DNA from: Pseudomonadota bacterium
GTDB taxonomy: Bacteria > Pseudomonadota > Gammaproteobacteria > Burkholderiales > Burkholderiaceae_C
DNA: 64,000 nt
Direction of reading: 5' to 3'
Assembly (NCBI GenBank): GCA_020161145.1
Contig: JAIUPQ010000004.1
Location: 186,001 to 250,000, forward strand
Shown here in pieces: positions 1 through 64,000 of this stretch; position 1 is the stretch's first letter; each line of letters opens with the position of its first letter. The notes beneath the pieces were generated by a model that was not told the DNA's origin, did no database searches, and saw only the letters and a program-made list of their open reading frames with translations. A program made the translations under genes and the position numbers.

Positions 1-153
1 CGCGAAAGTGCCGAGGGCGAACGCCAGACCGACATCGTCATCCTGACCCACGTCACGCGCGAAGGCGCCATGCGCGCGGCCATGACCGAGCTGCAGGCGC
101 TGCCCACCGTGGTGGCACCCATCGTCAGCCTGCGCAAGGAAGAGCTGGCCTAA
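1..153 (+). CDS. hom: Homoserine dehydrogenase, C-terminal end (partial)
   Basis: The window opens inside the last 50 codons of a plus-strand gene that ends at TAA 151-153. The visible tail (RQTDIVILTHVTREGAMRAAM, then LPTVVAPIVSLRKEELA) is the C-terminal ACT-domain end typical of beta-proteobacterial homoserine dehydrogenase. That enzyme reduces aspartate semialdehyde to homoserine with NAD(P)H in threonine and methionine synthesis, and its ACT domain senses threonine. The catalytic and NAD-binding parts lie outside the window, so the call rests on the tail alone. Its stop codon overlaps the stop of the convergent glycerate kinase gene by two bases. Confidence 0.75.
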   Translation, partial: RESAEGERQTDIVILTHVTREGAMRAAMTELQALPTVVAPIVSLRKEELA

Positions 154-1415
154 ACGCCGCCCCGCTGCGGCCCCACCCAGATCGCCCGGAAGTCGTTGAC
201 GTTGGTGAACGTGGGCGCGCCGGGCAGCAGGTCGCCCAGCGCGGCAAACAAGCGGTGGGCGTCGTGGCGGGCCAGGTGGTCGGCCGCATCCAGCCCCAGC
301 GCGCGGGCGCGGGCCAAGGTGGTGGGTGTGATGACAGCGCCGGCGCCACTGGCGTGACCGTCGATGCCGTCGGTGTCGGCCGCCAGCGCCCAGATGTGCG
401 GTGCGCCGCCCAGCGCCAGGGCCAGCGCCAGCAGGTATTCGGTGTTGCGTCCGCCGTGGCCGCCGGTCTCGCCGCCGCGCAGCGTCACCGTGGTTTCACC
501 ACCCGACAGCAGCAGCACGGGCGTGCGCTGGGCCAGCGCCAGCGCGGCATGGGCGCGGCCCAGTTCGCGCGCCTCGCCTTCCAGGGCGTCGCCCAGCACC
601 CGGACCGTCGCGCCCCAGGTGCGCGCCAGCTCGGCACTGGCGGCCAGCGCGTCGGCGGCGCGGGCCAGCACGTGGACGCGGTGGCCGGCAAACACGGGGT
701 CGCCTGGCTTGGGCGTCTCGCTGAGCGCGGCCGGTACGGCCAGGCCCAGGCCCGTGAGCACGGCGGCCGCATCGGCTACGGTGCTGGGGTCGGGCAGCGT
801 GGGTCCGCTGGCAATGGCCTCGGGCGCGTCGCCCGGCACGTCGCTGACCAGCAGCGTGCACACCGGTGCGGGCGCACAGGCCAGCGCCAGCCGCCCGCCC
901 TTGACGGCCGACAGGTGTTTGCGCACCACATTCATCTGCGCAATGGGCGCGCCGCTGCGCAGCAAGGTCGTGTTCAAGGCCTGCTTGTCGGCCAGACTGA
1001 AGCCGGGCGCGGGGGCGGACAGCAGCGCCGAGCCCCCACCCGAGATCAGCGCGATGACCCGATCGTCGGCCGTGAGCCGCTGCGCGGCGGTCTGCGCCAG
1101 CAGCGCCTGGGTGGCCGCCGCGCCGGCCGCATCAGGCACCGGGTGCGCGCCCTGGCGGATGGCAATGCGGCCCTGGCCCGCACCCGGCGGCAGCGGGCCG
1201 TGCGGGGCGATGACCAGGCCAGCCAGCGGTGCGTCCGCCGGCCAGGCGGCCTCCAGCGCCAGCGCCATGGCGGCGCTGGCCTTGCCGGCGCCCACGACCC
1301 AGGTGCGGCCGGCCGGTGGCGGCAGCAGCTGCGCCGCCAGCCCATGGGCCGGCTGGGCCCGCGCAACGGCGGTGGCGTAGAGGGCGCGCAAGGCGGCGGG
1401 CGGGCTTGACAGCAT
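150..1415 (-). CDS. Glycerate 2-kinase / MOFRL-family protein (TtuD/GckA-like)
   Basis: 421 aa. This belongs to the DUF4147/MOFRL family, historically annotated hydroxypyruvate reductase TtuD and now mostly regarded as glycerate 2-kinase, which phosphorylates D-glycerate to 2-phosphoglycerate. Visible hallmarks are VVGAGKASAAMA near residues 40-50 with the conserved Lys45, ISGGGSALLSAP near 127, the C-terminal MOFRL region GGHGGRNTEYLLALAL, and ALAADTDGIDG. Length is normal. I chose the ATG at 1415 because homologous sequence begins at MLSSP; an in-frame start at 1439 would add eight unconserved residues and reach into the ZIP promoter region. It is convergent with hom and divergent from the ZIP gene 32 bases away. 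The substrate is inferred from the family. Confidence 0.85.
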   Translation of the reverse strand: MLSSPPAALRALYATAVARAQPAHGLAAQLLPPPAGRTWVVGAGKASAAMALALEAAWPADAPLAGLVIAPHGPLPPGAGQGRIAIRQGAHPVPDAAGAAATQALLAQTAAQRLTADDRVIALISGGGSALLSAPAPGFSLADKQALNTTLLRSGAPIAQMNVVRKHLSAVKGGRLALACAPAPVCTLLVSDVPGDAPEAIASGPTLPDPSTVADAAAVLTGLGLAVPAALSETPKPGDPVFAGHRVHVLARAADALAASAELARTWGATVRVLGDALEGEARELGRAHAALALAQRTPVLLLSGGETTVTLRGGETGGHGGRNTEYLLALALALGGAPHIWALAADTDGIDGHASGAGAVITPTTLARARALGLDAADHLARHDAHRLFAALGDLLPGAPTFTNVNDFRAIWVGPQRGGV

Positions 1416-1447
1416 TGCTACGATCGACGGGCAACACAAGGGCTCAC

Positions 1448-2239
1448 ATGATATTGACGTACATCGTCGCCGCCACGCTGGTTTCGGGCACGCTCTCGGT
1501 GCTGCTCGCGGCCACGCTGACGGCGCCCGTGCTGGGGCGGCTGGTCAAGCATCTGGTCAGCCTGTCCACGGGCGTGCTGCTGGCCACGGCGCTGCTGCAC
1601 ATGCTGCCCGAGGCGTTCGAGTTGCACACGGCCGAGCCCTCGGCGCTGTTTGGCATGCTGCTGGCCGGCATCCTGTTTTTCTTCCTGCTGGAGAAGGCCG
1701 AGCTGTACCGCCACACGCACCACCACGAGGGCGATGGGCACCACCACCACCACCATTTCGACGTCGAGCAGGCGGGGCGCGGGGGCATGGTCGTGCTGGT
1801 GGGCGACAGCATCCACAACTTCTGCGACGGCGTCATCATCGCCGGCGCCTTTCTGGTCAGCCCCGAGCTGGGCCTGACCACGGCCGTGGCCATCCTGCTG
1901 CACGAAATTCCGCAAGAAGTGGGCGACACGCTGGTGCTGGTCAGCGCCGGTTTTTCGCTCAAGCGGGCGCTGGCCTACAACGCGCTGTCGGGGCTGGCGG
2001 CGGTGGCCGGCGGGGTCATCGGCTACTTCGTCATGGGACGGCTGGAGGCGCTGTTCCCCTACTTCATGGTGGTGGCCGCTGCCAGCCTGATCTACGTGGC
2101 GGTGGCCGACCTGATTCCGCAGATGCAGCGCCGCCTGCCGTGGCGCGAACTGCTGGCTCAGGTGGCCTGGATAGGGGCGGGCGTGCTGCTGATCTGGGCC
2201 AACCGCGCGCTGATGCATGGCAGCGGGCATGGGCACTGA
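1448..2239 (+). CDS. ZIP family divalent metal transporter
   Basis: 263 aa inner-membrane protein with about eight hydrophobic segments. The metal-site helices are plain: HNFCDGVIIAG (TM4 motif HNxxDG) and LLHEIPQEVGD (TM5 motif HEIPQE). A cytoplasmic loop between the third and fourth segments carries a run of six histidines at about residues 99-105 with further nearby histidines, typical of metal-binding loops in zinc or iron importers. An AAGGG sequence lies shortly before the ATG at 1448. Longer open frames upstream run through the divergent kinase gene and are not credible. ZIP proteins move Zn2+ or Fe2+ into the cytoplasm; which metal cannot be told from sequence. Confidence 0.9.
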   Translation: MILTYIVAATLVSGTLSVLLAATLTAPVLGRLVKHLVSLSTGVLLATALLHMLPEAFELHTAEPSALFGMLLAGILFFFLLEKAELYRHTHHHEGDGHHHHHHFDVEQAGRGGMVVLVGDSIHNFCDGVIIAGAFLVSPELGLTTAVAILLHEIPQEVGDTLVLVSAGFSLKRALAYNALSGLAAVAGGVIGYFVMGRLEALFPYFMVVAAASLIYVAVADLIPQMQRRLPWRELLAQVAWIGAGVLLIWANRALMHGSGHGH

Positions 2240-2281
2240 AGCCAGGGGTTGGCTGGGTGCCGACTCGCAGGCCTCGCCCCG

Positions 2282-2808
2282 TTAGCCCAGCGCCTTGGCA
2301 ACCACCCGGTTCTCGATGACCTCGCCGTCGATCAGGTACTCGGTTGGGCCGAGGTCAAGGTAGCCGCACGCCTGGTAAAAGCCCAGCGCGCGGGTGTTGC
2401 CCGACCAGAGGAGAGGGTCAGCCACAGCGTGGTGGCGCCGTGGCTGCGTGCGGTGGCCTCGGCCTCGGCGATCAACTGCCTGCCCATGCCCTGGCCGGTG
2501 AACGGCTCCTGCACGTAAAGGCGCAGCAACTCGCACGGCCGGTCGCTGTGGACATGCTCGTGCATGGCGCCCTGCACCGCATGGGCAAAACCCACCAGAT
2601 GGCGCCCTTGCTCGGCGACGATGAGCTGTGATGTGGGGTCACCCAGCCAGGTGCCGAACCGCCGCGGTGTGAACGTCTCCAGCACATCGCGCGCCAGGCC
2701 GTCATGGATGCCCTGGGTGGCGTAGGTGTCCAGATACACCTGCATGGCCAGGACGCTCAGGCGCAGCGCATCGGTCGGCGTTGCCACCCGCAGCGTCGTG
2801 GCCGTCAC
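2282..2808 (-). pseudogene. GNAT acetyltransferase, frameshifted
   Basis: The frame opens at a GTG (2808) that overlaps the stop of the upstream dehydrogenase gene in GTGA, implying translational coupling. It encodes a clear GNAT domain: RVATPTDALRLSVLAMQVYL, QLIVAEQGRHLVGFAH, then acetyl-CoA loop YVQEPFTGQGMGRQLI and ARSHGATTLWLTL. At about 2407-2416 the frame shifts; the rest of the domain (SGNTRALGFYQACGYLDLGPTEYLIDG) continues in another frame to TAA at 2284. The break coincides with a perfect 5-bp tandem duplication whose removal restores LWLTLWSGNTRALGFY. As written, the protein loses beta-strands 6-7. It could be a recent mutation or a sequencing error. Confidence 0.85.
2407..2416. repeat. 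5-bp tandem duplication (AGAGG x2) breaking the GNAT gene
   Basis: Plus-strand AGAGGAGAGG is two perfect copies of AGAGG. Removing one copy restores a continuous 526-base-minus-one-unit reading frame across the acetyltransferase gene, so this duplication is the direct cause of its frameshift. Confidence 0.9.
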
Positions 2809-4316
2809 GCCCGCCGCTGCAGCCACGGGCTGGCGCGGTAGCGGGCGCCGCCGTAGCAGGCGTCCAGCTCGTGCAGCACCGCCAGCACGCCGGCCACGCT
2901 CCAGCCGGCCAGCCACTCGAAGGGGCCCGCCGGGTAGTTGACGCCCAGCTTCATGGCGGCATCGGCGCCGGCCTCGTCGCAGACGCCTTGCTGCACGGCG
3001 TCAGCCGCCTCGTTGATCAGCATGGCGATGGTGCGGGCGGCCACGAGGCCCGGGGCGTCTTCCATGCGCAGCGGGTGGTGACCCAGCCGCGTCAGCCAGG
3101 CGCCGGCCCGCAGTTGCCAGTCGGGGTTGGCGCCAGGGGCCACGGCATAGGCCAGGGCGCTGCCGTCCTTGAGGACGAAGGGGCGGTCGAACACGGCCAC
3201 GTCGGGCGTGCCCAGTTGCTGCGCCACGGTGCGGGCGGGGCGGCCGTCGGTGAGCTGCAGGCGGGCGCCGTCGATGCGCAGGCCGATCCAGTCGCTGGTC
3301 TGGTCGCGCGCCGGTCCCCAGCCCTGCGGGGCCAGGGCGGCCGTGGCGGCGGCGGCCAGCGCATCGGCGATGGGGCCGCTGCCGTGCACGATGACCTCGC
3401 CGGCCACCAGGGCGGCCTCGGGCGCGGGCGGCAGCGCGGGCGCGCCTTCGGGGTAGCAGTAGAAACCGCGGCCCGTCTTGCGGCCCAACAGACCGCCATC
3501 AACCAGATCGCGCTGCACCGGCGAAGGCACGAAGCGGGCGTCGTAAAAGAAGGCCTCGTAGACCGAGCGGGTGACGGCAAAGTTGGTGTCGTGGCCGATG
3601 AGGTCGGTCAGCTCGCACGGGCCCATGCGAAAGCCGGCGGCGCGCAGGCAGGCGTCCAGCACCTCGGGCGGCGCGGCGCGCTCGAGCAGCAGCGCCAGCG
3701 TCTCGGCGTAGTAGGGGCGGGCGATGCGGTTGACGATGAAGCCCGGCGTGGAGGCGGCGTGCACCGGTGTTTTGCCCCAGGCGGCGGCGCGTTCAAAAAC
3801 GGCCTGGGCCACCTCTGGCGCGGTGCGCAGGCCGCTGACCACCTCGACCAGCTTCATCAGCGCCACGGGGTTGAAGAAGTGCATGCCCACCAGCCGCTCG
3901 GGCGCGGGCAGGCCCTGGGCCAGCGCGGTGACGCTGATGGACGAGGTGTTGGTGGCAATCACCGCGTCCGGACCCAGCAACGTCTGCAACTGCACGAACA
4001 GCGCCCGCTTGGGCTCGACCTGCTCGACGATGGCTTCGATGGCCAGGCGGGCGCTGGCGGCCTCTTCGAGCTGGTTGATGGGCGTGATGCGGGCCAGCGT
4101 GGCCGCTGCCTCGTCCGCCGTCAGCTTGCCTTTGGCCACCAGGGTGGTGAAGGTCTCGCCCAGCTTGGCGTGGGCGCTGGCGGCGGCGCCCGCGCGGGCG
4201 TCGTGCAAAAACACGCGGTGGCCGGCCTGGGCTGCCACCTGGGCGATGCCGGCGCCCATGATGCCGGCGCCGACGACGACGACGGGTGCGCCCGCCAGAT
4301 TCAGGGTGCCGCTCAT
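2805..4316 (-). CDS. paaH: 3-hydroxyacyl-CoA dehydrogenase, PaaH-like
   Basis: 503 aa. It oxidises an L-3-hydroxyacyl-CoA to the 3-oxoacyl-CoA with NAD+. The N-terminal Rossmann motif GAGIMG is at residues 16-21, followed by NTSSISVT and the substrate-site stretch RLVGMHFFNPVALMKLVEVV. Two tandem C-terminal 3HCDH domains follow (NRIARPYYAETLALL, then LINEAADAVQQGVCD and LGVNYPAGPFEW). The two-C-domain layout and length match 3-hydroxyadipyl-CoA dehydrogenase PaaH of phenylacetate degradation, but other paa genes are not beside it, so a general beta-oxidation role is also possible. Start ATG 4316 overlaps the stop of the upstream hydratase (ATGA); its own stop overlaps the GNAT start. Confidence 0.85.
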   Translation of the reverse strand: MSGTLNLAGAPVVVVGAGIMGAGIAQVAAQAGHRVFLHDARAGAAASAHAKLGETFTTLVAKGKLTADEAAATLARITPINQLEEAASARLAIEAIVEQVEPKRALFVQLQTLLGPDAVIATNTSSISVTALAQGLPAPERLVGMHFFNPVALMKLVEVVSGLRTAPEVAQAVFERAAAWGKTPVHAASTPGFIVNRIARPYYAETLALLLERAAPPEVLDACLRAAGFRMGPCELTDLIGHDTNFAVTRSVYEAFFYDARFVPSPVQRDLVDGGLLGRKTGRGFYCYPEGAPALPPAPEAALVAGEVIVHGSGPIADALAAAATAALAPQGWGPARDQTSDWIGLRIDGARLQLTDGRPARTVAQQLGTPDVAVFDRPFVLKDGSALAYAVAPGANPDWQLRAGAWLTRLGHHPLRMEDAPGLVAARTIAMLINEAADAVQQGVCDEAGADAAMKLGVNYPAGPFEWLAGWSVAGVLAVLHELDACYGGARYRASPWLQRRA

Positions 4317-5104
4317 TGCCCGCCCTCCATCCAGTTGGGTGGGCGCTTGGCCAGGAAGGCGGCAAAGCCCTCGCGCGCCTCGTCGGTGCCGCGCACGCGG
4401 GCAATGGTCTGGGCGGTCAGCTCCTGCACCTCGGCAGTGATGGGGCCGACCTCAAGCTGGCCGAACAAGGCCTTGATCTCGCGGTGCGCAGTGGGGCCGC
4501 CCACGCGCAGGTCGGCCAGCACGCCGTCAACGGCGGTGTCCAGCTCGCCCAGCGCCACCACCTGCTGCACCATGCCCATGGCCAGCGCCTCGACGGCGCC
4601 GATGCGGGTGGTGGTCAGCGCCAGCCGCTGCGCCTGGCGCTTGCCCACGGCGTTGATGACGTAGGGGCCGATGACCGAGGGCAGGATGCCGAACTTGGCC
4701 TCGCTGACGGCAAAGCTGGCGTTGTCGGCCGCCACGGCGATGTCGCAGGCGCAGGTCAGGCCCACGCCGCCGCCCAGCGCCGCGCCCTGCACGCGCGCCA
4801 CGGTGGGTTTGGGGCAGGCGTACAGGCGTGCCAGCATGGCGGCAAAGCGGCGGGCATCGGCCAGGTTCCAGTCCAGCGTGGCGGTGCTGGCGCGCTGCAT
4901 CCATTGCAGGTCGGCACCAGCCGAGAAGTGCTTGCCGTCGCCGGCCAGCACGATGATGCGCACGGCCGGATCGGCCTCGGCCGCCGCGACGGCGGCCTCC
5001 AGCTCGCCGATCATGGCCTCGTCGAAGGCATTGAAGACGGCTGGGCGGTTCATGGTGAGCTGGCGCACGCCGGGTGCGCGCCAGCTGGTCTGGATGTTGC
5101 TCAT
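4313..5104 (-). CDS. Enoyl-CoA hydratase/isomerase family protein, methylglutaconyl-CoA hydratase-like
   Basis: 263 aa crotonase-fold protein. It shows the oxyanion-hole segments HFSAGADLQWM and GAALGGGVGLTCACDIAVA, followed by FAVSEAKFGILPSVIGPYV, in which the Glu (SEAKFG) is in the position of a catalytic hydratase residue. FSAGADL-WM plus the ILPSVIGPYVI segment resembles LiuC/GnyH 3-methylglutaconyl-CoA hydratases of leucine breakdown more than PaaF. No other liu genes are adjacent, so the exact substrate is open. It follows spoT by 25 bases and overlaps paaH by four, forming a hydratase-dehydrogenase unit. Confidence 0.85.
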   Translation of the reverse strand: MSNIQTSWRAPGVRQLTMNRPAVFNAFDEAMIGELEAAVAAAEADPAVRIIVLAGDGKHFSAGADLQWMQRASTATLDWNLADARRFAAMLARLYACPKPTVARVQGAALGGGVGLTCACDIAVAADNASFAVSEAKFGILPSVIGPYVINAVGKRQAQRLALTTTRIGAVEALAMGMVQQVVALGELDTAVDGVLADLRVGGPTAHREIKALFGQLEVGPITAEVQELTAQTIARVRGTDEAREGFAAFLAKRPPNWMEGGQ

Positions 5105-5114
5105 GGTGGGGTTG

Positions 5115-5132
5115 TCTCTTTCTCTTTCTCTA
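5115..5132. repeat. Three tandem hexamers at the spoT stop
   Basis: Plus-strand TCTCTT TCTCTT TCTCTA sits between spoT and the downstream hydratase gene. The spoT stop codon (5130-5132) lies in the last unit. On the coding strand the units form the purine-rich stretch just before the hydratase start, where a ribosome binding site would be. Confidence 0.7.
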
Positions 5133-7439
5133 TCCGCGAAGACGCTGCACGCGCAGCACGTTGGGGGTGCGCTTGAGGGCGCGCAGCACCTCGGCCAGAT
5201 GCTGGCGATCGCGCACGGAAATGGTCAGGCGCAGGTCGGCCGCTTCGCCGCCCGCGCTGTCGTTCATGGCGATGTGGGTGATGTCGACCTGGGCCTTGGC
5301 CACGGCCATGGCCATTTGCGCCAGCATGCCTTTGCGGTTGCGCACCAGCACCTGGATCATGGCGTCGAACAGGCGCACGGGCTGCGGCGCCCACTCCAAC
5401 GTGACCCAGCGCTCGGGGTCGCGCTCAAAGAGGCGCTGGCCGGTGCGGCATTCCTTGGTGTGGACGGCCAGGCCTTCGCCCCGGCCCATGTAGCCCAGGA
5501 TGGCGTCGCCTGGAATCGGGTGGCAGCACGGCGCCATGCGCACCGAGGCGCCTTCGCTGCCGTCGATGACCAGCGCCTGGGCGGCGGCCTCGCGCTCGGC
5601 CAGCTCGCGGAAATGGCTGATGGACAGGGTCACCGCATCGGGCGTGGTGGCCAGGTCGGCGGCGTCGCCGCCAGCCAGGATGGCGGCGGCGCGCTTGGCC
5701 ACGATGGGGGCGATCTTGCGGCCCACGCCCAGGTCCACCAGCAACTCGTCGATGCTCTGGTTGCCGCTCCAGCGCAGCAGTTCGGGCCACAGGGTGCCGG
5801 GGGTGTCCGGCGCCTCGGGGCTGCCGGGCAGCGGCGGCAGCGTCAGACCCTCGGCGCGCATGGCCTGGATCAGCAGGCGCAGGCCCAGGGCATAGGAGTC
5901 GTCGGTGGCCAGGGTTTTGAGGAAGTTGCGGATCTTGGAGCGGGCCCGTCCCGTGCGCACCATGTTGAGCCAGGCGGGGGTGGGGCGGCCGGCCGGGTCG
6001 GTGAGCACCTCCACCACGTCGCCCGAGTGCAGCTCGGCGTCCAGCGCGGCCGGCTCGCCATTGACGCGGGCAGCCACCGTGTGGTTGCCCACGTCGGAGT
6101 GGATGGCGTAGGCGAAATCCACCGGCGTGGCGCCGCGCGGCAAGGCCATGATCTTGCTCTTGGGCGTGAAGACGTAGACCGCATCGGGTTCGAGGTCGAT
6201 CTTGACGTGCTCCAGGAACTCGGCCGCGTCGCGCGTTTCGTGCTGGATGTCCATCAGCGACTTCAGCCACAGCGAGCCCAGCCGCTGCGCCACGTGGCTG
6301 GACGAGGCGTTCTTGCCGGCCTTGTACAGCCAGTGCGCGGCCACGCCGGTTTCGGCCACGGCGTGCATTTCCTCGGTGCGGATCTGCATCTCCACCGGCG
6401 TGCCCACCGGGCTGATGACGGTGGTGTGCAGCGACTTGTAGCCGTTGGGCTTGGGGATGGCGATGTAGTCTTTGAAGCGGCCGGGAATGGGCTTGTACAG
6501 CTGGTGCAGCGCGCCCAGCGCCAGATAGCACTCGGGCAGCGTGCTGACGATGATGCGGATGCCGAAGAGGTCGTTGACGTCGGCAAAGCCGGCGTGCTTC
6601 TCGCGCATCTTGCTGTAGATGGAGTAGACGGTTTTCTCGCGCCCGGCCAGCACCACCTTGAGCTTGGCCTCCTGGAAGGCGGCCTGGACCTCGGTATAGA
6701 CGCGGGCCACGATGTCGCGCCGATGGCCGCGCGCGGCCGCCAGCGCCTTGTCGATGGTGGCGTGGCGCCAGGGGTGGGCGCCGGCAAAGGCCAGCTCCTG
6801 CAGCTCGCGGTAAATCAGGTTCAGACCCAGCCGGTGGGCAATGGGGGCGTAGATCTCCAGCGTCTCGCTGGCAACGCGGATGCGCTTGTGCGGCGCCACC
6901 GCACCCAGCGTGCGCATGTTGTGCAGCCGGTCGGCCAGCTTGATGAGGATGACGCGCACGTCGCGCGACATGGCCAGCAGCATCTTGCGAAACGACTCCG
7001 CCTGGCCCTCTTCGCGGGTGGAGAACCGCAGCTTGTCCAGCTTGGTCAGTCCATCGACCAGGTCGGCCGTGGGCGCTCCGAAGCGCTCGATCAAGGTGTT
7101 CTTGTCCGCGCCGCAGTCTTCGATCACGTCGTGCAGCAGCGCGGCCATCAGCGCGTGGGCATCGAGCCGCCAGTCGGCGACGATGCCGGCCACGGCCAGC
7201 GGATGGGTGATGTAGGGCTCGCCCGAGGCGCGCGTCTGGCCCAGATGGGCCTCGTCGGCAAAGCGGTAGGCCTCATGCACCTGCCGCTGGTCGGCCTTGC
7301 TGAGGTAGCCCAGCTTGGCCGCCAGCCCGCCATAAGTGGTGACGTTGGGCAGCGGCGCCGGCACCGCCGGCAGCACCGGCCGCGCACGGCTTTGCAGCGC
7401 GGACGGCAGCAGGTCGGCGGCGAAGGAACGGATGCCCAT
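5130..7439 (-). CDS. spoT: Bifunctional (p)ppGpp synthetase/hydrolase
   Basis: 769 aa stringent-response enzyme of the long RelA/SpoT type. Domains in order: HD hydrolase with intact LLHDVIED at residues 101-108; synthetase with DLFGIRIIV, GRFKDYIAIPKPNGYKSLHT and EMQIRTEEMH; TGS domain (VYVFTPKSKIMALPRGATPVDFAY); helical/CC region with MAPCCHPIPGDAILG; and a C-terminal ACT domain (ITHIAMNDSAGGEAADLRL). Both activities look intact. It makes and degrades the alarmone (p)ppGpp. It follows rpoZ, the classic order, with a terminator-like hairpin between them. A weak AAAGGT precedes the ATG at 7439. Confidence 0.95.
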   Translation of the reverse strand: MGIRSFAADLLPSALQSRARPVLPAVPAPLPNVTTYGGLAAKLGYLSKADQRQVHEAYRFADEAHLGQTRASGEPYITHPLAVAGIVADWRLDAHALMAALLHDVIEDCGADKNTLIERFGAPTADLVDGLTKLDKLRFSTREEGQAESFRKMLLAMSRDVRVILIKLADRLHNMRTLGAVAPHKRIRVASETLEIYAPIAHRLGLNLIYRELQELAFAGAHPWRHATIDKALAAARGHRRDIVARVYTEVQAAFQEAKLKVVLAGREKTVYSIYSKMREKHAGFADVNDLFGIRIIVSTLPECYLALGALHQLYKPIPGRFKDYIAIPKPNGYKSLHTTVISPVGTPVEMQIRTEEMHAVAETGVAAHWLYKAGKNASSSHVAQRLGSLWLKSLMDIQHETRDAAEFLEHVKIDLEPDAVYVFTPKSKIMALPRGATPVDFAYAIHSDVGNHTVAARVNGEPAALDAELHSGDVVEVLTDPAGRPTPAWLNMVRTGRARSKIRNFLKTLATDDSYALGLRLLIQAMRAEGLTLPPLPGSPEAPDTPGTLWPELLRWSGNQSIDELLVDLGVGRKIAPIVAKRAAAILAGGDAADLATTPDAVTLSISHFRELAEREAAAQALVIDGSEGASVRMAPCCHPIPGDAILGYMGRGEGLAVHTKECRTGQRLFERDPERWVTLEWAPQPVRLFDAMIQVLVRNRKGMLAQMAMAVAKAQVDITHIAMNDSAGGEAADLRLTISVRDRQHLAEVLRALKRTPNVLRVQRLRG

Positions 7440-7462
7440 GCGCCGAATTTACCTTTGAAAGC

Positions 7463-7486
7463 AAAACGGGCGCTTCACGCGCCCGT
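7463..7486 (-). terminator. Rho-independent terminator after rpoZ
   Basis: On the minus strand ACGGGCGC-GTGAA-GCGCCCGT forms a perfect 8-bp stem with a 5-nt loop, followed by a short T run (TTTT). It sits between the rpoZ stop and the spoT start, so it should attenuate read-through into spoT. Confidence 0.7.
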
Positions 7487-7515
7487 AAGACTATTGGTTG
7501 CCTTTGACCGTGGGT

Positions 7516-7719
7516 TCAGGTCGGCACGCGGCGCAGCATTTCGGTGCCCACTTCGCCGGCGGCGATCTCGCGCAGCGCCGTCACGCCCGGCTTGTTCTTG
7601 GACTCGACCTTGGGCGTGTGGCCCTGGCTGAGCATGCGGGCACGGTAAGTGGCCGACAGCACGAGCTGAAAGCGGTTGGGGATTCTGTCCAGGCAGTCTT
7701 CGACGGTGATGCGGGCCAT
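7516..7719 (-). CDS. rpoZ: RNA polymerase omega subunit
   Basis: 67 aa, full length for the beta-proteobacterial form. It starts [23 protein letters not shown], the conserved omega signature, and continues YRARMLSQG and [17 protein letters not shown]. Omega assists folding and assembly of beta-prime in core RNA polymerase and forms one ppGpp site with it, which fits its place upstream of spoT. It begins 15 bases after the gmk stop and is probably cotranscribed with gmk. Confidence 0.95.
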
Positions 7720-7734
7720 GGGGTGGTGGGCGTC

Positions 7735-8364
7735 CTAGTTGAGGTCAAGCGCTGCGAAGGTGGCCGCCTGGCGGCGGGCTTGCGCGGCGTAGGTGAGGCG
7801 CTGCGCCCGCACGATGGTTTGCAAATCGGCAAGCGCGTCTTCAAACGAACCGTTGATTATCACATAGTCGAAGCGCGGTGCCTGTGCCACCTCCTGGCGC
7901 GCATTGGCCATGCGCTGGGCAATCACCGCTGGGGCATCCTCGCCCCGGCCGGTGAGGCGCCGCTGCAGCTCGGCCCAGCTGGGCGGCAGGATGAAGACCA
8001 GCACGGCGTGCGCAAAGATCCGTTTGATCTGCAGCGCGCCCTGGAAGTCGATCTCCAGCAGCACGTCTTCGCCCGCGCCCAGCCGCGCCGCAATGGCGGC
8101 GCGCGAGGTGCCATAGCCATTGCCATGCACCTGGGCCCACTCGATGAAGGCGCCCTGGGCCACCATGCGCTCGAACGTGGGCGTGTCCACGAAGTGGTAT
8201 TCGCGCCCGTCCACCTCTTGCCCGCGCGGCGCGCGCGTGGTGTGCGAGATCGACAGGTGCAACTGCCCGTCCTGCGCCAGCAACTGCTTGACCAGGCTGG
8301 ACTTGCCGGCCCCGCTGGGGGCGGCGACGACGAAAAGGCTGCCGGGGGTGGAGAGGGTATTCAT
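7735..8364 (-). CDS. gmk: Guanylate kinase
   Basis: 209 aa. It phosphorylates GMP to GDP with ATP. The P-loop APSGAGKSS is at residues 15-23, followed by the GMP-binding stretch [22 protein letters not shown] and [13 protein letters not shown]. Length and motifs are normal. In relatives yicC normally lies directly upstream; here about 15.7 kb of accessory DNA separates them, so gmk must be expressed from a promoter in or beyond the short stretch 8365-8433, in which no convincing promoter was seen. Confidence 0.95.
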
Positions 8365-8433
8365 TCAATGTACGGCGTCTGCTGGCGGATACCTGGCGGC
8401 AGGCCGGGTGAAGTCGGCAACGAGCTTGTCATG

Positions 8434-9630
8434 TCATTCCTGCGTAGCCCGAAAGTATCGCCGCTTCGGATCTTGTGGGCTGGAGCCGATCTCCCGAATC
8501 AGGCCACGCTCCACCAGGCTGGCCAGGCGGGTGCGGGCCGCGCGCGGGGTGCGCGCGATCTGCGCCGCGATCTCGCGGGTGGACAGTCCGTCTCCTTCCG
8601 ACAAGGCGTCCAGGATCGCCTGATCCATGTCGCCCAGCCTTGGCGCCTGCTCGCGCGTGGTGTGCAGCGTGACCCGAAAGCGCGAACCCACCTCTTCCAG
8701 CATCGGAGCTGGCAAGCCGGCGTCGCGGCAGGCCGCGCTCATGCGTTGGATGCCGCTGCCCCATTGCTCGATCAGGCCCAGCTCCTGGAACACGCGACCT
8801 ATGACGCGGTTGCGCAGCTTCGAAACGCCACGTCGCAGGTCGCCTACCGTCAGGCCTGGCGGCAGCAGGCCGGGACTCTCGATCTCTACCCGGTCGTCGA
8901 AGATGGCCACCCGGATCGGCGCGCCACGCTGCGCATAGTCGGCGTGCACCACGGCGTTGACAACGGCTTCGCGCAGCGCCACCGGCGGCAGGCTCCAGGT
9001 GTCGGTGCGCCGCATGACACCGATGTCGTAGCCATGCAGGCCATGTTTCTGAACAAACTCGATGGCAGCTTGAACCAAATGGGGCAAGGCGCCATGCAGC
9101 GCCGCCGAATCGACGATGCGGGCCTTGTCGAGGCCGGCAAACCGTCCAGCCTGAACCCAGGCGTCGGGGAATTGGGCACGCCGAACGTCAGGGCTGCGTC
9201 CGAACAGCAGAATGCCACCAACAGTGGGCACTTTCCGGCCTTGATGGGGTACCAGCAGGCGCAGTGTCTCCATGTCGGTCTTCTTCAGCTTGCGCATGGG
9301 CGCAAAGCACTCTGAAGCCGCTCTGAAGTCCAGCGCTTCAGAGTCCAGCTCCGGTATGGCCTGCTCGTCAAAGGACTTGCCCAGGCTGGTGCGTTGCAAC
9401 TCGGCGACCAACTCATCGTCTGCGCGCCGGTTCGTGGATCCGACCCGCACGACGACACCGGTCTCGAGCCCAGCTGCCCTCAGATAGTGAGGCCGGGTCG
9501 GGCTTGGATACACCTGAACGGCCAGCACATGCGTGCTGCGCCAAGGTAGCACTTCGATATCAGGCACCAGGCGCGGGGCGATCCCGTCACTGAGCACACT
9601 GGCAAGGCGCTCCTCCAGCGTTCCGCACAT
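8434..9630 (-). CDS. AlbA_2/schlafen-type ATP-binding transcriptional regulator, N-terminally truncated
   Basis: 398 aa. The order is: remains of an AlbA_2 (schlafen-like) domain (VVVRVGSTNRRADDELVAELQR), a middle region, a GHKL-type ATPase module (LREAVVNAVVHADY, ESPGLLPPGLTVGDLRRGVSKLRN, GLIEQWGSGIQRM), and a C-terminal winged helix (ILDALSEGDGLSTREIAAQIA). Homologues normally begin 60-80 residues earlier with an EFKR...AFANTxGG segment. Here the frame starts at MCGTLEERLAS inside the first domain, and no upstream sequence supplies the missing part. It is probably a 5'-deleted gene. Such proteins are common in accessory and defence-rich DNA; the role here is unknown. Confidence 0.7.
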   Translation of the reverse strand: MCGTLEERLASVLSDGIAPRLVPDIEVLPWRSTHVLAVQVYPSPTRPHYLRAAGLETGVVVRVGSTNRRADDELVAELQRTSLGKSFDEQAIPELDSEALDFRAASECFAPMRKLKKTDMETLRLLVPHQGRKVPTVGGILLFGRSPDVRRAQFPDAWVQAGRFAGLDKARIVDSAALHGALPHLVQAAIEFVQKHGLHGYDIGVMRRTDTWSLPPVALREAVVNAVVHADYAQRGAPIRVAIFDDRVEIESPGLLPPGLTVGDLRRGVSKLRNRVIGRVFQELGLIEQWGSGIQRMSAACRDAGLPAPMLEEVGSRFRVTLHTTREQAPRLGDMDQAILDALSEGDGLSTREIAAQIARTPRAARTRLASLVERGLIREIGSSPQDPKRRYFRATQE

Positions 9631-9712
9631 CTCTGGCTACAGACAGCGGAGAAATTTCCAGCGTCAGGCGCTCTTCGAGGAAGTGATTCGACAACTTGCC
9701 GCCTGACCTCAG

Positions 9713-10263
9713 TTGGAAGACGCGGCACGCAAAGCCGTCGAGTTACCTGCGACCGCGCCGCTGGTCGGGCGATTCGAGGCGGTTCGAGTGGCGCCGCCTG
9801 CCCTCGCACATCGCGTACAGGAGCGGCAAGCCTATTACCCGTCTGCCTTGGTGCAGCGCGACTACCTGATGCATGAGGCCAGCAACCAGAGTCTGGGTCT
9901 GGCAGGCGAGGAGTTCGTCGTGGACTACGAACGGTGGCGACCCATTCAACGGGGGTGTGAACACCTGGCGGCCAGAATCGAGCACACGTCAAAGGTGCGT
10001 GGCGACGGTGCGGGGTACGACGTCCTCTCGTTCGAAGAAGACGGTCGCGAGCGGTTCATCGAAGTCAAGACGACGGCCTATGCGAAAGAGACCCCTTTTT
10101 CATCAGTGACCGCGAACTTCGGTTCGCGAACTCGCATGAGCTGGCGTTTTGCTTGTATCGGGTCTTTGAGTTCAGACGGACGCCGCGAATGTTCGCGCTG
10201 AGGGGGCAACTGGATGGCCAATGTCGGCTGGACCCAACGACTTACATGGCCTCGTTCGCGTAG
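9713..10263 (+). pseudogene. DUF3883 (NO VEIN C-terminal-like) gene, frameshifted
   Basis: The first frame (TTG 9713) contains NQSLGLAGEEFVVDYE, RIEHTSKVRGDGAGYDVLSFEEDG and RFIEVKTTAYAKETPF, the core of DUF3883, a restriction-endonuclease-like fold found in defence proteins. After position about 10090 the frame turns to nonsense. The proper C-terminus (FISDRELRFANSHELAFCLYRVFEFRRTPRMFALRG, in part) continues in the next frame to TAG 10261-10263. One base missing from the C4T5 run near 10090-10099 explains this. The N-terminus is also probably incomplete: a related-looking frame just upstream (ALFEEVIRQLAA) is cut by TGA. It is convergent to the truncated AlbA gene. Confidence 0.75.
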
Positions 10264-10376
10264 GCCTGCAAGCCCGCGCAGGGCCAGGCTCTGCAAGTCG
10301 AATCGTCACGCGTTCACTGTTTTTTTGCGCCCAAGGTTGGGTGTATTCAGCAACACAGATCGGACGCCTTGAAACC

Positions 10377-10494
10377 CTATTCGATGTTCTGCACCTGCTC
10401 GCGCATCTGCTCGATCAGCACCTTCATGTCCACGCTGACGGCGGTCAGCTCCAGGGCGGCGGACTTGCTGCCCAGGGTGTTGGCCTCGCGGTGC
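10377..10494 (-). pseudogene. Detached 3' end of yicC (direct-repeat copy 1)
   Basis: The minus strand encodes the last 38 residues of YicC (HREANTLGSKSAALELTAVS... to QNIE, TAG). Positions 10381-10494 match 24056-24169 of the intact yicC at 111 of 114 bases. Upstream the match stops abruptly at 10494, where a cupin gene fragment begins. Its stop codon (TAG) and downstream sequence differ from those of the intact copy (TGA). It is therefore the old chromosomal 3' end, or a second allele, left at the far side of the inserted island. Confidence 0.9.
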
Positions 10495-10725
10495 GGCAAT
10501 GTGCACGGTTGCCTTTCCGCTGCGCACCACGAAGACCTCGTCGACCTCGACATCGGTGCTCACGCTGGGCGAAATCTCCCACAGACCGATGTCCGCACCG
10601 GCGACGCCATCCACTCGGCGCGGCCCGACACGTGCCAAGCCCGAGACGGTCGACTAGGCAGGCTGCATGCGCTCGTCCAGCGGGAGGTTCAAGGCGTCGA
10701 TGACGCGGTTGTGCGAAAGGGACAT
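10495..10725 (-). pseudogene. Cupin-domain gene, truncated and with an in-frame amber codon
   Basis: The frame starts at ATG 10725 (MSLSHNRVIDALNLPLDERMQPA), meets TAG at 10654-10656, and continues in the same frame as STVSGLARVGPRRVDGVAGADIGLWEISPSVS and TDVEVDEVFVVRSGKATV. The latter is a typical DUF861-type cupin core. The rest of the barrel is missing because the sequence joins the yicC fragment at 10494/10495. Such small cupins often accompany PuuB-like oxidoreductases and aldehyde dehydrogenases in amine catabolic clusters, exactly the two genes upstream here. Both the stop and the truncation make it non-functional. Confidence 0.75.
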
Positions 10726-10754
10726 ATTCGTTGCGGCGCGTGGCTGTGCGATGG

Positions 10755-12158
10755 TCAGGAGTCGAAGCCCAGGCCGAGCGCATCGGCGGTGCGCAGCAGC
10801 AATCCTCGCCTGCCCTGTCGATGATCGGCGCGGTCCAGCGCACGCCGCATCGTCTGCACGGTGGCGTAGGCAATGGGCTCGGGAGGGAAGGGGATCGGCA
10901 TCTCGCGCACCATGCGCAGTCTCGTGCGCTTGGTGTCCAGGCCCGCCAGGCGATCCAGCAGGACTTCGGCGGCGAAGCGGGTGGCGCCGACGCCCAGGCC
11001 AGTGAAGCCGGCGGCATACGCTACCCGGCCCCGCAAGGCTTGCGCGTAGAACGCGCAAAAGCGCGTGGACGTGTCGATGGCGCCAGCCCAGCGGTGCGAG
11101 AACCGCAGACCCTCGAGTTGCGGGAATGTGGTGAAGAAGTGGCTTGCCAGTCGCTGGAACGAGGCCGGCCGCTGCTCGTGCCCAGCATCGACCCGGCCGC
11201 CGTAGTGGTAGATCGCGTCGTAGCCGCCGAAGAGGATGCGCTGGTCGCGGGTGATGCGGTAGTAGTGAAACTGGTTGGCCATGTCGGTCAACCCCTGGCG
11301 GTTCGACCAGCCGATGGCCGCGAGCTGCGCAGCGCTCAGCGGCTCGGTCATGAGCACGTAGTCGTACACGGGTATGGTGTGCAGGCGCCAGCGCCGCAGC
11401 AGCGATGGGAAGGCGTTGGTCGCCAGCACCACTTGCTTCGCCCACACCTGTCCTTGCTCGCACGCGACGACGACATGACTGCGCTCATTGCGTATGCCAC
11501 TGGCAGCGGTGTGCTCGAAGAACTCGACGCCCAGTCTGGCCGCGGCCGCAGCCAGCCCGGTCGCCAGCTTGCCCGGATGCAGCATCGCGCAGCCCTCGCG
11601 GTCCCACGCTCCGGCCAGGAAGATGGGCGAGTTCACTTCGGCGCGCACGCTGCCCTGGTCGAGGAAGCCGGGCTCACCGCGGATCCAGTCGACCTGGTGG
11701 GGCTCTACGGCCACGGTGAGCACGCCGCTGCGTTCGTAGTCGCAGTCGACGTCGTAGCGCTGCAGCGTCCGCTCGATGGCATCCAGATTGGCCTGTCCCA
11801 TCGCGGCGAGTTGTTGCATCTCTTGCGGCCAGCGCCGCAGGCCGTTCGCCTCCCCGTGGGTCAGCGTCGCCTCGCAGAAGCCGCCGTTGCGTCCGGAGGC
11901 CGCCCAGCCGAGTTGCTGGGACTCGACCAGGACGACGCGCCGTTGCGGGTCGCGTTCCTTGGCGATCAGTGCGGCCCACAGACCGAGGAAGCCACCGCCG
12001 ACGACGGCGAGATCGGCCTGCACCTCGCTCAACAGGGCCGGGTGCTGGGGCTTGGAAGGCAGGTCGTCCAGCCAGAACGGGCGATTGACTGTGCCCGACA
12101 GCGCATGGGCCACGACGGCGGGCTGCGGGGGCTGGCGTTCGAAGATGGTGGTAGGCAT
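10755..12158 (-). CDS. FAD-dependent oxidoreductase (DAO family, PuuB-like)
   Basis: 467 aa. The FAD-binding Rossmann motif VVGGGFLGLWAA is at about residues 52-63, followed by VESQQLGWAASGRNGGF, the flavin loop of PuuB/glycine-oxidase-like enzymes, and a C-terminal GFTGLGVGATRFAAEVLLD FAD segment. PuuB-type enzymes oxidise an amine to an aldehyde with release of ammonia and H2O2. The aldehyde dehydrogenase encoded 20 bases upstream would oxidise the product. I chose ATG 12158, preceded by GAGG; a longer frame into the previous gene is a shadow. The substrate is unknown. Confidence 0.85.
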   Translation of the reverse strand: MPTTIFERQPPQPAVVAHALSGTVNRPFWLDDLPSKPQHPALLSEVQADLAVVGGGFLGLWAALIAKERDPQRRVVLVESQQLGWAASGRNGGFCEATLTHGEANGLRRWPQEMQQLAAMGQANLDAIERTLQRYDVDCDYERSGVLTVAVEPHQVDWIRGEPGFLDQGSVRAEVNSPIFLAGAWDREGCAMLHPGKLATGLAAAAARLGVEFFEHTAASGIRNERSHVVVACEQGQVWAKQVVLATNAFPSLLRRWRLHTIPVYDYVLMTEPLSAAQLAAIGWSNRQGLTDMANQFHYYRITRDQRILFGGYDAIYHYGGRVDAGHEQRPASFQRLASHFFTTFPQLEGLRFSHRWAGAIDTSTRFCAFYAQALRGRVAYAAGFTGLGVGATRFAAEVLLDRLAGLDTKRTRLRMVREMPIPFPPEPIAYATVQTMRRALDRADHRQGRRGLLLRTADALGLGFDS

Positions 12159-12178
12159 TGAACCTCGGCGGTGGCGGA

Positions 12179-13663
12179 TCAAGCCTGCGCGTACCAACCC
12201 ACCGGGCCGGGGTGCAGGTTGATGTTGACCTGCTTGACTTGCTGGTACTCCAGCAAGCCATTGACACCGAGGTCGCGGCCGTAGCCGCTCATCTTGTAGC
12301 CACCCCAAGGGGCTTCGTTGAACGTCGGGTTGTAGCAGTTGATCCAGGTGATACCGGCGCGCAATTCCTTCATCACGCGCAGTGCTCGGGCACCGTCACT
12401 GGTGAACACGCCGCCGGCCAAGCCGTAGCGGGTATCGTTGGCCATCGTGATTGCCTCCTGCTCGGTGCGGAAGGTTTGGATCGAGACCGCCGGGCCAAAC
12501 ACCTCCTCGCGCACGATTTCCATGTCGGGTGTGCAGCCGTCGATCACGGTGGGCTCGACGAAGTAGCCGCGCTCACAGCCGTCAGCCACATGACGCCGGC
12601 CGCCGCAGACCACGCGGGCGCCGGATGCCCGGGCGCGGTCGATGAAGCCCAGCACCTTGTCGAGTTGGGCCTGCGAGACGATGGCACCGATGTCCGGATT
12701 GGTCAGCCCTGGGCCGATCCGCATGCCGCGCGCGCGTTGCGCCAGTCGCTCGACGAAGCGATCTTTCAGACTCTCTTCGATGAGGATGCGCGAGCCAGCC
12801 GAGCACACCTGGCCCTGATTGAAGAACACGCCGATCATGGCCCACTCGACGGCGCCTTCGAAGTCGGCATCGGCAAAGATGATGTTGGGCGACTTGCCGC
12901 CGAGTTCGAGCCCGACCTTCTTCAGGTTTCCCACGGCCTGCGTCGCGATGACCTGGCCGGTGCGCGTGCTGCCGGTGAAGGTGATCATGTCGACCTGATC
13001 GCTGGCGGCCAGTTCCTGGCCTGCGGCGGGGCCCGTGCCCAGCACGAGGTTGGCGGTGCCGGGAGGCAGCCCCACCTTCTCGAAGATCTTGAAAAGCTCG
13101 ATGGCTGAAAGTGGCGTCAGCTCGCTGGGCTTGAGCACCACGCTGTTGCCGGCGGCCAACGCCGGGGCCAGCTTCCAGGTGGCCATCAGCAGCGGGTAGT
13201 TCCACGGTGTGATCAGGCCGCACACCCCCACGGGCTCGTGCATCGCGTAGGCGTGCATCTCACCAAAACCGTCGGGCACCTCGTACACGCCGCCCTGCGG
13301 CTTGCCGATGAGGCCCGCGTAGTACCGGAAGCAGGCCACCGCGTCGTCGACATCTGCCTGGGCTTCGCGCAGCGGCTTTCCGTTGTCCAGGCAGTCGACC
13401 TCGGCCAGACGCCCAGCATCGGCCTGAATGACATCGGCAACCTTGTACAGCAGCGCGGCGCGCTTTGCGCCGCTCATCCGGCGCCAGGTTCCTATCTCGT
13501 AAAACGCGCGTCGTGCTGCGGCGATGGCCAGTCGCGTGTCCTCGACGGTGCTGTCGGCCACCTGCGCCAGTACGCTGCCGTCGGCCGGATTGATCACGTT
13601 GCGTAAGGTCCCTGCCGTTGCAGGGCGCCAAGCGCCATCAATGAAGTTCATCGCTGGAGACAT
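12179..13663 (-). CDS. NAD(P)+-dependent aldehyde dehydrogenase (betaine-aldehyde DH-like)
   Basis: 494 aa class-1/2 aldehyde dehydrogenase. It shows ITPWNYPLLM, the cofactor site FTGSTRTGQ, the general base Glu253 in LELGGKSPN and the nucleophile Cys287 in NQGQVCSAGSR. C-terminal GGYKMSGYGRDLG is also typical. It oxidises an aldehyde to a carboxylic acid. ATG 13663 is preferred because GAGG lies nine bases ahead; an in-frame GTG three codons earlier is weaker. Together with the FAD oxidoreductase it forms an amine-to-acid oxidation pair in the island operon. Confidence 0.9.
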   Translation of the reverse strand: MSPAMNFIDGAWRPATAGTLRNVINPADGSVLAQVADSTVEDTRLAIAAARRAFYEIGTWRRMSGAKRAALLYKVADVIQADAGRLAEVDCLDNGKPLREAQADVDDAVACFRYYAGLIGKPQGGVYEVPDGFGEMHAYAMHEPVGVCGLITPWNYPLLMATWKLAPALAAGNSVVLKPSELTPLSAIELFKIFEKVGLPPGTANLVLGTGPAAGQELAASDQVDMITFTGSTRTGQVIATQAVGNLKKVGLELGGKSPNIIFADADFEGAVEWAMIGVFFNQGQVCSAGSRILIEESLKDRFVERLAQRARGMRIGPGLTNPDIGAIVSQAQLDKVLGFIDRARASGARVVCGGRRHVADGCERGYFVEPTVIDGCTPDMEIVREEVFGPAVSIQTFRTEQEAITMANDTRYGLAGGVFTSDGARALRVMKELRAGITWINCYNPTFNEAPWGGYKMSGYGRDLGVNGLLEYQQVKQVNINLHPGPVGWYAQA

Positions 13664-13694
13664 TTTGTGCACCTCAATCGTTGCGTCGCGGTGA

Positions 13695-14927
13695 TCACGC
13701 CGACACCTGGCCCAGACCGGGAGTCATGCCAGTGAGCTTTCGGTGAGCCCACGCGCACAGGAGCAGACTCACGCTCAGTGGCACGACAAACCCCGCCAGC
13801 ATGTGTTGCTGCCCAAAGCCCAAGGAGAGCAAAGCGGCTCCGCCTAGCGGCCCCAAGGCTTGCCCCAGGCCCTGTGCGGCAGGAACGAGTGCGGCAGCGC
13901 GCCCCGTGCGGTCGATCGCACCGAGCGATGTCTGCTGGAAGAGCGTGACCAGGGCCCAGGTCGTGCCGCCGAGTGTCACCCGAATCACGTAGTCGACAGA
14001 ATCCCGCAAAGGCACCACCCAAGCCAGCATGACCGCCGCGCACAGCGCCATGGCCAGGAGCAGCGGCGCCTGTTGCCCGAACTTCGTAGAGGCGCGCCAG
14101 GCGAAGAGGCAAGCGGTGGCGGCGACCAGGCTCGCGCTGGCGAAGGCCAGGCTCACTGTCACTGCTGGCATTCCTGCTTCATGGGCCACGCTCTCTGCAT
14201 AGGACCAACTCACTCCAGGTCCCGTCTGGAACAGCGTGACCGCAAACAGTGCCAGCAGACCGAGCTGGCGAAGCGGTGGTTCGCTGGAGCGATTCGGACC
14301 GGCTTTGCCGGCGTTCCGCTGCTCAGGGACGAGAACCGGTATCCAGGGCAGTGCCAAGACGGCAAGAGCAACCAGGGCAAGCACAGTTACGAGTGCGGCT
14401 TGAAATCCCCACTTCTCCGTGAGCAGCGGAATGCCGGCCAGTTCCAGTGCGCCGACGATGACGCCGGCCGCGTTCAGGATGCCGACGTTGCGCACTGGTG
14501 CAGACGAGCGCGTCAGTACGGCAACAGCGACGGAGTAGCTCATGCCGCATCCAAAGCCGCTCAGGGCTCTCAATAGACAAGCCGGTCCAATGGTCGTCAC
14601 GATGAATGTGGTCATCGTCGCCGCCAGCAACAGCGACACGCCCAGCGACGCCAAGATCCTGGTTGAGACGAAACGCATGGCCCAGGCGGTCGTGCAGGAT
14701 CCCAGCAACATGCCGGCCAGCTCAGCGGATCCCAGCCACCCGACCTCGGTCTCGCCGAAGCCGAGCGAACGCGCCATCGTCGCCAGAATGACCGGCAAGG
14801 CGTTGAAGACAGCGCCGGCTCCCACGCTGACCACCGTGCAGCCGAGCACGGTTCGAGCGTGGTCGAGATCGGCGATGCCGAGATGCGTGGATTCAGTGTT
14901 CATGTTGGCGGGTCGATCAAGCGGCAT
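13695..14927 (-). CDS. MFS transporter
   Basis: 410 aa with about twelve hydrophobic segments in two halves. A loop of about 25 polar residues (RNAGKAGPNRSSEPPLRQ) separates them, and GFGCGMSYSVAVAVLTRS is an MFS-like TM5 stretch. It is probably an inner-membrane importer or exporter of the compound handled by the island, or of a product. Starts at 14927 (MPLD) or 14903 (MNTES) are both possible and neither has a strong ribosome binding site; a purine-rich AGAGA precedes the first. It lies between the amidase and aldehyde dehydrogenase genes. Confidence 0.8.
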   Translation of the reverse strand: MPLDRPANMNTESTHLGIADLDHARTVLGCTVVSVGAGAVFNALPVILATMARSLGFGETEVGWLGSAELAGMLLGSCTTAWAMRFVSTRILASLGVSLLLAATMTTFIVTTIGPACLLRALSGFGCGMSYSVAVAVLTRSSAPVRNVGILNAAGVIVGALELAGIPLLTEKWGFQAALVTVLALVALAVLALPWIPVLVPEQRNAGKAGPNRSSEPPLRQLGLLALFAVTLFQTGPGVSWSYAESVAHEAGMPAVTVSLAFASASLVAATACLFAWRASTKFGQQAPLLLAMALCAAVMLAWVVPLRDSVDYVIRVTLGGTTWALVTLFQQTSLGAIDRTGRAAALVPAAQGLGQALGPLGGAALLSLGFGQQHMLAGFVVPLSVSLLLCAWAHRKLTGMTPGLGQVSA

Positions 14928-14984
14928 GCACGTTCTCTGCAGCTATGGGCAGCGTCTCGCGGCCCACGGGCTTCTCTGGCCCTG

Positions 14985-16442
14985 TCAGCAGGGAGGGCGA
15001 TGGCCCGCCCACGGGGATATGGCTTCAAACGCCGCAGCCGCTCGCAGCACGGCGAGGTCACGCCCGTGGCCGGCCGCGATTTGCAGGCCCACGGGGAGGC
15101 CATCGCGCGTGAAGCCGGCTGGTACCGTGATAGCGGGATAGCCCGCGTGGCTGATGGCCTCGGTGAAGCGCTGGTTCTCCATTGCGGGCTCGCGCGTCTT
15201 GATGCCGTCCAGTTCGAGCGGCCCACCGGCCGGCCCGGGGTGCTTGAAGGCGGCACAAGGCGTGGTCGGCCAAACGAGCAGGTCGTAGCGCTCGAAGACT
15301 TTGGCGAACGTGTTGTGGATTTGAGTCCGGACGTCTGTCTGCGTGCGGACGTAGGTCAGCAGGTCGATGCCTGCGCCACGATCGGCCAGCGTCCGCACCA
15401 CCGCAGGGATCTGCTGCGGATCGGCGTAAGGCAGGAGCTTGTCCTGGACGAGCGCGGCGACGGCCGGACCCCAGAAGTTCAAGAAGTACTCATACGGGTC
15501 GGGGAGTTCAAGGTCGATGCGATCTACCCGGGCGCCGAGATCACGCTCGAACCTCGAGACGGCGGCGGTGACGACCCGAGAGACCTCGGCCTCCACCGGG
15601 CCGCTGCGCAGGTCCGGGCAGAAGGCGATGCGCAGCCCGTGCACGCAGGCGTCAGCGATCCCGGCCAGGTAGTCGTCCGGCCGCTCCTGGATCGACACCG
15701 CATCGTAGGGGTCCGGTCCCGCCACCAGGCCGAGCATCCAGGCGCAGTCCTTGACGGTACGCGTGATCGGGCCGACCACGGTGACGGTGTCGTAGTTGCC
15801 CTGTTCGCCGCCCATCGGAATGCGGCCCGGTGATGGCTTGAGGCCGACGACGCCGCACAGGGCAGAAGGAACGCGGATCGAACCGCCACCGTCACTGCCA
15901 GTGGCCAGTGGTCCGAACCCGGCAGCCACTGCGGCGGCCGCGCCGCCGCTCGACCCGCCGGTCGTGCGGCTCACGTCCCATGGGTTGTTCGTAACGCCCG
16001 TCAACAGACTCTCGGTGACGCTGTGGAGCCCAAACTCCGGCGACGTCGTCTTGCCGAGCAAAATGGCGCCATGGGCCTTCAGGCGGGCCCAGATCGGTGC
16101 ATCCGATTCGGGCACGTGGTCGGCGAACACCTGCGATCCGTACGTCGTCCTGATGCCGGCGGTGTCCTCGAGGTCCTTCACCGTCACCGGCACGCCGTGC
16201 AACGCCGGCAGTCGGTCGGCCGGCGTGCGCATCAGCGCCGCCTCTGCGGCGCGGGCCTCCTCCATCGCTTCCTCTGCGCGCAGCGTCACGAAGGCGTTGA
16301 TTCGAGGTTCCAGTCGCTCGATTCGTTGGACAAAGGCGCTCATCAACTCGACCGGCGAGAGCTCGCGGCGGCGTATGGCGGCGGCCAGATCGACGGCGGC
16401 CGTGAAGCAGAGCGTGTCGGTCTCTTGGGAGGGTGGGTTCAT
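14985..16442 (-). CDS. Amidase (amidase-signature family)
   Basis: 485 aa. The Ser-cisSer-Lys triad is visible: Lys89 in VTVKDLEDTAG, Ser165 in TTGGSSGGAAAAVA and the nucleophile Ser188 in GSDGGGSIRVPS. The family hydrolyses carboxamides (GatA, indoleacetamide hydrolase and many others). GatB and GatC are absent here and the setting is catabolic, so tRNA amidation is unlikely. ATG 16442 (MNPPSQ) is chosen; a start four codons earlier is possible. In this operon it would release an acid and an amine, or ammonia, from an amide substrate. That is inference. Confidence 0.85.
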   Translation of the reverse strand: MNPPSQETDTLCFTAAVDLAAAIRRRELSPVELMSAFVQRIERLEPRINAFVTLRAEEAMEEARAAEAALMRTPADRLPALHGVPVTVKDLEDTAGIRTTYGSQVFADHVPESDAPIWARLKAHGAILLGKTTSPEFGLHSVTESLLTGVTNNPWDVSRTTGGSSGGAAAAVAAGFGPLATGSDGGGSIRVPSALCGVVGLKPSPGRIPMGGEQGNYDTVTVVGPITRTVKDCAWMLGLVAGPDPYDAVSIQERPDDYLAGIADACVHGLRIAFCPDLRSGPVEAEVSRVVTAAVSRFERDLGARVDRIDLELPDPYEYFLNFWGPAVAALVQDKLLPYADPQQIPAVVRTLADRGAGIDLLTYVRTQTDVRTQIHNTFAKVFERYDLLVWPTTPCAAFKHPGPAGGPLELDGIKTREPAMENQRFTEAISHAGYPAITVPAGFTRDGLPVGLQIAAGHGRDLAVLRAAAAFEAISPWAGHRPPC

Positions 16443-16493
16443 GGTGCTGCCCAAAGTGAACTGGGGGAAGTGGGGGGCGAGTGCCTGCCGCGT

Positions 16494-18143
16494 TCAGCGC
16501 CAGACGCGTTCGACGGCGTCGTAGGCTCCAGTACGCAGATCCTCGACGCCCTTGATCAGCCGATGTTTCGCGACCTTCTCGGAGGGCGTATACGGGAGGT
16601 CATCCACGTAGGCGATGTATCGAGGGATCTTGAACTTCGCCAGACGGGCCGCGCAGTGCGCGAGCACGGCTTCGGGCGGCAGTGCAGAGGCGTCCACACC
16701 CTCGTGCAGCATGAGATAGACCTTGACCTCTTCGTCGCGCGCGTCGTCGGGGACGGGCACGGCCGCGACGTCTTCGACCTGATCGAGCTCCCGCAAAACC
16801 TGCTCCACCTCGGTGGCAGAGATGTTCTCGCCACTGCGCTTGATCATGTCCTTGAGGCGCCCCAGGATGCGGTAGTAGCCGCGCTCGTCCTGCATGAACA
16901 CGTCGCCGGTTCGGAACCAGCCGTCGACGAAGGAGGCTGCGTTCGCCTGCGGGCGCTTGTAGTAGCCGTCGAAGATGCCGGCGCCGCGGATCCACAGCTC
17001 CCCAGGTTGGCCTCTGGGAACGTCTTGCCCGTCCTCGCCGACGATCCTCGCCTCGCGCCACGGACCGGGAAGGCCGCAGGTGCCCAGGGCGGCCTCGTCG
17101 GACACTTCGCTCGGAACGCTCAGCCCAAGGCCGATCTCGGTCATGCCGTACGCCTCGCTGAACCGGGCGCCGAAGCGCCGCTGACCTTCCTTCAGCATCT
17201 CCGCGCTGAAGTGATAGGCCAGGAACACCTTGACCTGGTGGTCCTTCTCAGCCGGGCTCTCCTGCAGCTTGAGCAGCGGATCGGGGAACCACGCCAGGTT
17301 GCTGCCACGTTCCTTGAGCCAGCCCATGAAGTGCCGCACGCTCATGCGCCGCGTGTAGTCGACATGCGCGCCGCCGTAGAGCCCGGCCAGCAGCATCCAC
17401 TGCGGGTCGATGTAGTGGAAGGGGTGGTCGGACAGGATGCGGCGAATCCCGAGCTGCTTCCAGTAGAGCATCGGGGTGCATCCGGCCTGGATCCAGAAGC
17501 GGTGGCTCTGCATGACGCCTTTGGGAAGGCCCGTCGTTCCGGACGTGTACTGGATGTTCAGCAGATCGTCGGCGCGAGGCCCTTCGGGCGGTACGAAGTC
17601 GTCGCTGCCTGCGCGGAGCAGTTCATGGAAGTTGTTGGGCCCGTCGGCCGCGTCCTCCGTGGCTCCCACGGCAATCAGCACGGGCTTGACCCTGTCCGCC
17701 CATGATGCGTCATCGAGGCGTTCCCGATACGCCGAGTCGATCACGAGAAACGAGACATCTGCATCCTCGACGAGAAACTGGAGTTCCCTCGCCGTGTAGC
17801 TGGTGATCACAGGCACCATCACCGCGCCCAGGGTGGCCAGGGCCAGCCAGGTCACGGGGTACTCGATGCGGTTGGGCAGCATCACGGCGACGTGTGTGCC
17901 GTGACGTACGCCCAAGCGCCACAGGCTGTCGGCCATTCGCCGCACGGAGCAGGCCAGCTCGGAGAAGGTGAGCTGCTTTCCGTCCTCGATGAAATGGATG
18001 GCCTCGGCGTCACCGAACCGCTGTTCTGCCCGCCACAGGAGCTCGGGGACGGTGGCTGGGAGTTCCGTCGATTCGACGGCGTGCCTTCCGGCACGATAGG
18101 CCGCGAACTGCTCGGCCAATGCGTTCTGGTCTGCGATGCTCAT
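16494..18143 (-). CDS. AMP-dependent acyl-CoA ligase
   Basis: 549 aa ANL-superfamily enzyme that activates a carboxylic acid to its CoA thioester through an acyl-AMP. The AMP-binding motif YTSGTTGLPKG spans about residues 199-209. SEAYGMTEIG, GWFRTGDVF, GRLKDMIKRSGENIS and the C-terminal catalytic Lys in YTPSEKVAKHRL are all present, so it should be active. ATG 18143 overlaps the stop of the upstream enoyl-CoA hydratase in ATGA. It resembles crotonobetaine/carnitine-CoA-ligase-like CaiC proteins in general layout, but the substrate cannot be named. Confidence 0.88.
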   Translation of the reverse strand: MSIADQNALAEQFAAYRAGRHAVESTELPATVPELLWRAEQRFGDAEAIHFIEDGKQLTFSELACSVRRMADSLWRLGVRHGTHVAVMLPNRIEYPVTWLALATLGAVMVPVITSYTARELQFLVEDADVSFLVIDSAYRERLDDASWADRVKPVLIAVGATEDAADGPNNFHELLRAGSDDFVPPEGPRADDLLNIQYTSGTTGLPKGVMQSHRFWIQAGCTPMLYWKQLGIRRILSDHPFHYIDPQWMLLAGLYGGAHVDYTRRMSVRHFMGWLKERGSNLAWFPDPLLKLQESPAEKDHQVKVFLAYHFSAEMLKEGQRRFGARFSEAYGMTEIGLGLSVPSEVSDEAALGTCGLPGPWREARIVGEDGQDVPRGQPGELWIRGAGIFDGYYKRPQANAASFVDGWFRTGDVFMQDERGYYRILGRLKDMIKRSGENISATEVEQVLRELDQVEDVAAVPVPDDARDEEVKVYLMLHEGVDASALPPEAVLAHCAARLAKFKIPRYIAYVDDLPYTPSEKVAKHRLIKGVEDLRTGAYDAVERVWR

Positions 18144-18835
18144 GGGTTCTGGGGGAAGCTGTCCCAAAGGTGTGAAAAGAGGGCGAGCGATTCACTGCGG
18201 CTCAACCCTCCTCGTGCCGCTGCAATCATCTCGGCCCGAAGGCCGGACTGGGGATGGGTGGCCATGGCCTCGGCCTCCGCCAGGGCGACTTCGAGGAGTT
18301 GCTCATCGTCGACAACCTCGTTCACCAGGCCGCAGGCGGCGGCCTGCTCCCCGCTCATTGGATCGCCGGTCAGCGCCAGCCGCATGGCCACGGTCGGTGG
18401 AATCTGCTGCGCCAGACGCGTCAGTGCGGCGGCCCCGCCGTACCCGTAGCGAATCTCGGGAAAGCCGAACCGCGCATCACGAGTCGCGAAGCGCACGTCG
18501 GTGAGCATCAGCAGGTAGACGAGCCCCTGCCCGACGCAGTGGCCGCGCACGGCGGCCACCACCGGCTTGGTGCGCGGCATCGTCATGACGAGCTCTTCCC
18601 AATCCGGCTCCTCGCCGAAATCGTCGTTGATCGTCTTGAGATCGTCCCCGGCGCTGAACGATGTGCCTGCCTGGCTGGTCAGCACGGCCACCTTCAAGCT
18701 GTCGTCGCGCCTGAACCGCAGCAGGTGCCGATACAGCTGCTCGTGCATCTCCCTCGTGAGGATGTTGAGTCTGCCGTTGCGCAAGCTGATGACAGCGGTT
18801 CCGCCTCGAGTTTCGAAGTCGATCATGGTTTGCAT
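18140..18835 (-). CDS. Enoyl-CoA hydratase/isomerase family protein
   Basis: 231 aa, short for a crotonase. The oxyanion-hole strands TSFSAGDDLKTI and AAVRGHCVGQGLVYLLMLTDVRFA are present, followed by FGFPEIRYGYGGAAALTRL. It is the first gene of the island's minus-strand operon and is preceded by a near-consensus promoter and two dyads. With the ligase it would process a CoA thioester by hydration, isomerisation or related chemistry. Start ATG 18835; an alternative ATG lies three codons in. Confidence 0.85.
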   Translation of the reverse strand: MQTMIDFETRGGTAVISLRNGRLNILTREMHEQLYRHLLRFRRDDSLKVAVLTSQAGTSFSAGDDLKTINDDFGEEPDWEELVMTMPRTKPVVAAVRGHCVGQGLVYLLMLTDVRFATRDARFGFPEIRYGYGGAAALTRLAQQIPPTVAMRLALTGDPMSGEQAAACGLVNEVVDDEQLLEVALAEAEAMATHPQSGLRAEMIAAARGGLSRSESLALFSHLWDSFPQNP

Positions 18836-18910
18836 GCAAAAGACAACATAGGTGTTTGGATATCCTGGCGTGTCGCGACTGAGATGGTCTCAGGGTTAGT
18901 CCGCATTTTG

Positions 18911-18956
18911 TCAACATGATAGTTGGGCAATCATTCATTGTCAACTGTTGTGTTGA
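18911..18956. promoter_or_regulatory. Two matching operator-like dyads in the divergent promoter
   Basis: TCAAC-N6-GTTGG (18911-18926) and TCAAC-N6-GTTGA (18941-18956) are two copies of the same inverted repeat, each preceded by TTG, with centres 30 bp apart on nearly the same helix face. The first encloses the -10 element of the minus-strand promoter and the second overlaps its -35. They are candidate binding sites for the TetR-family regulator encoded at 23253. Confidence 0.6.
18916..18944 (-). promoter_or_regulatory. Sigma70 promoter of the island catabolic operon
   Basis: On the minus strand TTGACA (18944-18939) and TATCAT (18921-18916) are separated by exactly 17 bases, close to the sigma70 consensus. 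Transcription would begin near 18909, giving a leader of about 74 nt before the hydratase ATG at 18835. The region is visibly richer in A and T than its surroundings. Confidence 0.75.
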
Positions 18957-19035
18957 TTTATCCGGGGCCGGATACGCCGGCTGACCATGACCAGCGACCT
19001 GTTCGCCGGTCTTCACTGCCGCGAAGGAGAACTAC

Positions 19036-21456
19036 TTGAAGCTGAAGCACCGTCACCCATCGTGTCGTCGCGACCCGGTCATGGGGGCTTTCCGCTGGAA
19101 GCTGGCGCCGCTGTCGCTGGCCACGTTGCTGCTACAGACGGCAGCCCTTGCGCAGCAGGCTGCGGGCGCGGAAGAGCCGAAGAAGGAGGATGCGCCTCAG
19201 GCCTCTGCGGAAGCCAAACCCGCCACGCCGGTGCTCCAGCAGGTGGTGATCACTTCGGAGAAGCGCTCGTCCACGGTGTTCAAGACGCCGCTCAGCGTGA
19301 CCGCCGTCACGGGTGACGAAATCGCCGATCGCGGCGCGAATTCGGTCAATGACCTGATTCGCGGTATGCCGGGCGTCGCCGTCAAGGGCGGAGGCCCCGG
19401 CAAGAGCGAGCTGGTCCTTCGAGGTCTGGCGTCCAGTGGGGGGGTCTCGCCTACGGTCGGCTTCTATCTGAACGAGATACCGGTGACCACACCGTCCCAG
19501 GCATCACTGGGGCACACGGGTGTTGACCCAGACCTCTACGATCTGGAGCGCGTCGAGGTGCTTCGTGGTCCCCAGGGAACGCTGTATGGGGCGAGCTCGC
19601 TTGGCGGGACCGTGCGTCTGATCACCACGCCACCCAGCCTGAGGAACTTCTTGGGGAGTGCTCAGCTGCAGGTGTTGACGACCGAGGGTGGCGGCTTCAG
19701 CACCGGCGCGAGCGGCATGTTGAACATGCCTCTTGAGAAGGACGTTGCGGCGTTGCGTGTGGTCGCAACCCGCAAGCACGACAGCGGTTGGATCGATCGG
19801 GTCGTGGTACCCCATTTCCCATTGCCCACCGTGCCGGATCCGGTGCTGGAGCTGTCAGGTACGGTGCGCGGAAATCCTGCCGGGCTGCCAGGTAACCGAG
19901 TGATCAAGGACGTGAACGCCACGGATTTGACCGGTGTGCGTGCCGAACTGCTGATCAAGCCCTCGAAATCGCTCTCGATCACGCCGATGGTCTTTCATCA
20001 GCAGATCAAGCAGGGCGGCGCCGACACGTACGACAGCGTTCCTGGGGGGCTTGCACACTACCAGCCGCTGGATGTGCCCGAGTCGTACAAGGACACTTTC
20101 ACGATCGCGAGTCTGACCGTGAATTGGGACATGGGTCCGGCAAGTCTGATGTCGGCAACGGCCTACAGCAACCGGAAGAGTCGCAAGGTGGAGGACGTCA
20201 GCGAAGTGCTGCAGAACAGATTCTCCCTCCCGGGGTTCGACACCGCCAGCGGCGGAATGGGGGCAGCAACCGCCTCCGAGGACAACCCGACGCGCCAGTT
20301 CACGCAGGAGGTGCGTGTCTCGTCCAAGGGTGATGGGCCCCTGAGCTGGCTGGTCGGGGGCTTTTACAGCCGGATCCGGTCGAGCGGAGATGCGGCGAGC
20401 GTGGTGCCGGGTTTGGCCGACTTCGCGGGGACTACCAATCTGTTCCATCAGAGCCTGAGCGACGCGTTGACGCAGAAGGCGCTCTTCGGCAGCGCCACGT
20501 ATCAGTTTTCGCCGGAGATCCGTTTGACCACAGGTCTTCGGCGCTTCAGCTCGAAGAGTGACTCCAAGTCCGTGAGCAGCGGTTTGTTCAGCGTCACGGA
20601 GTCGGATGCCGTTGAGGTCAGCACCAGCAACGCGAAGGCGAGCGGCTTCAACCCGATGGCCAACCTCTCGTACAGCCCGAGCAACAACCAGATGTTCTAC
20701 CTTCTGGCCGCAAAGGGGTTCCGGGATGGTGCCGCGCAGCGATCGGTTCCGACGACCGGCCGGAACGCAGCCTGCGCGGCCAACCTCGCGGATCTGGGAC
20801 TGACTGCCTCGCCGGTCCGATACGGCCCCGACACCGTGTGGAGCTACGAAGCGGGGAGCAAGAGTCGCCTTGCTGGCGGGGCGGTGCTGTTCAACTTGGC
20901 GGCTTACACACAGACGTGGAGGAAGGTCCAGCAAATTGTGGGCCTTGACTGCGGTTGGGGGTACACCGACAACTCCGGCGACGCGCGCGTGAGCGGTATG
21001 GAGTACGAGCTGGCGGCGCGGCTGGGCGGTGGATTCACCGTGCAGCACAGTTTGGGCTACACGCGTGCCCGCTTCACGGCCGACCATGCGCCCACTGGCA
21101 CGAAGAAGGGTGACCGCCTGTTGAATGTGCCGGAATGGACGTCCAGCCTTTCTCTCCAGTACGACCAGGAGATCAGTGAAGCGTACTCGTTCCACGGCCG
21201 GCTCGACGCCAGCTACACCGGGCCGTCGGACACTCAGGGCTTCACCAGGAAGCGCCTGCCGGGCTACACCACGCTGAACCTGAGGGCCGGTATCGATGCC
21301 GATGCCTGGAGTCTGAGCCTTTTCGTCCGCAACCTGACCAACCGTCGTGTGGCACTAGCCCTTGAGCCGGGACTGCTGGCCAACACGCCGGTCCTCGACC
21401 GTGTCACCAGCAATCGGCCTCGGACCGTGGGTGTCGAGTACTCGGCTCGGTTTTGA
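19036..21456 (+). CDS. TonB-dependent outer-membrane receptor
   Basis: 806 aa. A signal peptide (hydrophobic APLSLATLLLQTAALAQ) is followed by an alanine- and charge-rich linker. The plug domain has VVITSEKRSSTVFKTPLSVTAV in outline, RVEVLRGPQGTLYGASSLGGTVRLI as its core, and a 22-strand-type barrel that ends in the terminal Phe of YSARF. It imports a ligand across the outer membrane using TonB-ExbBD energy. TTG at 19036 is chosen because AAGGAGA lies seven bases ahead; ATG at 19081 is the alternative but lacks a good site. It is divergent from the catabolic operon and followed by a secreted-type hydrolase gene, so the ligand is probably an ester or amide compound rather than a siderophore. 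That is inference. Confidence 0.9.
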   Translation: MKLKHRHPSCRRDPVMGAFRWKLAPLSLATLLLQTAALAQQAAGAEEPKKEDAPQASAEAKPATPVLQQVVITSEKRSSTVFKTPLSVTAVTGDEIADRGANSVNDLIRGMPGVAVKGGGPGKSELVLRGLASSGGVSPTVGFYLNEIPVTTPSQASLGHTGVDPDLYDLERVEVLRGPQGTLYGASSLGGTVRLITTPPSLRNFLGSAQLQVLTTEGGGFSTGASGMLNMPLEKDVAALRVVATRKHDSGWIDRVVVPHFPLPTVPDPVLELSGTVRGNPAGLPGNRVIKDVNATDLTGVRAELLIKPSKSLSITPMVFHQQIKQGGADTYDSVPGGLAHYQPLDVPESYKDTFTIASLTVNWDMGPASLMSATAYSNRKSRKVEDVSEVLQNRFSLPGFDTASGGMGAATASEDNPTRQFTQEVRVSSKGDGPLSWLVGGFYSRIRSSGDAASVVPGLADFAGTTNLFHQSLSDALTQKALFGSATYQFSPEIRLTTGLRRFSSKSDSKSVSSGLFSVTESDAVEVSTSNAKASGFNPMANLSYSPSNNQMFYLLAAKGFRDGAAQRSVPTTGRNAACAANLADLGLTASPVRYGPDTVWSYEAGSKSRLAGGAVLFNLAAYTQTWRKVQQIVGLDCGWGYTDNSGDARVSGMEYELAARLGGGFTVQHSLGYTRARFTADHAPTGTKKGDRLLNVPEWTSSLSLQYDQEISEAYSFHGRLDASYTGPSDTQGFTRKRLPGYTTLNLRAGIDADAWSLSLFVRNLTNRRVALALEPGLLANTPVLDRVTSNRPRTVGVEYSARF

Positions 21457-21508
21457 GGGGCAACATCAATGTCCAAGGCGCTGCGCAAGCACCAGGGAGA
21501 GCAAGAGC

Positions 21509-23185
21509 ATGTTTGAACTCCTGCACGTTGCGGAGGCAGAGGAGCTGTCGGCCCGTGCCGAACCGTGTCATGTTCGCATGCGCGATGGTGTGAGGCTGGC
21601 GACCGACGTCTATTTGCCCGACCATCCCTCGCGTCATCCGGCCATCCTTGTGCGGACGCCGTATGACAAGTGCAGCCGGTACACGGCACTGAAGTTCCAG
21701 GCCGACTACTACACCGCACAGGGTTATGTTTTCGTGGTGCAGGACGTTCGTGGCAAGTTCCGCTCGGAGGGCGAAACGGTTCCGTATTACCACGACGTGG
21801 CCGACGCTTATGACACGATCGAGTGGATCGTCGCACAGCCTTGGTCGAACGGGAGGGTGGGCCTGACCGGTGACTCCTACTACGGATTCACCGCGTGGGC
21901 GGGTGTGGCATGCGGGCATGCGGCCGTCCGCGCAGCCATCCCGAAGGTGACTGGAGTCAACATGGGGGCGAGCCATGTCGCCTCCTGCTGGCGTCAGGAA
22001 GTGCCCAACCTTCTCGGGCTCAACGATCTGATCCAGATCTGGACCGATCGACGCGGGTATCTCGTGTCGCTCGACTACGCTGCGGGGCACCCGCTGGAAC
22101 TTGCCGAGATCGCTCGCTCGAAGCTCGGCGTCTCGTCAGGCGTCGAACACCTCAAGCGCTGGGCGACGGGCAACGGCGACTGGTTCTCGCCGTATGGTGC
22201 GAGACACCCCTACCACACCACCCACGTGCCGATTTTGCACTGGGTGAGTTGGTACGACCCGGGCCTGGCGCCTGCCGGGATGGCCGACTGGCGCGCGCTG
22301 CGCAGCAACCCGAGCATGCGTCACCTTCACTTCCTCCGCGCAGCGTCAGCCGATCATGGCGGCTTCCTGTTGGAAGATGTCGATGGTGGCGACTCTTTGA
22401 ACCCCTATCTCGACGACGCGGCAATGCACCGGAGGCTCGCGCGCGAAACGGCCGAGGAGATGGCCTTCTTCGATGTCCATCTGAAGGGGATCGCGCCGGT
22501 CCTGCCACAGGCGCGTGTGCGGTGGCATTTGGGGCACGCCGGGTGGCGCGAGTCACAGGATTGGGGCGAAGGCTCGCAGTGGCAGACGCAGACCTACTAC
22601 CTCGATCGGCGGGCCGGAGGTGCCGGCTCCCTGGCCTTGACAAGACCGGTCGGTACAGGGACGGCCGCGTGGGTTCACGATCCGGCGAATCCCGTCACGT
22701 CGACGAGTTCGATCGAAGAAGCGTGGTACTTCCTCGCGGCCTACCCCGACGAGCGCGAGCAGGCGAGCCGCGACGACGTTCTGACGTTCACCAGTGAAGC
22801 ACTGACGTCCCCTGCGGACGTCGCGGGCCAGCCGGTGGTGAACCTGGTCATGGAAACGACCGCAGCTGCAGGCCACTTGTTCGTCAAGTTGCAGGATGTC
22901 TTCCCGGACGGCACGACGCGCCAGGTGTCGCGAGGCCAGATGGTGTGCTCCGGCGGTCGCTCCGGTCAGGTCTCGCTGCGCCTGAACGATGTGGCCTACC
23001 GGTTTGGCGAAGGCCATCGGATTCAACTCCAAATGCAGTCCAGCGACTACCCGCACTTCCTGGTGCATCCCGGCACGAACGAGAATCCCTGGCTCGCCAA
23101 GACGCTCCTGCGTTCGGTGCAGCGCGTTGTGATCGGCGGTAGCGCGGCGGCGTCCTTGTCTCTGCCGATCTACGCGCCGCTCTGA
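21509..23185 (+). CDS. CocE/NonD family hydrolase (X-Pro dipeptidyl-peptidase S15-like)
   Basis: 558 aa alpha/beta hydrolase. It has VRMRDGVRLATDVYLP at the start, VQDVRGKFRSEGE, the nucleophile Ser123 in LTGDSYYGFTAW, a His-containing SADHGGFLLED segment, and a C-terminal jelly-roll domain (LRLNDVAYRFGEGHRIQLQM). Family members include cocaine esterase, nonactin hydrolase and glutaryl-7-ACA acylase, which split esters or amides. No signal peptide is seen. ATG 21509 follows GGGAGA; a longer in-frame start would overlap the receptor gene. It lies 52 bases after the receptor and is probably cotranscribed. It could perform the first cleavage of the imported compound. Confidence 0.85.
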   Translation: MFELLHVAEAEELSARAEPCHVRMRDGVRLATDVYLPDHPSRHPAILVRTPYDKCSRYTALKFQADYYTAQGYVFVVQDVRGKFRSEGETVPYYHDVADAYDTIEWIVAQPWSNGRVGLTGDSYYGFTAWAGVACGHAAVRAAIPKVTGVNMGASHVASCWRQEVPNLLGLNDLIQIWTDRRGYLVSLDYAAGHPLELAEIARSKLGVSSGVEHLKRWATGNGDWFSPYGARHPYHTTHVPILHWVSWYDPGLAPAGMADWRALRSNPSMRHLHFLRAASADHGGFLLEDVDGGDSLNPYLDDAAMHRRLARETAEEMAFFDVHLKGIAPVLPQARVRWHLGHAGWRESQDWGEGSQWQTQTYYLDRRAGGAGSLALTRPVGTGTAAWVHDPANPVTSTSSIEEAWYFLAAYPDEREQASRDDVLTFTSEALTSPADVAGQPVVNLVMETTAAAGHLFVKLQDVFPDGTTRQVSRGQMVCSGGRSGQVSLRLNDVAYRFGEGHRIQLQMQSSDYPHFLVHPGTNENPWLAKTLLRSVQRVVIGGSAAASLSLPIYAPL

Positions 23186-23206
23186 GAGCCGGCCACGGCG
23201 ACATTC

Positions 23207-23224
23207 CGGGGCACAATCGCCCCG
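23207..23224. promoter_or_regulatory. Perfect inverted repeat before the TetR gene
   Basis: CGGGGC-ACAATC-GCCCCG is a perfect 6-bp dyad with a 6-bp centre in the 67-bp gap between the hydrolase stop and the tetR start. It could be a weak terminator hairpin for the hydrolase gene or an operator. No T run follows. Confidence 0.4.
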
Positions 23225-23252
23225 CGTTCAGGTTGGGGAACAGCTTCGGGCT

Positions 23253-23855
23253 ATGGGCAGGAAGAACAAGTCAGCGGAAAAGCGTGAACAGATTGTTGCC
23301 GCGTTCTGTGACTGCGCGGTCGACCTGGGGATCGAGAAGGCCTCCATGGGTGAGGTGGCGGCACGGGTGGGCATCGATCGCAGCACGATGCACTACTACT
23401 TCAAGACGCGCGAGCAGTTGGTCATCGAGGCGGCAAAATACATCACTCGCTTCTACACCGAGCGCATTGCGGCCACCATGGCCACGCTCGATCCTCGGAA
23501 CAAGTCCCACGCTCTGGTCGAGTCCCTGTTCTCCGCTGCGGTGCACGATGAGCGCAAGTCCTCATTGCTCGACGAACTCGGCGCTCTCGGGAATCGCGAG
23601 CCCTTCTTCCGCGAGCAGGTGAAGTCGGTCTACTCGGGCATTGAAACCGAAGTGTCCCGCGTGCTTGACGAGACACTCCCGGCAGCCATCCCGCCGAAGG
23701 AACGCCGCCTGCTGGCGCAAGCCCTCATGCAGTTGTCCGAAGGGGTCACGGTGTTCGTGGCCCTGGACTTCAATCGGACTTGGCGTCTGGCCGCGCGGCA
23801 GGCGGGACTGCAACTGCTCGACAACCTATTGACGAAGTACGCGCCCGAGGGGTAA
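23253..23855 (+). CDS. TetR/AcrR-family transcriptional regulator
   Basis: 200 aa. The N-terminal helix-turn-helix domain is plain: REQIVAAFCDCAVDLGIEKASM, GEVAARVGIDRSTMHYYFKTREQLV. The C-terminal ligand domain is not assignable to a named subfamily. It is the only regulator in the island and lies downstream of the receptor and hydrolase, so it is the natural candidate to control the divergent promoter at 18.9 kb, probably as a repressor released by a pathway intermediate such as an acyl-CoA. That assignment is inference. Confidence 0.9.
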   Translation: MGRKNKSAEKREQIVAAFCDCAVDLGIEKASMGEVAARVGIDRSTMHYYFKTREQLVIEAAKYITRFYTERIAATMATLDPRNKSHALVESLFSAAVHDERKSSLLDELGALGNREPFFREQVKSVYSGIETEVSRVLDETLPAAIPPKERRLLAQALMQLSEGVTVFVALDFNRTWRLAARQAGLQLLDNLLTKYAPEG

Positions 23856-23903
23856 CAGGACGAGGGTTCGACAGGTTCGCGCTCCGGGACTGCTTCGGAA
23901 CAT

Positions 23904-23927
23904 GGCGGGTTCGTCTTCGAGCCCGCC
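23904..23927 (+). terminator. Stem-loop after the TetR gene
   Basis: GGCGGGTTCG-TCTT-CGAGCCCGCC folds as a ten-pair stem with one G-U pair, 49 bases after the tetR stop. It is followed by an A run rather than a T run, so it is a weak candidate terminator. Confidence 0.4.
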
Positions 23928-23990
23928 CAAAAAACCCGCCAGACCAGAAAGCTTGCGCTTGCCTGGGACGCTGTGCTGCGGCATGAATGA

Positions 23991-24007
23991 GATTTCCATT
24001 GGAAATC
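23991..24007. other. Perfect 17-bp palindrome near the island's right end
   Basis: GATTTCCATTGGAAATC has perfect 8-bp arms about a central T. It lies 49 bases outside the yicC stop, in DNA with no gene. It could be a protein-binding site or part of the island's end. Confidence 0.5.
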
Positions 24008-24025
24008 AACAGCTTGGGCGGTCGA

Positions 24026-24048
24026 TTCGGGGGCATGACACCCCCGAA
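24026..24048. terminator. Strong stem-loop just after yicC
   Basis: TTCGGGGG-CATGACA-CCCCCGAA is a perfect 8-bp stem with a 7-nt loop, four bases beyond the yicC stop. It probably ends yicC transcripts and insulates them from the island, although no T run is present. Confidence 0.5.
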
Positions 24049-24051
24049 GCG

Positions 24052-24960
24052 TCACTCAATGTTCTGCACCTGCTCGCGCATCTGCTCGATCAGCACCTTC
24101 ATGTCCACGCTGACGGCGGTCAGCTCCAGCGCGGCGGATTTGCTGCCCAGGGTGTTGGCCTCGCGGTGCAACTCCTGAATCAGGAAGTCCAGCCGCTTGC
24201 CCAACTCGCCTCCTTTGGTCAGCAGGTGGTCGATTTCGGCGAGGTGGGCTTCGAGGCGGGTCAACTCCTCGGCCACGTCGATGCGGATGGCGAAGGCGGC
24301 GGCCTCGGCCAGCGCGCGCTCGTGGGCGGCGTCGGCGTTCACGCCGCCGCTGCCGGCACTGGCCAGTGCCTCCTGCCAGCGCTCCAGAAAGCGCGCCTGC
24401 TGGCGCGCCACGGCGGCGGGCAGCAGGGGTTGGGCCTTGGTGGCCAGGGTGCGCAGCGCGGCCAGGCGCTCGCGCAGCATGGCGCTGAGCTTGTCGCCTT
24501 CGCGCGCGCGCGCCTCGCGCAGCGCGGCGATGGCCTGGGCGGCGGCGCGCTGGGCCAGGGCGTCGCGGGCGTCGTCGTCGGGCTGGGCGTCGGCCGTCGG
24601 TGCCGAGCGCGCCAGTTGCAGCACCTCGGCCACCGAGAGTGGGGGCGCGGCGGGCAGCGTGGCGGCAATGGCGGCCTGCACCTCGGCCAGTTGGGCCAGC
24701 CAGGCCGGCGGCGGGCTGACCAGCGAGCTGGCGTCGCCCTGAACCAGGGCCAACCGCAACTCGACCTTGCCGCGCTTGAGGCCGCCAGCCAGTTGCTCGC
24801 GCAGCAGCGGCTCCAGATGGCGCAATTCGTCCGGCAGGCGCAGCGACACATCCAGAAAGCGGCCATTGACGCTGCGCAGCTCGGCGGCCACACGCACGGC
24901 GGGTCTGTTTTCCAGGGCCAGCGCAGCGCTGGCATAACCGGTCATGCTGTAGACTGCCAT
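24052..24960 (-). CDS. yicC: YicC family endoribonuclease
   Basis: 302 aa. The N-terminus MAVYSMTGYASAAL and SVNGRFLDVSLRLPDEL is the conserved YicC_N signature, and C-terminal QELHREANTLGSKSAALELTA with VDMKVLIEQMREQVQNIE is the DUF1732 signature. YicC proteins are endoribonucleases acting on small RNAs. ATG 24960 (MAVYSMTG) is the family start; a slightly longer frame is not supported. In relatives gmk follows directly. Here an island begins right after the stop and a second copy of the last 114 bases lies 13.7 kb away. Confidence 0.93.
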   Translation of the reverse strand: MAVYSMTGYASAALALENRPAVRVAAELRSVNGRFLDVSLRLPDELRHLEPLLREQLAGGLKRGKVELRLALVQGDASSLVSPPPAWLAQLAEVQAAIAATLPAAPPLSVAEVLQLARSAPTADAQPDDDARDALAQRAAAQAIAALREARAREGDKLSAMLRERLAALRTLATKAQPLLPAAVARQQARFLERWQEALASAGSGGVNADAAHERALAEAAAFAIRIDVAEELTRLEAHLAEIDHLLTKGGELGKRLDFLIQELHREANTLGSKSAALELTAVSVDMKVLIEQMREQVQNIE

Positions 24961-24996
24961 CGCCTTTTTTTCCACCTTCCCAACGAGCCCGCCATT

Positions 24997-25962
24997 ATGT
25001 CAAAGCCCAAACCAGCCGCCTTGCCTGCGGGTACGGTGGTGGGGGGCTACCACATCGTGCGCAAACTGGCGGCGGGGGGGTTTGGCGTGGTGTATTTGGC
25101 GCAGGACCCGCAGCAACAGTGGGTGGCGCTCAAAGAGTATCTGCCAGCCTCGCTGGCCGAGCGCGCCTCGGGCGAACTGGCGCCGCGCGTCAAGCCCGAC
25201 AAACTGCCGCTGTATCGGCTGGGGCTCAAGAGTTTCTTCGAGGAAGGCCGCTCGCTGGCCCAGATTGCCCACCCCAGTGTGGTGTCGGTGCTGAATTTCT
25301 TTCGCGAGAACGAAACCGTCTATATGGTGATGAACTACCTGCAGGGCGATACCTTGCAGGATTTCGTCATCACCGCGCGCGATCTCAAACGCGAGAAGGT
25401 GCTGCGCGAATCCACCATCCGTTCGCTGTTCGATGAAATCCTGCGCGGCCTGCGCATCGTGCACCAGCACAAGATGCTGCACCTGGACATCAAGCCGGCC
25501 AACATCTTCATCACCAACGACAACCGGGCGGTGATGCTGGACTTCGGCGCCGCGCGCGAGGTGCTGACCAAAGAGGGTGATTTCGTGCGGCCCATGTACA
25601 CGCCCGGCTTCGCCGCGCCCGAGATGTACCGCCGCGACGGCGCGCTGGGCCCCTGGACGGACATCTACGCCATCGGCGCGTGCCTCTATGCCTGCATGCA
25701 CGGCTACCCCCCCAGCGATGCCCCCACCCGCATCGACAAAGACCGGCTCGACGCCACCCTGGCACGCATGCGCAGCACCTACTCCGACAACCTGCTGGAG
25801 GTGACGCAGTGGTGCATGGCGCTGGATCCGCTGTCGCGGCCGCAATCGGTGTTCGCGCTGCATAAAGAGCTGGCACACGAGTCCGAGCGGCGCTACTCCA
25901 CGCTCAGCCTGGCCGACCGCATCAAGCTGCAACTGGAATCGCTCAAAGGGGGTGCCCGATGA
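24997..25962 (+). CDS. Serine/threonine protein kinase
   Basis: 321 aa Hanks-type kinase without a transmembrane segment. The glycine loop AAGGFGVVY is at about 25-33, the ATP-anchoring Lys46 in VALKEYLP, the catalytic Asp164 in HLDIKPANIF, the metal-binding Asp182 in LDFGAARE, and the APE motif in GFAAPEMYRR. The catalytic loop reads HLD rather than HRD, so it is a non-RD kinase. It overlaps the phosphatase gene by four bases. This kinase-phosphatase pair beside yicC and rph is a known beta-proteobacterial arrangement; its targets are not evident. Confidence 0.9.
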   Translation: MSKPKPAALPAGTVVGGYHIVRKLAAGGFGVVYLAQDPQQQWVALKEYLPASLAERASGELAPRVKPDKLPLYRLGLKSFFEEGRSLAQIAHPSVVSVLNFFRENETVYMVMNYLQGDTLQDFVITARDLKREKVLRESTIRSLFDEILRGLRIVHQHKMLHLDIKPANIFITNDNRAVMLDFGAAREVLTKEGDFVRPMYTPGFAAPEMYRRDGALGPWTDIYAIGACLYACMHGYPPSDAPTRIDKDRLDATLARMRSTYSDNLLEVTQWCMALDPLSRPQSVFALHKELAHESERRYSTLSLADRIKLQLESLKGGAR

Positions 25963-26864
25963 GGTTTGGCCTCTACCAGCTCAGCCGCAAAGGTGGGCGC
26001 GCCAAGAACGAAGACCGCATGGGCTATTGCTACACGCGGGCTTCGGGCCTCTTTGCGGTGGCCGATGGCATGGGCGGTCACCCCGAGGGCGAGGTGGCGG
26101 CGCAGATGGCGCTGCAAACCCTGGCGGCCAGCTTCCAGCGCGACGCCCGGCCGGCGCTGGCGCAGCCGGTGGCCCACCTCGAAGACGCGCTGCTGGCGGC
26201 CCATCACCAACTGCTGCGCTACGCCACCGAGCGCGCGCTCATCGACACGCCGCGCACCACCGCCGTGGCGTGCGTGATCCAGAACCAGACCGTGCATTGG
26301 GCCTATTGCGGCGACTCGCGCCTCTATCTGGTGCGCCATGGCCGGCTGCTGGTGCACACCCGCGACCACTCCTACAGCCAGTTGCAGGAAAGCCTCTCGC
26401 GGCTGGCCGTGCCCGGCGGGCAGCCCGTCAACCGCTCGGTGCTGTTCACCTGCCTGGGCAGCCCCGGGCGGCCCATCATCGACATCGGCGGCCCCATCAC
26501 GCTGCAAACCGGCGACCGCCTGCTGCTGTGCAGCGATGGCCTTTGGGCCACGCTGAAGGACGAGGAAATCGTGAGCGGCCTGTCGCAGCGCACGCTTGCC
26601 GAGGCCGTGCCGGCGCTGGTCGACGAGGCGCTGCGGCGCGGTGGCGCGCGGGCCGACAACACCACCGCGCTGGCCATCGAATGGGAGGCCCAGCACGCGG
26701 CCACCCCTGCGCGCGACGACCTCGACGACGACAGCTTCGCCTCCACCATCCAGGCCAGCCTGGAGACCGATTCGGTGGCGCTCGATGAAGCCGACATCGA
26801 GCGCTCCATCCGTGAGATCAACGAGGCCATTGCGCGCAGCCACACGCGGCGCGGCCGAACCTGA
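25959..26864 (+). CDS. PP2C-family protein serine/threonine phosphatase
   Basis: 301 aa. The metal-binding motifs of PPM phosphatases are all visible: [49 protein letters not shown] and [11 protein letters not shown]-terminal acidic tail (about residues 245-300, rich in D and E) follows the catalytic domain. It removes phosphate from Ser/Thr residues and is the natural partner of the kinase, whose stop codon it overlaps in ATGA. It lies 17 bases before rph. Confidence 0.92.
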
Positions 26865-26881
26865 ATGAAGAAAGCAGACCG

Positions 26882-27613
26882 ATGACCGATACCTCCACGC
26901 CGCGCCAGGGGCGCGCCGCCGATGCGCTGCGGCCCGTGCGCATCACGCGCCACTACACCATCCATGCCGAAGGCGCGGTGCTGGTCGAGTTCGGCCACAC
27001 CAAGGTGCTGTGTACCGCCAGCGTCGAGGCCCGCGTGCCGCCGCACAAGAAGGGCAGCGGCGAAGGCTGGGTCACCGCCGAATACGGCATGCTGCCGCGC
27101 GCCACCCACACCCGCGGCGCGCGCGAGGCCGCCAAAGGCAAGCAAAGCGGCCGCACGCAGGAGATCCAGCGCCTGATCGGCCGCAGCCTGCGCGCGGTGT
27201 TCGACCTCGCTGCCCTGGGCGAGCGCACGCTCACGCTGGACTGCGACGTGCTGCAGGCCGATGGCGGCACGCGCACGGCCGCCATCACCGGCGCCTTCGT
27301 GGCCGCGCACGACGCCGTGGCCACCTTGCTGGCCAGTGGCGAGCTGGCCGCTTCGCCCATCTGCGACCATGTGGCCGCCGTCTCGGTGGGCATCGTCGGC
27401 GGGCAGCCCCGGCTGGATCTGGAATACGTCGAAGACAGCACCGCCGAGACCGACATGAACGTGGTCATGACCGGCAGCGGCGGCTTCATCGAGGTGCAAG
27501 GCACCGCCGAGGGCGCCCCGTTCACGCCGGCCGAGCTGAACGCCATGCTGGCGCTGGCCACGCGCGGCGTGGCCGAGCTGGTGGCCGCGCAGCGCGCGGC
27601 GCTGGCGGCGTGA
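26882..27613 (+). CDS. rph: Ribonuclease PH
   Basis: 243 aa, full length. It is a phosphorolytic 3'-5' exoribonuclease that trims tRNA 3' ends. Visible motifs include [20 protein letters not shown] in part, [28 protein letters not shown] and [19 protein letters not shown]. An AAGAAAG sequence precedes the ATG. Its TGA stop overlaps the GTG start of rdgB. Confidence 0.95.
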
Positions 27614-28233
27614 GGCTGGTCCTCGCGTCCAACAACGCGGCCAAGCTGGCCGAGCTGTCGACCGTGCTGGCGCCACTGGGCGTGCAACTGCTGGCGCAGG
27701 GCATGCTGGGCGTGACCGAGGCCGAGGAACCCCACGCCACCTTCATCGAGAACGCGCTGGCCAAGGCCCGCCATGCGGCGCAGGCCAGCGGGCTGGCGGC
27801 CGTGGCCGACGACTCCGGGCTGGTCGTGCGTGCCCTGGGTGGCCTGCCCGGCGTGGTCAGCAGCCACTACGCGCCTTGTGCGCGCGCACCGGGCGAAGAC
27901 CGCGAAGCCTTCCGGGCGCGGCAGGACGCCGCCAACAACGCCCACTTGCTGGCCGAGCTGGCCAGCCAGGCCGACCGCGCCGCGCATTTCACCTGCGTGC
28001 TGGTGGCCGTGCGCCACGCGGGCGACCCCGAGCCGCTGGTGGCCAGCGGCCATTGGGGTGGCCGCATCCTGCAGGCGCCGCAGGGCGGCGGCGGCTTTGG
28101 TTACGACCCGCTGCTGGGCCTGGCCGATGGCCGCAGTGCCGCCCAGCTGAGCCGGGACGAGAAAAATGCCGTCAGCCACCGCGCCCAGGCCGCCGCGGCG
28201 CTGGTGGACCTGCTGCGCGCCCGGTGGCTGTGA
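27610..28233 (+). CDS. rdgB: dITP/XTP pyrophosphatase (non-canonical purine NTPase)
   Basis: 207 aa. The N-terminal [15 protein letters not shown] is the RdgB/HAM1 signature; [17 protein letters not shown] and [10 protein letters not shown] with [14 protein letters not shown] complete the active site. It hydrolyses dITP and XTP to monophosphates and so keeps deaminated purines out of DNA. The start is GTG 27610, overlapping the rph stop (GTGA). Its own stop overlaps the next GTG. Confidence 0.93.
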
Positions 28234-29480
28234 GCGAGACCGCCGAGCAGCGCCTGACGCGCTACCTGCGCCCTGGCACGCTGCAGATCGCCGAGCCGCC
28301 ACCGCTGGCGCTGTACATCCACCTGCCGTGGTGCCTCAAGAAATGCCCGTATTGCGATTTCAATTCGCATGAGGTGATGCCTGCCCATACCCTCGGCCGC
28401 CCGGCCAAGCCGGGGCCACGCCTGGGGTTGGGTGAGGAAACGGAGCGGGCGTATCTGGATGCGTTGTACGCAGACCTGGAAGGCAGCCTGCCGCTGGTTT
28501 GGGGGCGGCCGGTGCACAGCGTGTTCATTGGCGGGGGCACGCCCAGCCTGTTCTCGCCGGAGGCCATCGGGCGCTTGCTGGAGCGGGTGCGGTTGCTGCT
28601 GCCGCTGCTGCCGGGGGCCGAGGTCACGCTGGAGGCCAACCCGGGCACGTTTGAGCGCGAGCGCTTTCGCGCCTTTCGCGCGGCCGGGGTCACCCGGCTG
28701 TCGCTGGGCGTGCAGAGCTTCAACGACACCATGCTCCAGCGCATCGGCCGCGTGCACGACCGCGCCCAGGCGCTGGCCGCCGCCGAGGAAGCCGCCACCG
28801 CGTTCGACACCTTCAACCTCGACCTGATGTATGCGCTGCCCGGCCAGACCCTGGCCGACCTGGAGGCCGACCTGGCCACCGCGCTGGCGCTGGCGCCGCC
28901 GCATCTGTCGGTCTACCACCTGACGCTGGAGCCCAATACGGTGTTCGCCAGCCGGCCGCCGCCTGGGCTGCCCGGCGACGATGCGGCTGCGCAGATGCTG
29001 GATGCAATCACCGCGCGCACGGCCGCTGGAGGGCTGGCGCGCTACGAGGTCTCGGCCTTTGCCCGGCCCGGCCACCGCAGCCGCCACAACCTCAACTACT
29101 GGCAGTTTGGCGACTACCTGGGCCTGGGCGCGGGCGCCCATGGCAAGCTCAGCTACGCCCACCGCGTGGTGCGCCAGGTGCGCTGGCGCGAACCGGCAGC
29201 CTATCTGCGCGAGGCCTTGCGCGGCCAGGCCATCTCCAACGACGAAGAGGTCAGCCGCCGTGCGCTGCCGTTCGAGTTCATGCTCAACGCCCTGCGGCTG
29301 CGCGAGGGCTTTGCCGAGCGGCTCTTCACCGAGCGCACCGGTCTGCCGCCCTCAGCCATGGCCGCGCCGCTGGCCACCGCCCAGGCGCGCGGGCTGATGG
29401 AGCAGGTGGATGGACATTGGCGCTGCACCGACAAGGGCTTTGACTTCCTGTCCGACGTGCAGGCGCTGTTTCTGGCCTAG
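28230..29480 (+). CDS. hemW: Radical SAM HemW-type protein
   Basis: 416 aa. The radical SAM motif is CLKKCPYC in HLPWCLKKCPYCDF. FIGGGTPSLFSP, LEANPGTFE, RLSLGVQSFND and NLDLMYALPGQT are typical of HemW, a haem chaperone long misannotated as oxygen-independent coproporphyrinogen oxidase. It lacks the extra N-terminal cysteine of HemN, supporting HemW. The start is GTG 28230, overlapping the rdgB stop. It is the last gene of the run that begins with the kinase gene. Confidence 0.92.
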   Translation: MSETAEQRLTRYLRPGTLQIAEPPPLALYIHLPWCLKKCPYCDFNSHEVMPAHTLGRPAKPGPRLGLGEETERAYLDALYADLEGSLPLVWGRPVHSVFIGGGTPSLFSPEAIGRLLERVRLLLPLLPGAEVTLEANPGTFERERFRAFRAAGVTRLSLGVQSFNDTMLQRIGRVHDRAQALAAAEEAATAFDTFNLDLMYALPGQTLADLEADLATALALAPPHLSVYHLTLEPNTVFASRPPPGLPGDDAAAQMLDAITARTAAGGLARYEVSAFARPGHRSRHNLNYWQFGDYLGLGAGAHGKLSYAHRVVRQVRWREPAAYLREALRGQAISNDEEVSRRALPFEFMLNALRLREGFAERLFTERTGLPPSAMAAPLATAQARGLMEQVDGHWRCTDKGFDFLSDVQALFLA

Positions 29481-29482
29481 GT

Positions 29483-29995
29483 TCAGCCAAAGTCCACCAT
29501 CAACTCGGTGGCCAGTGCTTCCAGCGCCGCGCGCACGTCGCTGGGCTCCAGGCCCGGGGGCAGGTGCAGCAGGATGCGGGCCTTGAACATGGCCTCGCCG
29601 CTGAACGAGCCAATCATGTGCTCGGTGTCCAGCGCGGCGATGTTGACCTCGCGCCCGGCCAGCGTGCGCGAGATGTCACGCACGATGCCGGGCCGGTCCT
29701 GCCCCAGCACCTCCAGCCGCAGCATGCGGGCGGCGCTGCGGGGGGCGTGAGCCTGGCCCTGAACCACCTGCAGGCTCAGCGCGTCGCCGCCCAGCGCACG
29801 CAATGCGGCCGTCAGGGCGTCGGCCTGGGCGCTGGCCACCGCCACCTGCACGATGCCGGCAAACTGCCCGGCCAGTTGCACCATGCGCGCATCCAGCCAG
29901 TTGCCGCCGCCCGCCGCAATGGCCTGCGAGAGGTGGTTGACCAGGCCCGGACGATCGGGCCCCACGAAGGTGACGACGAGTTGGGTGGTGGACAT
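29483..29995 (-). CDS. ACT-domain protein, GcvR-like
   Basis: 170 aa made of two tandem ACT domains, TFVGPDRPGLVNHLSQAI at the start and EVLGQDRPGIVRDISRTL at about residue 90. This is the layout of the glycine cleavage system repressor GcvR, which binds glycine and acts on GcvA. No gcv genes are in the window, so the role here is open. ATG 29995 follows AGGAG. It is convergent with hemW and follows paaG by 26 bases, probably in one transcript. Confidence 0.85.
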   Translation of the reverse strand: MSTTQLVVTFVGPDRPGLVNHLSQAIAAGGGNWLDARMVQLAGQFAGIVQVAVASAQADALTAALRALGGDALSLQVVQGQAHAPRSAARMLRLEVLGQDRPGIVRDISRTLAGREVNIAALDTEHMIGSFSGEAMFKARILLHLPPGLEPSDVRAALEALATELMVDFG

Positions 29996-30021
29996 GGGTT
30001 CTCCTGCAGAGGCTGAAGGGA

Positions 30022-30816
30022 TCAACGGTCGGTGAACTGCGGTGCGCGTTTTTCCCGGAACGCCGTCACGCCTTCGACGAAGTCGTGGCTGTGGCCGCGC
30101 TCGCGCTGCACGCGGGCTTCCATCGACAGCGCGGCGGCCATGTCCATGTCGGCGGCATCGTCCAGCGCACGGCGCGTGGCCGCCAGCGCCTGGGTGGGCA
30201 GGGCCGCCAGCTTGTGGGCCAGTGCCAGCGCGGCGGCGGGCAGGGCCTCATCGTCCACGCATTGCCAGATCAGGCCCCAGCGCTCGGCCTGCTCGGCGCT
30301 GAGCTTGTCGCCCGTCAGCGCCAGGCCCAGCGCGCGGGCCCGGCCGGCCAGGCGCGGCAGCAGCCAGGTGCCGCCGCAGTCGGGTATCAGCGCGATCTTG
30401 GCAAAGGCCTGGATGAAACTGGCCGAGCGCGCGGCCAGCGCGATGTCGCAGCCCAGCGCCAGGTTGGCGCCGGCGCCGGCGGCCACGCCGTTGACCTGGG
30501 CAATCACCGGCACCGGCAGGGCGCGGATGCGCAGCGCCAGCGGCTTGTAGCTGGCCTCCACCACCGCGCCCACGTCTACGCGCCCGTCCGCGCCGGGAGC
30601 CAGCGCGGGGTCGTTCAAGTCCTGCCCGGCGCAAAAGCCGCGGCCGGCACCGGTCAGGATGAGGGCGCGCACCGTCTCGGTGGCGGCCGCCGCGTCCAGC
30701 GCGTCGCGCAGCTGGCCGTGCATCTCGGCGGTAAAGCTGTTCAATGCGGCGGGACGGTTCAAGGTCAGGGTACGCACGGGGCCGTCGTCGGCCACCAGCA
30801 CCAGCGCGTCGGGCAT
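30022..30816 (-). CDS. paaG: Enoyl-CoA isomerase/hydratase, PaaG-like
   Basis: 264 aa crotonase-family protein. GRGFCAGQDLND and NGVAAGAGANLALGCDIALAARSASFI are followed by ALIPDCGGTWLLPRLAGRARALGLAL, where the Asp of PDCGG matches the catalytic residue of PaaG, 1,2-epoxyphenylacetyl-CoA isomerase. The resemblance to PaaG is strong, but other paa genes are absent nearby, so it may serve a different isomerisation. ATG 30816 is chosen because GGAGG ends six bases before it; an in-frame ATG four codons earlier overlaps that site. Confidence 0.88.
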   Translation of the reverse strand: MPDALVLVADDGPVRTLTLNRPAALNSFTAEMHGQLRDALDAAAATETVRALILTGAGRGFCAGQDLNDPALAPGADGRVDVGAVVEASYKPLALRIRALPVPVIAQVNGVAAGAGANLALGCDIALAARSASFIQAFAKIALIPDCGGTWLLPRLAGRARALGLALTGDKLSAEQAERWGLIWQCVDDEALPAAALALAHKLAALPTQALAATRRALDDAADMDMAAALSMEARVQRERGHSHDFVEGVTAFREKRAPQFTDR

Positions 30817-30882
30817 GTCATCCTCCATTGGGGGGTGGTGGGCGGCAAAGGGTTTGCCGATGTTCTGGGGCATGATCTTCCC

Positions 30883-32937
30883 ATGACTGTTCACCCCAAC
30901 CCCCTGCTGGCGCCGTGGACGGCGCCATTTGGCCTGCCGCCGTTCGACGCCATCCGCGCGTGCCATTTCGAGCCCGCGCTGCACGAGGCCATGCGCCAGC
31001 ACCTGGCTGAGCTGGATGCCATCGCCGCACAAGGCGAGCCCCCCACCTTCGACAACACCGCCGCCGCGCTGGACCGCGCCGGCGCGCTGCTGGAGCGCGT
31101 GCGCGACGTGCTGGACGTGCTCAATGCCTCCACGGCCACCCCCGAGCTGCAGGCGGTAGAGCTGGCCATGGCCGCGCCACTGGCTGCCCATGACAGCGCG
31201 GTGATGATGCACGCGGGCGTTTTTGCGCGGCTGGATGCCGTGTACCAGGACCGCGCCGCACTGGCGCCCGAGGCGCGCCGGCTGGTCGAGCGCCTGCACC
31301 TGGATCGCGTGCGCGCGGGCGCCTGCTTCGGGCCCGCCGAGCAGGCGCGCTATGCGCAGCTGATGCAGGAGCTGGCCGAGCTGACCACCCGTTTTGCGCA
31401 GAACGTGCTGGCCGACGAGGCCGCGTTCGAGCGCGTGCTGGGACCTGACGATCTGGCCGGTCTGCCCGCCTTCGTGCTCGATGCCGCCGAGGCTGCCGCC
31501 GCTCAGCGCGGCCACGCGCCCGGGACGCGGGTGGTCACGCTGGCGCGCTCGCTGATCGAGCCGGTGCTCACGTTTGCCGAACGGCCCGAACTGCGCGAGG
31601 CCATCTGGCGCGCCTGGCAGGGGCGGGGCGAGCAGGCCGGCCCGCACGACAACCGGCCCATTGCGCAAGCCATCCTCACGCGCCGGCTGGAGCAGGCCCG
31701 GCTGCATGGCCACACCAGCTACGCCGACTATGCGCTGGCCGACTCCATGGCCAGCGAGCAGGCGGCCGTGGGCCGGCTGCTGGGCGAGGTCTGGCGCCGG
31801 GCCTTGCCCCAGGCCGAGCGCGAGCGCCAGGCCTTGATCGCCATGATGCGCAGCCACGGCCTGGCGGGCGAACCTGCGCCCTGGGACTGGCGCTACTGGT
31901 CGGACAAGGTGCGCCAGGCGCGCTACGCGGTGGACGAGACGCAGATCAAGCCGTATTTCGAGCTGAGCCGCATCACCGACGCCGCCTTCGACTGTGCGCA
32001 GCGGCTGTTCGGCATCACGCTGGTGCCGCGCACCGATGTGCCGCTCTACCACCCCGACGTGCGGGCCTACGAAGTCAAGGACGCAGCCGGTGCCAGCCTG
32101 GGCGTTTTTCTGCACGACAACTTTGCCCGCCCGGGCAAGCGCTCGGGTGCGTGGATGAGCGCGCTGGCGCTGCAATCGGCCAACCGCGCGCAGCCGGTGC
32201 GCATCATCCTGAACAACAACAACTTTGCGCGCGGCACGCCCACGCTGCTGTCACTGGACGACGCGCGCACGCTGTTCCATGAGTTCGGCCATGGCCTGCA
32301 CGGCCTGTTGTCGCAGGTGACCTACCACCGGCTGGCGGCCACCCAGGTGGCGCAAGACTTTGTGGAGTTGCCCTCGCAACTCTTCGAGCACTGGCTGACC
32401 GAGCCCGAGGTCCTGCGTCGCCATGCCCGCCATTGGCAAACCGGCGAGCCGCTGCCAGCGGCGCTGCTGGACAAGCTGCAGGCGGCCAAGCTGTGGGGCC
32501 AGGCCTATGCCACCGTGGCCTACACCGGCAGCGCGCTGGTGGACTTGCAGCTGCACGCCCAGACCGACGCAGCGGCCGCCGCCGACGTGGTCGGCTTCGA
32601 GCGCGAGACGCTGGCCCAGCTGGGCATGCCGCCGGCCATTGGCGTGCGCCACCGGCTGCCGCATTTCCTGCACCTGTTCGGGGGCGACGACTACGCCTCG
32701 GCCTACTACGTCTACCTGTGGGCCGAGGTGCTGGACGCCGACGCGTTCAATGCCTTCGTCGAGGCCGGCGATGCGTTCGACCCTGCCACCGCCGAGCGGC
32801 TGCGCCGCTGCATTTACGCGGCCGGCAACACCAGGGCGCCGGCCGAGGCCTATCAGGCCTTCCGAGGCCGGGCGGCCCAGTTGGAGCCTTTGCTGGCGAA
32901 GCGCGGCCTGCTCACCGGGGCGGAAACGGCGCCGTGA
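30883..32937 (+). CDS. M3-family zinc metallopeptidase (Dcp/oligopeptidase A-like)
   Basis: 684 aa. The zinc motif HEFGH lies in LFHEFGHGLHGLLSQV at about residue 464, with the downstream Glu ligand in QDFVELPSQLFEHW. The N-terminus NPLLAPWTAPFGLPPFDAIRACHFEPAL is that of the peptidyl-dipeptidase Dcp and oligopeptidase A group. It has no signal peptide, so it degrades peptides in the cytoplasm. The start is ATG 30883; long open sequence upstream is antisense to paaG. It is divergent from paaG. Confidence 0.9.
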   Translation: MTVHPNPLLAPWTAPFGLPPFDAIRACHFEPALHEAMRQHLAELDAIAAQGEPPTFDNTAAALDRAGALLERVRDVLDVLNASTATPELQAVELAMAAPLAAHDSAVMMHAGVFARLDAVYQDRAALAPEARRLVERLHLDRVRAGACFGPAEQARYAQLMQELAELTTRFAQNVLADEAAFERVLGPDDLAGLPAFVLDAAEAAAAQRGHAPGTRVVTLARSLIEPVLTFAERPELREAIWRAWQGRGEQAGPHDNRPIAQAILTRRLEQARLHGHTSYADYALADSMASEQAAVGRLLGEVWRRALPQAERERQALIAMMRSHGLAGEPAPWDWRYWSDKVRQARYAVDETQIKPYFELSRITDAAFDCAQRLFGITLVPRTDVPLYHPDVRAYEVKDAAGASLGVFLHDNFARPGKRSGAWMSALALQSANRAQPVRIILNNNNFARGTPTLLSLDDARTLFHEFGHGLHGLLSQVTYHRLAATQVAQDFVELPSQLFEHWLTEPEVLRRHARHWQTGEPLPAALLDKLQAAKLWGQAYATVAYTGSALVDLQLHAQTDAAAAADVVGFERETLAQLGMPPAIGVRHRLPHFLHLFGGDDYASAYYVYLWAEVLDADAFNAFVEAGDAFDPATAERLRRCIYAAGNTRAPAEAYQAFRGRAAQLEPLLAKRGLLTGAETAP

Positions 32938-32948
32938 CGGACGTGAGG

Positions 32949-32972
32949 GCGGCTCTGGGGGTGGGGAGCCGC
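32949..32972 (+). terminator. Stem-loop after the M3 peptidase gene
   Basis: GCGGCTC-N10-GAGCCGC is a perfect 7-bp stem 12 bases beyond the peptidase stop, without a T run. It marks the edge of the patchwork region. Confidence 0.45.
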
Positions 32973-33006
32973 GCCATGTGGCAACAAGCGCAGCCTCAAC
33001 GGCCGC

Positions 33007-33363
33007 TCAAGGCTCGTACTTGTTGCTCGCCGATGCCCGGATGGGATGGGTGTCGCAGATGAGGTCGAGGTGCGCGACCTTCTCACCACCCGGCTCGAAC
33101 GTGAGGAGGTCCATCACCTTGAACGTGATGAGCGTGCCATCGCGAACCGTCCAGTCGTATTGGAAGTAAGCCGTGGCGTGATGCTGCCCGGCCGTGCTGA
33201 GAAAGATGTCAATCGGCGTGATGACGTTCCGCGCTGAAGCGCCCGCCAGCCTGTCGAAGAACGGGCCGGCCGCCATGTCTCCCAGGAGCGGCGACTTCAC
33301 CTTGGCATTGGGGGTGAACAGGCTTTTGACCGTGGCGTTGCCGCTGTGCCCGAGGGCGTTCAT
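33007..33363 (-). CDS. SnoaL-like / NTF2-fold protein
   Basis: 118 aa as drawn. The sequence SLFTPNAKVKSPLLGDMAAGPFFDRL, YFQYDWTVRDGTLITFKVMDLLTFE and IARLDL-like VAHLDLICDT matches the small cone-shaped NTF2/SnoaL fold found in isomerases, cyclases and many proteins of unknown role. The family usually starts a few residues earlier; VRVLQAY directly upstream of ATG 33363 is in frame and family-like, so the true start may be further upstream at a non-ATG codon. It lies in the accessory region, downstream of DUF488. Confidence 0.65.
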   Translation of the reverse strand: MNALGHSGNATVKSLFTPNAKVKSPLLGDMAAGPFFDRLAGASARNVITPIDIFLSTAGQHHATAYFQYDWTVRDGTLITFKVMDLLTFEPGGEKVAHLDLICDTHPIRASASNKYEP

Positions 33364-33483
33364 GTAGGCTTGCAGGACGCGAACATAAGGGGTGCATGGG
33401 TGCGCTGCCTTTCAGGCGTTCAGGAAGACTTGATCGGGCCGATGGGCTCGCGGCCGTCGCCGTCGACCTCGGTCGGCGCTGGC

Positions 33484-34017
33484 TCAATGCACGCCGGGAT
33501 AGACGATCACGCCGTCAGGCCGAACCACCGCGCCAGAGCTCAGACGAGCCGGTTCCACCTGGCCGCGCCCCATGATGTTGAAGACGGTTTCGTCGTTGGC
33601 GAGCAAATAATCGGCAACGATGCGGCGGTGGCATCGCCACCACAGCGCCTCCGAGCACATGACCACGCAGCGCCTCTGGTGTCCTTGCTCAAGCAGGTGT
33701 TCAAGGCCCGCGTGAAACGGCGCAGACAGAGCGTAATCGGCATAGTTGTGAAAGCTCTCATGGGTCCAGAAGCCGTTGATGTCGCGGGGAAGGTCTTTTG
33801 CCTTTGCGCGCAGGCCGCCAAGCGCCGCCACATGTTCGTAGCCGATCTCAGAGGCTGCCAGCGAGCCAGGTAATGTGTCGGCGTTGAACTGCGGATTGGC
33901 CCTGGACATGGGAATCTTCCGCACGTCAATGACGCGTTCGATGCGCTGCTCGCGCAACAAGTCCACAAACGTTTCAATGCTGTGGTTGGAGTGCCCGATG
34001 GTGAAGATGGGCGGCAT
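33484..34017 (-). CDS. DUF488 family protein
   Basis: 177 aa. It starts PIFTIGHSNHSIETFVDLL, followed by IDVRKIPMSRANPQFNADTL, GLRAKAKDLP and VVMCSEALWWRCHRRIVADYL, the signature pattern of DUF488 with its conserved Cys-x-Glu and Cys-His. Function is not established; structural similarity to nucleotide- or nucleic-acid-processing proteins has been proposed for the family. It begins 11 bases after the DUF2945 gene, so the two form a small operon. Confidence 0.85.
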   Translation of the reverse strand: MPPIFTIGHSNHSIETFVDLLREQRIERVIDVRKIPMSRANPQFNADTLPGSLAASEIGYEHVAALGGLRAKAKDLPRDINGFWTHESFHNYADYALSAPFHAGLEHLLEQGHQRRCVVMCSEALWWRCHRRIVADYLLANDETVFNIMGRGQVEPARLSSGAVVRPDGVIVYPGVH

Positions 34018-34028
34018 CGAAGGCTTCG

Positions 34029-34238
34029 TCAGGCGTATTCGAGAACGCTGCCTCGGTGGGCGGCGATGTGGTCAGTCTTGTCGCTCTTGATCTCGTACTG
34101 GGGGTCGCTCTGCGTGGCGTGGTGGACGTGACCTTTGTAGTCGAAATCGGTGGTGTGGATGGCGATGATGATGCCCGACACCCGGCCGGCTTCGGAGTTC
34201 CAGCTCACATGATCGCCAATCTGGTAGCGCGTGGTCAT
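34029..34238 (-). CDS. DUF2945 (hypervirulence-associated TUDOR-domain) protein
   Basis: 69 aa: RYQIGDHVSWNSEAGRVSGIIIAI, DYKGHVHHATQSDPQYEIKSDKTDHIAAHRGSVLE. This is the small SH3/TUDOR-like fold of DUF2945. The pattern VSWNSEAGRVSG-I and PQYEIKSD-T--IAAH is diagnostic. The role is unknown. A GAGGAG sequence lies ahead of ATG 34238. It heads a small minus-strand unit with DUF488. Confidence 0.85.
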   Translation of the reverse strand: MTTRYQIGDHVSWNSEAGRVSGIIIAIHTTDFDYKGHVHHATQSDPQYEIKSDKTDHIAAHRGSVLEYA

Positions 34239-34265
34239 CTCATGGGCTCCTCGTTACCTCCCGCT

Positions 34266-34291
34266 GTCGGGCCGCGCTCTTGCAGCCCGAC
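34266..34291. other. Stem-loop upstream of the DUF2945 gene
   Basis: GTCGGGC-N12-GCCCGAC is a perfect 7-bp dyad 28 bases upstream of the DUF2945 start. It could be a terminator of upstream transcription or the folded arm of a decayed cassette recombination site; conserved core ends were not found. Confidence 0.35.
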
Positions 34292-34344
34292 CTTGCAGCG
34301 GCATCAGAGCTTTGAATTTGACCGAAAGTGCGCCGGATGAAAAG

Positions 34345-34368
34345 AGGGGTTATCTCAAGCCCCTTTTT
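34345..34368 (+). terminator. Terminator-like hairpin
   Basis: AGGGG-N10-CCCCT followed by TTTT forms a short intrinsic terminator in the plus direction, between the DUF2945 gene and the IS3 remnant. The opposite strand also has a T-rich tail. Confidence 0.5.
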
Positions 34369-34497
34369 CTGTCGCCGTGCGCCACCTCTGTCACCCACGG
34401 CGTCGTTGCGAAACTTCGCAGCCAGCGCGCGCAGATCCAGTTCATGGTCAACCCGGTGATCCAGCGCAAAGTCTGCCGGGGATGACAGCTGATGGCC

Positions 34498-34846
34498 GTG
34501 CCGCGCCAGTGGTGACGCCCGAGCAGGCGGAGATTGCCCGGCTGCGAGCCGAGGTGGTGCGGCTGAAGATGGAGCGCGATATCGAAAAAAAGCCTCGGCG
34601 TACTTTGCGCAGGACGTGCTGCAAGGTACGCCTGGATACGCTCGGTGAAGGGGCGCTGGCCGATCACACTGATGTGCGAGGTGCTGGAGGTCAGCCCCAG
34701 CGGGTACTTCAGCTGGAGTGCGGCTGAACGCCGACCTGCAGGAGGCCCCAGACGTGGCCACAGCGACGAGGCACTGCTGGCGCACATCCGGGCCATCCAC
34801 GAGCAACTGCGAGCCGGGTACGGCCGGCCGCCATTCATCCTCAGCG
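34498..34846 (+). mobile_element. IS3-family remnant, orfA end and orfB start
   Basis: The plus strand encodes the leucine-zipper end of an IS3 OrfA (VTPEQAEIARLRAEVVRLKMERDI). A run of seven A and a G at 34585-34592 follows, an A AAA AAG slippery heptamer like those used for programmed -1 frameshifting in this family. In the next frame comes KKASAYFAQDVL. The N-terminus of OrfB follows: RYAWIRSVKGRWPITLMCEV, LEVSPSGYFSW, and SDEALLAHIRAIHEQLRAGYGRPP. Similarity stops at 34846, before the DDE catalytic core. The 5' end of orfA and the left inverted repeat are also absent. It is a dead fragment. Confidence 0.8.
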
Positions 34847-35016
34847 CCACCACCGGGCCTTTCCCACAAACGGATCAGATCGCGGCTTCGCGCGATCCAT
34901 CCTTGCTCGTTAGCCGTCACTGCCGCGCCGGGGTTGATATGTCTGGGGAAGCGCTGATAGCATTCGATCCCTTCACGTACCACCCGGTCCAGCTTAGGAG
35001 GTTGTCGGCATGAATC
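34847..35016. other. Gene-free stretch between IS3 remnant and lysE
   Basis: No open frame here looks real. It holds GTTAGCCGTCA at 34909-34919, which recurs inverted at the end of the lysE gene, and an AGGAGG ribosome-binding-like sequence near 34998 that is too far from the LysE ATG at 35017 to be ideal. Confidence 0.5.
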
Positions 35017-35628
35017 ATGTTCGACAGCTCTGCGTTTGCGCAAGGACTGGCCCTTGGCCTGGGGATGTTTGTCTGCCCCGGCCCGAAGGATCTGGTCATT
35101 CTCCGGCAAGCCCTGCTTCGCCGTCCCACTGCGGAGTTGCTGGCCGCTGGCGTGGGCAGTGACGCGCTCCTGATACTCGTTGGGATGGCGGGCGTTTCGG
35201 CGGCACTTCGGGAGGCACCGCAACTGCAGCAAGCGGCAATGTGGGCCGGCGTTGCGCTACTGGTCTGGCACGGAGCGCTGGCATCGTGGCGCGCAGTTGC
35301 TGGCCCAGCGCAGCAAGCAGCACCATCCGTCGTGGGCGGACTGGATGGGCGCCCGGCGCTGCTGCTCGCTTCGTTCGTGAATCCCCTTGCGTGGCTGGAC
35401 ACCGTTCTTGTGATTGGAACTGCAGGGGCACTGTTGCCGAGCGCGGCCCAAGCGAGCTACGTCGGTGGAGCGGTCACTGCTTCCGCAGCGTGGTTTGCTT
35501 CGTTGATCTTTGGCGCCCGAAACGCGGCGCGCTGGATGACGCAGCCGCGATCTTGGCAAGTGTTGGATGCGTTCGCCGCGGCAGCGATGATCGGCCTCGC
35601 GACGTACATCGGCAGTGGCCTTGTGTGA
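35017..35628 (+). CDS. LysE/ArgO-type amino-acid exporter
   Basis: 203 aa with about six hydrophobic segments. It has GLALGLGMFVCPGPKDLVILRQALLRR near the N-terminus (the CPGP motif of the LysE superfamily) and LLLASFVNPLAWLDTVLVIG in the second half. The family exports basic or other amino acids; FVNPLAWLDT resembles ArgO/LysE proper. It is the only plus-strand gene in this part of the patchwork. Inverted GTTAGCCGTCA/TGACGGCTAAC sequences flank it, the second sharing the stop codon. Confidence 0.85.
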   Translation: MFDSSAFAQGLALGLGMFVCPGPKDLVILRQALLRRPTAELLAAGVGSDALLILVGMAGVSAALREAPQLQQAAMWAGVALLVWHGALASWRAVAGPAQQAAPSVVGGLDGRPALLLASFVNPLAWLDTVLVIGTAGALLPSAAQASYVGGAVTASAAWFASLIFGARNAARWMTQPRSWQVLDAFAAAAMIGLATYIGSGLV

Positions 35629-35668
35629 CGGCTAACGTCCGCTTGAAGGAGGGGCTTGCGTCACCGAT

Positions 35669-36190
35669 TTATTTCTCGAGGAAGCCGAGTTTGGCTGATC
35701 CCTTTACCTCAACCTTTTGGCCGACAACCGTCTTGCTAGTTGCTTCTTCAACCCAAACTGCAGAGTAAGTCTCACCAAACTCTCCACGTACGACGTAGAT
35801 CGCATTAGGTTCGGGAATGAACTCTACCGTACCTTTGACTTGGTAAACAGTGCTGGTCAGCGCTTGAATCGGTGCGGCGAAGACAGTCCTTCCCCTTACT
35901 CCAACCTTTATCGGCTTGCTCGCGACAATTGGTCTGCCAAATTGCACAGTAGTCAATGCAAATCCTCTGCCTTGGCTGGCTTGTTGCGATCGCCTTATCG
36001 CGTTATCTACGTCTTTGCCGTCGAGCTGTTCCGCGACGAACATGTCGGACTTTGAGTCGCTATGGATAACCACTGAGTCGTCCAGCCTAGCTTGCGGGCC
36101 AGAGTAGCTTTCAGGTATCGACGGCGCGACAGTTGCACACCCCGACAGGACAAGAATCGACAGGACGATGGAAAGACGACGACCGATCAA
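35669..36190 (-). CDS. Lipoprotein of unknown function
   Basis: 173 aa. A lipoprotein signal is clear: short basic N-terminus (IGRRL), hydrophobic SIVLSILV and lipobox LSGC at about residue 17, so the mature protein is probably anchored in the outer membrane. The mature part (SYSGPQARLDDSVVIHSDSKSDMFV, IYVVRGEFGETYSAVWVEE) looks beta-rich and resembles no family I can name. I chose TTG 36190 because AAGGAG lies six bases ahead; a longer ATG start would put the signal peptide in the middle. Base composition is visibly lower in G+C than in core genes. Confidence 0.75.
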   Translation of the reverse strand: MIGRRLSIVLSILVLSGCATVAPSIPESYSGPQARLDDSVVIHSDSKSDMFVAEQLDGKDVDNAIRRSQQASQGRGFALTTVQFGRPIVASKPIKVGVRGRTVFAAPIQALTSTVYQVKGTVEFIPEPNAIYVVRGEFGETYSAVWVEEATSKTVVGQKVEVKGSAKLGFLEK

Positions 36191-36296
36191 GATGGACTCC
36201 TTAGTAGTGGCCGGATGCCGATTGTGACGCAAACCAGGCCTGGTGGCCCGCTGCTGGCGCTCCGGGTGAGCGAGGGGCATCGCTCTTCAGAAGGAA

Positions 36297-36776
36297 CTAT
36301 TGCTTCTTTTCAATCTCCGGGGCAGACGCCGCCATCGCGGGCGGTACTGGTAGACCCTCTTTCTCATCTCGGCGATCAAACGTCACTGACTTACCAAACA
36401 TCAACTGCATCCACGTTGGATACGTATAGGCTGTTCCGCGATTGTGATCAACGATCATTCCAATGCCTCCACCAAGCAGGATGTTGCCAAACATTCCACC
36501 GTTCACCCTGGATGTCGCTCTAGCCAAAGCTTCCGGATTTGTTGGGTGCTTGCAGACAATTTCGAGATTTTTATTTGATCTTCGGACGTTTGCGATGTCG
36601 CCTGACTTGACCGTGGTGGAGGCTTTGTCATTGGTAAGAGTACAATCTGCTCCGGTTACGAGTTCGCCGGCTTCTGACTTTGTCTCGATCTTTATTGGAT
36701 GAGTTGTATCGTTTACGACTGATGCACAGCCCGAGAACAAAACTGCAGTCGATGCGACGAGAAAAACAGACTTCAT
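36297..36776 (-). CDS. Lipoprotein of unknown function
   Basis: 159 aa. MKSVFLVASTAVLFSGCASVVNDTT in outline is a lipoprotein signal with lipobox FSGC. The mature part (IKIETKSEAGELVTGADCTLTNDKAS, then LGGGIGMIVDHNRGTAYTYPTW) resembles small outer-membrane-associated lipoproteins with a glycine-rich C-terminal segment, but I cannot assign a function. ATG 36776 is chosen; an ATG three codons earlier is possible. Low G+C for this genome. A GTTAGGC sequence (cassette core-like) lies about 94 bases upstream at 36876-36870 on the coding strand. Confidence 0.75.
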   Translation of the reverse strand: MKSVFLVASTAVLFSGCASVVNDTTHPIKIETKSEAGELVTGADCTLTNDKASTTVKSGDIANVRRSNKNLEIVCKHPTNPEALARATSRVNGGMFGNILLGGGIGMIVDHNRGTAYTYPTWMQLMFGKSVTFDRRDEKEGLPVPPAMAASAPEIEKKQ

Positions 36777-36917
36777 GAATTCCATCCATGGTTTTGCATG
36801 TGAGTACGTGCCGACCAAGTCGACGAAGCGATTCTGACATGGCGAGGGCCGCAGAATGTCGCACGCGATGCCTAACAGTCAGCGTTTGTCTGCCGCCGCA
36901 CTGTGCTGGCGAAGCGG

Positions 36918-37188
36918 CCGAGCGGAGCGACCCTGGCAAGCCATGGCAGAACGGGGCCGACGAGCGCTTCAACGGTAAGCTCCGCGACGAATGCCCATCG
37001 CTCGAATGGTTCAGATCGCGCAAGGAGGTCGCCGTCATCATCGAAGCCTGGCGCCGGCACTACAACACCGTGCGCCCCCATAGCAGCCTGACTACCTGAC
37101 CCCCGCACGAGTTCAAGCTGCACAATCCCACTCACCCCAACCGAGCCGTCTTACAGGAATAACTGGCTCGAAAAAACCGAGCAGGTCA
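36918..37188 (+). mobile_element. IS3-family remnant, orfB 3' end with right inverted repeat
   Basis: The plus strand encodes the end of an IS3 transposase: SDPGKPWQNGADERFNGKLR, DECPSLEWFRSRKEVAVIIEAWRRHYN in part, VRPHSSL, then, after two compensating indels (one base lost before TACCTG, one C gained in the C run), PHEFKLHNPTHPNRAVLQE and TAA. The element ends in GAGCAGGTCA at 37188, a typical IS3 terminal repeat. It is in the same orientation as the remnant at 34.5-34.8 kb. About 150 residues of the catalytic core are missing between the two, so they may be parts of one element or of two. Confidence 0.8.
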
Positions 37189-37190
37189 AT

Positions 37191-38747
37191 CTAGTCTGCC
37201 GCCTGCGCCCACATTACCGGGCTGCGCAGCGCACCCCACAGGAGCTGCAAATTGGTTCGAAGGCTGCCCGCTTGGTCTTCTGCAAACGTCAGCAATTTGT
37301 CCAACGCGGCACGATTAAGGTAGTGTCCGTTGAAGAATAGGCCTGCAATTTGTTGGGTGCTACGGATATCGGCGAGCGGATTGGCATCCAGCAGGACCAT
37401 GTCGGCAACCTTGCCCACCTCGATGGATCCGTATTCCTGAGCCTTGCCGCTGAACCGCGCTGCGTCAATGGTTGCACTGCGCAACGCGTCTATCGGGGCC
37501 AAGCCGGTGCGCACAAGCTCGGCAAGTTCATCGTGGATTGCAAACCCAGGGAAAACGTAGGTGTCGCCAGAATCGGTTCCAGCCACGATCCGAACGCCCG
37601 CTTTGTGGGCCTTGTGCACGTTGTCCATCGCAAGCCGATACAGCTCTGCATCCACGTCGCGACCCGATGCATGCTTGGCATGCGCCACAGCGCTATCAGC
37701 ATCCCATTGCCATAGCCCTGACCAAAAGAGGAACGGGATATAGCGCTGGCGCGGGTCCTCGCGGAAATCTGGCTTGCTGGCCAGCGCGGTCATGCGGAGC
37801 ACCTGCAGGGTTGGTGTCCACCAGGTTTCGGATGCTGCCATTTCAGCCATGAGTTCGGCGCAGCGCACGGGATCATGCTCGTCAATGAACCGGGCGCGCA
37901 TGTCGGTGGTGTAAGCAGCCATCGGATTCGGCAAGGCTCGAAACTCGGCGGCACCCCGATAGCATTCAAACAAGAAAATGCGGGGGTGCTCGACACTGTG
38001 CTGGCCGGCGGCTAGCGCCGTTCTGAGTGGAACCCGCACGGGCAGATGTCCCGCCACCAACAGCCCCTGCTTTGAAGCTTCTACGGCAAGTGCCCCGTAT
38101 GCCGCCACCGAGACATTGGTGTAGGTCTTCAGCACATCGACGCCATCGTTGGCATGATGCGCTACAAGTGTTTGGGCTTCGTCCGCGTTTCGCGCCATGA
38201 AGAATACAGGTGCGGCAGCGGGCACGCCTTGCTCGCCGTTGATTGCAAAACTGCTTCGCATGATGTAGCGGGGCGCGAGGTGACTGTGATTCTGCAGTCC
38301 CGCTCGCCAGCGTTCGATGTCCTCGCCGCACGCGACGAAGCTATCAGGAAGGGCTGGGCATCCCCACATTTCGCGCACGCCAGTCACGCCATTGGCAATA
38401 AAGAGGGGATGTGTGTATTGCGGTGAAATTTTGAGCGAATGGACGTGCATGTCCCACAGACCCGGGATCAAGTACTTTCCAGTGCCATCCACAACGAAGA
38501 GGTCGCGCTGCACGATTTCGGGGGGACTCGCGCCGATGGAGCTAATGCGCCCGTTGCGGACAACGACATCACGGCCAGGAACGATTCGGTTGTTGACCAC
38601 ATCAACTATCGCGACATTCCTGATGGCGAATTCGCCGGTGATACCGGGTTGCGGCATTGGGGGCAACGGCCAGTTCAGCAATGCCACCAGCACGACCGAG
38701 AGTGCGATGGTTAGCCCGACGAGGGTTGCAAGCAGTTTTCTGATCAA
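37191..38747 (-). CDS. Amidohydrolase-family metalloenzyme, membrane-anchored
   Basis: 518 aa. An N-terminal hydrophobic anchor (LLATLVGLTIALSVVLVALL) precedes an amidohydrolase barrel: GLWDMHVHS (HxH metal motif), Lys in VDVLKTYTNVS, VAGHLPV, HSVEHPRIF and the metal Asp in IVAGTDSGD. The composite domain closes with SIEVGKVADMVLLDANPL. It resembles imidazolonepropionase-like hydrolases of unknown substrate. The start is TTG 38747 with GAGG ahead. The stop TAG lies three bases from the end of the IS3 remnant, so the last residues may come from DNA altered by the insertion. Confidence 0.82.
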   Translation of the reverse strand: MIRKLLATLVGLTIALSVVLVALLNWPLPPMPQPGITGEFAIRNVAIVDVVNNRIVPGRDVVVRNGRISSIGASPPEIVQRDLFVVDGTGKYLIPGLWDMHVHSLKISPQYTHPLFIANGVTGVREMWGCPALPDSFVACGEDIERWRAGLQNHSHLAPRYIMRSSFAINGEQGVPAAAPVFFMARNADEAQTLVAHHANDGVDVLKTYTNVSVAAYGALAVEASKQGLLVAGHLPVRVPLRTALAAGQHSVEHPRIFLFECYRGAAEFRALPNPMAAYTTDMRARFIDEHDPVRCAELMAEMAASETWWTPTLQVLRMTALASKPDFREDPRQRYIPFLFWSGLWQWDADSAVAHAKHASGRDVDAELYRLAMDNVHKAHKAGVRIVAGTDSGDTYVFPGFAIHDELAELVRTGLAPIDALRSATIDAARFSGKAQEYGSIEVGKVADMVLLDANPLADIRSTQQIAGLFFNGHYLNRAALDKLLTFAEDQAGSLRTNLQLLWGALRSPVMWAQAAD

Positions 38748-38792
38748 GCGCGGCCCTCAGTTGAAGTGAACCATCGCAAGGCATCGTGGTGA

Positions 38793-38870
38793 GTCCTACC
38801 GCAGAGTTAACCGGCTCGCGGAGGCCAGGCTGCCTTGCCGTAGCGAGTCCGGTTGAGCGACATGTTAGGC
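38793..38870 (-). repeat. Integron attC-like recombination site, downstream of the GNAT gene
   Basis: On the minus strand it begins GCCTAAC (RYYYAAC core). Arms AACCGGACTCGC and GCGAGCCGGTT pair apart from one unpaired A, the extrahelical base characteristic of attC hairpins. It ends GGTAGGAC, a degenerate form of GTTRRRY. Total length is about 78 bp, with a 20-odd base variable terminal structure. Position and orientation fit a cassette carrying the minus-strand GNAT gene. Confidence 0.7.
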
Positions 38871-38871
38871 C

Positions 38872-39312
38872 TCAGCGTGGGCTCGCATCCAGCTTCTTCT
38901 GCATGGTGTGCTTTGCGACACCATTGGCAAAGCCTTCGGTACGAAGCACCTCTGTGTAGCCGAGCGCGCCATAGAGAGCCGGCGCTTGAAAGGTGAACGT
39001 GTCAAGGTAGACGAGTTGGCAACCTCGGCGCTTGGCTTCCGCCTCAAAGGACCGCATCAGTTCAGTACCCAGGCCTTTGCCTCGCTGCACATCCGCGACC
39101 CACAGTTGCTGAAGCTCGCAACAGAGACCCCAGGTCCTACCGATTGCGCCGCCGCCAACGTTTCCGCTTTCGTCCGCTGCGATCACGTGCAGTGGCCGAA
39201 CGTCGCTGAGTGGCCCAACCGCGACGTTGTATTCGCTGAGGCCTTCGTCTACGGCAGCGATTGCTGCTTCCGAGGCAGGTGACTGAACAGAAATGCGGAG
39301 TTGGCGTGACAT
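38872..39312 (-). CDS. GNAT acetyltransferase in an integron-cassette-like unit
   Basis: 146 aa. GNAT features: LQQLWVADVQRGKGLGTELM (acetyl-CoA loop R/QxxGxG/A), EAEAKRRGCQLVYLDTFTFQAPALYGALGY. The family acetylates amines of small molecules or proteins; the LCCELQQLWV and FQAPALYGALGY pattern is common in cassette-borne and plasmid-borne GNATs. ATG 39312 (MSRQLR) lies 12 bases after the core GTTAGGC (39330-39324), a normal spacing for a gene cassette. It is flanked by attC-like sites on both sides. The substrate is unknown. Confidence 0.85.
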   Translation of the reverse strand: MSRQLRISVQSPASEAAIAAVDEGLSEYNVAVGPLSDVRPLHVIAADESGNVGGGAIGRTWGLCCELQQLWVADVQRGKGLGTELMRSFEAEAKRRGCQLVYLDTFTFQAPALYGALGYTEVLRTEGFANGVAKHTMQKKLDASPR

Positions 39313-39323
39313 GGATCTCTGGG

Positions 39324-39387
39324 GCCTAACGTGTTCTGGGGCGCACGCCACCGCACCCTAACACCGAGTGTGCGCCACAACGTCGGC
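39324..39387 (-). repeat. Integron attC-like recombination site, upstream of the GNAT gene
   Basis: On the minus strand it ends in a perfect core GTTAGGC (39330-39324). Inverted arms GGCGCACAC and GCGTGCGCC lie inside, and the outer GCCGACG is a degenerate RYYYAAC. Length is 64 bp. It would be the attC of the preceding cassette, whose gene is no longer present. Confidence 0.6.
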
Positions 39388-39681
39388 CGCCCCAGGCTTC
39401 GAACAATCCAGCCCCTATGCGGGCCGGCATGGTCGACCGGATGTCCATGCATCATATGGCGGTGGCTTTCTGGCGCACCTATGCCAGCCCAGCCCGCACA
39501 CCGACAGGCAGCCCCGGATAAACAAGGTGGCTGCGCGGGCAGCGCCCACAGGGTCGCCTGCCGTGCGCCCGCCCGCCCGTCCGCCAGCGGCGGCACCGGG
39601 TGCGGGATGCATGAGTGGCCTGCATGCGCAGACCGCTCTGGCCGCACGCGAGGTGCGGCTCAGGGTCAGGACCGAAACCGA
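39388..39681. other. Gene-free stretch between cassette region and helicase
   Basis: No credible coding frame, RNA or repeat was seen. It marks the boundary between the cassette-like region and core DNA. No integron integrase gene or attI site could be recognised in it. Confidence 0.6.
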
Positions 39682-41214
39682 TCAGGCCTTGCGCGGCCGG
39701 CCAGCCCAGCTGTTGCCACCCTTGTTGGCGAAACGCGGCCGGCCCGCAGGCGCCGAGGCGCCGCCGTGACCACCGGGGTGGCCTTGATAGCCGCCGTGGT
39801 CGCCGCCCGGCCGGCCGCGCGCGTCACCGTGGGCGTGGCGCGCCAGCGGTTGACCGTGAACCGGCTTGCCGTGGTGGTGGTGGGTGGGGTGCGGGCTGGG
39901 TGCGCGGTGTTCGCGTCCGCCGCCCCAGCCGCCGCCAAAGCCCTGACCATGACCGTGGCCCTGGCCGTGACCATGGCCACCGCCAAAGCTGCGCGGGCCA
40001 CGGCCGGCCGGACGGGCCGGTTTGCGGTCGAACAGCTCGGGCGCCGGGCGCCGGGGCTCCAGGCCTTCGACCATGCCCACCGGAATGGGCTGCGTGGTGT
40101 AGTGCTGGATGCGGCGGATCATGGACACGTCGCGGCGCTCGGCCAGTGTGACGGCACGGCCTGAGCGGCCGGCGCGGCCGGTGCGGCCGATGCGGTGCAC
40201 GTAGTCTTCGGCCTTCAGCGGCATGCCGTAGTTGATGACGTGGGTGATGGTGGGCACGTCGATGCCGCGCGCCGCCACGTCGGTGGCCACCAGGATGCGC
40301 AGCTTGCGGGCGCGCAGCATGCCCAGCACCCGGTTGCGCCGGCCTTGCGGCATGCCGCCGTGCAGCGCGGCCACCGAGTGGCCCATCTGGCCCAGGTGAT
40401 CGGCCAGGCGGTCGGCATCGATCTGCGTGCTGGTGAAGACCACGGCCTGGTTCAGGTCGCGCTCGGCCAGCAGGCGCTCCAGCAGCTCATGCTTGTGCTG
40501 CAGGTCGTCGGCCCACAGCAGTTGCTGCTCGATGTGGGCGTGGCTTTCGGTGGGCGCCGAGACGGCGATGGTCTGCACCGCGCCGGGCTGCAGGCGGCCG
40601 GCGAGCTGGCCCACGGCGCCGTCGAAGGTGGCGCTGGCCATCAGCGTCTGGCGTTTGGTGGGCAGGGCCTGGGCGATGTGCTCGATGTCTTCGATGAAGC
40701 CCATGTCCAGCATGCGGTCGGCTTCGTCCAGCACCAGCATTTCCACGTTGGCCAGCACGGCCTTGCCGCTGGCCATGTGGTCCATCAGCCGGCCGGGGGT
40801 GGCGATGAGGATGTCCAGCGGGGCGCGCAGCGCGTTGAGCTGGGCGCCATAGGGCACGCCACCCACCACGCTGGCCACGGCCAGCCAGGGCACGTAGCGG
40901 CCGTAGTCGCTGGCGGCCTTGGCCACCTGCATGGCCAGCTCACGGGTGGGCACCAGCACCAGCACGCGCGGGCCGCGTACTTCGCCGCGGCGGGGTTTTT
41001 GCGAGGGGTCCTGGCGGGCGGCCAGCACGCGCATCAGCGCGGGCAGCACGAACGAGGCCGTCTTGCCGCTGCCGGTGGCCGAGCACACGCGCAGGTCTTG
41101 CCCGGCGATGGCGGCCGGAATGGCCTGGGCCTGAACGGGCGTGGGTTCCTTGTAGCCGGCAACTTGAACAGCGCGCAGCAGGGCTTCATCGAGCCCGAGG
41201 GTGTCGAACGACAT
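39682..41214 (-). CDS. rhlE: DEAD-box RNA helicase, RhlE-like
   Basis: 510 aa. Helicase motifs in order: Q motif EPTPVQAQAIP, ATGSGKT at 46-52, PTRELAMQV, TPGRLMDHM, DEADRML, SATF, VFTSTQ, ATDVAARGIDVP and HRIGRTGRAGR. A C-terminal tail of about 100 residues is rich in Gly, His, Arg and Pro (GHGHGQGHGHGQGFGGG), typical of RNA-binding extensions in this group. It remodels structured RNA in the cytoplasm. ATG 41214 begins the Q-motif domain. A promoter about 170 bases upstream gives a long leader, as is common for cold-regulated helicase genes. Confidence 0.9.
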   Translation of the reverse strand: MSFDTLGLDEALLRAVQVAGYKEPTPVQAQAIPAAIAGQDLRVCSATGSGKTASFVLPALMRVLAARQDPSQKPRRGEVRGPRVLVLVPTRELAMQVAKAASDYGRYVPWLAVASVVGGVPYGAQLNALRAPLDILIATPGRLMDHMASGKAVLANVEMLVLDEADRMLDMGFIEDIEHIAQALPTKRQTLMASATFDGAVGQLAGRLQPGAVQTIAVSAPTESHAHIEQQLLWADDLQHKHELLERLLAERDLNQAVVFTSTQIDADRLADHLGQMGHSVAALHGGMPQGRRNRVLGMLRARKLRILVATDVAARGIDVPTITHVINYGMPLKAEDYVHRIGRTGRAGRSGRAVTLAERRDVSMIRRIQHYTTQPIPVGMVEGLEPRRPAPELFDRKPARPAGRGPRSFGGGHGHGQGHGHGQGFGGGWGGGREHRAPSPHPTHHHHGKPVHGQPLARHAHGDARGRPGGDHGGYQGHPGGHGGASAPAGRPRFANKGGNSWAGRPRKA

Positions 41215-41389
41215 GGTGGTTCTTTCTTGAACGCAAGGCAGCGGCGCCTGGCCAGAGAGGCCACAGACGGCTGCGGTAGGAGGCATCGCCACCGACCGCA
41301 ACAAAAGCTGGTATCGCGTGCTCGGCTGGGTGCCCGTGTGGGGCTTGCCGCGCAGCAAGAAAGGTCAGAGGGGATGAGCGAAAGCGCGC

Positions 41390-41418
41390 ATTCTAGGTGA
41401 AATCCCCAATGCGTGCAA
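41390..41418 (-). promoter_or_regulatory. Promoter of the rhlE-like gene
   Basis: On the minus strand TTGCAC (41418-41413) and TAGAAT (41395-41390) are spaced by 17 bases. Transcription would start near 41383, leaving about 169 nt of untranslated leader before ATG 41214. Confidence 0.65.
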
Positions 41419-41451
41419 CACCCATCCCCGTGCAGGGGTTGACCTACGCCA

Positions 41452-42444
41452 TCACGGCGCGTCGCGCCACGACAGCATGAAGTTGCTGACCGTCTGCGTG
41501 ATGCGGGTGGCGCTGTTGGTGCCCAGCGTGTCCTGGCCATAGGCATGGACGGCAATGCCGCAATCGCCCTGGCAGATGCCCGAGCCGTCGGCCTGCACCA
41601 CCGGGCCGCCGCTCATGCCGCCGGCCGTGTCGGCCTTGTAGCGGGTTTTGTAGGTTTCGGAGTACTCGATGCGGGCGGCCGCGCCCCAGGCGGTGCCTCT
41701 TTGCTTGTCGCCGGGGTAGCCCAGCACCAGTATGGGCACGCCGGCCTGCGAGGCCGTTGTCCAGTACCAGCCGAACCAGCCCGTGCTGTTGCCCACCGTG
41801 CAGTTGAGCTTGACGGCGCCGTAGTCGCTGGTCTCGCTGCCCAACACCGTCCAGCCGGTTTGCGAATACAGCGTGCGTGCCGAGCAGCCGCCAAACGGGT
41901 TGTTCTTGCCGTTGCGGGCCGGGTAGAACATGACGTTGGACGACCATGCCCCCCAACTGCCGCCCGAGTGCACGCAGTGGCCGGCGGTCATCACCGTGTT
42001 GTTGCCGATCAGCCAGCCGGTGCAGGTGTAGCTGCCGCCGTTCTGGGTGAAGGTCAACTGCCCTACCGACTGGTAGGGAAAGTACGACTCCTTGGGCGAG
42101 TAGCGAAAGCGCCGATCGGCCCCAAGCACCGTTTCGGGCGCGGGGGCGTCCTTGGCGTAGTAGGGCACGGCGGGTTTGAAGTCGCGCATGAAGCGGGCGT
42201 ACTCGGCGTCCGTCATGGTGAATGGCGCCACCTCGGTCTGCAGGCCGGCCACCTCCACGGCGCGGACATCGGGCCGGAACGGCGCACTGCCTCGTGCGCT
42301 GCTCTCGGGCACTTGCTGCACGACGCCGGTGTTCGACACCGACAGCATGGGTTCGGCGGCCCGGGATGCGCCGGCCAGGCCCAGGATGGCCAGCGCCGTG
42401 GCGGCCATGACCAGCCGGCCCTGGCGATAGGTGGATGTAGGCAT
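41452..42444 (-). CDS. Secreted trypsin-like serine protease (V8/glutamyl endopeptidase-like), paralogue 1
   Basis: 330 aa. A signal peptide (LVMAATALAILGLAGASRAA) is followed by a probable propeptide of about 90 residues and an S1-type catalytic domain: His156 in VMTAGHCVHS, Asp207 in SETSDYGAVKL, Ser278 in TAGGMSGGPVV. The layout resembles the S1B glutamyl endopeptidases such as V8. The propeptide stretch FTMTDAEYARFMRDFKPAVPYYA is shared with the paralogue at 43.8-44.8 kb. ATG 42444 follows GAGGGAGA. It probably cleaves extracellular proteins after maturation. Confidence 0.88.
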   Translation of the reverse strand: MPTSTYRQGRLVMAATALAILGLAGASRAAEPMLSVSNTGVVQQVPESSARGSAPFRPDVRAVEVAGLQTEVAPFTMTDAEYARFMRDFKPAVPYYAKDAPAPETVLGADRRFRYSPKESYFPYQSVGQLTFTQNGGSYTCTGWLIGNNTVMTAGHCVHSGGSWGAWSSNVMFYPARNGKNNPFGGCSARTLYSQTGWTVLGSETSDYGAVKLNCTVGNSTGWFGWYWTTASQAGVPILVLGYPGDKQRGTAWGAAARIEYSETYKTRYKADTAGGMSGGPVVQADGSGICQGDCGIAVHAYGQDTLGTNSATRITQTVSNFMLSWRDAP

Positions 42445-42479
42445 GAAAAAGTCTCCCTCGGGCCGTCGGCCCTTTGTGT

Positions 42480-42553
42480 GCCCGCCAGAAGCAGCAGGTG
42501 AGGGCATTGTTCTGACGGCGGGCGCAGCCGGCCATCCCCCTGATGGTGTCCCT
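42480..42553 (-). promoter_or_regulatory. Conserved upstream element of protease paralogue 1
   Basis: Two blocks, 42532-42553 and 42484-42510, are shared with the other protease gene at 21 of 22 and 25 of 27 bases. Both the 21-bp spacing between blocks and the distance to the ATG are the same in the two copies. The inner block contains ACCTGCTGCTTCTGGCGGGC (42499-42480), an imperfect dyad resembling a LuxR-type box. Confidence 0.6.
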
Positions 42554-42673
42554 CTTTGAAGGGACGGGCGACGACGGTCCGTCGCCTCACCGTGCATCTC
42601 GTCGCATGGCGCTTGCGTCGGTAGAAGGGCCGGTCATGATGGCCGCGCCAAGGTCGACAACCGAGGGAGAGCT

Positions 42674-43087
42674 ATGACCGCTGCAACCCATGCGCCGCTG
42701 GATACGCGGCTCCAACTGGCCGCACTCTGGACGTCCACGTTGGCCTGCTATGTCTATGGCGACTATTTCTTGATGTACGTCCCCGGCAAGCTGGCCGCCA
42801 TGCAGGCCGGTCAGATGGGGCCACTGGGTGCGGTGAGCCAGACCGTGCTGCTGGGGGTGACGGTGCTGATGCTCATTCCCAGCCTGATGGTGGCCGGCAG
42901 CGTGCTGCTGCCACCGCGCACCAACCGCTGGGCCAACGTGGTGGCGGGCCTGGCCTACACCGCGCTGATGGCGTTGATCGCCACCACCACCGAATGGCAT
43001 TTCTATCGGCTCTTTGCGGTGGTCGAGTGCCTGCTGACGGGCACCATCGTGGTCCTGGCCTGGCGTTGGCGCGGGGGCGTGCGATGA
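42674..43087 (+). CDS. DUF6326-like small membrane protein
   Basis: 137 aa with four hydrophobic segments. LAALWTSTLACYVYGDYFLMYVPG and PPRTNRWANVVAGLAYT match the pattern of DUF6326 (NRWANI-AG, short N-terminal TM with a Y-D motif). Function is unknown. GGGAGAG precedes the ATG by a few bases. It overlaps the next gene by four bases (ATGA), so the two membrane proteins are translated together. They sit between two related protease genes facing the other way. Confidence 0.75.
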   Translation: MTAATHAPLDTRLQLAALWTSTLACYVYGDYFLMYVPGKLAAMQAGQMGPLGAVSQTVLLGVTVLMLIPSLMVAGSVLLPPRTNRWANVVAGLAYTALMALIATTTEWHFYRLFAVVECLLTGTIVVLAWRWRGGVR

Positions 43088-43791
43088 ACCCGGTCGCAGC
43101 CCAGACCCGGCTGGCCGGGGTGCTTTATGCGGTGGTGATCGCCACCGGCCTGTTCAGCCTGGCCTATGTGCCCGCCCAGGTGCCGCTGGGTGACGCGGCC
43201 AGCGCGCAGGAGTTGCTGGCGCGCGTGCGGGCCGGCGAGACGCTGCTGCGCTGGGGGGTGGCGGCCGATCTGGTGCAGCAGGTGGCGTATGCACTGCTGG
43301 CGCTCGCGTTGGCGCGGCGGCTGCGCGACGCGGGGCCGGAGTTGGCGCGGGTCATGGTCGTGCTGGTGGTGGTGGGCGTGCCGATGGCCTTGCTGAGCCT
43401 GACCGGGCGGCTTGAGCTGCTGGCCCTGGCGCAGCCCGGCGGCATGGGGTTGTCGCCCGACGCCCAGGCCGGTGCGGTGGCTTCGGCGTGGCGCACCGCC
43501 CGCGCGGGCATGCAAGTGGTTCAGTTGTTCTGGGGCCTATGGCTGGCACCGCTGGCGGTGCTGCTGTGGCGCACGCGCGCGGTGCCGCGCGTGCTGGCGC
43601 TGTGTCTGGCGCTGGGCTGCGCGGGGTATGTGCTGCGGGTGTTCGTGGGCGTGCTGGCGCCCCAATCGATTGACCTGGTCACGGGGTGGGCCACCCTGCT
43701 GCCCGCCTCGGTGGGCGAGATCGGCACCGGGCTGTGGCTGTTGCTGGCGCCGGTTTCGCGGCGGGGCGGTCGATCCGGCGTCAGCTTCTGA
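43084..43791 (+). CDS. DUF4386-like membrane protein
   Basis: 235 aa with about six hydrophobic segments. TRLAGVLYAVVIATGLFSLAYVP, LLRWGVAADLVQQVAYALLALAL and FWGLWLAPLAVLLWRT follow the DUF4386 pattern (RxAGxxYL...G, and FxGLWLxPLGxL). Function is unknown. It ends six bases before the convergent stop of protease paralogue 2. Confidence 0.8.
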   Translation: MNPVAAQTRLAGVLYAVVIATGLFSLAYVPAQVPLGDAASAQELLARVRAGETLLRWGVAADLVQQVAYALLALALARRLRDAGPELARVMVVLVVVGVPMALLSLTGRLELLALAQPGGMGLSPDAQAGAVASAWRTARAGMQVVQLFWGLWLAPLAVLLWRTRAVPRVLALCLALGCAGYVLRVFVGVLAPQSIDLVTGWATLLPASVGEIGTGLWLLLAPVSRRGGRSGVSF

Positions 43792-43797
43792 CCCCGC

Positions 43798-44790
43798 TTA
43801 CGGGGTGTCGCGCCAATACGTCATGAGGTTGCTCACGGTCTGCGTGATGCGGGTGCCGCTGTTGGTGCCCAGCGTGTCCTGGCCGTAGGCGTGCACGGCA
43901 ATGCCGCAGTCACCCTGGCACACGCCCGAGCCGTCGGCCTGCACCACCACACCGCCACTCATGCCGCCGGCCGTGTCGGCTTTGTAGCGGGTCTTCTTGG
44001 CCTCGGAGAACTCGACGCGGGCGGCGGCAGCCCAGGCCGTACCGGATTGCTTGTCGCCGGGGTAGCCCAGCAACAGCATCGGCAGGCCGGCTTGCGAGGC
44101 CGTGGTCCACCACCAGCCGAGCGAGCCGGTGGTGTTGCCGATGGTGCAATTGAGCTTGATGGCGCCGTAGTCGTCGCCCTCGCTGCCCGACACCGTCCAG
44201 CCGGTTTGTGAATACAGCGTGCGCGCCGAGCAGCCGCCAAACGGGCTCTTGCTGCCATTGCGGCCCGGATAGAACTTCACATTGGTGGACCAGGCGCCAC
44301 CGCTGCCGCCCGAATGCACGCAGTGGCCGGCCGTCATCACGGTGTTGCTGCCGATCAGCCAGCCCGAGCAGATGTAGTTGCTACCGTTCTGTGTGAACGT
44401 GACCTGCCCCACCGCCCGATAGGGGTAGCCCGACTCCTTGGGCGAGTAGCGCAGGCGCCGGTCAGCGCCCAGCACTGTCTCGGGCACGGCGCGATCCCGG
44501 GCGTAGTAGGGCACGGCCGGCTTGTAGTCGCTCAGAAAGCGGGCGTATTCGGCGTCGCTCATGGTGAAGGCCGGTATCTCGGCCTGGCTGTCGGCGCGCG
44601 CGCCGGGGTCGGTCTGGCCCTGAAAGCCCGAAAAGCCGCGTGTGCTGCTCGGGGCCACCACCTGACTGACGCCAGTGTCGGACACCGACAGGACCAACTC
44701 GGCGGCCGAGGCACCACCGACCAGCGCCAAGGCGCCCAGCGCGCCGGCGGTCAATGCCAGGCGAACCTGGATCATGGTTTCGCGTTGCAT
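43798..44790 (-). CDS. Secreted trypsin-like serine protease (V8/glutamyl endopeptidase-like), paralogue 2
   Basis: 330 aa, the same length as paralogue 1 and alignable throughout without large gaps. It has a signal peptide (LALTAGALGALALVGGASAA), propeptide with FTMSDAEYARFLSDYKPAVPYYA, and triad His in VMTAGHCVHS, Asp in SEGDDYGAIKL and Ser in TAGGMSGGVVV. The residues after the catalytic Ser-Gly-Gly are VVV instead of PVV, a change close to the S1' side that could alter specificity. ATG 44790 follows GAGGGAGA. It arose by duplication with paralogue 1; two membrane-protein genes now separate them. Confidence 0.88.
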   Translation of the reverse strand: MQRETMIQVRLALTAGALGALALVGGASAAELVLSVSDTGVSQVVAPSSTRGFSGFQGQTDPGARADSQAEIPAFTMSDAEYARFLSDYKPAVPYYARDRAVPETVLGADRRLRYSPKESGYPYRAVGQVTFTQNGSNYICSGWLIGSNTVMTAGHCVHSGGSGGAWSTNVKFYPGRNGSKSPFGGCSARTLYSQTGWTVSGSEGDDYGAIKLNCTIGNTTGSLGWWWTTASQAGLPMLLLGYPGDKQSGTAWAAAARVEFSEAKKTRYKADTAGGMSGGVVVQADGSGVCQGDCGIAVHAYGQDTLGTNSGTRITQTVSNLMTYWRDTP

Positions 44791-44825
44791 ACAAGTCTCC
44801 CTCAACCCTTGTGGGGTTTGCTCAT

Positions 44826-44899
44826 GCCTGCCAGAAGCAGCAGGTGGAGGCATTGTGGAAACCGGCGCTCCGCTCGACCATCCCCCTGAAGGTGTCCCT
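44826..44899 (-). promoter_or_regulatory. Conserved upstream element of protease paralogue 2
   Basis: The counterpart of the element at 42480-42553: blocks 44878-44899 and 44830-44856 with identical spacing. The inner block holds ACCTGCTGCTTCTGGCAGGC (44845-44826), which has CCTGC/GCAGG arms and matches the classical las-type LuxR box ACCTGCCAGTTCTGGCAGGT at 16 of 20 positions. Confidence 0.6.
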
Positions 44900-44943
44900 C
44901 CGTGGGGGGACGGGCCTGCCGCCGTTCGGTGCCGACGTCCCTG

Positions 44944-44995
44944 AGCCCGGCACGCCCAGGATCACGCTCAGCCCGGCACGCCCAGGATCACGCTG
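44944..44995. repeat. 26-bp tandem duplication at the end of modE
   Basis: Positions 44944-44969 and 44970-44995 are identical apart from the final base. The inner unit encodes the last residues of ModE and its stop; the outer unit lies just past the stop. It looks like a recent slippage duplication. Confidence 0.85.
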
Positions 44996-45726
44996 GAGGC
45001 CTTGAACAGCGCGGTGGCCGCCACGCCTTCGGCCAGGCCCAGCGCTTCGGCGCTGGCCTGGGTGACGATGGCCGAGACGGTCAGGCCGCCGGGCAGCGCC
45101 AGGGTCACGTCGGTGTTGACGGCCCCCGGCTGCACGCGGGTGACGGTGCCGCGCAACTGGTTGCGGGTGGACAGCCGCACGCCCTCGGGCTCGCCCGCCA
45201 GCAGCATGATGGAAGAGGCCTTGACCAGCGCGTAGGCGGTGGCGCCGGGCGTCAGGCCCAGCAGGGCCGTGCTCTCGCGGGTGATGGTGGCCACGAGGGT
45301 ACTGCCACCCGCTACGGTGAGCGTGACCTCGTCGTTGATGGCGCCGGGCACGATCTGGCTGACCTGGCCGAGGAACTGGTTGCGGGCACTGGTTCGCATT
45401 TGCATCCTTTGCAACAGCAGCAAGTCGTCGGCTGCCTCGCCCATTTGGGCGGTGAACGCGCGGTGCGCGGCGTCCAACTGCATGAAATGGGTCAGCAACT
45501 GCTGGCCGCGTGGGGTCAGACGGGCGCCCCCACCGCCTTTGCCGCCGACGACGCGCTCGACCAACGGTGTGCCGGCCAGGTTGTGCAGCGCCGCCACCGC
45601 ATCCCACGCGCCCTTGTAGCTCATGCCGATGGCCTTGGCGGCATGGGTGATGGAGCCGTGCTCGGCAATGGCGGCCAGCAGCGCCATGCGGCGGCTGCCG
45701 TCCAGGGGCCATCCGGGTGCGGTCAT
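44968..45726 (-). CDS. modE: Molybdate-responsive transcriptional regulator
   Basis: 252 aa. The N-terminal winged helix (RMALLAAIAEHGSITHAAKAIGMSYKGAWDAV, GGKGGGGARLTPRGQQLL) is the ModE DNA-binding domain. Two C-terminal molybdate-binding TOBE/Mop domains follow (SARNQFLGQVSQIVPGAINDEV and STRNQLRGTVTRVQPGAVNTDV). With molybdate bound, ModE represses modABC. ATG 45726 overlaps the modC stop in ATGA, so regulator and transporter are one operon. The site it should bind is at 47853-47880. Confidence 0.93.
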   Translation of the reverse strand: MTAPGWPLDGSRRMALLAAIAEHGSITHAAKAIGMSYKGAWDAVAALHNLAGTPLVERVVGGKGGGGARLTPRGQQLLTHFMQLDAAHRAFTAQMGEAADDLLLLQRMQMRTSARNQFLGQVSQIVPGAINDEVTLTVAGGSTLVATITRESTALLGLTPGATAYALVKASSIMLLAGEPEGVRLSTRNQLRGTVTRVQPGAVNTDVTLALPGGLTVSAIVTQASAEALGLAEGVAATALFKASSVILGVPG

Positions 45727-46397
45727 GCGATGGCCTCTACCAGGCGCCCGCCATCCAGCCGCAGCACGCAGTCGCCAAACGCCTGCGCGTCGTCGGGGTC
45801 GTGGCTGATCAGCAGCATGGGCACCGCCAGGCGCTGCTGCAGCGCCGCCAGCTCGATGCGCATCTGCGCGCGCAGTGGCGCGTCCAGCGCCGCAAAAGGC
45901 TCGTCCAGCAGCAGCGCGGCGGGCTCGGTGGCCAGCGCGCGCGCCAGTGCCGTGCGCTGGCGTTGGCCACCCGAGAGCTGGTGCGGGTAATGGTCGGCGC
46001 GGGTCTCCAGCTGCATGGCCGCCAGCCAATGCGCGACGGCCGGCTGATGGGCGCTGCGTGGCGGGTTGCGCCAGCCGCGCGTCAGGCCGAAGGCGATGTT
46101 CTGGCGCACCGTCAGATGGGGCAGCAGTGCGTAGTCCTGAAAGACGTAGCCCACACGCCGCGCCTGCGGCGGCAGGGCAATGCCTTGCGCGCCATCGAAC
46201 AGCGTGCGGCCCGCCAGTCGGATGTGGCCATGGTTGGGTCGCAGCAGACCGGCAATGGCCTTGAGCAGCAGGCTTTTGCCTGCGCCCGAAGGGCCCAGCA
46301 CCACGGCCCTCGGTGCGCTCAGCTGCACCTTCACGTCCAGCGTGAACGCCTGGGCGCCGTGGCCCAGATGGTGGTGCACGTCCAGCTCCAGCCACAT
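45723..46397 (-). CDS. modC: Molybdate ABC transporter ATP-binding protein
   Basis: 224 aa. Walker A GPSGAGKS at residues 35-42, Q-loop GYVFQDYALLPHLTV, signature LSGGQRQRTALARAL and Walker B ALLLDEPFAALD are intact. It is about 130 residues shorter than the E. coli protein because the C-terminal TOBE domain is absent; ModE in the same operon carries two such domains. It energises molybdate uptake at the inner membrane. Its ATG shares one base with the modB stop (TGATG). Confidence 0.92.
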   Translation of the reverse strand: MWLELDVHHHLGHGAQAFTLDVKVQLSAPRAVVLGPSGAGKSLLLKAIAGLLRPNHGHIRLAGRTLFDGAQGIALPPQARRVGYVFQDYALLPHLTVRQNIAFGLTRGWRNPPRSAHQPAVAHWLAAMQLETRADHYPHQLSGGQRQRTALARALATEPAALLLDEPFAALDAPLRAQMRIELAALQQRLAVPMLLISHDPDDAQAFGDCVLRLDGGRLVEAIA

Positions 46398-47077
46398 CAG
46401 CGCACCGCCTGCATGGCGTGGCCCGGCGCCAGCCGCTTGGCCAGCAGCAGGGCGGTGATGCAGACCGCGCAGGTCAGCAGCACCAGGTGCGAGGCCAGAT
46501 CGTCCTGCCCGGCCTGCACGGCCTCATAGATGGCGATGGCCAGCGTCTGCGTCTGGCCGGGGATGGAGCCGGCCACCATCAACGTGGCACCGAACTCGCC
46601 CAGCGCCCGCGCAAACGCCAGCAGCGTGCCGGCCAGAATGCCGCGCCAGGCCAGCGGCAGCGTCACCCGCCAGAACAGCGCCACCTCGCCCACGCCCAGC
46701 ACGCGGGCGGCGTCCTCCATCTGCGCGCTGACGGCCTCGAACGCGGCGCGCGCCGGCTTGAACACCAGCGGAAACGCCACCAGCGTGGCGGCAATGGCCG
46801 CGCCTTGCCAGGTGAAGATCAGGTTGATGCCGAATCGGGCCTCCAGCCAGCCGCCGATGGGCCCGCGCCGGCCCAGCAGCACCAGCAGGTAATAGCCCAG
46901 CACCGTGGGCGGCAGCACCATGGGCAGCGTCAGCAGCGTGTCCAGCAGTTCGCGGCCCACGAAACGCCGGCGCGCCAGCAGCCAGCCCAGCGCCACGCCC
47001 AGCATCAGTGCGCAGGCGGTGGCCACCAGCGCCACCTTCAACGACAGCTGCAGCGCGGGCCAGGTGGCGGTCGCCAT
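46397..47077 (-). CDS. modB: Molybdate ABC transporter permease
   Basis: 226 aa with about five hydrophobic segments: LKVALVATACALMLGVALGWLLA, TLPMVLPPTVLGYYLLVLLG and the EAA-type loop EDAARVLGVGEVALFWRVTLPLAWRGILAGTLLAFARALGEFGATLM in outline, which includes the GEFGAT sequence typical of ModB. It forms the membrane channel with ModC. ATG 47077 is chosen; a longer frame runs into modA. It starts seven bases after modA ends. Confidence 0.93.
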   Translation of the reverse strand: MATATWPALQLSLKVALVATACALMLGVALGWLLARRRFVGRELLDTLLTLPMVLPPTVLGYYLLVLLGRRGPIGGWLEARFGINLIFTWQGAAIAATLVAFPLVFKPARAAFEAVSAQMEDAARVLGVGEVALFWRVTLPLAWRGILAGTLLAFARALGEFGATLMVAGSIPGQTQTLAIAIYEAVQAGQDDLASHLVLLTCAVCITALLLAKRLAPGHAMQAVR

Positions 47078-47084
47078 CGGCCGA

Positions 47085-47837
47085 TCAGGGCGCCGAGAAG
47101 CCGTGGCGGGCCAGCACCGTCTGCCCGTCGGCGCTGCGCACATAGGCCACGAAACGCCGGGCCGCCTCGGCCTCGCGGCTGGCCTTGGCGCTGGCAATCG
47201 GGTAGATGATGGGCTGGGCCAGCGGCACGGTCTGGCGCACGGCGACCTTGTCCTTCATCAGCGCGGCGTCGGTGGCGTAGACCATGCCGGCCTCGACCTC
47301 GCCGCGCGCCACGTAGTCCAGCGCCTGGCGCACGTTCTGGGTGTGGATGGTCTTGGGTGTGAGTGCCGTCCACAGGCCCGCCGCCTCCAGCGCGGCCCGG
47401 GCATAACGGCCGGCCGGCACGCTGGCGGGGTTGCCGATGGCCAGGCGCTTGATGGCCGGCCCTTGCAGGTCGGCCAGTCTGGTCAGCGCGAGCCGGCTGT
47501 CTGCGGGGACGATGAGCACCAGCGTGTTGCGGGCAAAGTCGACGCGATCCGTGCGCGCCACCAGGTCTTGCTGCTCGGCCTGGTTCATCGTCGCCTCGTC
47601 GGCCGTGGCCAGCACGTCCACCGGCGCACCCTTGGCCATCTGTGCCAGCAGCGCGCCCGAGGCGCCGAAGTTCAGCTTCACCTTGTCCCCCGGGCGGGCC
47701 GCCTCATAGCCTTTGGCGATGTCGGTGAACGCCTGCGTCAGGCTGGCAGCGGCCGAGACGGTCAACTCGGCCGCCTGGGCGGCCAGCACGGTGGTGGCCA
47801 GCAGGGCGGCGATCATCAGGCGGCCGGATGCAGACAT
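47085..47837 (-). CDS. modA: Periplasmic molybdate-binding protein
   Basis: 250 aa. A signal peptide (LMIAALLATTVLAAQAA) is followed by ELTVSAAASLTQAFTDIAKGYE, the ModA opening with its conserved Ser for oxyanion binding. FGASGALLAQMAKGAPVDVLATAD and VARGEVEAGMVYATDAAL complete the binding site. It captures molybdate or tungstate in the periplasm. It heads modABCE, and its short upstream region holds a canonical ModE box. Confidence 0.94.
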   Translation of the reverse strand: MSASGRLMIAALLATTVLAAQAAELTVSAAASLTQAFTDIAKGYEAARPGDKVKLNFGASGALLAQMAKGAPVDVLATADEATMNQAEQQDLVARTDRVDFARNTLVLIVPADSRLALTRLADLQGPAIKRLAIGNPASVPAGRYARAALEAAGLWTALTPKTIHTQNVRQALDYVARGEVEAGMVYATDAALMKDKVAVRQTVPLAQPIIYPIASAKASREAEAARRFVAYVRSADGQTVLARHGFSAP

Positions 47838-47852
47838 GGCAGACCTCGGGTT

Positions 47853-47880
47853 ATCGGTGTATATACGACTATATACCGAT
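47853..47880 (-). promoter_or_regulatory. ModE operator upstream of modA
   Basis: ATCGGTGTATA-TACGAC-TATATACCGAT matches the E. coli ModE box (ATCGnTATATA-N6-TATATAnCGAT) with one arm difference and the exact 6-bp spacer. It lies 15 bases before the modA start, where bound ModE would block transcription when molybdate is plentiful. Confidence 0.88.
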
Positions 47881-47891
47881 CGGTTTGTCCG

Positions 47892-50800
47892 TCAGTCCCA
47901 GCGCCACATCCAGATGGCATCCACGCTGCTGTCGTCCGAGCCCGCGTTCAGGCGCAGCGTGAAGCGACGGGCCACGCGGTAGATCAGCTGCCAGGTGCCG
48001 CTGGCCTTGTTGACGCTGTGCTCGTAGCCGATGTACCAGCGCTGCGAGAGCTGGCGGCCCAGCGAGACCACGGTGTCGCGCACGCTGCCGTCGTCGTTCT
48101 GGCTGACGCCGAAGTCGGTGAGGCCCAGGTTGCGCATCATGGCGTCGGTCAGGCCTTCCTCCTCGCCCGAGAGGATGGCCATGGCGGCGCGTTGCAGCAA
48201 GGCGGTGTCGGCCTGGCCCAGGCCTTCGGGCGCGCGGCCCAGCATCAGCCACGAGAGCTTGTCCATGTCGCTCATCTCGGGCTCGCTGACCAGGCGCACC
48301 TGCGGGCTGTCGGGCCGCCCGCCGACGGCCACACCGACCAGGATGTCGAGGTTGGGCCGCACGGCCAGGATGTCCAACCGTGGCGTCATGATGGGGCCCG
48401 AGAAAATGACCTCACCGCGCTGGATCACCAGCCGCTGGCCATAGGCCGCATAGAGGCCGCCCTGGGTGCGCACGGTGCCGCGCAGCTCGGGGCGGCCCTC
48501 GGGGCTGGTCAGCACCAGATCGCCCGCCAGGCCGGTGTCGATGCCGCGCCCCTTGAGGCGCAGCTTCTGGCCCAGATGCAGGTTCAGCTTCAGGGCCAGC
48601 GCACGGGCGGCCGCGCTGGGCGCCGCGGTGGTGTCGACGGCAGGCGCCGGGTCGTTCGCGCCCACCACGGTGATGTCGCTGGCCAGCGTGGGGCCGCCGC
48701 CCTGGCTGATGTCGATCAAGCCCTCGTCCACGCCCACCTCGCCTTCGACGGCGATGCGGTTGGCGTCCGCCACCACCGTGGCCTGGCCGCTGACGATGAC
48801 GCGGCGGTCGATGCGGCCCAGCGCCTGGAAGCGGCTCAGCGTCGCCTGCAGGTGAGCCATGGGCCGCTCGCCCAGCGTGGCGTCGCCGGTGAGTGCGAGC
48901 GTGCCGTCGCCGCCCTTGAAGGCAAAGCGGCGGATGTCGGCTCGCGCACCCTCGAAGCCGATGTCGATCTGGCCCTCGGTCAGCGCCACGCCTTCGAGCA
49001 GGTTGCGCACGGCCACGTTGCGGCCGGTGAGCTGGCCGCTGACCTGGGGCGCGCCGAAGCGGCCGTCGAACTGGGCCGTGGCGGCCAACTCGCCATCCAC
49101 CCGCCAGCCCGGTGGCAGCCACGGTGCCCAGGCGGCCAGTTGCTCGATGCGCATCTGCAGCACGCCCGACAGCGGCGCCTCGGCGTGCGGCCAGGGCTGG
49201 CTGGCGGTGGTCTGCACGGCCAGCACGCCGGCCAGCTCGCCCAGCCGCTCGCCGGACAGCGAAGGGACGAACTGCCAGCGGCCGTCGTGGGCGGCCAGCG
49301 CCAGCCGCAGCGACGACAGGCCCAGCGACCGGGCGGCGCCCTGCGGCGCACGCGGGTCAGTGGCCAGCGCCAGGTCGCCGCTCTGGCGCTCGAAGACCAC
49401 ATCGGCATCGAAGCGCTGGGCCTGCGTCAGGCGGATGTGGCCACCCAATTGCAGATCGCCCCGCCAGCCCTGCCCCGGCTGGGCGCGGGCCAGCAGCGGG
49501 GTCAGGGCAAAGCCCTCCACGTCGGCGTCCACCGCCCAGCGCGCGGGCGTCCAGCCCGCTTCGCGCCAGACGAGGGCCGTGCCGGGCAGTTGCAGCCGGC
49601 CCGGCTGGACGCTGGCGGCCTGCAGACCGGCGGCCGTCCAGGCGGCCTGCAGCGCCAGGTCGCGGCCGGCCAGCCAGGCCGCGCCGCCCCCCTGACCACC
49701 CAGCGTCAACGTCTCCACGCGGCCCTGCCAGCGGCCGGCCTGCCACCAGGGCTGGCCTTGGGCGGCGGTGGCCGTCCAGGTGCCAGCCAGCGCCAGATTG
49801 AGCCGGCTGCCGCCGCCGCTGGGGACGGCCAGCAACTCGTCCACCCACTCAGGCGGGCGCAGCGGGCTGGCACCGTCCAGCGTCAGCCGGTGCTGGCCCA
49901 GGCTGCCCGTCACGTCCAGTGCCAGGTGGGACAGCCGCGTGGCCTCGCCCTGGGTCAGGTCGGCTGCCGTGAGCTTGAGCGCCAGCGGGGCGGCCAGATC
50001 CAGGCTGCCCTGGCCTTGCCATTGCGCCTGCCCCAGGTTGGCGCTGGCGGTGTGCAGCGTGCGGATCTCGCCCTGGGTCTGCCAGGCCACGGGCTGGCCG
50101 TCCAGCAGATGGGCCAGGCTGAGGCTGGCGTGCGCCTCGCCCTGGGTGGGCGCCCAGGCGGCGGCGGCCGGCGCCAGCCGGGCCAGCGGTGCCCAGTCCG
50201 CCAGGTGGGGGGCCTCCAGCGCCAGCCGCAGCGGCTGGTTGGCGGGCAGTTGCAGAGTGAGCCGGTTGCGGCCGGCCTGCAGCGTGCCGTCGCCCTGGGT
50301 GGCGGGGCCGGCCAGCTGGGCCGCCAGCCGGCCTTGCAGCGGCACGCCGGCCAGCAGGCTGTCTTGCAGCTCGGCCTGCACGCTGCCGCGCAGCGCCTGC
50401 CAGGCGGCCTGCGGGTCGGTGGGCAGGGTGGCCAGGCTGCCTTCGCTGCGCAGCGTCAGGTGCAGCCGGTGCGGGCCGGCGCGCCAGGCGCTGCCGGGCT
50501 CGCCGGGCCACCACAGCGCGGGGTCGAATTCGCGCAGGGCGCCATCGACCTGCCATTGCCAGGGCCGGCCGGGGCCGAACACGGGGCCATTGACGCGGCC
50601 TTGCAGGCTGGCTTGCGCGGCGCCGGTCTCGGCCTGGACGGTGGTCAGCGTCAAGCCCCCGGCGCCGGCGCTGGCGTCCAGCGTCAGCGCCACCGGCGTG
50701 GCCTCGGGGCCGATCAGCTGGCCACGCAGCCGCGTCTGCACGCCGGCCTGCCAGGCGCCGGCCGGGTAGGTGGTCAGGTCGCGGGCGGTCAGCGTCAGCG

Positions 50801-51986
50801 GGCCACCCAGCCGCATGGCCGGGGCGCGCTCATCGAGCAGGGCCGGCTGCACGTCGGTGGCGGTCAGGGCGAGCTGTACGGTGTGGCGCTCGCCGTCCAG
50901 CTGGATGCGGCCAGCGCCCTCGATGCGGCCGGCCACCAGTTCGATGGCCAGGCGCGAGAGGGTCAGCTCACGCAGCGGCGTGGGCGTGCCGCCAACCTCC
51001 AGTGCCAGGCTGCGCACGGGCAGGGCGCCCTGGTCCCAGCGGCCGGGGGCGGCGTTGCGGGCGGCGAGCTTGACCGCCGCAGGCTGGTCCAGCCCGGCCG
51101 TGCGCACGCTGGCGTCCACGTCCAGCTGGGTGCGCGGCGCACCGTCGGCCAGCGCGGCCAGATCCAGCGCCTGGCTGGTCAGGTTGAAGTCGCCCAATGG
51201 CCAGGCGGCGAAGGGTTTGATCGCGCCCGCTGCGTGCAGCGCCATGCCGCGGCCTTCGAGGTCGGCCTGCAGCGCCAGTTGGGCCAGCGGGCCGCTGAGG
51301 TGGGCGCTGGCGGCAATGGGCAGCGCATCCTCGTTGCGGCTGTGCAGGTTGAGCCGGGCCTCGGTGGACAGCGGGGCGTCGCTGCCCAGCGTCAGCTGGC
51401 CATCGAGCTTGAGCAGCCGGGTCTGCAAGGCCGCCTGCAGCCGGTGCCGGGCGCCACCGTCGGCCCCCAGATCGAGGTTGAGCTGCACCTCGGTCAGGGG
51501 CTCCACCGTGTTGACCAGCAGCCGCTGGACAGTGACGGCCGGGATGCGCAGCGCCAGGGGCAGGCGCAACTGCGTCGGCGGGCCGCTGGATGGCGTGGCT
51601 TCGTGGGGCTTGGACTGCCAGCGCAGCAGATCGGCGTGCAGGCTGCCGGCCTGCACGCGCAGCCACAGGCCGGGCTCGGGCCGCCAGGCCAGGGCCAGGC
51701 CATCGAGGCGCAGGCCTTGCAACGTCAGCGTGCCGGCGCCCAGATCCAGCTGCAGCCGCGCCGCGCCCAGCGTGCCCTGGCCGGGCGCCCCTTGCCAGTC
51801 TTCGATCGTCAGCCCGGGCACGTGCGCCAGCGCCCAGCGGCTGCCGGCCTCGCTGTGCCAGACCCAGGCCGCCAGGCCGGCGCCCAGGGCCAGCACCAGC
51901 GCCAGCAGCGCGGCCAGTGCCAGCGCCACCCGGTGGCCGGTGCGGCGGGGTGGGGCGGGCGAGGGCGGTGGGGTGTCGGTGGTCAC
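47892..51986 (-). CDS. tamB: Translocation and assembly module inner-membrane protein TamB
   Basis: 1364 aa AsmA-like protein. One N-terminal transmembrane segment (VALALAALLALVLALGAGLAAWVW) anchors a very long beta-rich periplasmic domain of repeating strands. The C-terminal DUF490 domain contains LKLNLHLGQKLRLKGRGIDTGLAGDL, GGLYAAYGQRLVIQRGEVIFSGP and PRLDILAVRPN. TamB bridges the periplasm to TamA and is implicated in outer-membrane protein insertion and phospholipid transport. It starts four bases after tamA ends. Confidence 0.93.
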   Translation of the reverse strand: MTTDTPPPSPAPPRRTGHRVALALAALLALVLALGAGLAAWVWHSEAGSRWALAHVPGLTIEDWQGAPGQGTLGAARLQLDLGAGTLTLQGLRLDGLALAWRPEPGLWLRVQAGSLHADLLRWQSKPHEATPSSGPPTQLRLPLALRIPAVTVQRLLVNTVEPLTEVQLNLDLGADGGARHRLQAALQTRLLKLDGQLTLGSDAPLSTEARLNLHSRNEDALPIAASAHLSGPLAQLALQADLEGRGMALHAAGAIKPFAAWPLGDFNLTSQALDLAALADGAPRTQLDVDASVRTAGLDQPAAVKLAARNAAPGRWDQGALPVRSLALEVGGTPTPLRELTLSRLAIELVAGRIEGAGRIQLDGERHTVQLALTATDVQPALLDERAPAMRLGGPLTLTARDLTTYPAGAWQAGVQTRLRGQLIGPEATPVALTLDASAGAGGLTLTTVQAETGAAQASLQGRVNGPVFGPGRPWQWQVDGALREFDPALWWPGEPGSAWRAGPHRLHLTLRSEGSLATLPTDPQAAWQALRGSVQAELQDSLLAGVPLQGRLAAQLAGPATQGDGTLQAGRNRLTLQLPANQPLRLALEAPHLADWAPLARLAPAAAAWAPTQGEAHASLSLAHLLDGQPVAWQTQGEIRTLHTASANLGQAQWQGQGSLDLAAPLALKLTAADLTQGEATRLSHLALDVTGSLGQHRLTLDGASPLRPPEWVDELLAVPSGGGSRLNLALAGTWTATAAQGQPWWQAGRWQGRVETLTLGGQGGGAAWLAGRDLALQAAWTAAGLQAASVQPGRLQLPGTALVWREAGWTPARWAVDADVEGFALTPLLARAQPGQGWRGDLQLGGHIRLTQAQRFDADVVFERQSGDLALATDPRAPQGAARSLGLSSLRLALAAHDGRWQFVPSLSGERLGELAGVLAVQTTASQPWPHAEAPLSGVLQMRIEQLAAWAPWLPPGWRVDGELAATAQFDGRFGAPQVSGQLTGRNVAVRNLLEGVALTEGQIDIGFEGARADIRRFAFKGGDGTLALTGDATLGERPMAHLQATLSRFQALGRIDRRVIVSGQATVVADANRIAVEGEVGVDEGLIDISQGGGPTLASDITVVGANDPAPAVDTTAAPSAAARALALKLNLHLGQKLRLKGRGIDTGLAGDLVLTSPEGRPELRGTVRTQGGLYAAYGQRLVIQRGEVIFSGPIMTPRLDILAVRPNLDILVGVAVGGRPDSPQVRLVSEPEMSDMDKLSWLMLGRAPEGLGQADTALLQRAAMAILSGEEEGLTDAMMRNLGLTDFGVSQNDDGSVRDTVVSLGRQLSQRWYIGYEHSVNKASGTWQLIYRVARRFTLRLNAGSDDSSVDAIWMWRWD

Positions 51987-51990
51987 AGGC

Positions 51991-53865
51991 TTAGAACGTC
52001 AGACCCACGCTCAGGTGCAGACGCCATCGGTGCACGCGCTCGCCGTAGGCCAGATCGACCTTCAGCGGGCCGATGGGGCTGCGCACGCGCAGGCCGCCGC
52101 CGATGCCGACGGCGGGCTTGAGCTCGCTCAAGCTGTCGCCCGCGTTGCCGGCATCGACGAAGGCGGCCCAGAGGATGGCGGGCGTGTCTTCGAACAGGGG
52201 GCGGGCGATCTCGGCGCTGGCGGTCAGCAGGTAGAGGCCCCCCGTTTGCACGCCGCCGTCGGCACTGGGCGAGAGCGAGCGCCAGCCGTAGCCGCGCACG
52301 GACTCGTCGCCGCCGGCGCGGAACAGCTGCGAGTCGGGCGGCACCACGCCGTCTTTGGCGATGATGGCGCCGGCCTCCAGCCGGCCCTGGGCGTACCACT
52401 TGCCGTTGGCGGTGGCCAGTGGCCAGAACCCGGTGACGCGGCCATAGACGCGGCCGAACAGCCCCCGCTTGGAGACGTTGCCGTCGGCCAGGCCAGCGCC
52501 CACCTGGGTGTTCAGCGCCCAGCCGTCGGTGGGCTGGGTCTGGCTGTCCAGCCGCCGCCAGATGTGCTGCACATGGGCGGAGACGGCCCGCGAGCGCTCG
52601 CAGCCATAGCCGTCGGTGCACAGGCGCGAGTCCTCGACCTCGGCGTAGACCAGGCGGTCGTGCTCGGGCAGCTCGCGCGAGCGGCCCAGCCGCAGCCGCG
52701 CCGACTGGGTCACCTCGCCATCCACGTCCAGCCGCTCCAGCGTGCCGCCCAGCACCCAGCGGCTGAAGCTGGCGTCGGTGTGGGTGGCCAGTTCGCCCTC
52801 CCACGATTGCTGGGTCTGGCCCAGCAGCAACTTCTGGCGCGACGTCAGCGGCTGGCCAAACACCCGCCTGTGGCTGTATTCCAGCGTGCCGTTCAAGCCC
52901 AGGTTGGCGGCGTAGCCCACGCCGGTGGTGGCCGATTGCAGCGGCGCCTCGCGCACGTTGACCTGCACCGGCACGGCGTCGGCCAGCGTCACGTCGGGCT
53001 CCATCAGCACGCTGATCTGGTCGTAGAGGCCCGTCTTGAGCAGCCGCGCCTGGTAGTCGAGCAGCCGCGTCTCGGTCAGCGCGTCGCCGCGCTTGAAGCC
53101 GGCCAGCGCCTGCACGGCGGCGGCATCGTGGTGGTTGGTGCCGGTGACGGTGATCTCGCCGGCCTGGAACAGCGGTCCGCTGTCGGCCACCAGGTAGATG
53201 CGCACCCGGTGGGTGGTGGCGTCCACCTGGGCGCCGGTGCCGGACCAGGTGGCGGCGGCATAGCCCTGGGCGCGCAGCTTGGTCAGGATGGCGGCCTTGG
53301 CGTCGCCCCAGACGGCATTGCGGAACAAGGCGTTCTCGGGCAGCAGCCAGTCGGCAAAGAGGCCGTCGCGCAGCGCCCGGGCGGCGGGATCGCCCGCGTT
53401 GGCGGCCTCGGCCAGTGCGCCATGCACCTCAAACGTGAGGCGGCCCACGCGGGCGCGGTCGCCCGGGGTGACGGTCACCACCACGCGCGGCGGGCCTTCG
53501 CCATCGAGGTTGTCCCAGGTGGCGGTGGCCAGCGCGTCGAACCAGCCCTCGGTCTGGGCCAGCGCCCGCGCCTCGGCCGGGGCGGCACTGGCCAGCCGGG
53601 CCCATTCGGCGTTGGACAGCAGCCGCGCCTCGGGCGAGCGGATGGCGCGGGCCAGCTCCAGGTACTGCTCCAGCAGGCCTTTGAGCGGCTCGGGCGCCCG
53701 CACGTCCAGCACCGGCGGCGTGCCGGCATCGGGGGCGCTGGTGGCCAGGCCCAGCTCGGTGTCGGTGATGACGGGCTGGGGCGGTGCCAGGCTCTCCTTG
53801 AGGCTGGTCAGCGCCGCGCAGCCGCTCAGCGCCAGCGCCATCAACAGCGTCAGCAGCAGCCTCAT
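51991..53865 (-). CDS. tamA: Outer-membrane assembly protein TamA (BamA/Omp85 superfamily)
   Basis: 624 aa. POTRA domains precede an Omp85 barrel (GVGYAANLGLNGTLEYSHRRVFG, GGDESVRGYGWRSLSP with the conserved VRGY motif, VDLAYG and terminal Phe in SVGLTF). The N-terminus is unusual for a barrel protein: MRLLLTLLMALALSGC has a full lipobox with Cys16, so it may be lipidated. ATG 53865 overlaps the upstream VWA gene's stop in ATGA. It partners TamB. Confidence 0.92.
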   Translation of the reverse strand: MRLLLTLLMALALSGCAALTSLKESLAPPQPVITDTELGLATSAPDAGTPPVLDVRAPEPLKGLLEQYLELARAIRSPEARLLSNAEWARLASAAPAEARALAQTEGWFDALATATWDNLDGEGPPRVVVTVTPGDRARVGRLTFEVHGALAEAANAGDPAARALRDGLFADWLLPENALFRNAVWGDAKAAILTKLRAQGYAAATWSGTGAQVDATTHRVRIYLVADSGPLFQAGEITVTGTNHHDAAAVQALAGFKRGDALTETRLLDYQARLLKTGLYDQISVLMEPDVTLADAVPVQVNVREAPLQSATTGVGYAANLGLNGTLEYSHRRVFGQPLTSRQKLLLGQTQQSWEGELATHTDASFSRWVLGGTLERLDVDGEVTQSARLRLGRSRELPEHDRLVYAEVEDSRLCTDGYGCERSRAVSAHVQHIWRRLDSQTQPTDGWALNTQVGAGLADGNVSKRGLFGRVYGRVTGFWPLATANGKWYAQGRLEAGAIIAKDGVVPPDSQLFRAGGDESVRGYGWRSLSPSADGGVQTGGLYLLTASAEIARPLFEDTPAILWAAFVDAGNAGDSLSELKPAVGIGGGLRVRSPIGPLKVDLAYGERVHRWRLHLSVGLTF

Positions 53866-55031
53866 TTGGACAGCGTGCGCATGGCGTCGGCCATGCCGCT
53901 CAGGGTCAGCGGGTACATGCGCCCGTGCACCAGGTCGCGGATCAGGGTGATGCTCTGGCGGTAGTCCCAGACGGCGGCCGGCTCGGGGTTGATCCAGGCA
54001 TGGCGGGGAAAGGCCTGGGTCAGGCGCTGCAGCCACACGGCGCCAGGCTCGGGGTTGTGGTACTCGACGCTGCCGCCCGGGTGCAGGATTTCGTAGGGGC
54101 TCATGGTGGCGTCGCCGACGAGGATCAGCCGCCAGTCGCGGTTGTAGGTGTGCAGCAGGTCCAGCGTGGGCGTGCGCTGGCTGTGGCGGCGGGCGTTGTG
54201 GCGCCACAGGTGGTCGTAGACGCAGTTGTGGAAGTAGAAGAACTCCAGGTGGCGGAACTCGCTGCGCGCGGCCGAGAACAGCTCCTCGGCGCGGTGCACG
54301 TGCTCGTCCATGGTGCCGCCCACGTCCATCAGCAGCAGCACCTTGACGCGGTTGCGCCGCTCGGGGCGCAGCCGGATGTCCAGCATGCCGGCGTTGGCGG
54401 CGGTGGCGGTGATGGTGTCGTCCAGCGCCAGCTCTTCGGCCGCGCCTTCGCGGGCAAAACGGCGCAACCGCCGCAGCGCCACCTTGAGGTTGCGCGTGCC
54501 CAGTTCGCGTTCACCGTCGTAGTCGCGGTACTGGCGTTGCTCCCAGACCTTGACGGCGCTTTTTTGCCCACCCGGCCCGCCGATGCGGATGCCGCGCGGG
54601 TTGAAGCCGCCATGGCCGAAGGGGCTGGTGCCGCCGGTGCCTATCCACTTGCTGCCACCGTCGTGGCGCTCGGTCTGCTCGGCCAGCCGGCGGGCCAGCT
54701 CCTGCATCAACTCGTCCCAGCCCAGCGCTTCGAGCCTGGCCTTTTCTTCGGGCGTGAAGTGGCGCTCGAGCGCGTCCTGGAGCCAGTCGGCGGGCACCAT
54801 CTTGAGCGCGTCCAGCGGCGCGGGCAGGCCGGCGGTGAAGGTGGCGAAGGCGCGGTCGAACTTGTCATAGAGCGCCTCGTCCTTGACCAGCGTCAGCCGG
54901 GCCAGGTGGTAGAAGTCGGTCAGCGAGCCGCCGCCCAGGCCGGCCTTCAGCGCTTCGAGCAGCGTCAGGTGCTCGCGCACCGAAACCGGCACGCTGGCCG
55001 ATCTCAGGTGCGCAAAGAAGCGGATCAACAC
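53862..55031 (-). CDS. VWA-domain CoxE-like protein, partner of MoxR
   Basis: 389 aa. The N-terminal helical part (HLRSASVPVSVREHLTLLEALKAGL) is typical of VWA-containing CoxE-like proteins. The C-terminal von Willebrand A domain has VKVLLLMDVGGTMDEHV; the MIDAS motif reads DVGGT where DxSxS is usual, so metal binding may be altered. VGDATMSPYEI follows. These proteins work with MoxR AAA+ ATPases as chaperone-like pairs; the moxR gene lies 4.7 kb upstream in the same direction. The start is GTG 55031 or TTG 55028, eight bases after the peptidase stop. Confidence 0.85.
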   Translation of the reverse strand: MLIRFFAHLRSASVPVSVREHLTLLEALKAGLGGGSLTDFYHLARLTLVKDEALYDKFDRAFATFTAGLPAPLDALKMVPADWLQDALERHFTPEEKARLEALGWDELMQELARRLAEQTERHDGGSKWIGTGGTSPFGHGGFNPRGIRIGGPGGQKSAVKVWEQRQYRDYDGERELGTRNLKVALRRLRRFAREGAAEELALDDTITATAANAGMLDIRLRPERRNRVKVLLLMDVGGTMDEHVHRAEELFSAARSEFRHLEFFYFHNCVYDHLWRHNARRHSQRTPTLDLLHTYNRDWRLILVGDATMSPYEILHPGGSVEYHNPEPGAVWLQRLTQAFPRHAWINPEPAAVWDYRQSITLIRDLVHGRMYPLTLSGMADAMRTLSK

Positions 55032-55039
55032 GGCGCGGC

Positions 55040-57052
55040 CTACTTGTCGGGTTTGACGTCGTGTCGCGCCAGCCAGTCGAAGAACTCGCGGTACCAGCGC
55101 TTGTTGTTGGCCGGCTTCAGGATCCAGTGGTTCTCGTCGGGGTACCACAGCAGGCGCGCCGGGATGCCTTGGGCCTTCAAGGTGTTGTAGTAGGCCAGCC
55201 CTTGCGCATCGGGCACGCGGTAGTCCTTGGCGCCGTGGATGACCAGCGTGGGGGTGGTCAGGCCCGCCGCAAAAGCCTGCGGGTTCTGGCTCTGCACGCG
55301 GGCCATGTCGTCCCAGTACCAGGCGCCCAGTTCCTTGACGTGCCACATCCAGGCGTCGTCGGCGAACATGGCCACCCAGTCCCAGCAGCCGGCGTGGCAG
55401 ACGTAGGCGGCGTAGCGGCTCTTGGGCAGGTGGCCGTTCATCCAGGCCACCATGTAGCCGCCGTAGCTGCCGCCGCTGGCGAAGAGGCGGCGCGGGTCGG
55501 CCCAGGGTTGGGCGGCCAGCCAGTCGGTGGTGGCCTCCACGTCCTGCAACTCCAGCTCGCCCAGCCGGCCCACGATGCTGGCCTTGAAGGCGTGGCCAAA
55601 GCTGCTGGAGCCGTGGTAGTTGACGTTGGCCACCACATAGCCCTGGGCGGCAAAGACGGCGTAGTTCCAGCGCCAGTGCCAGGTGTCGCCGGGGGCGGTG
55701 TGCGGGCCGCCGTGGATGGTGTGCAGGACGGGGTGGCGGCGGCGGGCGTTGAAGCCCGGCGGGTAATGCAGCCACACCTGCACCGGCTCGCCCTGGGCGC
55801 CGGTGAGGGCGATGGCCTCGGAGCGGCCCAGCTTGAGCCGCGCCAGGCGGCGCGCGTTGTGGGCATCGAGCCGCGCGCGGCGTGGCCAGTCGCCGGCCTC
55901 GGCCTGGGCCGTGTGGGCGAAGAGCTGCGGCGGGTGCGCCGCCGCATCGATCAGCGTGACGACTTGATCGCCCACGGCGTCGAAGGCGGCCACGGTGCCG
56001 CCCTCGACGCGGCGGGTGATGGTGGCCTGTTTGCGCCCGTGCAGCGTGGCCTGCCACAGGTGGCGGCGGCCTTCGTCCTCGGCGGCAAAGAGGATGTGGC
56101 TGCCGTCATCGGCCCACACCAGTGGCGCGGCGACCTCGCGGTCCCATTGGTCGCTGACCAACTGCCAGCCGCGGGCGTCGGCGATGACCAGATGCTCGGG
56201 TGCGGTGTAGGCCTGGCCCAGCTGGCTGGCCAGCATGGCCACGCGCTTGCCGTCGGGGCTGTAGCGCGGCGCGGCAAAGTGCCAGTCGGCATGCTGGGCC
56301 AGGGTGCGGGCCTTGCCGCTGGCCAGTTCGATCTCGACGACGACGTCGCGGTGCAGCAGCCCCTGCTCGGCGCCGGGGTCGAAGCCGAAGGCGATGCGGC
56401 TGCCGTCGGGCGCGATGTCGAAGCAGTTGGCATCGGGGTCGCGCGCCGTGAGCTGGTAAGGCGTGCCGTGAAACAGGCTGTGCGCCTTGCCGCTGGCCAC
56501 GTCCATCACCCACAGGTGCACCTGCCGGCCCTGCGGCAGGTTGTCGTCCCAGTGGCGGTACAGCGCGGCCTCGGTGGCGTAGGCGCTGAGGCCGTTGGCC
56601 TTGTCCCTGGCCTCGTGCTTGAGGCGGCGGCTCAAGGCCTTGGTGCGCTTGGCCTCGGGCCAGACCCAGCTGGCCAGGGCGATGCGCTGGCCGTCGGCAA
56701 ACCACTTGAAGGCGATGACGCCCGTGGGCATCTGGCCCACGCGGCGGGCCTCGCCGCCGTCGGGCGCGATGGTGTAGAGCTGCGGCGTCTCGTCGCCCTC
56801 GCGCCTGGCCACGAAGGCGATGGCGTCGCCGCGCGGCGACCAGCGCGGCTGGCCGTCCTTGGGGCCATGGGTCAGCCGGCGCGGGCGCCCGCCCAGCAGC
56901 GAGTACAGCCACAGCTCGCTGTGCGGCGTGCCCTTGGGGTTGCGGTAGTGGGTGACCGCCGCCACGGCCTGGGCGCCGTCGGGCGCCAGGCTGGGCGCAC
57001 CCACGCGCTTCATGGCCCAGAGGTCGTCGACGGTGATGGGGCGCTGCGTCAT
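55040..57052 (-). CDS. S9-family prolyl oligopeptidase-like peptidase
   Basis: 670 aa. An N-terminal beta-propeller with TolB/WD-like repeats (PRWSPRGDAIAFVARREGDE, APRYSPDGKRVAML) is followed by an alpha/beta hydrolase with the nucleophile in ASGGSYGGYMVAW at about residue 527, Asp and His in IHGAKDYRVPDAQG and YPDENHWI. No signal peptide is seen. It is an acylaminoacyl-peptidase-like enzyme for short peptides. ATG 57052 lies five bases after the M13 gene stop. Confidence 0.9.
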   Translation of the reverse strand: MTQRPITVDDLWAMKRVGAPSLAPDGAQAVAAVTHYRNPKGTPHSELWLYSLLGGRPRRLTHGPKDGQPRWSPRGDAIAFVARREGDETPQLYTIAPDGGEARRVGQMPTGVIAFKWFADGQRIALASWVWPEAKRTKALSRRLKHEARDKANGLSAYATEAALYRHWDDNLPQGRQVHLWVMDVASGKAHSLFHGTPYQLTARDPDANCFDIAPDGSRIAFGFDPGAEQGLLHRDVVVEIELASGKARTLAQHADWHFAAPRYSPDGKRVAMLASQLGQAYTAPEHLVIADARGWQLVSDQWDREVAAPLVWADDGSHILFAAEDEGRRHLWQATLHGRKQATITRRVEGGTVAAFDAVGDQVVTLIDAAAHPPQLFAHTAQAEAGDWPRRARLDAHNARRLARLKLGRSEAIALTGAQGEPVQVWLHYPPGFNARRRHPVLHTIHGGPHTAPGDTWHWRWNYAVFAAQGYVVANVNYHGSSSFGHAFKASIVGRLGELELQDVEATTDWLAAQPWADPRRLFASGGSYGGYMVAWMNGHLPKSRYAAYVCHAGCWDWVAMFADDAWMWHVKELGAWYWDDMARVQSQNPQAFAAGLTTPTLVIHGAKDYRVPDAQGLAYYNTLKAQGIPARLLWYPDENHWILKPANNKRWYREFFDWLARHDVKPDK

Positions 57053-57057
57053 GGGGC

Positions 57058-59103
57058 TCACCAGATGGTCAGGCGGTCGGCCGGCGCGCGCCACATGGTG
57101 TCACCCTCCTTGGTGCCCCAGGTCTGGTGGAAGCTGTCCATGTTCAGGTGCGGGGCCACTGCGCGGAACTGGCCCGGCGCGTGCGAGTCGGTGCGCAGCT
57201 TGTTGGCCAGCGCCTGCGGCCGCATCTGGTTGCGCCAGCCGCGCGTCCAGGCCATGTAAAAGCGCTGGTCCTGGCTCAGGCCGTCGATCAGCGCGGGCTG
57301 GGGGTGTTTGGCCAGGTACAGCGCCAGGGCGTCGCGGGCAATGGCCACGCCGCCCAGGTCGGCCAGGTTCTCGCCCAGCGTCAGCTTGCCGTTGATGTGC
57401 TCGCCGGGGGCCACCTCGGCGGCGCCGGCCTGGGCCACCAGCTTGGCGGTCAGGGCGTCGAAGCGCTGGCGGTCTTCGGCCGTCCACCAGTTGTTGAGAT
57501 TGCCCTCGCCGTCGAACTGCGAGCCCATGTCGTCGAAGCCGTGGGTGATCTCATGGCCGATGACGCCGCCGATGGCGCCAAAGTTGCTGGCCGCATCGGC
57601 CGTCCAGTCGAAGAAGGGCGCCTGCAGGATGCCGGCCGGGAAGACGATCTCGTTGCCCATGGGGTTGTAGTAGGCGTTGACGATCTGCGGCGGCATATGC
57701 CATTCGCTGCGGTCCACCGGCTGGCCGATCTTGGCCACGTTGCGCTGGTGGTTCCAGGCGGCATGGCGCTGCAGGTTGGCGTACAGCGTGCCGCCCTGGG
57801 CCGGCGCCTGCAGCGCCAGCGCGCTGTAGTCGCGCCACTTGGCGGGGTAGCCGATCTTGACGTCGAAGGTGGCCAGCTTGGCGCGGGCCTGCACCTTGGT
57901 GGCCGGGCTCATCCAGGCGAGCTGGTCGATGCGCTGGCCGTAGGCGGTCAGCAGCAGTTGCACCAGCTCGTCCATCTCGGTCTTGGCCTTGGGCGGGAAA
58001 TAAGCCTGCACCCAGTAGCGGCCAAAGGCCTCGCCCAGCGTTTGGTTGATGGTCTCCAGCGCCCGCTTGGGCAGCGCGCGCTGCACCTTCTGGCCTTTGA
58101 GCGTCTGGCCGTAGAAGGCGAAGTGGGTGGCCTCCAGCTCCGTGGACAGCACAGGCATGGCGCCGGCCAGCAGGCGGTAGCGCAGATAGGTCTTGATCAG
58201 CGGCAGGCGCTCGGCCGAGACCAGCTGGTCGATGGCTTTGGCCCAGCGCAGATCGGCCACGATGACCTGTTGGGCTTTCACGCCGGTGGCCTGCAGGTAG
58301 TCGGCCAGCGCCAGGTTGCGGCTGAGGCCGCCCAACTCGGCGATGGTGCGGGGGTTGTAGTAGTTCTGCGGGTCGCGCTCCTCGACCACGGTCAGCATCT
58401 GCTTGGCGATCTCGGTCTCGTAGGCCACGATTCGGGCGGCGGCGGTGGCCGCATCGGGCGTGCCCATGGCGGTCAACACCCGTGCGACAAAGGCCTGGTA
58501 GTCGGCCAGCACCTTGCGGTTGGCCTCGGAGTCGGTCTGGTAGTAGTCCTTGCCCAGGCCCAGCTCGCCGGGGCCGACGTAGGCCGCGTTGACCTTGGAG
58601 TTCTTCATGTCCGGGTAGGCCTGCCAGCCGAACAGCGGGTTGTCGCCGGTGGGCGTGGCGGCCACCAGGTAGCGCTGCAGATCGGCCAGGCTGGCGATGG
58701 CGTCGATCTGCGCCAGTTGCGGCGCCAGCGGCGCGATGCCGGCCTTGTCGCGGGCGGCCGTGTCCATGTAGCTGGCGTACAGCGCGGTGACGAGCCGGGC
58801 CTCGTGCGGCGCGGCCTGGGTGTCGACCTTGCCGCTGCGCATCTGCTCCAGCAGGGCCAGCGAGCGGGTTTCGTTGCCCTCGCCGATTTCGTCGAACACG
58901 CCCCAGCTGGTCTTGTCGTCCGGGATCTGGGTGCGGGCCATCCAGCCACCGTTGACGTAGCCGTAGAAATCGGCCCGCGGTGAGGTCTGGGCGTTCATGC
59001 CGGCCACCAGTGAGTCTTTGGTGGCGGTGTTCTTGGCCGGGCCAGCGGCACAGGCGGCCAACAGGGCGGCCAGGGCCAGCGGCAACAGGCGAAATGCGGT
59101 CAT
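57058..59103 (-). CDS. M13-family (neprilysin-like) metallopeptidase, lipoprotein
   Basis: 681 aa. A lipoprotein signal (LLPLALAALLAAC) anchors it in the envelope, facing the periplasm. The zinc motif HEITH is in GGVIGHEITHGFDDMGSQFD at about residue 516, with the third ligand Glu in LTLGENLADLGG; NAYYNPMGNEIVFPAGILQ is the conserved substrate-binding segment. M13 enzymes cleave peptides. Start ATG 59103 shares its first base with the stop of the upstream GNAT frame. Confidence 0.92.
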   Translation of the reverse strand: MTAFRLLPLALAALLAACAAGPAKNTATKDSLVAGMNAQTSPRADFYGYVNGGWMARTQIPDDKTSWGVFDEIGEGNETRSLALLEQMRSGKVDTQAAPHEARLVTALYASYMDTAARDKAGIAPLAPQLAQIDAIASLADLQRYLVAATPTGDNPLFGWQAYPDMKNSKVNAAYVGPGELGLGKDYYQTDSEANRKVLADYQAFVARVLTAMGTPDAATAAARIVAYETEIAKQMLTVVEERDPQNYYNPRTIAELGGLSRNLALADYLQATGVKAQQVIVADLRWAKAIDQLVSAERLPLIKTYLRYRLLAGAMPVLSTELEATHFAFYGQTLKGQKVQRALPKRALETINQTLGEAFGRYWVQAYFPPKAKTEMDELVQLLLTAYGQRIDQLAWMSPATKVQARAKLATFDVKIGYPAKWRDYSALALQAPAQGGTLYANLQRHAAWNHQRNVAKIGQPVDRSEWHMPPQIVNAYYNPMGNEIVFPAGILQAPFFDWTADAASNFGAIGGVIGHEITHGFDDMGSQFDGEGNLNNWWTAEDRQRFDALTAKLVAQAGAAEVAPGEHINGKLTLGENLADLGGVAIARDALALYLAKHPQPALIDGLSQDQRFYMAWTRGWRNQMRPQALANKLRTDSHAPGQFRAVAPHLNMDSFHQTWGTKEGDTMWRAPADRLTIW

Positions 59104-59777
59104 CAGGATGTCTCCTTGTGGTTCGGTAGTGAGGCCCCCAGGGCTGGGCTAGACCCAGCCCGCCCCCCGTGGGGGGCAAGAGAACTTGGGGCGGCCCGGC
59201 GTTCTCTTGAGAGGAATTCTAGAAGTCGGTCGCGGGCTGCCGGCCACTCGGCGGCGGTGAGGCTGTACATCACCGTGTCGCGCACGCTGCCGTCGCGGCG
59301 CAGCGCGTGGTGGCGCAGCACGCCGTCCTTGTGGGCACCCAGGCGCTCGATGGCGCGCTGGCTGGCCAGGTTCAGCACGTCGGTGCGCCAGCCCACGAGC
59401 TGGGCGCCCAGGGTGTCAAACGCATGCTGCATCAGCAGCAGCTTGCAGGTGGTGTTGACGGCGCTGCGCTGCACGCGCCGGGCATACCAGGTCCAGCCGA
59501 TCTCCAGCCGGGCGATGGCGGGCACGATGTCGTGGTAGCTGGTGCTGCCCAGCACCGCGCCGCTGGTGGCGTCCAGCACCGCAAAGGCCAGCCGGTTGGG
59601 TGTGGCCAGGGCTTGCGCGATGTAGGCGGCCTCGTCGCCCGGCGCGGGCACGCTGGTCACGTGCAGGCGCCACAGCGCGCCGTCGGCGGCGGCCGCCGCA
59701 AGGCCTGCCGCGTGGTCAGGCGCCAGCGGCACGAGGCGCACGGGGCCCCGCGCCAGGGTGGTGGGCACCACGTTCAT
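59103..59777 (-). CDS. GNAT acetyltransferase, RimJ/RimL type
   Basis: 224 aa. VRLVPLAPDHAAGLAAAAADGALWRL, GSTSYHDIVPAIARLEIGWTWYA, KLLLMQHAFDTLGAQLVGWRTDVLNLASQRAIERLG and DTVMYSLTAAEW are typical of RimJ/RimL-like N-acetyltransferases. The last 35 or so residues (RRAAPSSLAPHGGRAGSSPALGASLPNHKETS, in part) are encoded by a string of strong hairpins and look like read-through of an inserted or intergenic repeat. ATG 59777 overlaps the moxR stop. Confidence 0.85.
   Translation of the reverse strand: MNVVPTTLARGPVRLVPLAPDHAAGLAAAAADGALWRLHVTSVPAPGDEAAYIAQALATPNRLAFAVLDATSGAVLGSTSYHDIVPAIARLEIGWTWYARRVQRSAVNTTCKLLLMQHAFDTLGAQLVGWRTDVLNLASQRAIERLGAHKDGVLRHHALRRDGSVRDTVMYSLTAAEWPAARDRLLEFLSRERRAAPSSLAPHGGRAGSSPALGASLPNHKETS
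59141..59208. repeat. Three consecutive hairpins at the 3' end of the GNAT frame
   Basis: GGGCTGGG-N5-CCCAGCCC (59141-59161), GCCCCCC-GT-GGGGGGC (59162-59177) and AAGAGAAC-N15-GTTCTCTT (59178-59208) follow each other directly, all with perfect arms. They look like an intergenic repeat element that the GNAT frame runs through. They may slow or partly end transcription between moxR/GNAT and the M13 gene. Confidence 0.7.
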
Positions 59778-60616
59778 CGGTGGTTGCGCTGCATCATCAG
59801 CAGGCGCTCGAACAGGTGCACGTCCTGCTCGTTCTTCAGCAGCGCGCCCACCAGCGGCGGCACCTCGCGCAGCGGCTGGCCGGCACCCAGGTGTTCGGGG
59901 CCGATGCGCTCGGCCAGCAGCAGCCGGATCCAGTCGATCAGCTCGGAGGTGGAGGGTTTTTTCTTCAGCCCGGGCAGGGCGCGCACATCGAAAAAGCGCT
60001 GCAGGGCGGCGCCCAGCAGGTCGCTGGCCAGGCCCGGAAAGTGCACGTCCACGATGCGCTGCATGGTGTCGGCGTCCGGGAAGGCGATGTAGTGGAAAAA
60101 GCAGCGACGCAAAAAGGCGTCGGGCAGGTCTTTCTCGTTGTTGGAGGTGATGAACACCAGCGGCCGGTGGCGGGCGCGGATGGTCTGGCGCGTCTCGTAG
60201 CAGTGGAACTCCATGCGGTCGAGTTCGCGCAGCAAGTCGTTGGGGAATTCGATGTCGGCCTTGTCGATCTCGTCGATCAGCAAGGCCACCGGCTGCTCGG
60301 CCTCGAAGGCCTGCCAGAGCACGCCTTTGACGATGTAGTTGGCGATGTCGTGCACGCGCGCATCGCCCAGCTGGCTGTCGCGCAGGCGGCTGACGGCGTC
60401 GTATTCATACAGGCCTTGCTGGGCCTTGGTGGTGCTCTTGATGTGCCACTCCAGCAGTGGCAGGCCCATGGCGCGAGCCGCTTGTTCGGCCAGCATGGTC
60501 TTGCCGGTGCCGGGCTCGCCCTTGACCAGCAGCGGGCGCTGCAGGGTGGCGGCGGCGTTGACGGCCAGCATCAACTCGGGGGTGGCGACATAGCCGTCGC
60601 TGCCGGTGAATTTCAT
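59774..60616 (-). CDS. MoxR-family AAA+ ATPase
   Basis: 280 aa. Walker A GEPGTGKT at residues 33-40, Walker B VALLIDEIDKAD at about 112, sensor ITSNNEKDLPDAFLRRC with the arginine finger. It belongs to the MoxR group that acts as a chaperone-like ATPase together with VWA proteins; a CoxE-like VWA protein is encoded downstream in the same run. It heads the minus-strand block that ends with tamB and is divergent from the cytochrome gene 78 bases away. Confidence 0.9.
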   Translation of the reverse strand: MKFTGSDGYVATPELMLAVNAAATLQRPLLVKGEPGTGKTMLAEQAARAMGLPLLEWHIKSTTKAQQGLYEYDAVSRLRDSQLGDARVHDIANYIVKGVLWQAFEAEQPVALLIDEIDKADIEFPNDLLRELDRMEFHCYETRQTIRARHRPLVFITSNNEKDLPDAFLRRCFFHYIAFPDADTMQRIVDVHFPGLASDLLGAALQRFFDVRALPGLKKKPSTSELIDWIRLLLAERIGPEHLGAGQPLREVPPLVGALLKNEQDVHLFERLLMMQRNHR

Positions 60617-60641
60617 GACGAATGGGCTTGAAGAGAAGTCG

Positions 60642-60668
60642 TTTTCAGTATAGGCGCCACCCTATAAT
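60642..60668 (+). promoter_or_regulatory. Promoter of the cytochrome c gene
   Basis: A perfect TATAAT at 60663-60668 lies in the divergent intergenic region, with TTTTCA (60642-60647) as a poor -35 at 15-bp spacing. AAGGAG at 60680 precedes the ATG at 60695. Confidence 0.55.
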
Positions 60669-60694
60669 CGCGCCCCGCAAAGGAGACAAACCCG

Positions 60695-61345
60695 ATGAAG
60701 AAGACGAGCTGGATCGTGGGCTTGGCATTGGCCGGCACTCTGGGCGCAGCCACCGCAGCCGACATCAAGGGCGATGCCCAGGCTGGCGCACAGAAAAACG
60801 CCATGTGCATCGGCTGCCACGGCATCCCGGGCTATCACGCCAGCTTTCCGCGGGTCTACAAGGTGCCGATGATTTCGGGCCAGAAGGCCGACTACATCGC
60901 CGCCGCGCTCACCGCCTACCGCAAGGGCGACCGCCGCCATCCCAGCATGCGGGGCATTGCCGGCTCGCTGAGCGACCAGGACATCGCCGATCTGGCCGCC
61001 TACTACAGCCAGCATGGCCACAGCGACACCGCCGCCGCGCCGCCTGATGCCGCGCTGCCCTCCGCGCTGCAGGACAAGCTCGCCATCTGCGTGACCTGCC
61101 ACGGCGCCAACTTCTCCACCCCCACCACGCCGGGGGCGCCGCGGCTGGCCGGCCAGCACGCCGACTACCTGGCCGTGGCCATGCGCAACTACCAGGCCCC
61201 TGGGGCCATGGTGGGCAACAACAATGCCATCATGGCGCCCATGGTCAAAGATCTGCAACCGGCCGACATCCGGGCCATTGCCGACTACCTGGGCGGTCTG
61301 CCTGGGGAGTTGCACACCATTCCGGAGTCGCGCTTGCGTCGCTGA
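60695..61345 (+). CDS. Di-haem cytochrome c4-like protein
   Basis: 216 aa. A signal peptide (KKTSWIVGLALAGTLGAATAA) exports it to the periplasm. Two haem motifs, CIGCH and CVTCH, and Met ligands in the VPMISGQKADYI and IMAPMVKDL regions give the two-domain layout of cytochrome c4. Such proteins pass electrons to terminal oxidases. The second domain's APRLAGQHADYL is the typical c4 stretch. Confidence 0.9.
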   Translation: MKKTSWIVGLALAGTLGAATAADIKGDAQAGAQKNAMCIGCHGIPGYHASFPRVYKVPMISGQKADYIAAALTAYRKGDRRHPSMRGIAGSLSDQDIADLAAYYSQHGHSDTAAAPPDAALPSALQDKLAICVTCHGANFSTPTTPGAPRLAGQHADYLAVAMRNYQAPGAMVGNNNAIMAPMVKDLQPADIRAIADYLGGLPGELHTIPESRLRR

Positions 61346-61421
61346 CCCGTCCGGGGGCTAAAGCTGAAGGCCCCAATGGCCGAAGGCAGTGTGTCGCTCT
61401 GGCCTTGGTGCCGACCCTGCC

Positions 61422-63059
61422 ATGCCCTTTTTTCCTTCGTCCAGTCTGCAAACCCGTTTGCTGACCGCCATGGCTGCGGTGGTGGGCGTGTTTGCGCTGG
61501 TGGCGGGCACGCTGCTGTTCATGGCGACCTACCAGCAGGCGCTGGACGAGAGCCACGACGTGCTCGTCGGACTGGGCGCCTCGGTGGAGCGCACGGCCGC
61601 CATAGGCGCCTACGCCGGTGACACCTTGCTGGTGCAGGAGGTGGCGGACGGCCTGGTGCGCAATCCGCTGGTGGCCCAGGTCAGGGCCGACGCCGGCAAG
61701 CTCAAGGTGCGGGCCGGCACCGCGCTCGCCGACGAAGGGCGGGCCATCGTCGTGCCGCTCGATAACCCCTTCGATGCCAGCGAACGCCTGGGCCAGCTCG
61801 TGCTGCTGCCCGACGCGGTGGCGCTGCGCTCCGCCGCCATGCGGCGCGCCGCGACCCTCAGTGCGCTGCTGGTGGCTCAAGGGCTGGTCATGGGCTTGTT
61901 GCTGCACGTGCTGGTGCGGCGCATGGTCACCGGGCCACTGAGCCGGCTGGCCCAGTGCATGCGCGCCATCAGCCCGGGCACGTCGGCGCGCATCGAGGTC
62001 TTTCACCACCATCAGGACGATGAGATTGGCGTGCTGCGAACCTGCGGCAACCAATTGCTCGACGACGCGCAGGCGGCGCTGGTCGGCGAGCGCGAGTTGC
62101 GGGCCGAGGTCGAACAGATGGGGGCGCAGTACCGCCGCATCTTCGACGCCAGCAGCGCCGGCATCTTCGTGCTGGACGGGCAGGGCCGGCTCATCGACTG
62201 CAATCCCACCGTGGGTCGGCTGCTGAGCCGCTCCGGGATCAAGCCCGACAAGGGCGTCGATTTCTTCTCGCTGTGCTTCAAAGACGTGGCGGCGGCGCAG
62301 CAGCTGACGCGGCACTCGCGCGAGCGCCGGCGCGCCATGGCCGGCGATCTGGCGCTGCGCGGCGACGACGGCAACCCGACCTGGGTGCATTGCCTGCTGA
62401 CCACCACCGAGCGGCTGTACGAGGACGGCGTGCGCAGCCAGACGTTGATCGAGGGGGTGATGTACGACGTCACCGCGCGGCTCCACGCCGAGGCCGCCGT
62501 GCGCCACCGCGCCGACCACGACGCCCTGACCGGCCTGCTCAACCGCGCTGCGCTGGCGCACCGGGTCGAGGGCACCTGCCTGGCCCATCTGGCCGTGCTC
62601 TACCTGGACCTGGACGGCTTCAAGCAGGTCAACGACACCTGGGGCCATACCGCAGGCGACGAGACGCTGCGCATCTGTGCCCAGCGCATCCAGCAGGTGG
62701 TGCGGCGCGACACCGACTGGATCGCCCGCATCGGCGGCGACGAGTTCCTGGTCGTCATGCCGGGCGTGCAGCCCGCCAGCCCCGTGTTGGCCGCCACCGC
62801 GCGCGCGCTGGTGCAGGCGCTGGCCGAGCCGCTGACCCTGCCCGACCTGACCGACACGCCCAGCGTGGCCGTCAGCATCGGCGTGGCCTGCATGCCCATG
62901 CACGGCCACACGTGGGACGAGGTTGTCGAGGCGGCCGACCAGGCCATGTATGCCGTCAAGCAACACGGCAAGAACGGGGTCTGCATGGCCTGGCCTGGCA
63001 TCGATCTGGCGCAGCAGCCGACACTCGCCCCCCTCACTGTTTTGACTGCATTGATCTGA
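61422..63059 (+). CDS. Membrane diguanylate cyclase (HAMP-PAS-GGDEF)
   Basis: 545 aa. Two transmembrane segments (about 13-35 and 143-165) enclose a periplasmic sensor of the CHASE8-like type, then a HAMP-like linker, a PAS domain ([25 protein letters not shown], about 237-350) and a GGDEF domain. The active site GGDEF at 438-442 is intact and an RxxD inhibitory site (RDTD, 429-432) lies five residues ahead, so it should make c-di-GMP with product feedback. ATG 61422 is chosen by domain layout; the ribosome binding site is weak. It lies five bases before the HD-GYP gene. Confidence 0.9.
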
Positions 63060-63064
63060 GCGCC

Positions 63065-64000
63065 ATGTTGAAGCGAATTCCTCTGCAAGACGTGCGCCTG
63101 GGCATGTACCTTCACTCGTTGGAGGGCGCATGGCTCAACCACCCGTTCTGGCGCACCCGGTTCCTGATCGACGACCCCGAGGTGCTGACCAAGCTGCATG
63201 CCGCCAACGTGGAGGGCGTGTGGATCGACGTGAGCAAGGGCAAGGACGTGGCCGACCCGGCCGGTGGCCTGCCCAAGGCCGCGCCGCCGACGGTGCCTGC
63301 CGGGCCGCAGGCGGCGCCGGTGCAGGCGCCGGCTGCGCCCGCCGACACCTGCACGCTGCAAGATGAGCTGGCGCGCGCCAAGGTGCTGTTCGAGCACAGC
63401 CGGGGCCAGATGGAGTCGATGTTCAACGAGGCGCGCCTGGGCCGCGTCGTCTCCAACGAAGCCTGTCAGCAACTGGTGGGCGACATCACCGACTCGGTGT
63501 TCCGCCAATCGCAGGCGCTGCTCAGCCTGGCGCGCATCAAGACCGCCGACGACTACACCTACATGCACTCGGTGGCGGTGTGCGCGCTGATGGTGGCGCT
63601 GGGGCGCGAGCTGGGGCTGGACAGGGCCGACTGCGAGGCCGCCGGCAACGCCGGCCTGTTCCACGACCTGGGCAAGGCGCAGATGCCGCTGGCGGTCCTG
63701 AACAAGCCCGGCAAGCTCACCGACGCCGAGTTCGCCATCATCAAGACCCACCCCCAGGCCGGCTACGACCTGATGGTGCAAACGGAGGGCGCACCGCCGC
63801 GCACGCTGGACGTGGTGCTGCACCACCACGAGAAGTTCGACGGCTCGGGCTACCCGCACGGCCTGGCCGGCGAGGCCATCAGCCCGTTTGCGCGCATGGG
63901 CGCGATCTGCGACGTCTATGACGCCATCACCTCCAACCGCTGCTACAAGCCGGGCTGGGACCCGGCCGAATCCATCGCCCGCATGGCCAGTTGGCAAGGC
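63065..64000 (+). CDS. HD-GYP domain c-di-GMP phosphodiesterase (3' end outside window)
   Basis: The first 312 codons are visible. A DUF3391 N-terminal domain ([33 protein letters not shown]) is followed by an alanine/proline-rich linker (about 70-94) and an HD-GYP domain: HDLGK with His200-Asp201, [12 protein letters not shown] with GYP at 262-264, and [17 protein letters not shown]. Metal and GYP residues are intact, so it should degrade c-di-GMP. It follows the diguanylate cyclase gene directly, giving an opposed synthesis/degradation pair. Confidence 0.92.

Follow-up and report, generated by a model that had tools for sequence, protein, structure and literature searches.

A second yicC tail beside a catabolic island: probable accretion of decayed integrative elements at a gene-end attachment site

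Introduction

How did foreign DNA come to lie between yicC and gmk in the genome studied here, and why is it bracketed by two copies of the yicC 3' end, one of which abuts a truncated gene? The original prediction, made on the 64-kb stretch of DNA analysed here (the window), described a 13.6-kb island, ascribed it to an integrative element that enters the gene's 3' end and restores it, and named loss of an integrase or transfer by homologous recombination as alternatives. Following up this prediction by comparison with related genomes, we arrived at a reading that we hold to be reasonably probable, namely that decayed integrative elements accreted at yicC and that the last step was a one-sided homologous recombination.

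Results and discussion

The yicC-gmk interval of the window is not ancestral. In 9 of the 15 other genomes of the same genus the two genes lie at most 60 bp apart, in agreement with the predicted gene order of relatives, while the remaining six comprise three with a gap of 3.3-5.4 kb (G010, G014, G002), two with the genes on different contigs (G009, G015) and one without a match (G008). In the window, the gap extends from 8365 to 24051 and measures 15,687 bp. The foreign block first described is present (island A, Table 1), but the non-ancestral DNA is larger than the proposed 13.6 kb and includes 8383-10376 (block B), which is likewise missing from relatives with adjacent yicC and gmk. G+C contents are 65.2% in island A and 63.5% in block B versus 70.7% in both flanks, and GC3 is 0.75-0.84 in island A genes versus 0.85-0.92 in flanking genes. 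Island A is inserted directly after yicC, with the gene left whole. A search for the same island elsewhere, suggested together with the prediction, returned nothing from the 16 genomes of the genus among the matches listed, and neither a donor nor an empty-site strain was seen in these same-genus genomes (n = 16). A second region of lower G+C (55-63%) occupies 33000-39000 of the window, and in another family member, G028, ~40 kb separate gmk and yicC (C4 276139-316662).

Table 1 Features of the yicC-gmk interval and its edges (window coordinates).
Feature	Position	Strand	Remarks
gmk	7735..8364	-	ancestral downstream neighbour of yicC
Third att-like core	8360..8382	-	at gmk start codon; degenerate, 6/23 mismatches
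Block B	8383..10376	.	G+C about 63%; putative remnant of a second island
HATPase_c_4 (RecG C-terminal type) gene	8434..9630	-	AlbA_2 domain: second half only
NOV_C fragment	9713..10201	+	candidate defence protein PDC-S36; profile positions 100-227 of 280 (128)
Second att-like core	10376..10398	-	5/23 mismatches
Repeat, left copy	10381..10494	-	yicC codons 270-307, then TAG
Island A	10495..24051	.	13,557 bp; G+C 65% vs 71% in flanks
Cupin remnant	10495..10725	-	3' part missing, ends at yicC copy; in-frame stop after 23 residues
FAD-dependent (DAO) oxidoreductase	10755..12308	-	start codon uncertain
Aldehyde dehydrogenase	12179..13672	-	
MFS transporter	13695..14927	-	
Amidase	14985..16454	-	
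AMP-binding acyl-CoA ligase family	16494..18167	-	
Enoyl-CoA hydratase/isomerase family	18140..18835	-	
TonB-dependent receptor	19036..21456	+	
CocE/NonD family hydrolase	21362..23185	+	607-aa frame, start codon uncertain; TIGR00976 above cut-off
TetR-type regulator	23253..23855	+	at expected integrase place; below NCBIfam cut-offs
Spacer like yicC-integrase spacer of yicC-specific elements	23945..24048	-	75/106 aligned positions identical to G015
Att-like core, end of intact yicC	24051..24073	-	23-nt reference; same place as G285, G303 and G099 cores
Intact yicC	24052..24975	-	307 codons
Repeat, right copy	24056..24169	-	within intact yicC

The direct repeat that frames island A was recomputed from the window sequence with the same result as before: positions 10381-10494 and 24056-24169 run the same way and share 111 of their 114 bases, and no longer direct repeat was detected in 9000-26000. 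As had been described, the intact gene lies at the right, and the left copy consists of the last 38 yicC codons (residues 270-307) with a stop codon of its own, TAG as opposed to TGA in the intact gene. Over the 38 shared codons the copies differ in 4 bases, all of them synonymous, so that the left copy shows no amino-acid change. The right copy agrees with the yicC ends of 14 relatives at 86-104 of 114 bases and with the left copy at 110, so that none of these relatives is as close to either source genome as the two source genomes are to one another. Given the four synonymous differences in 38 codons and the stops in both, the copies seem to derive from yicC ends that once functioned in two related genomes. 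A tandem duplication of yicC was rejected, as the copies differ only synonymously and have different stops.

Detached yicC tails were then sought in a family sample of 399 genomes, 387 of them with a yicC match, and none was found in another genome by this search, to which tails of 25 bp are invisible. Two yicC matches occurred, besides G000, only in G302 and G375, both fragmented assemblies, and represent two full-length frames in one case and one gene broken up across contigs in the other. Long-tail insertion as a common event at yicC in this family was likewise discarded, being unseen across the 399 genomes.

In this bacterial family, the 3' end of yicC does serve as an attachment site. The tyrosine integrase of G015, which has the domains Arm-DNA-bind_3, Phage_int_M and Phage_integrase, starts 110 bp past yicC on the same strand. 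A search of the 399 family genomes with this protein gave 20 matches in 19 genomes (E ≤ 1e-60), 12 of which follow yicC immediately and in its orientation, with G015's own integrase additional to these; among the other eight, L143 sits at a contig start and seven are located elsewhere, with 34-37% identity. Two of the integrase copies are damaged, that of G405 being full of stops and that of G411 being in two pieces. In a class sample of 369 genomes, four matches were obtained (E ≤ 1e-70), two of them beside yicC. An integrase tree of 21 rows, from which the broken or partial L138, L142, L143 and L144 were excluded and which was rooted by midpoint only, contains a branch with support 100/99 that sets 8 rows apart from the other 13; all but one of these 13 sit beside yicC, ten carrying that label and the remaining two being L186 and L188. 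The two changes counted on this tree are no evidence against a single origin, since the yicC label had omitted L186 and L188. In addition to the integrase next to yicC, the G015 element (L013:1-10689) carries other tyrosine-recombinase genes and encodes a ParM-like actin homologue as well as a PD-(D/E)XK protein, and G099 harbours a very small complete yicC element of 5.7 kb (L178:1040-6720) with an integrase and a HipA-like protein (named by eye). In the window itself the reported lack of a visible integrase gene was borne out: its contig, C3, has no match to PF00589 (Phage_integrase), the six matches of the genome lying on C2, C5, C8 (three) and C10, and no G015-type integrase was matched in this genome at E ≤ 1e-60.

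In seven genomes we looked for a further copy of the respective yicC end. Such a core was found exactly in G285 and G303 and with one mismatch in G099, enclosing 23.2, 20.4 and 5.7 kb, respectively. The canonical core repeat of these three elements measures ~25 bp, comprises the last yicC codons plus the stop and ends just past the stop, and in G285 and G099 the far core lies close upstream of gmk. In the stretches covered from G136, G365, G095 and G101 the far core was not found; G101 has a 21/24 core match upstream of gmk on another contig. Within the 64-kb window, only three core-like sites occur at up to 6 of 23 mismatches, namely both yicC ends and the gmk start, and shuffling of the 66 nt next to gmk gave a match as good as the one at the gmk start in 1 of 5000 trials. 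This third site and the second block, 8383-10376, had been missed by the original prediction. The core is found at both ends of island A, but inside the 114-bp repeat, which extends 94 bp deeper into yicC than the canonical core. Of the proposal that an integrative element entered the gene's 3' end, the site stands, with 12 of the 20 integrases and that of G015 located directly after yicC. That such elements leave 'exactly this picture' is not supported, the repeat being ~25 bp in the three for which both ends were found.

No second core (≤6 mismatches) was found in G010, G014, G002, G020 and G024, five other genomes with a gapped yicC-gmk interval, which indicates that the gap is also filled by other routes. 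In the first three (L006, L007, L008) a tannase-like esterase and a MarR regulator lie between yicC and gmk, accompanied in two of these loci by a hybrid histidine kinase (names by eye from translations).

Was island A ever such an element? It looks like one minus its integrase, as 23945-24048 resembles a yicC-integrase spacer. The 185 nt past intact yicC share 71% identity with the spacer of G015 over 106 aligned positions. On a profile of 11 other spacers, which are not independent and include several near-identical ones, the window scored 14.9 bits and G015 88 bits, compared to 3.1 bits for the best of 14 controls and 4.6 bits for the best of 200 shuffles. After addition of G015 to the profile, the window reached 27.4 bits and the integrase-less G027 11.5 bits over the first 38 nt, so that some of the spacer signal may arise where there is no integrase; G027 may be a remnant too in view of its 6-mismatch core just upstream of gmk. 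In blastn searches at E < 0.1 the window spacer matched G015 alone, the 20 other integrase loci giving no match. For the right-junction DNA, 22 of the 399 family genomes including its own gave a match, the other 21 spanning just 19-37 bp and being taken as chance, and the downstream side of the left copy has a weak likeness to the element spacers (~2 bits). Island A presumably once had an integrase that has since been lost, and with the yicC-side spacer kept and the integrase gone it may be regarded as a remnant resembling a CIME (cis-mobilizable element).

The named genes of island A are metabolic, transport or regulatory, and judged by their predicted products they would serve to take up and degrade an amine together with an ester or amide. 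Plasmids yielded only distant relatives of two cargo proteins, with 64 records for the acyl-CoA ligase (best 44.7% identity) and one for the CocE/NonD hydrolase (34.5%). Across the 31 loci compared for cargo shared with other yicC-gmk intervals, the proteins of A and B gave only weak paralogue matches (≤29%). The genes of block B (8434-10201, opposite strands) appear to be remnants of a defence-like region, and the block was presumably an integrative element in its own right. Considering the degenerate third core at the gmk start, the 15.7 kb are probably two stacked islands, A and B.

The left junction does cut a cupin gene, as had been noted: the fragment, itself interrupted by a stop, ends exactly at the left yicC copy, with the joint at 10494/10495. 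Beyond this joint the cupins of seven relatives continue differently, suggesting that no more than 1-2 bp were shared there. The order DAO-cupin-ALDH (aldehyde dehydrogenase) is found in 11 of the 26 DAO loci listed, and the window has ALDH-DAO-cupin'. The trio is conserved in Aquitalea, Vogesella, Pelomonas and other loci (L026-L036). A clean integrase insertion does not give a tail that is 94 bp longer than the core and abuts a truncated cupin gene. With the long repeat, the cut cupin, the differing gene order and no other detached tails, the simplest reading is that the left copy is a displaced, once-functional yicC end.

But how could such an end be displaced? We propose that the yicC-gmk junction is the attachment site of elements with a tyrosine integrase that recognises the last yicC codons, and that two such elements became stacked here: the decayed B next to gmk, and A, a catabolic island whose integrase is gone. 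The arrival of A at its present place would not have been a clean integrase reaction. Rather, a genome in which B followed yicC would most likely have received, by recombination, DNA from a close relative with A downstream of yicC; one end would have been joined via yicC homology and the other by end-joining of the cupin gene to yicC codon 269/270. Such one-sided joining would leave the last 114 bp of the resident yicC behind, displaced, as the left copy. In the mirror case, B with a yicC tail would join a genome carrying A and give the same product. Of the alternatives named at the outset, integrase loss is the better one for the origin of the island, considering the hotspot and the spacer likeness, and homologous recombination is favoured for the last step by the 94-bp excess and the cut cupin. 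The repeat, the hotspot and the cut cupin are observed, whereas the route of this last step is inferred.

The same arrangement, in which yicC is whole, the cupin gene of A is truncated and 114 bp of yicC lie displaced, could also have come from aberrant excision followed by Campbell-type insertion, which we consider unlikely. Here, a donor circle closed between the cupin interior and yicC codon 269/270, and thus bearing the 114-bp tail, would enter the yicC of the recipient by a single crossover in the tail. RecA could carry this out, or else an integrase supplied in trans and acting on the core, which does sit inside the tail. This course requires two rare events and a circular intermediate, of which no sign was seen; by sequence it is inseparable from one-sided recombination of linear DNA.

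Somewhat less likely still is a plain site-specific integration, in which the element itself brought a 38-codon yicC tail, the crossover fell anywhere in the 114 bp and the integrase was lost later. Long replaced gene ends occur elsewhere, as in the case of e14 in icd. Integrases of this family do use the 3' end of yicC, which, according to the accessible text of three papers, is a known target in gammaproteobacteria (PMC8409611, PMC8978831, PMC5704250). However, the repeat is ~25 bp in all three elements for which both ends were found, the other genomes of the 399-genome sample contain no detached tail copy, and the left copy abuts a cut gene. A local duplication of the yicC end in this genome or a contig mis-join at the 114-bp repeat is very improbable. 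The genome is indeed a draft of 13 contigs, but differing stops and four differences in 38 codons, all synonymous, are unlike a recent copy or a read-level artefact, and A and B are both below the flanks in G+C.

Several described systems come close to the favoured reading, accretion of decayed elements with a one-sided last step. Judging from the accessible text of the respective reports, the yicC-specific IMEs of gammaproteobacteria, MGIVflInd1, IEEcoMOD1 and GISpuPO1/GI21, have the yicC 3' end as target and the restored gene in common with the window, whereas a tyrosine integrase beside yicC is theirs alone, and among the genes seen in the window island none is for an integrase, an excisionase or transfer; the attachment sites of GI21 measure 9 bp (PMC8409611, PMC8978831). 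The yicC elements of G285, G303, G099 and G015 resemble island A in place, core and spacer, most strongly in the case of G015, but have integrases and other cargo, and three of them a 25-bp repeat. As far as the accessible text of PMC5704250 goes, accretion of integrase-less CIMEs at gene ends has been described, and the window resembles such a tandem in that an island with no integrase or transfer genes among those named lies between att-like sites, apparently stacked with a decayed element at a conserved gene's 3' end. In contrast, the inner repeat of the window is 114 bp long and adjoins a cut gene, for which reason accretion here was probably not by a site-specific reaction. Recombination that is homologous on one side and otherwise illegitimate is known from transformable bacteria (PMC3240628, accessible parts), and in the accessible parts of PMC5361080 homology-facilitated illegitimate recombination was proposed for displaced immunity genes at V. 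cholerae T6SS loci. That case would share with ours a homology anchor on one side, an illegitimate joint on the other and an old 3' piece shifted downstream, but in the window the displaced piece belongs to a core gene whose end serves as an attachment site. The kind of element is therefore already known, and the long displaced tail is the unusual part.

Our results point towards a yicC-specific integrase group in Burkholderiaceae-type genomes, which was not described in the text seen of the papers on gammaproteobacterial yicC elements listed from the open PMC library. Seen from static sequence, an attachment site can retain an island whose integrase has been lost, and can even gain such an island by stacking; as a diagnostic of such events we offer a repeated gene tail that far exceeds the canonical core in length. 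In the window, the 114-bp repeats should let RecA delete island A and leave yicC whole. More tentatively, we suggest that attachment sites may collect islands even after the integrase is gone, as integrase-free islands pass from one related strain to another by one-sided homologous recombination via the shared target gene, with stacking and long displaced tails (114 bp here) as scars. If true, such long repeats would give integrase-free islands a RecA-dependent exit that keeps the gene whole.
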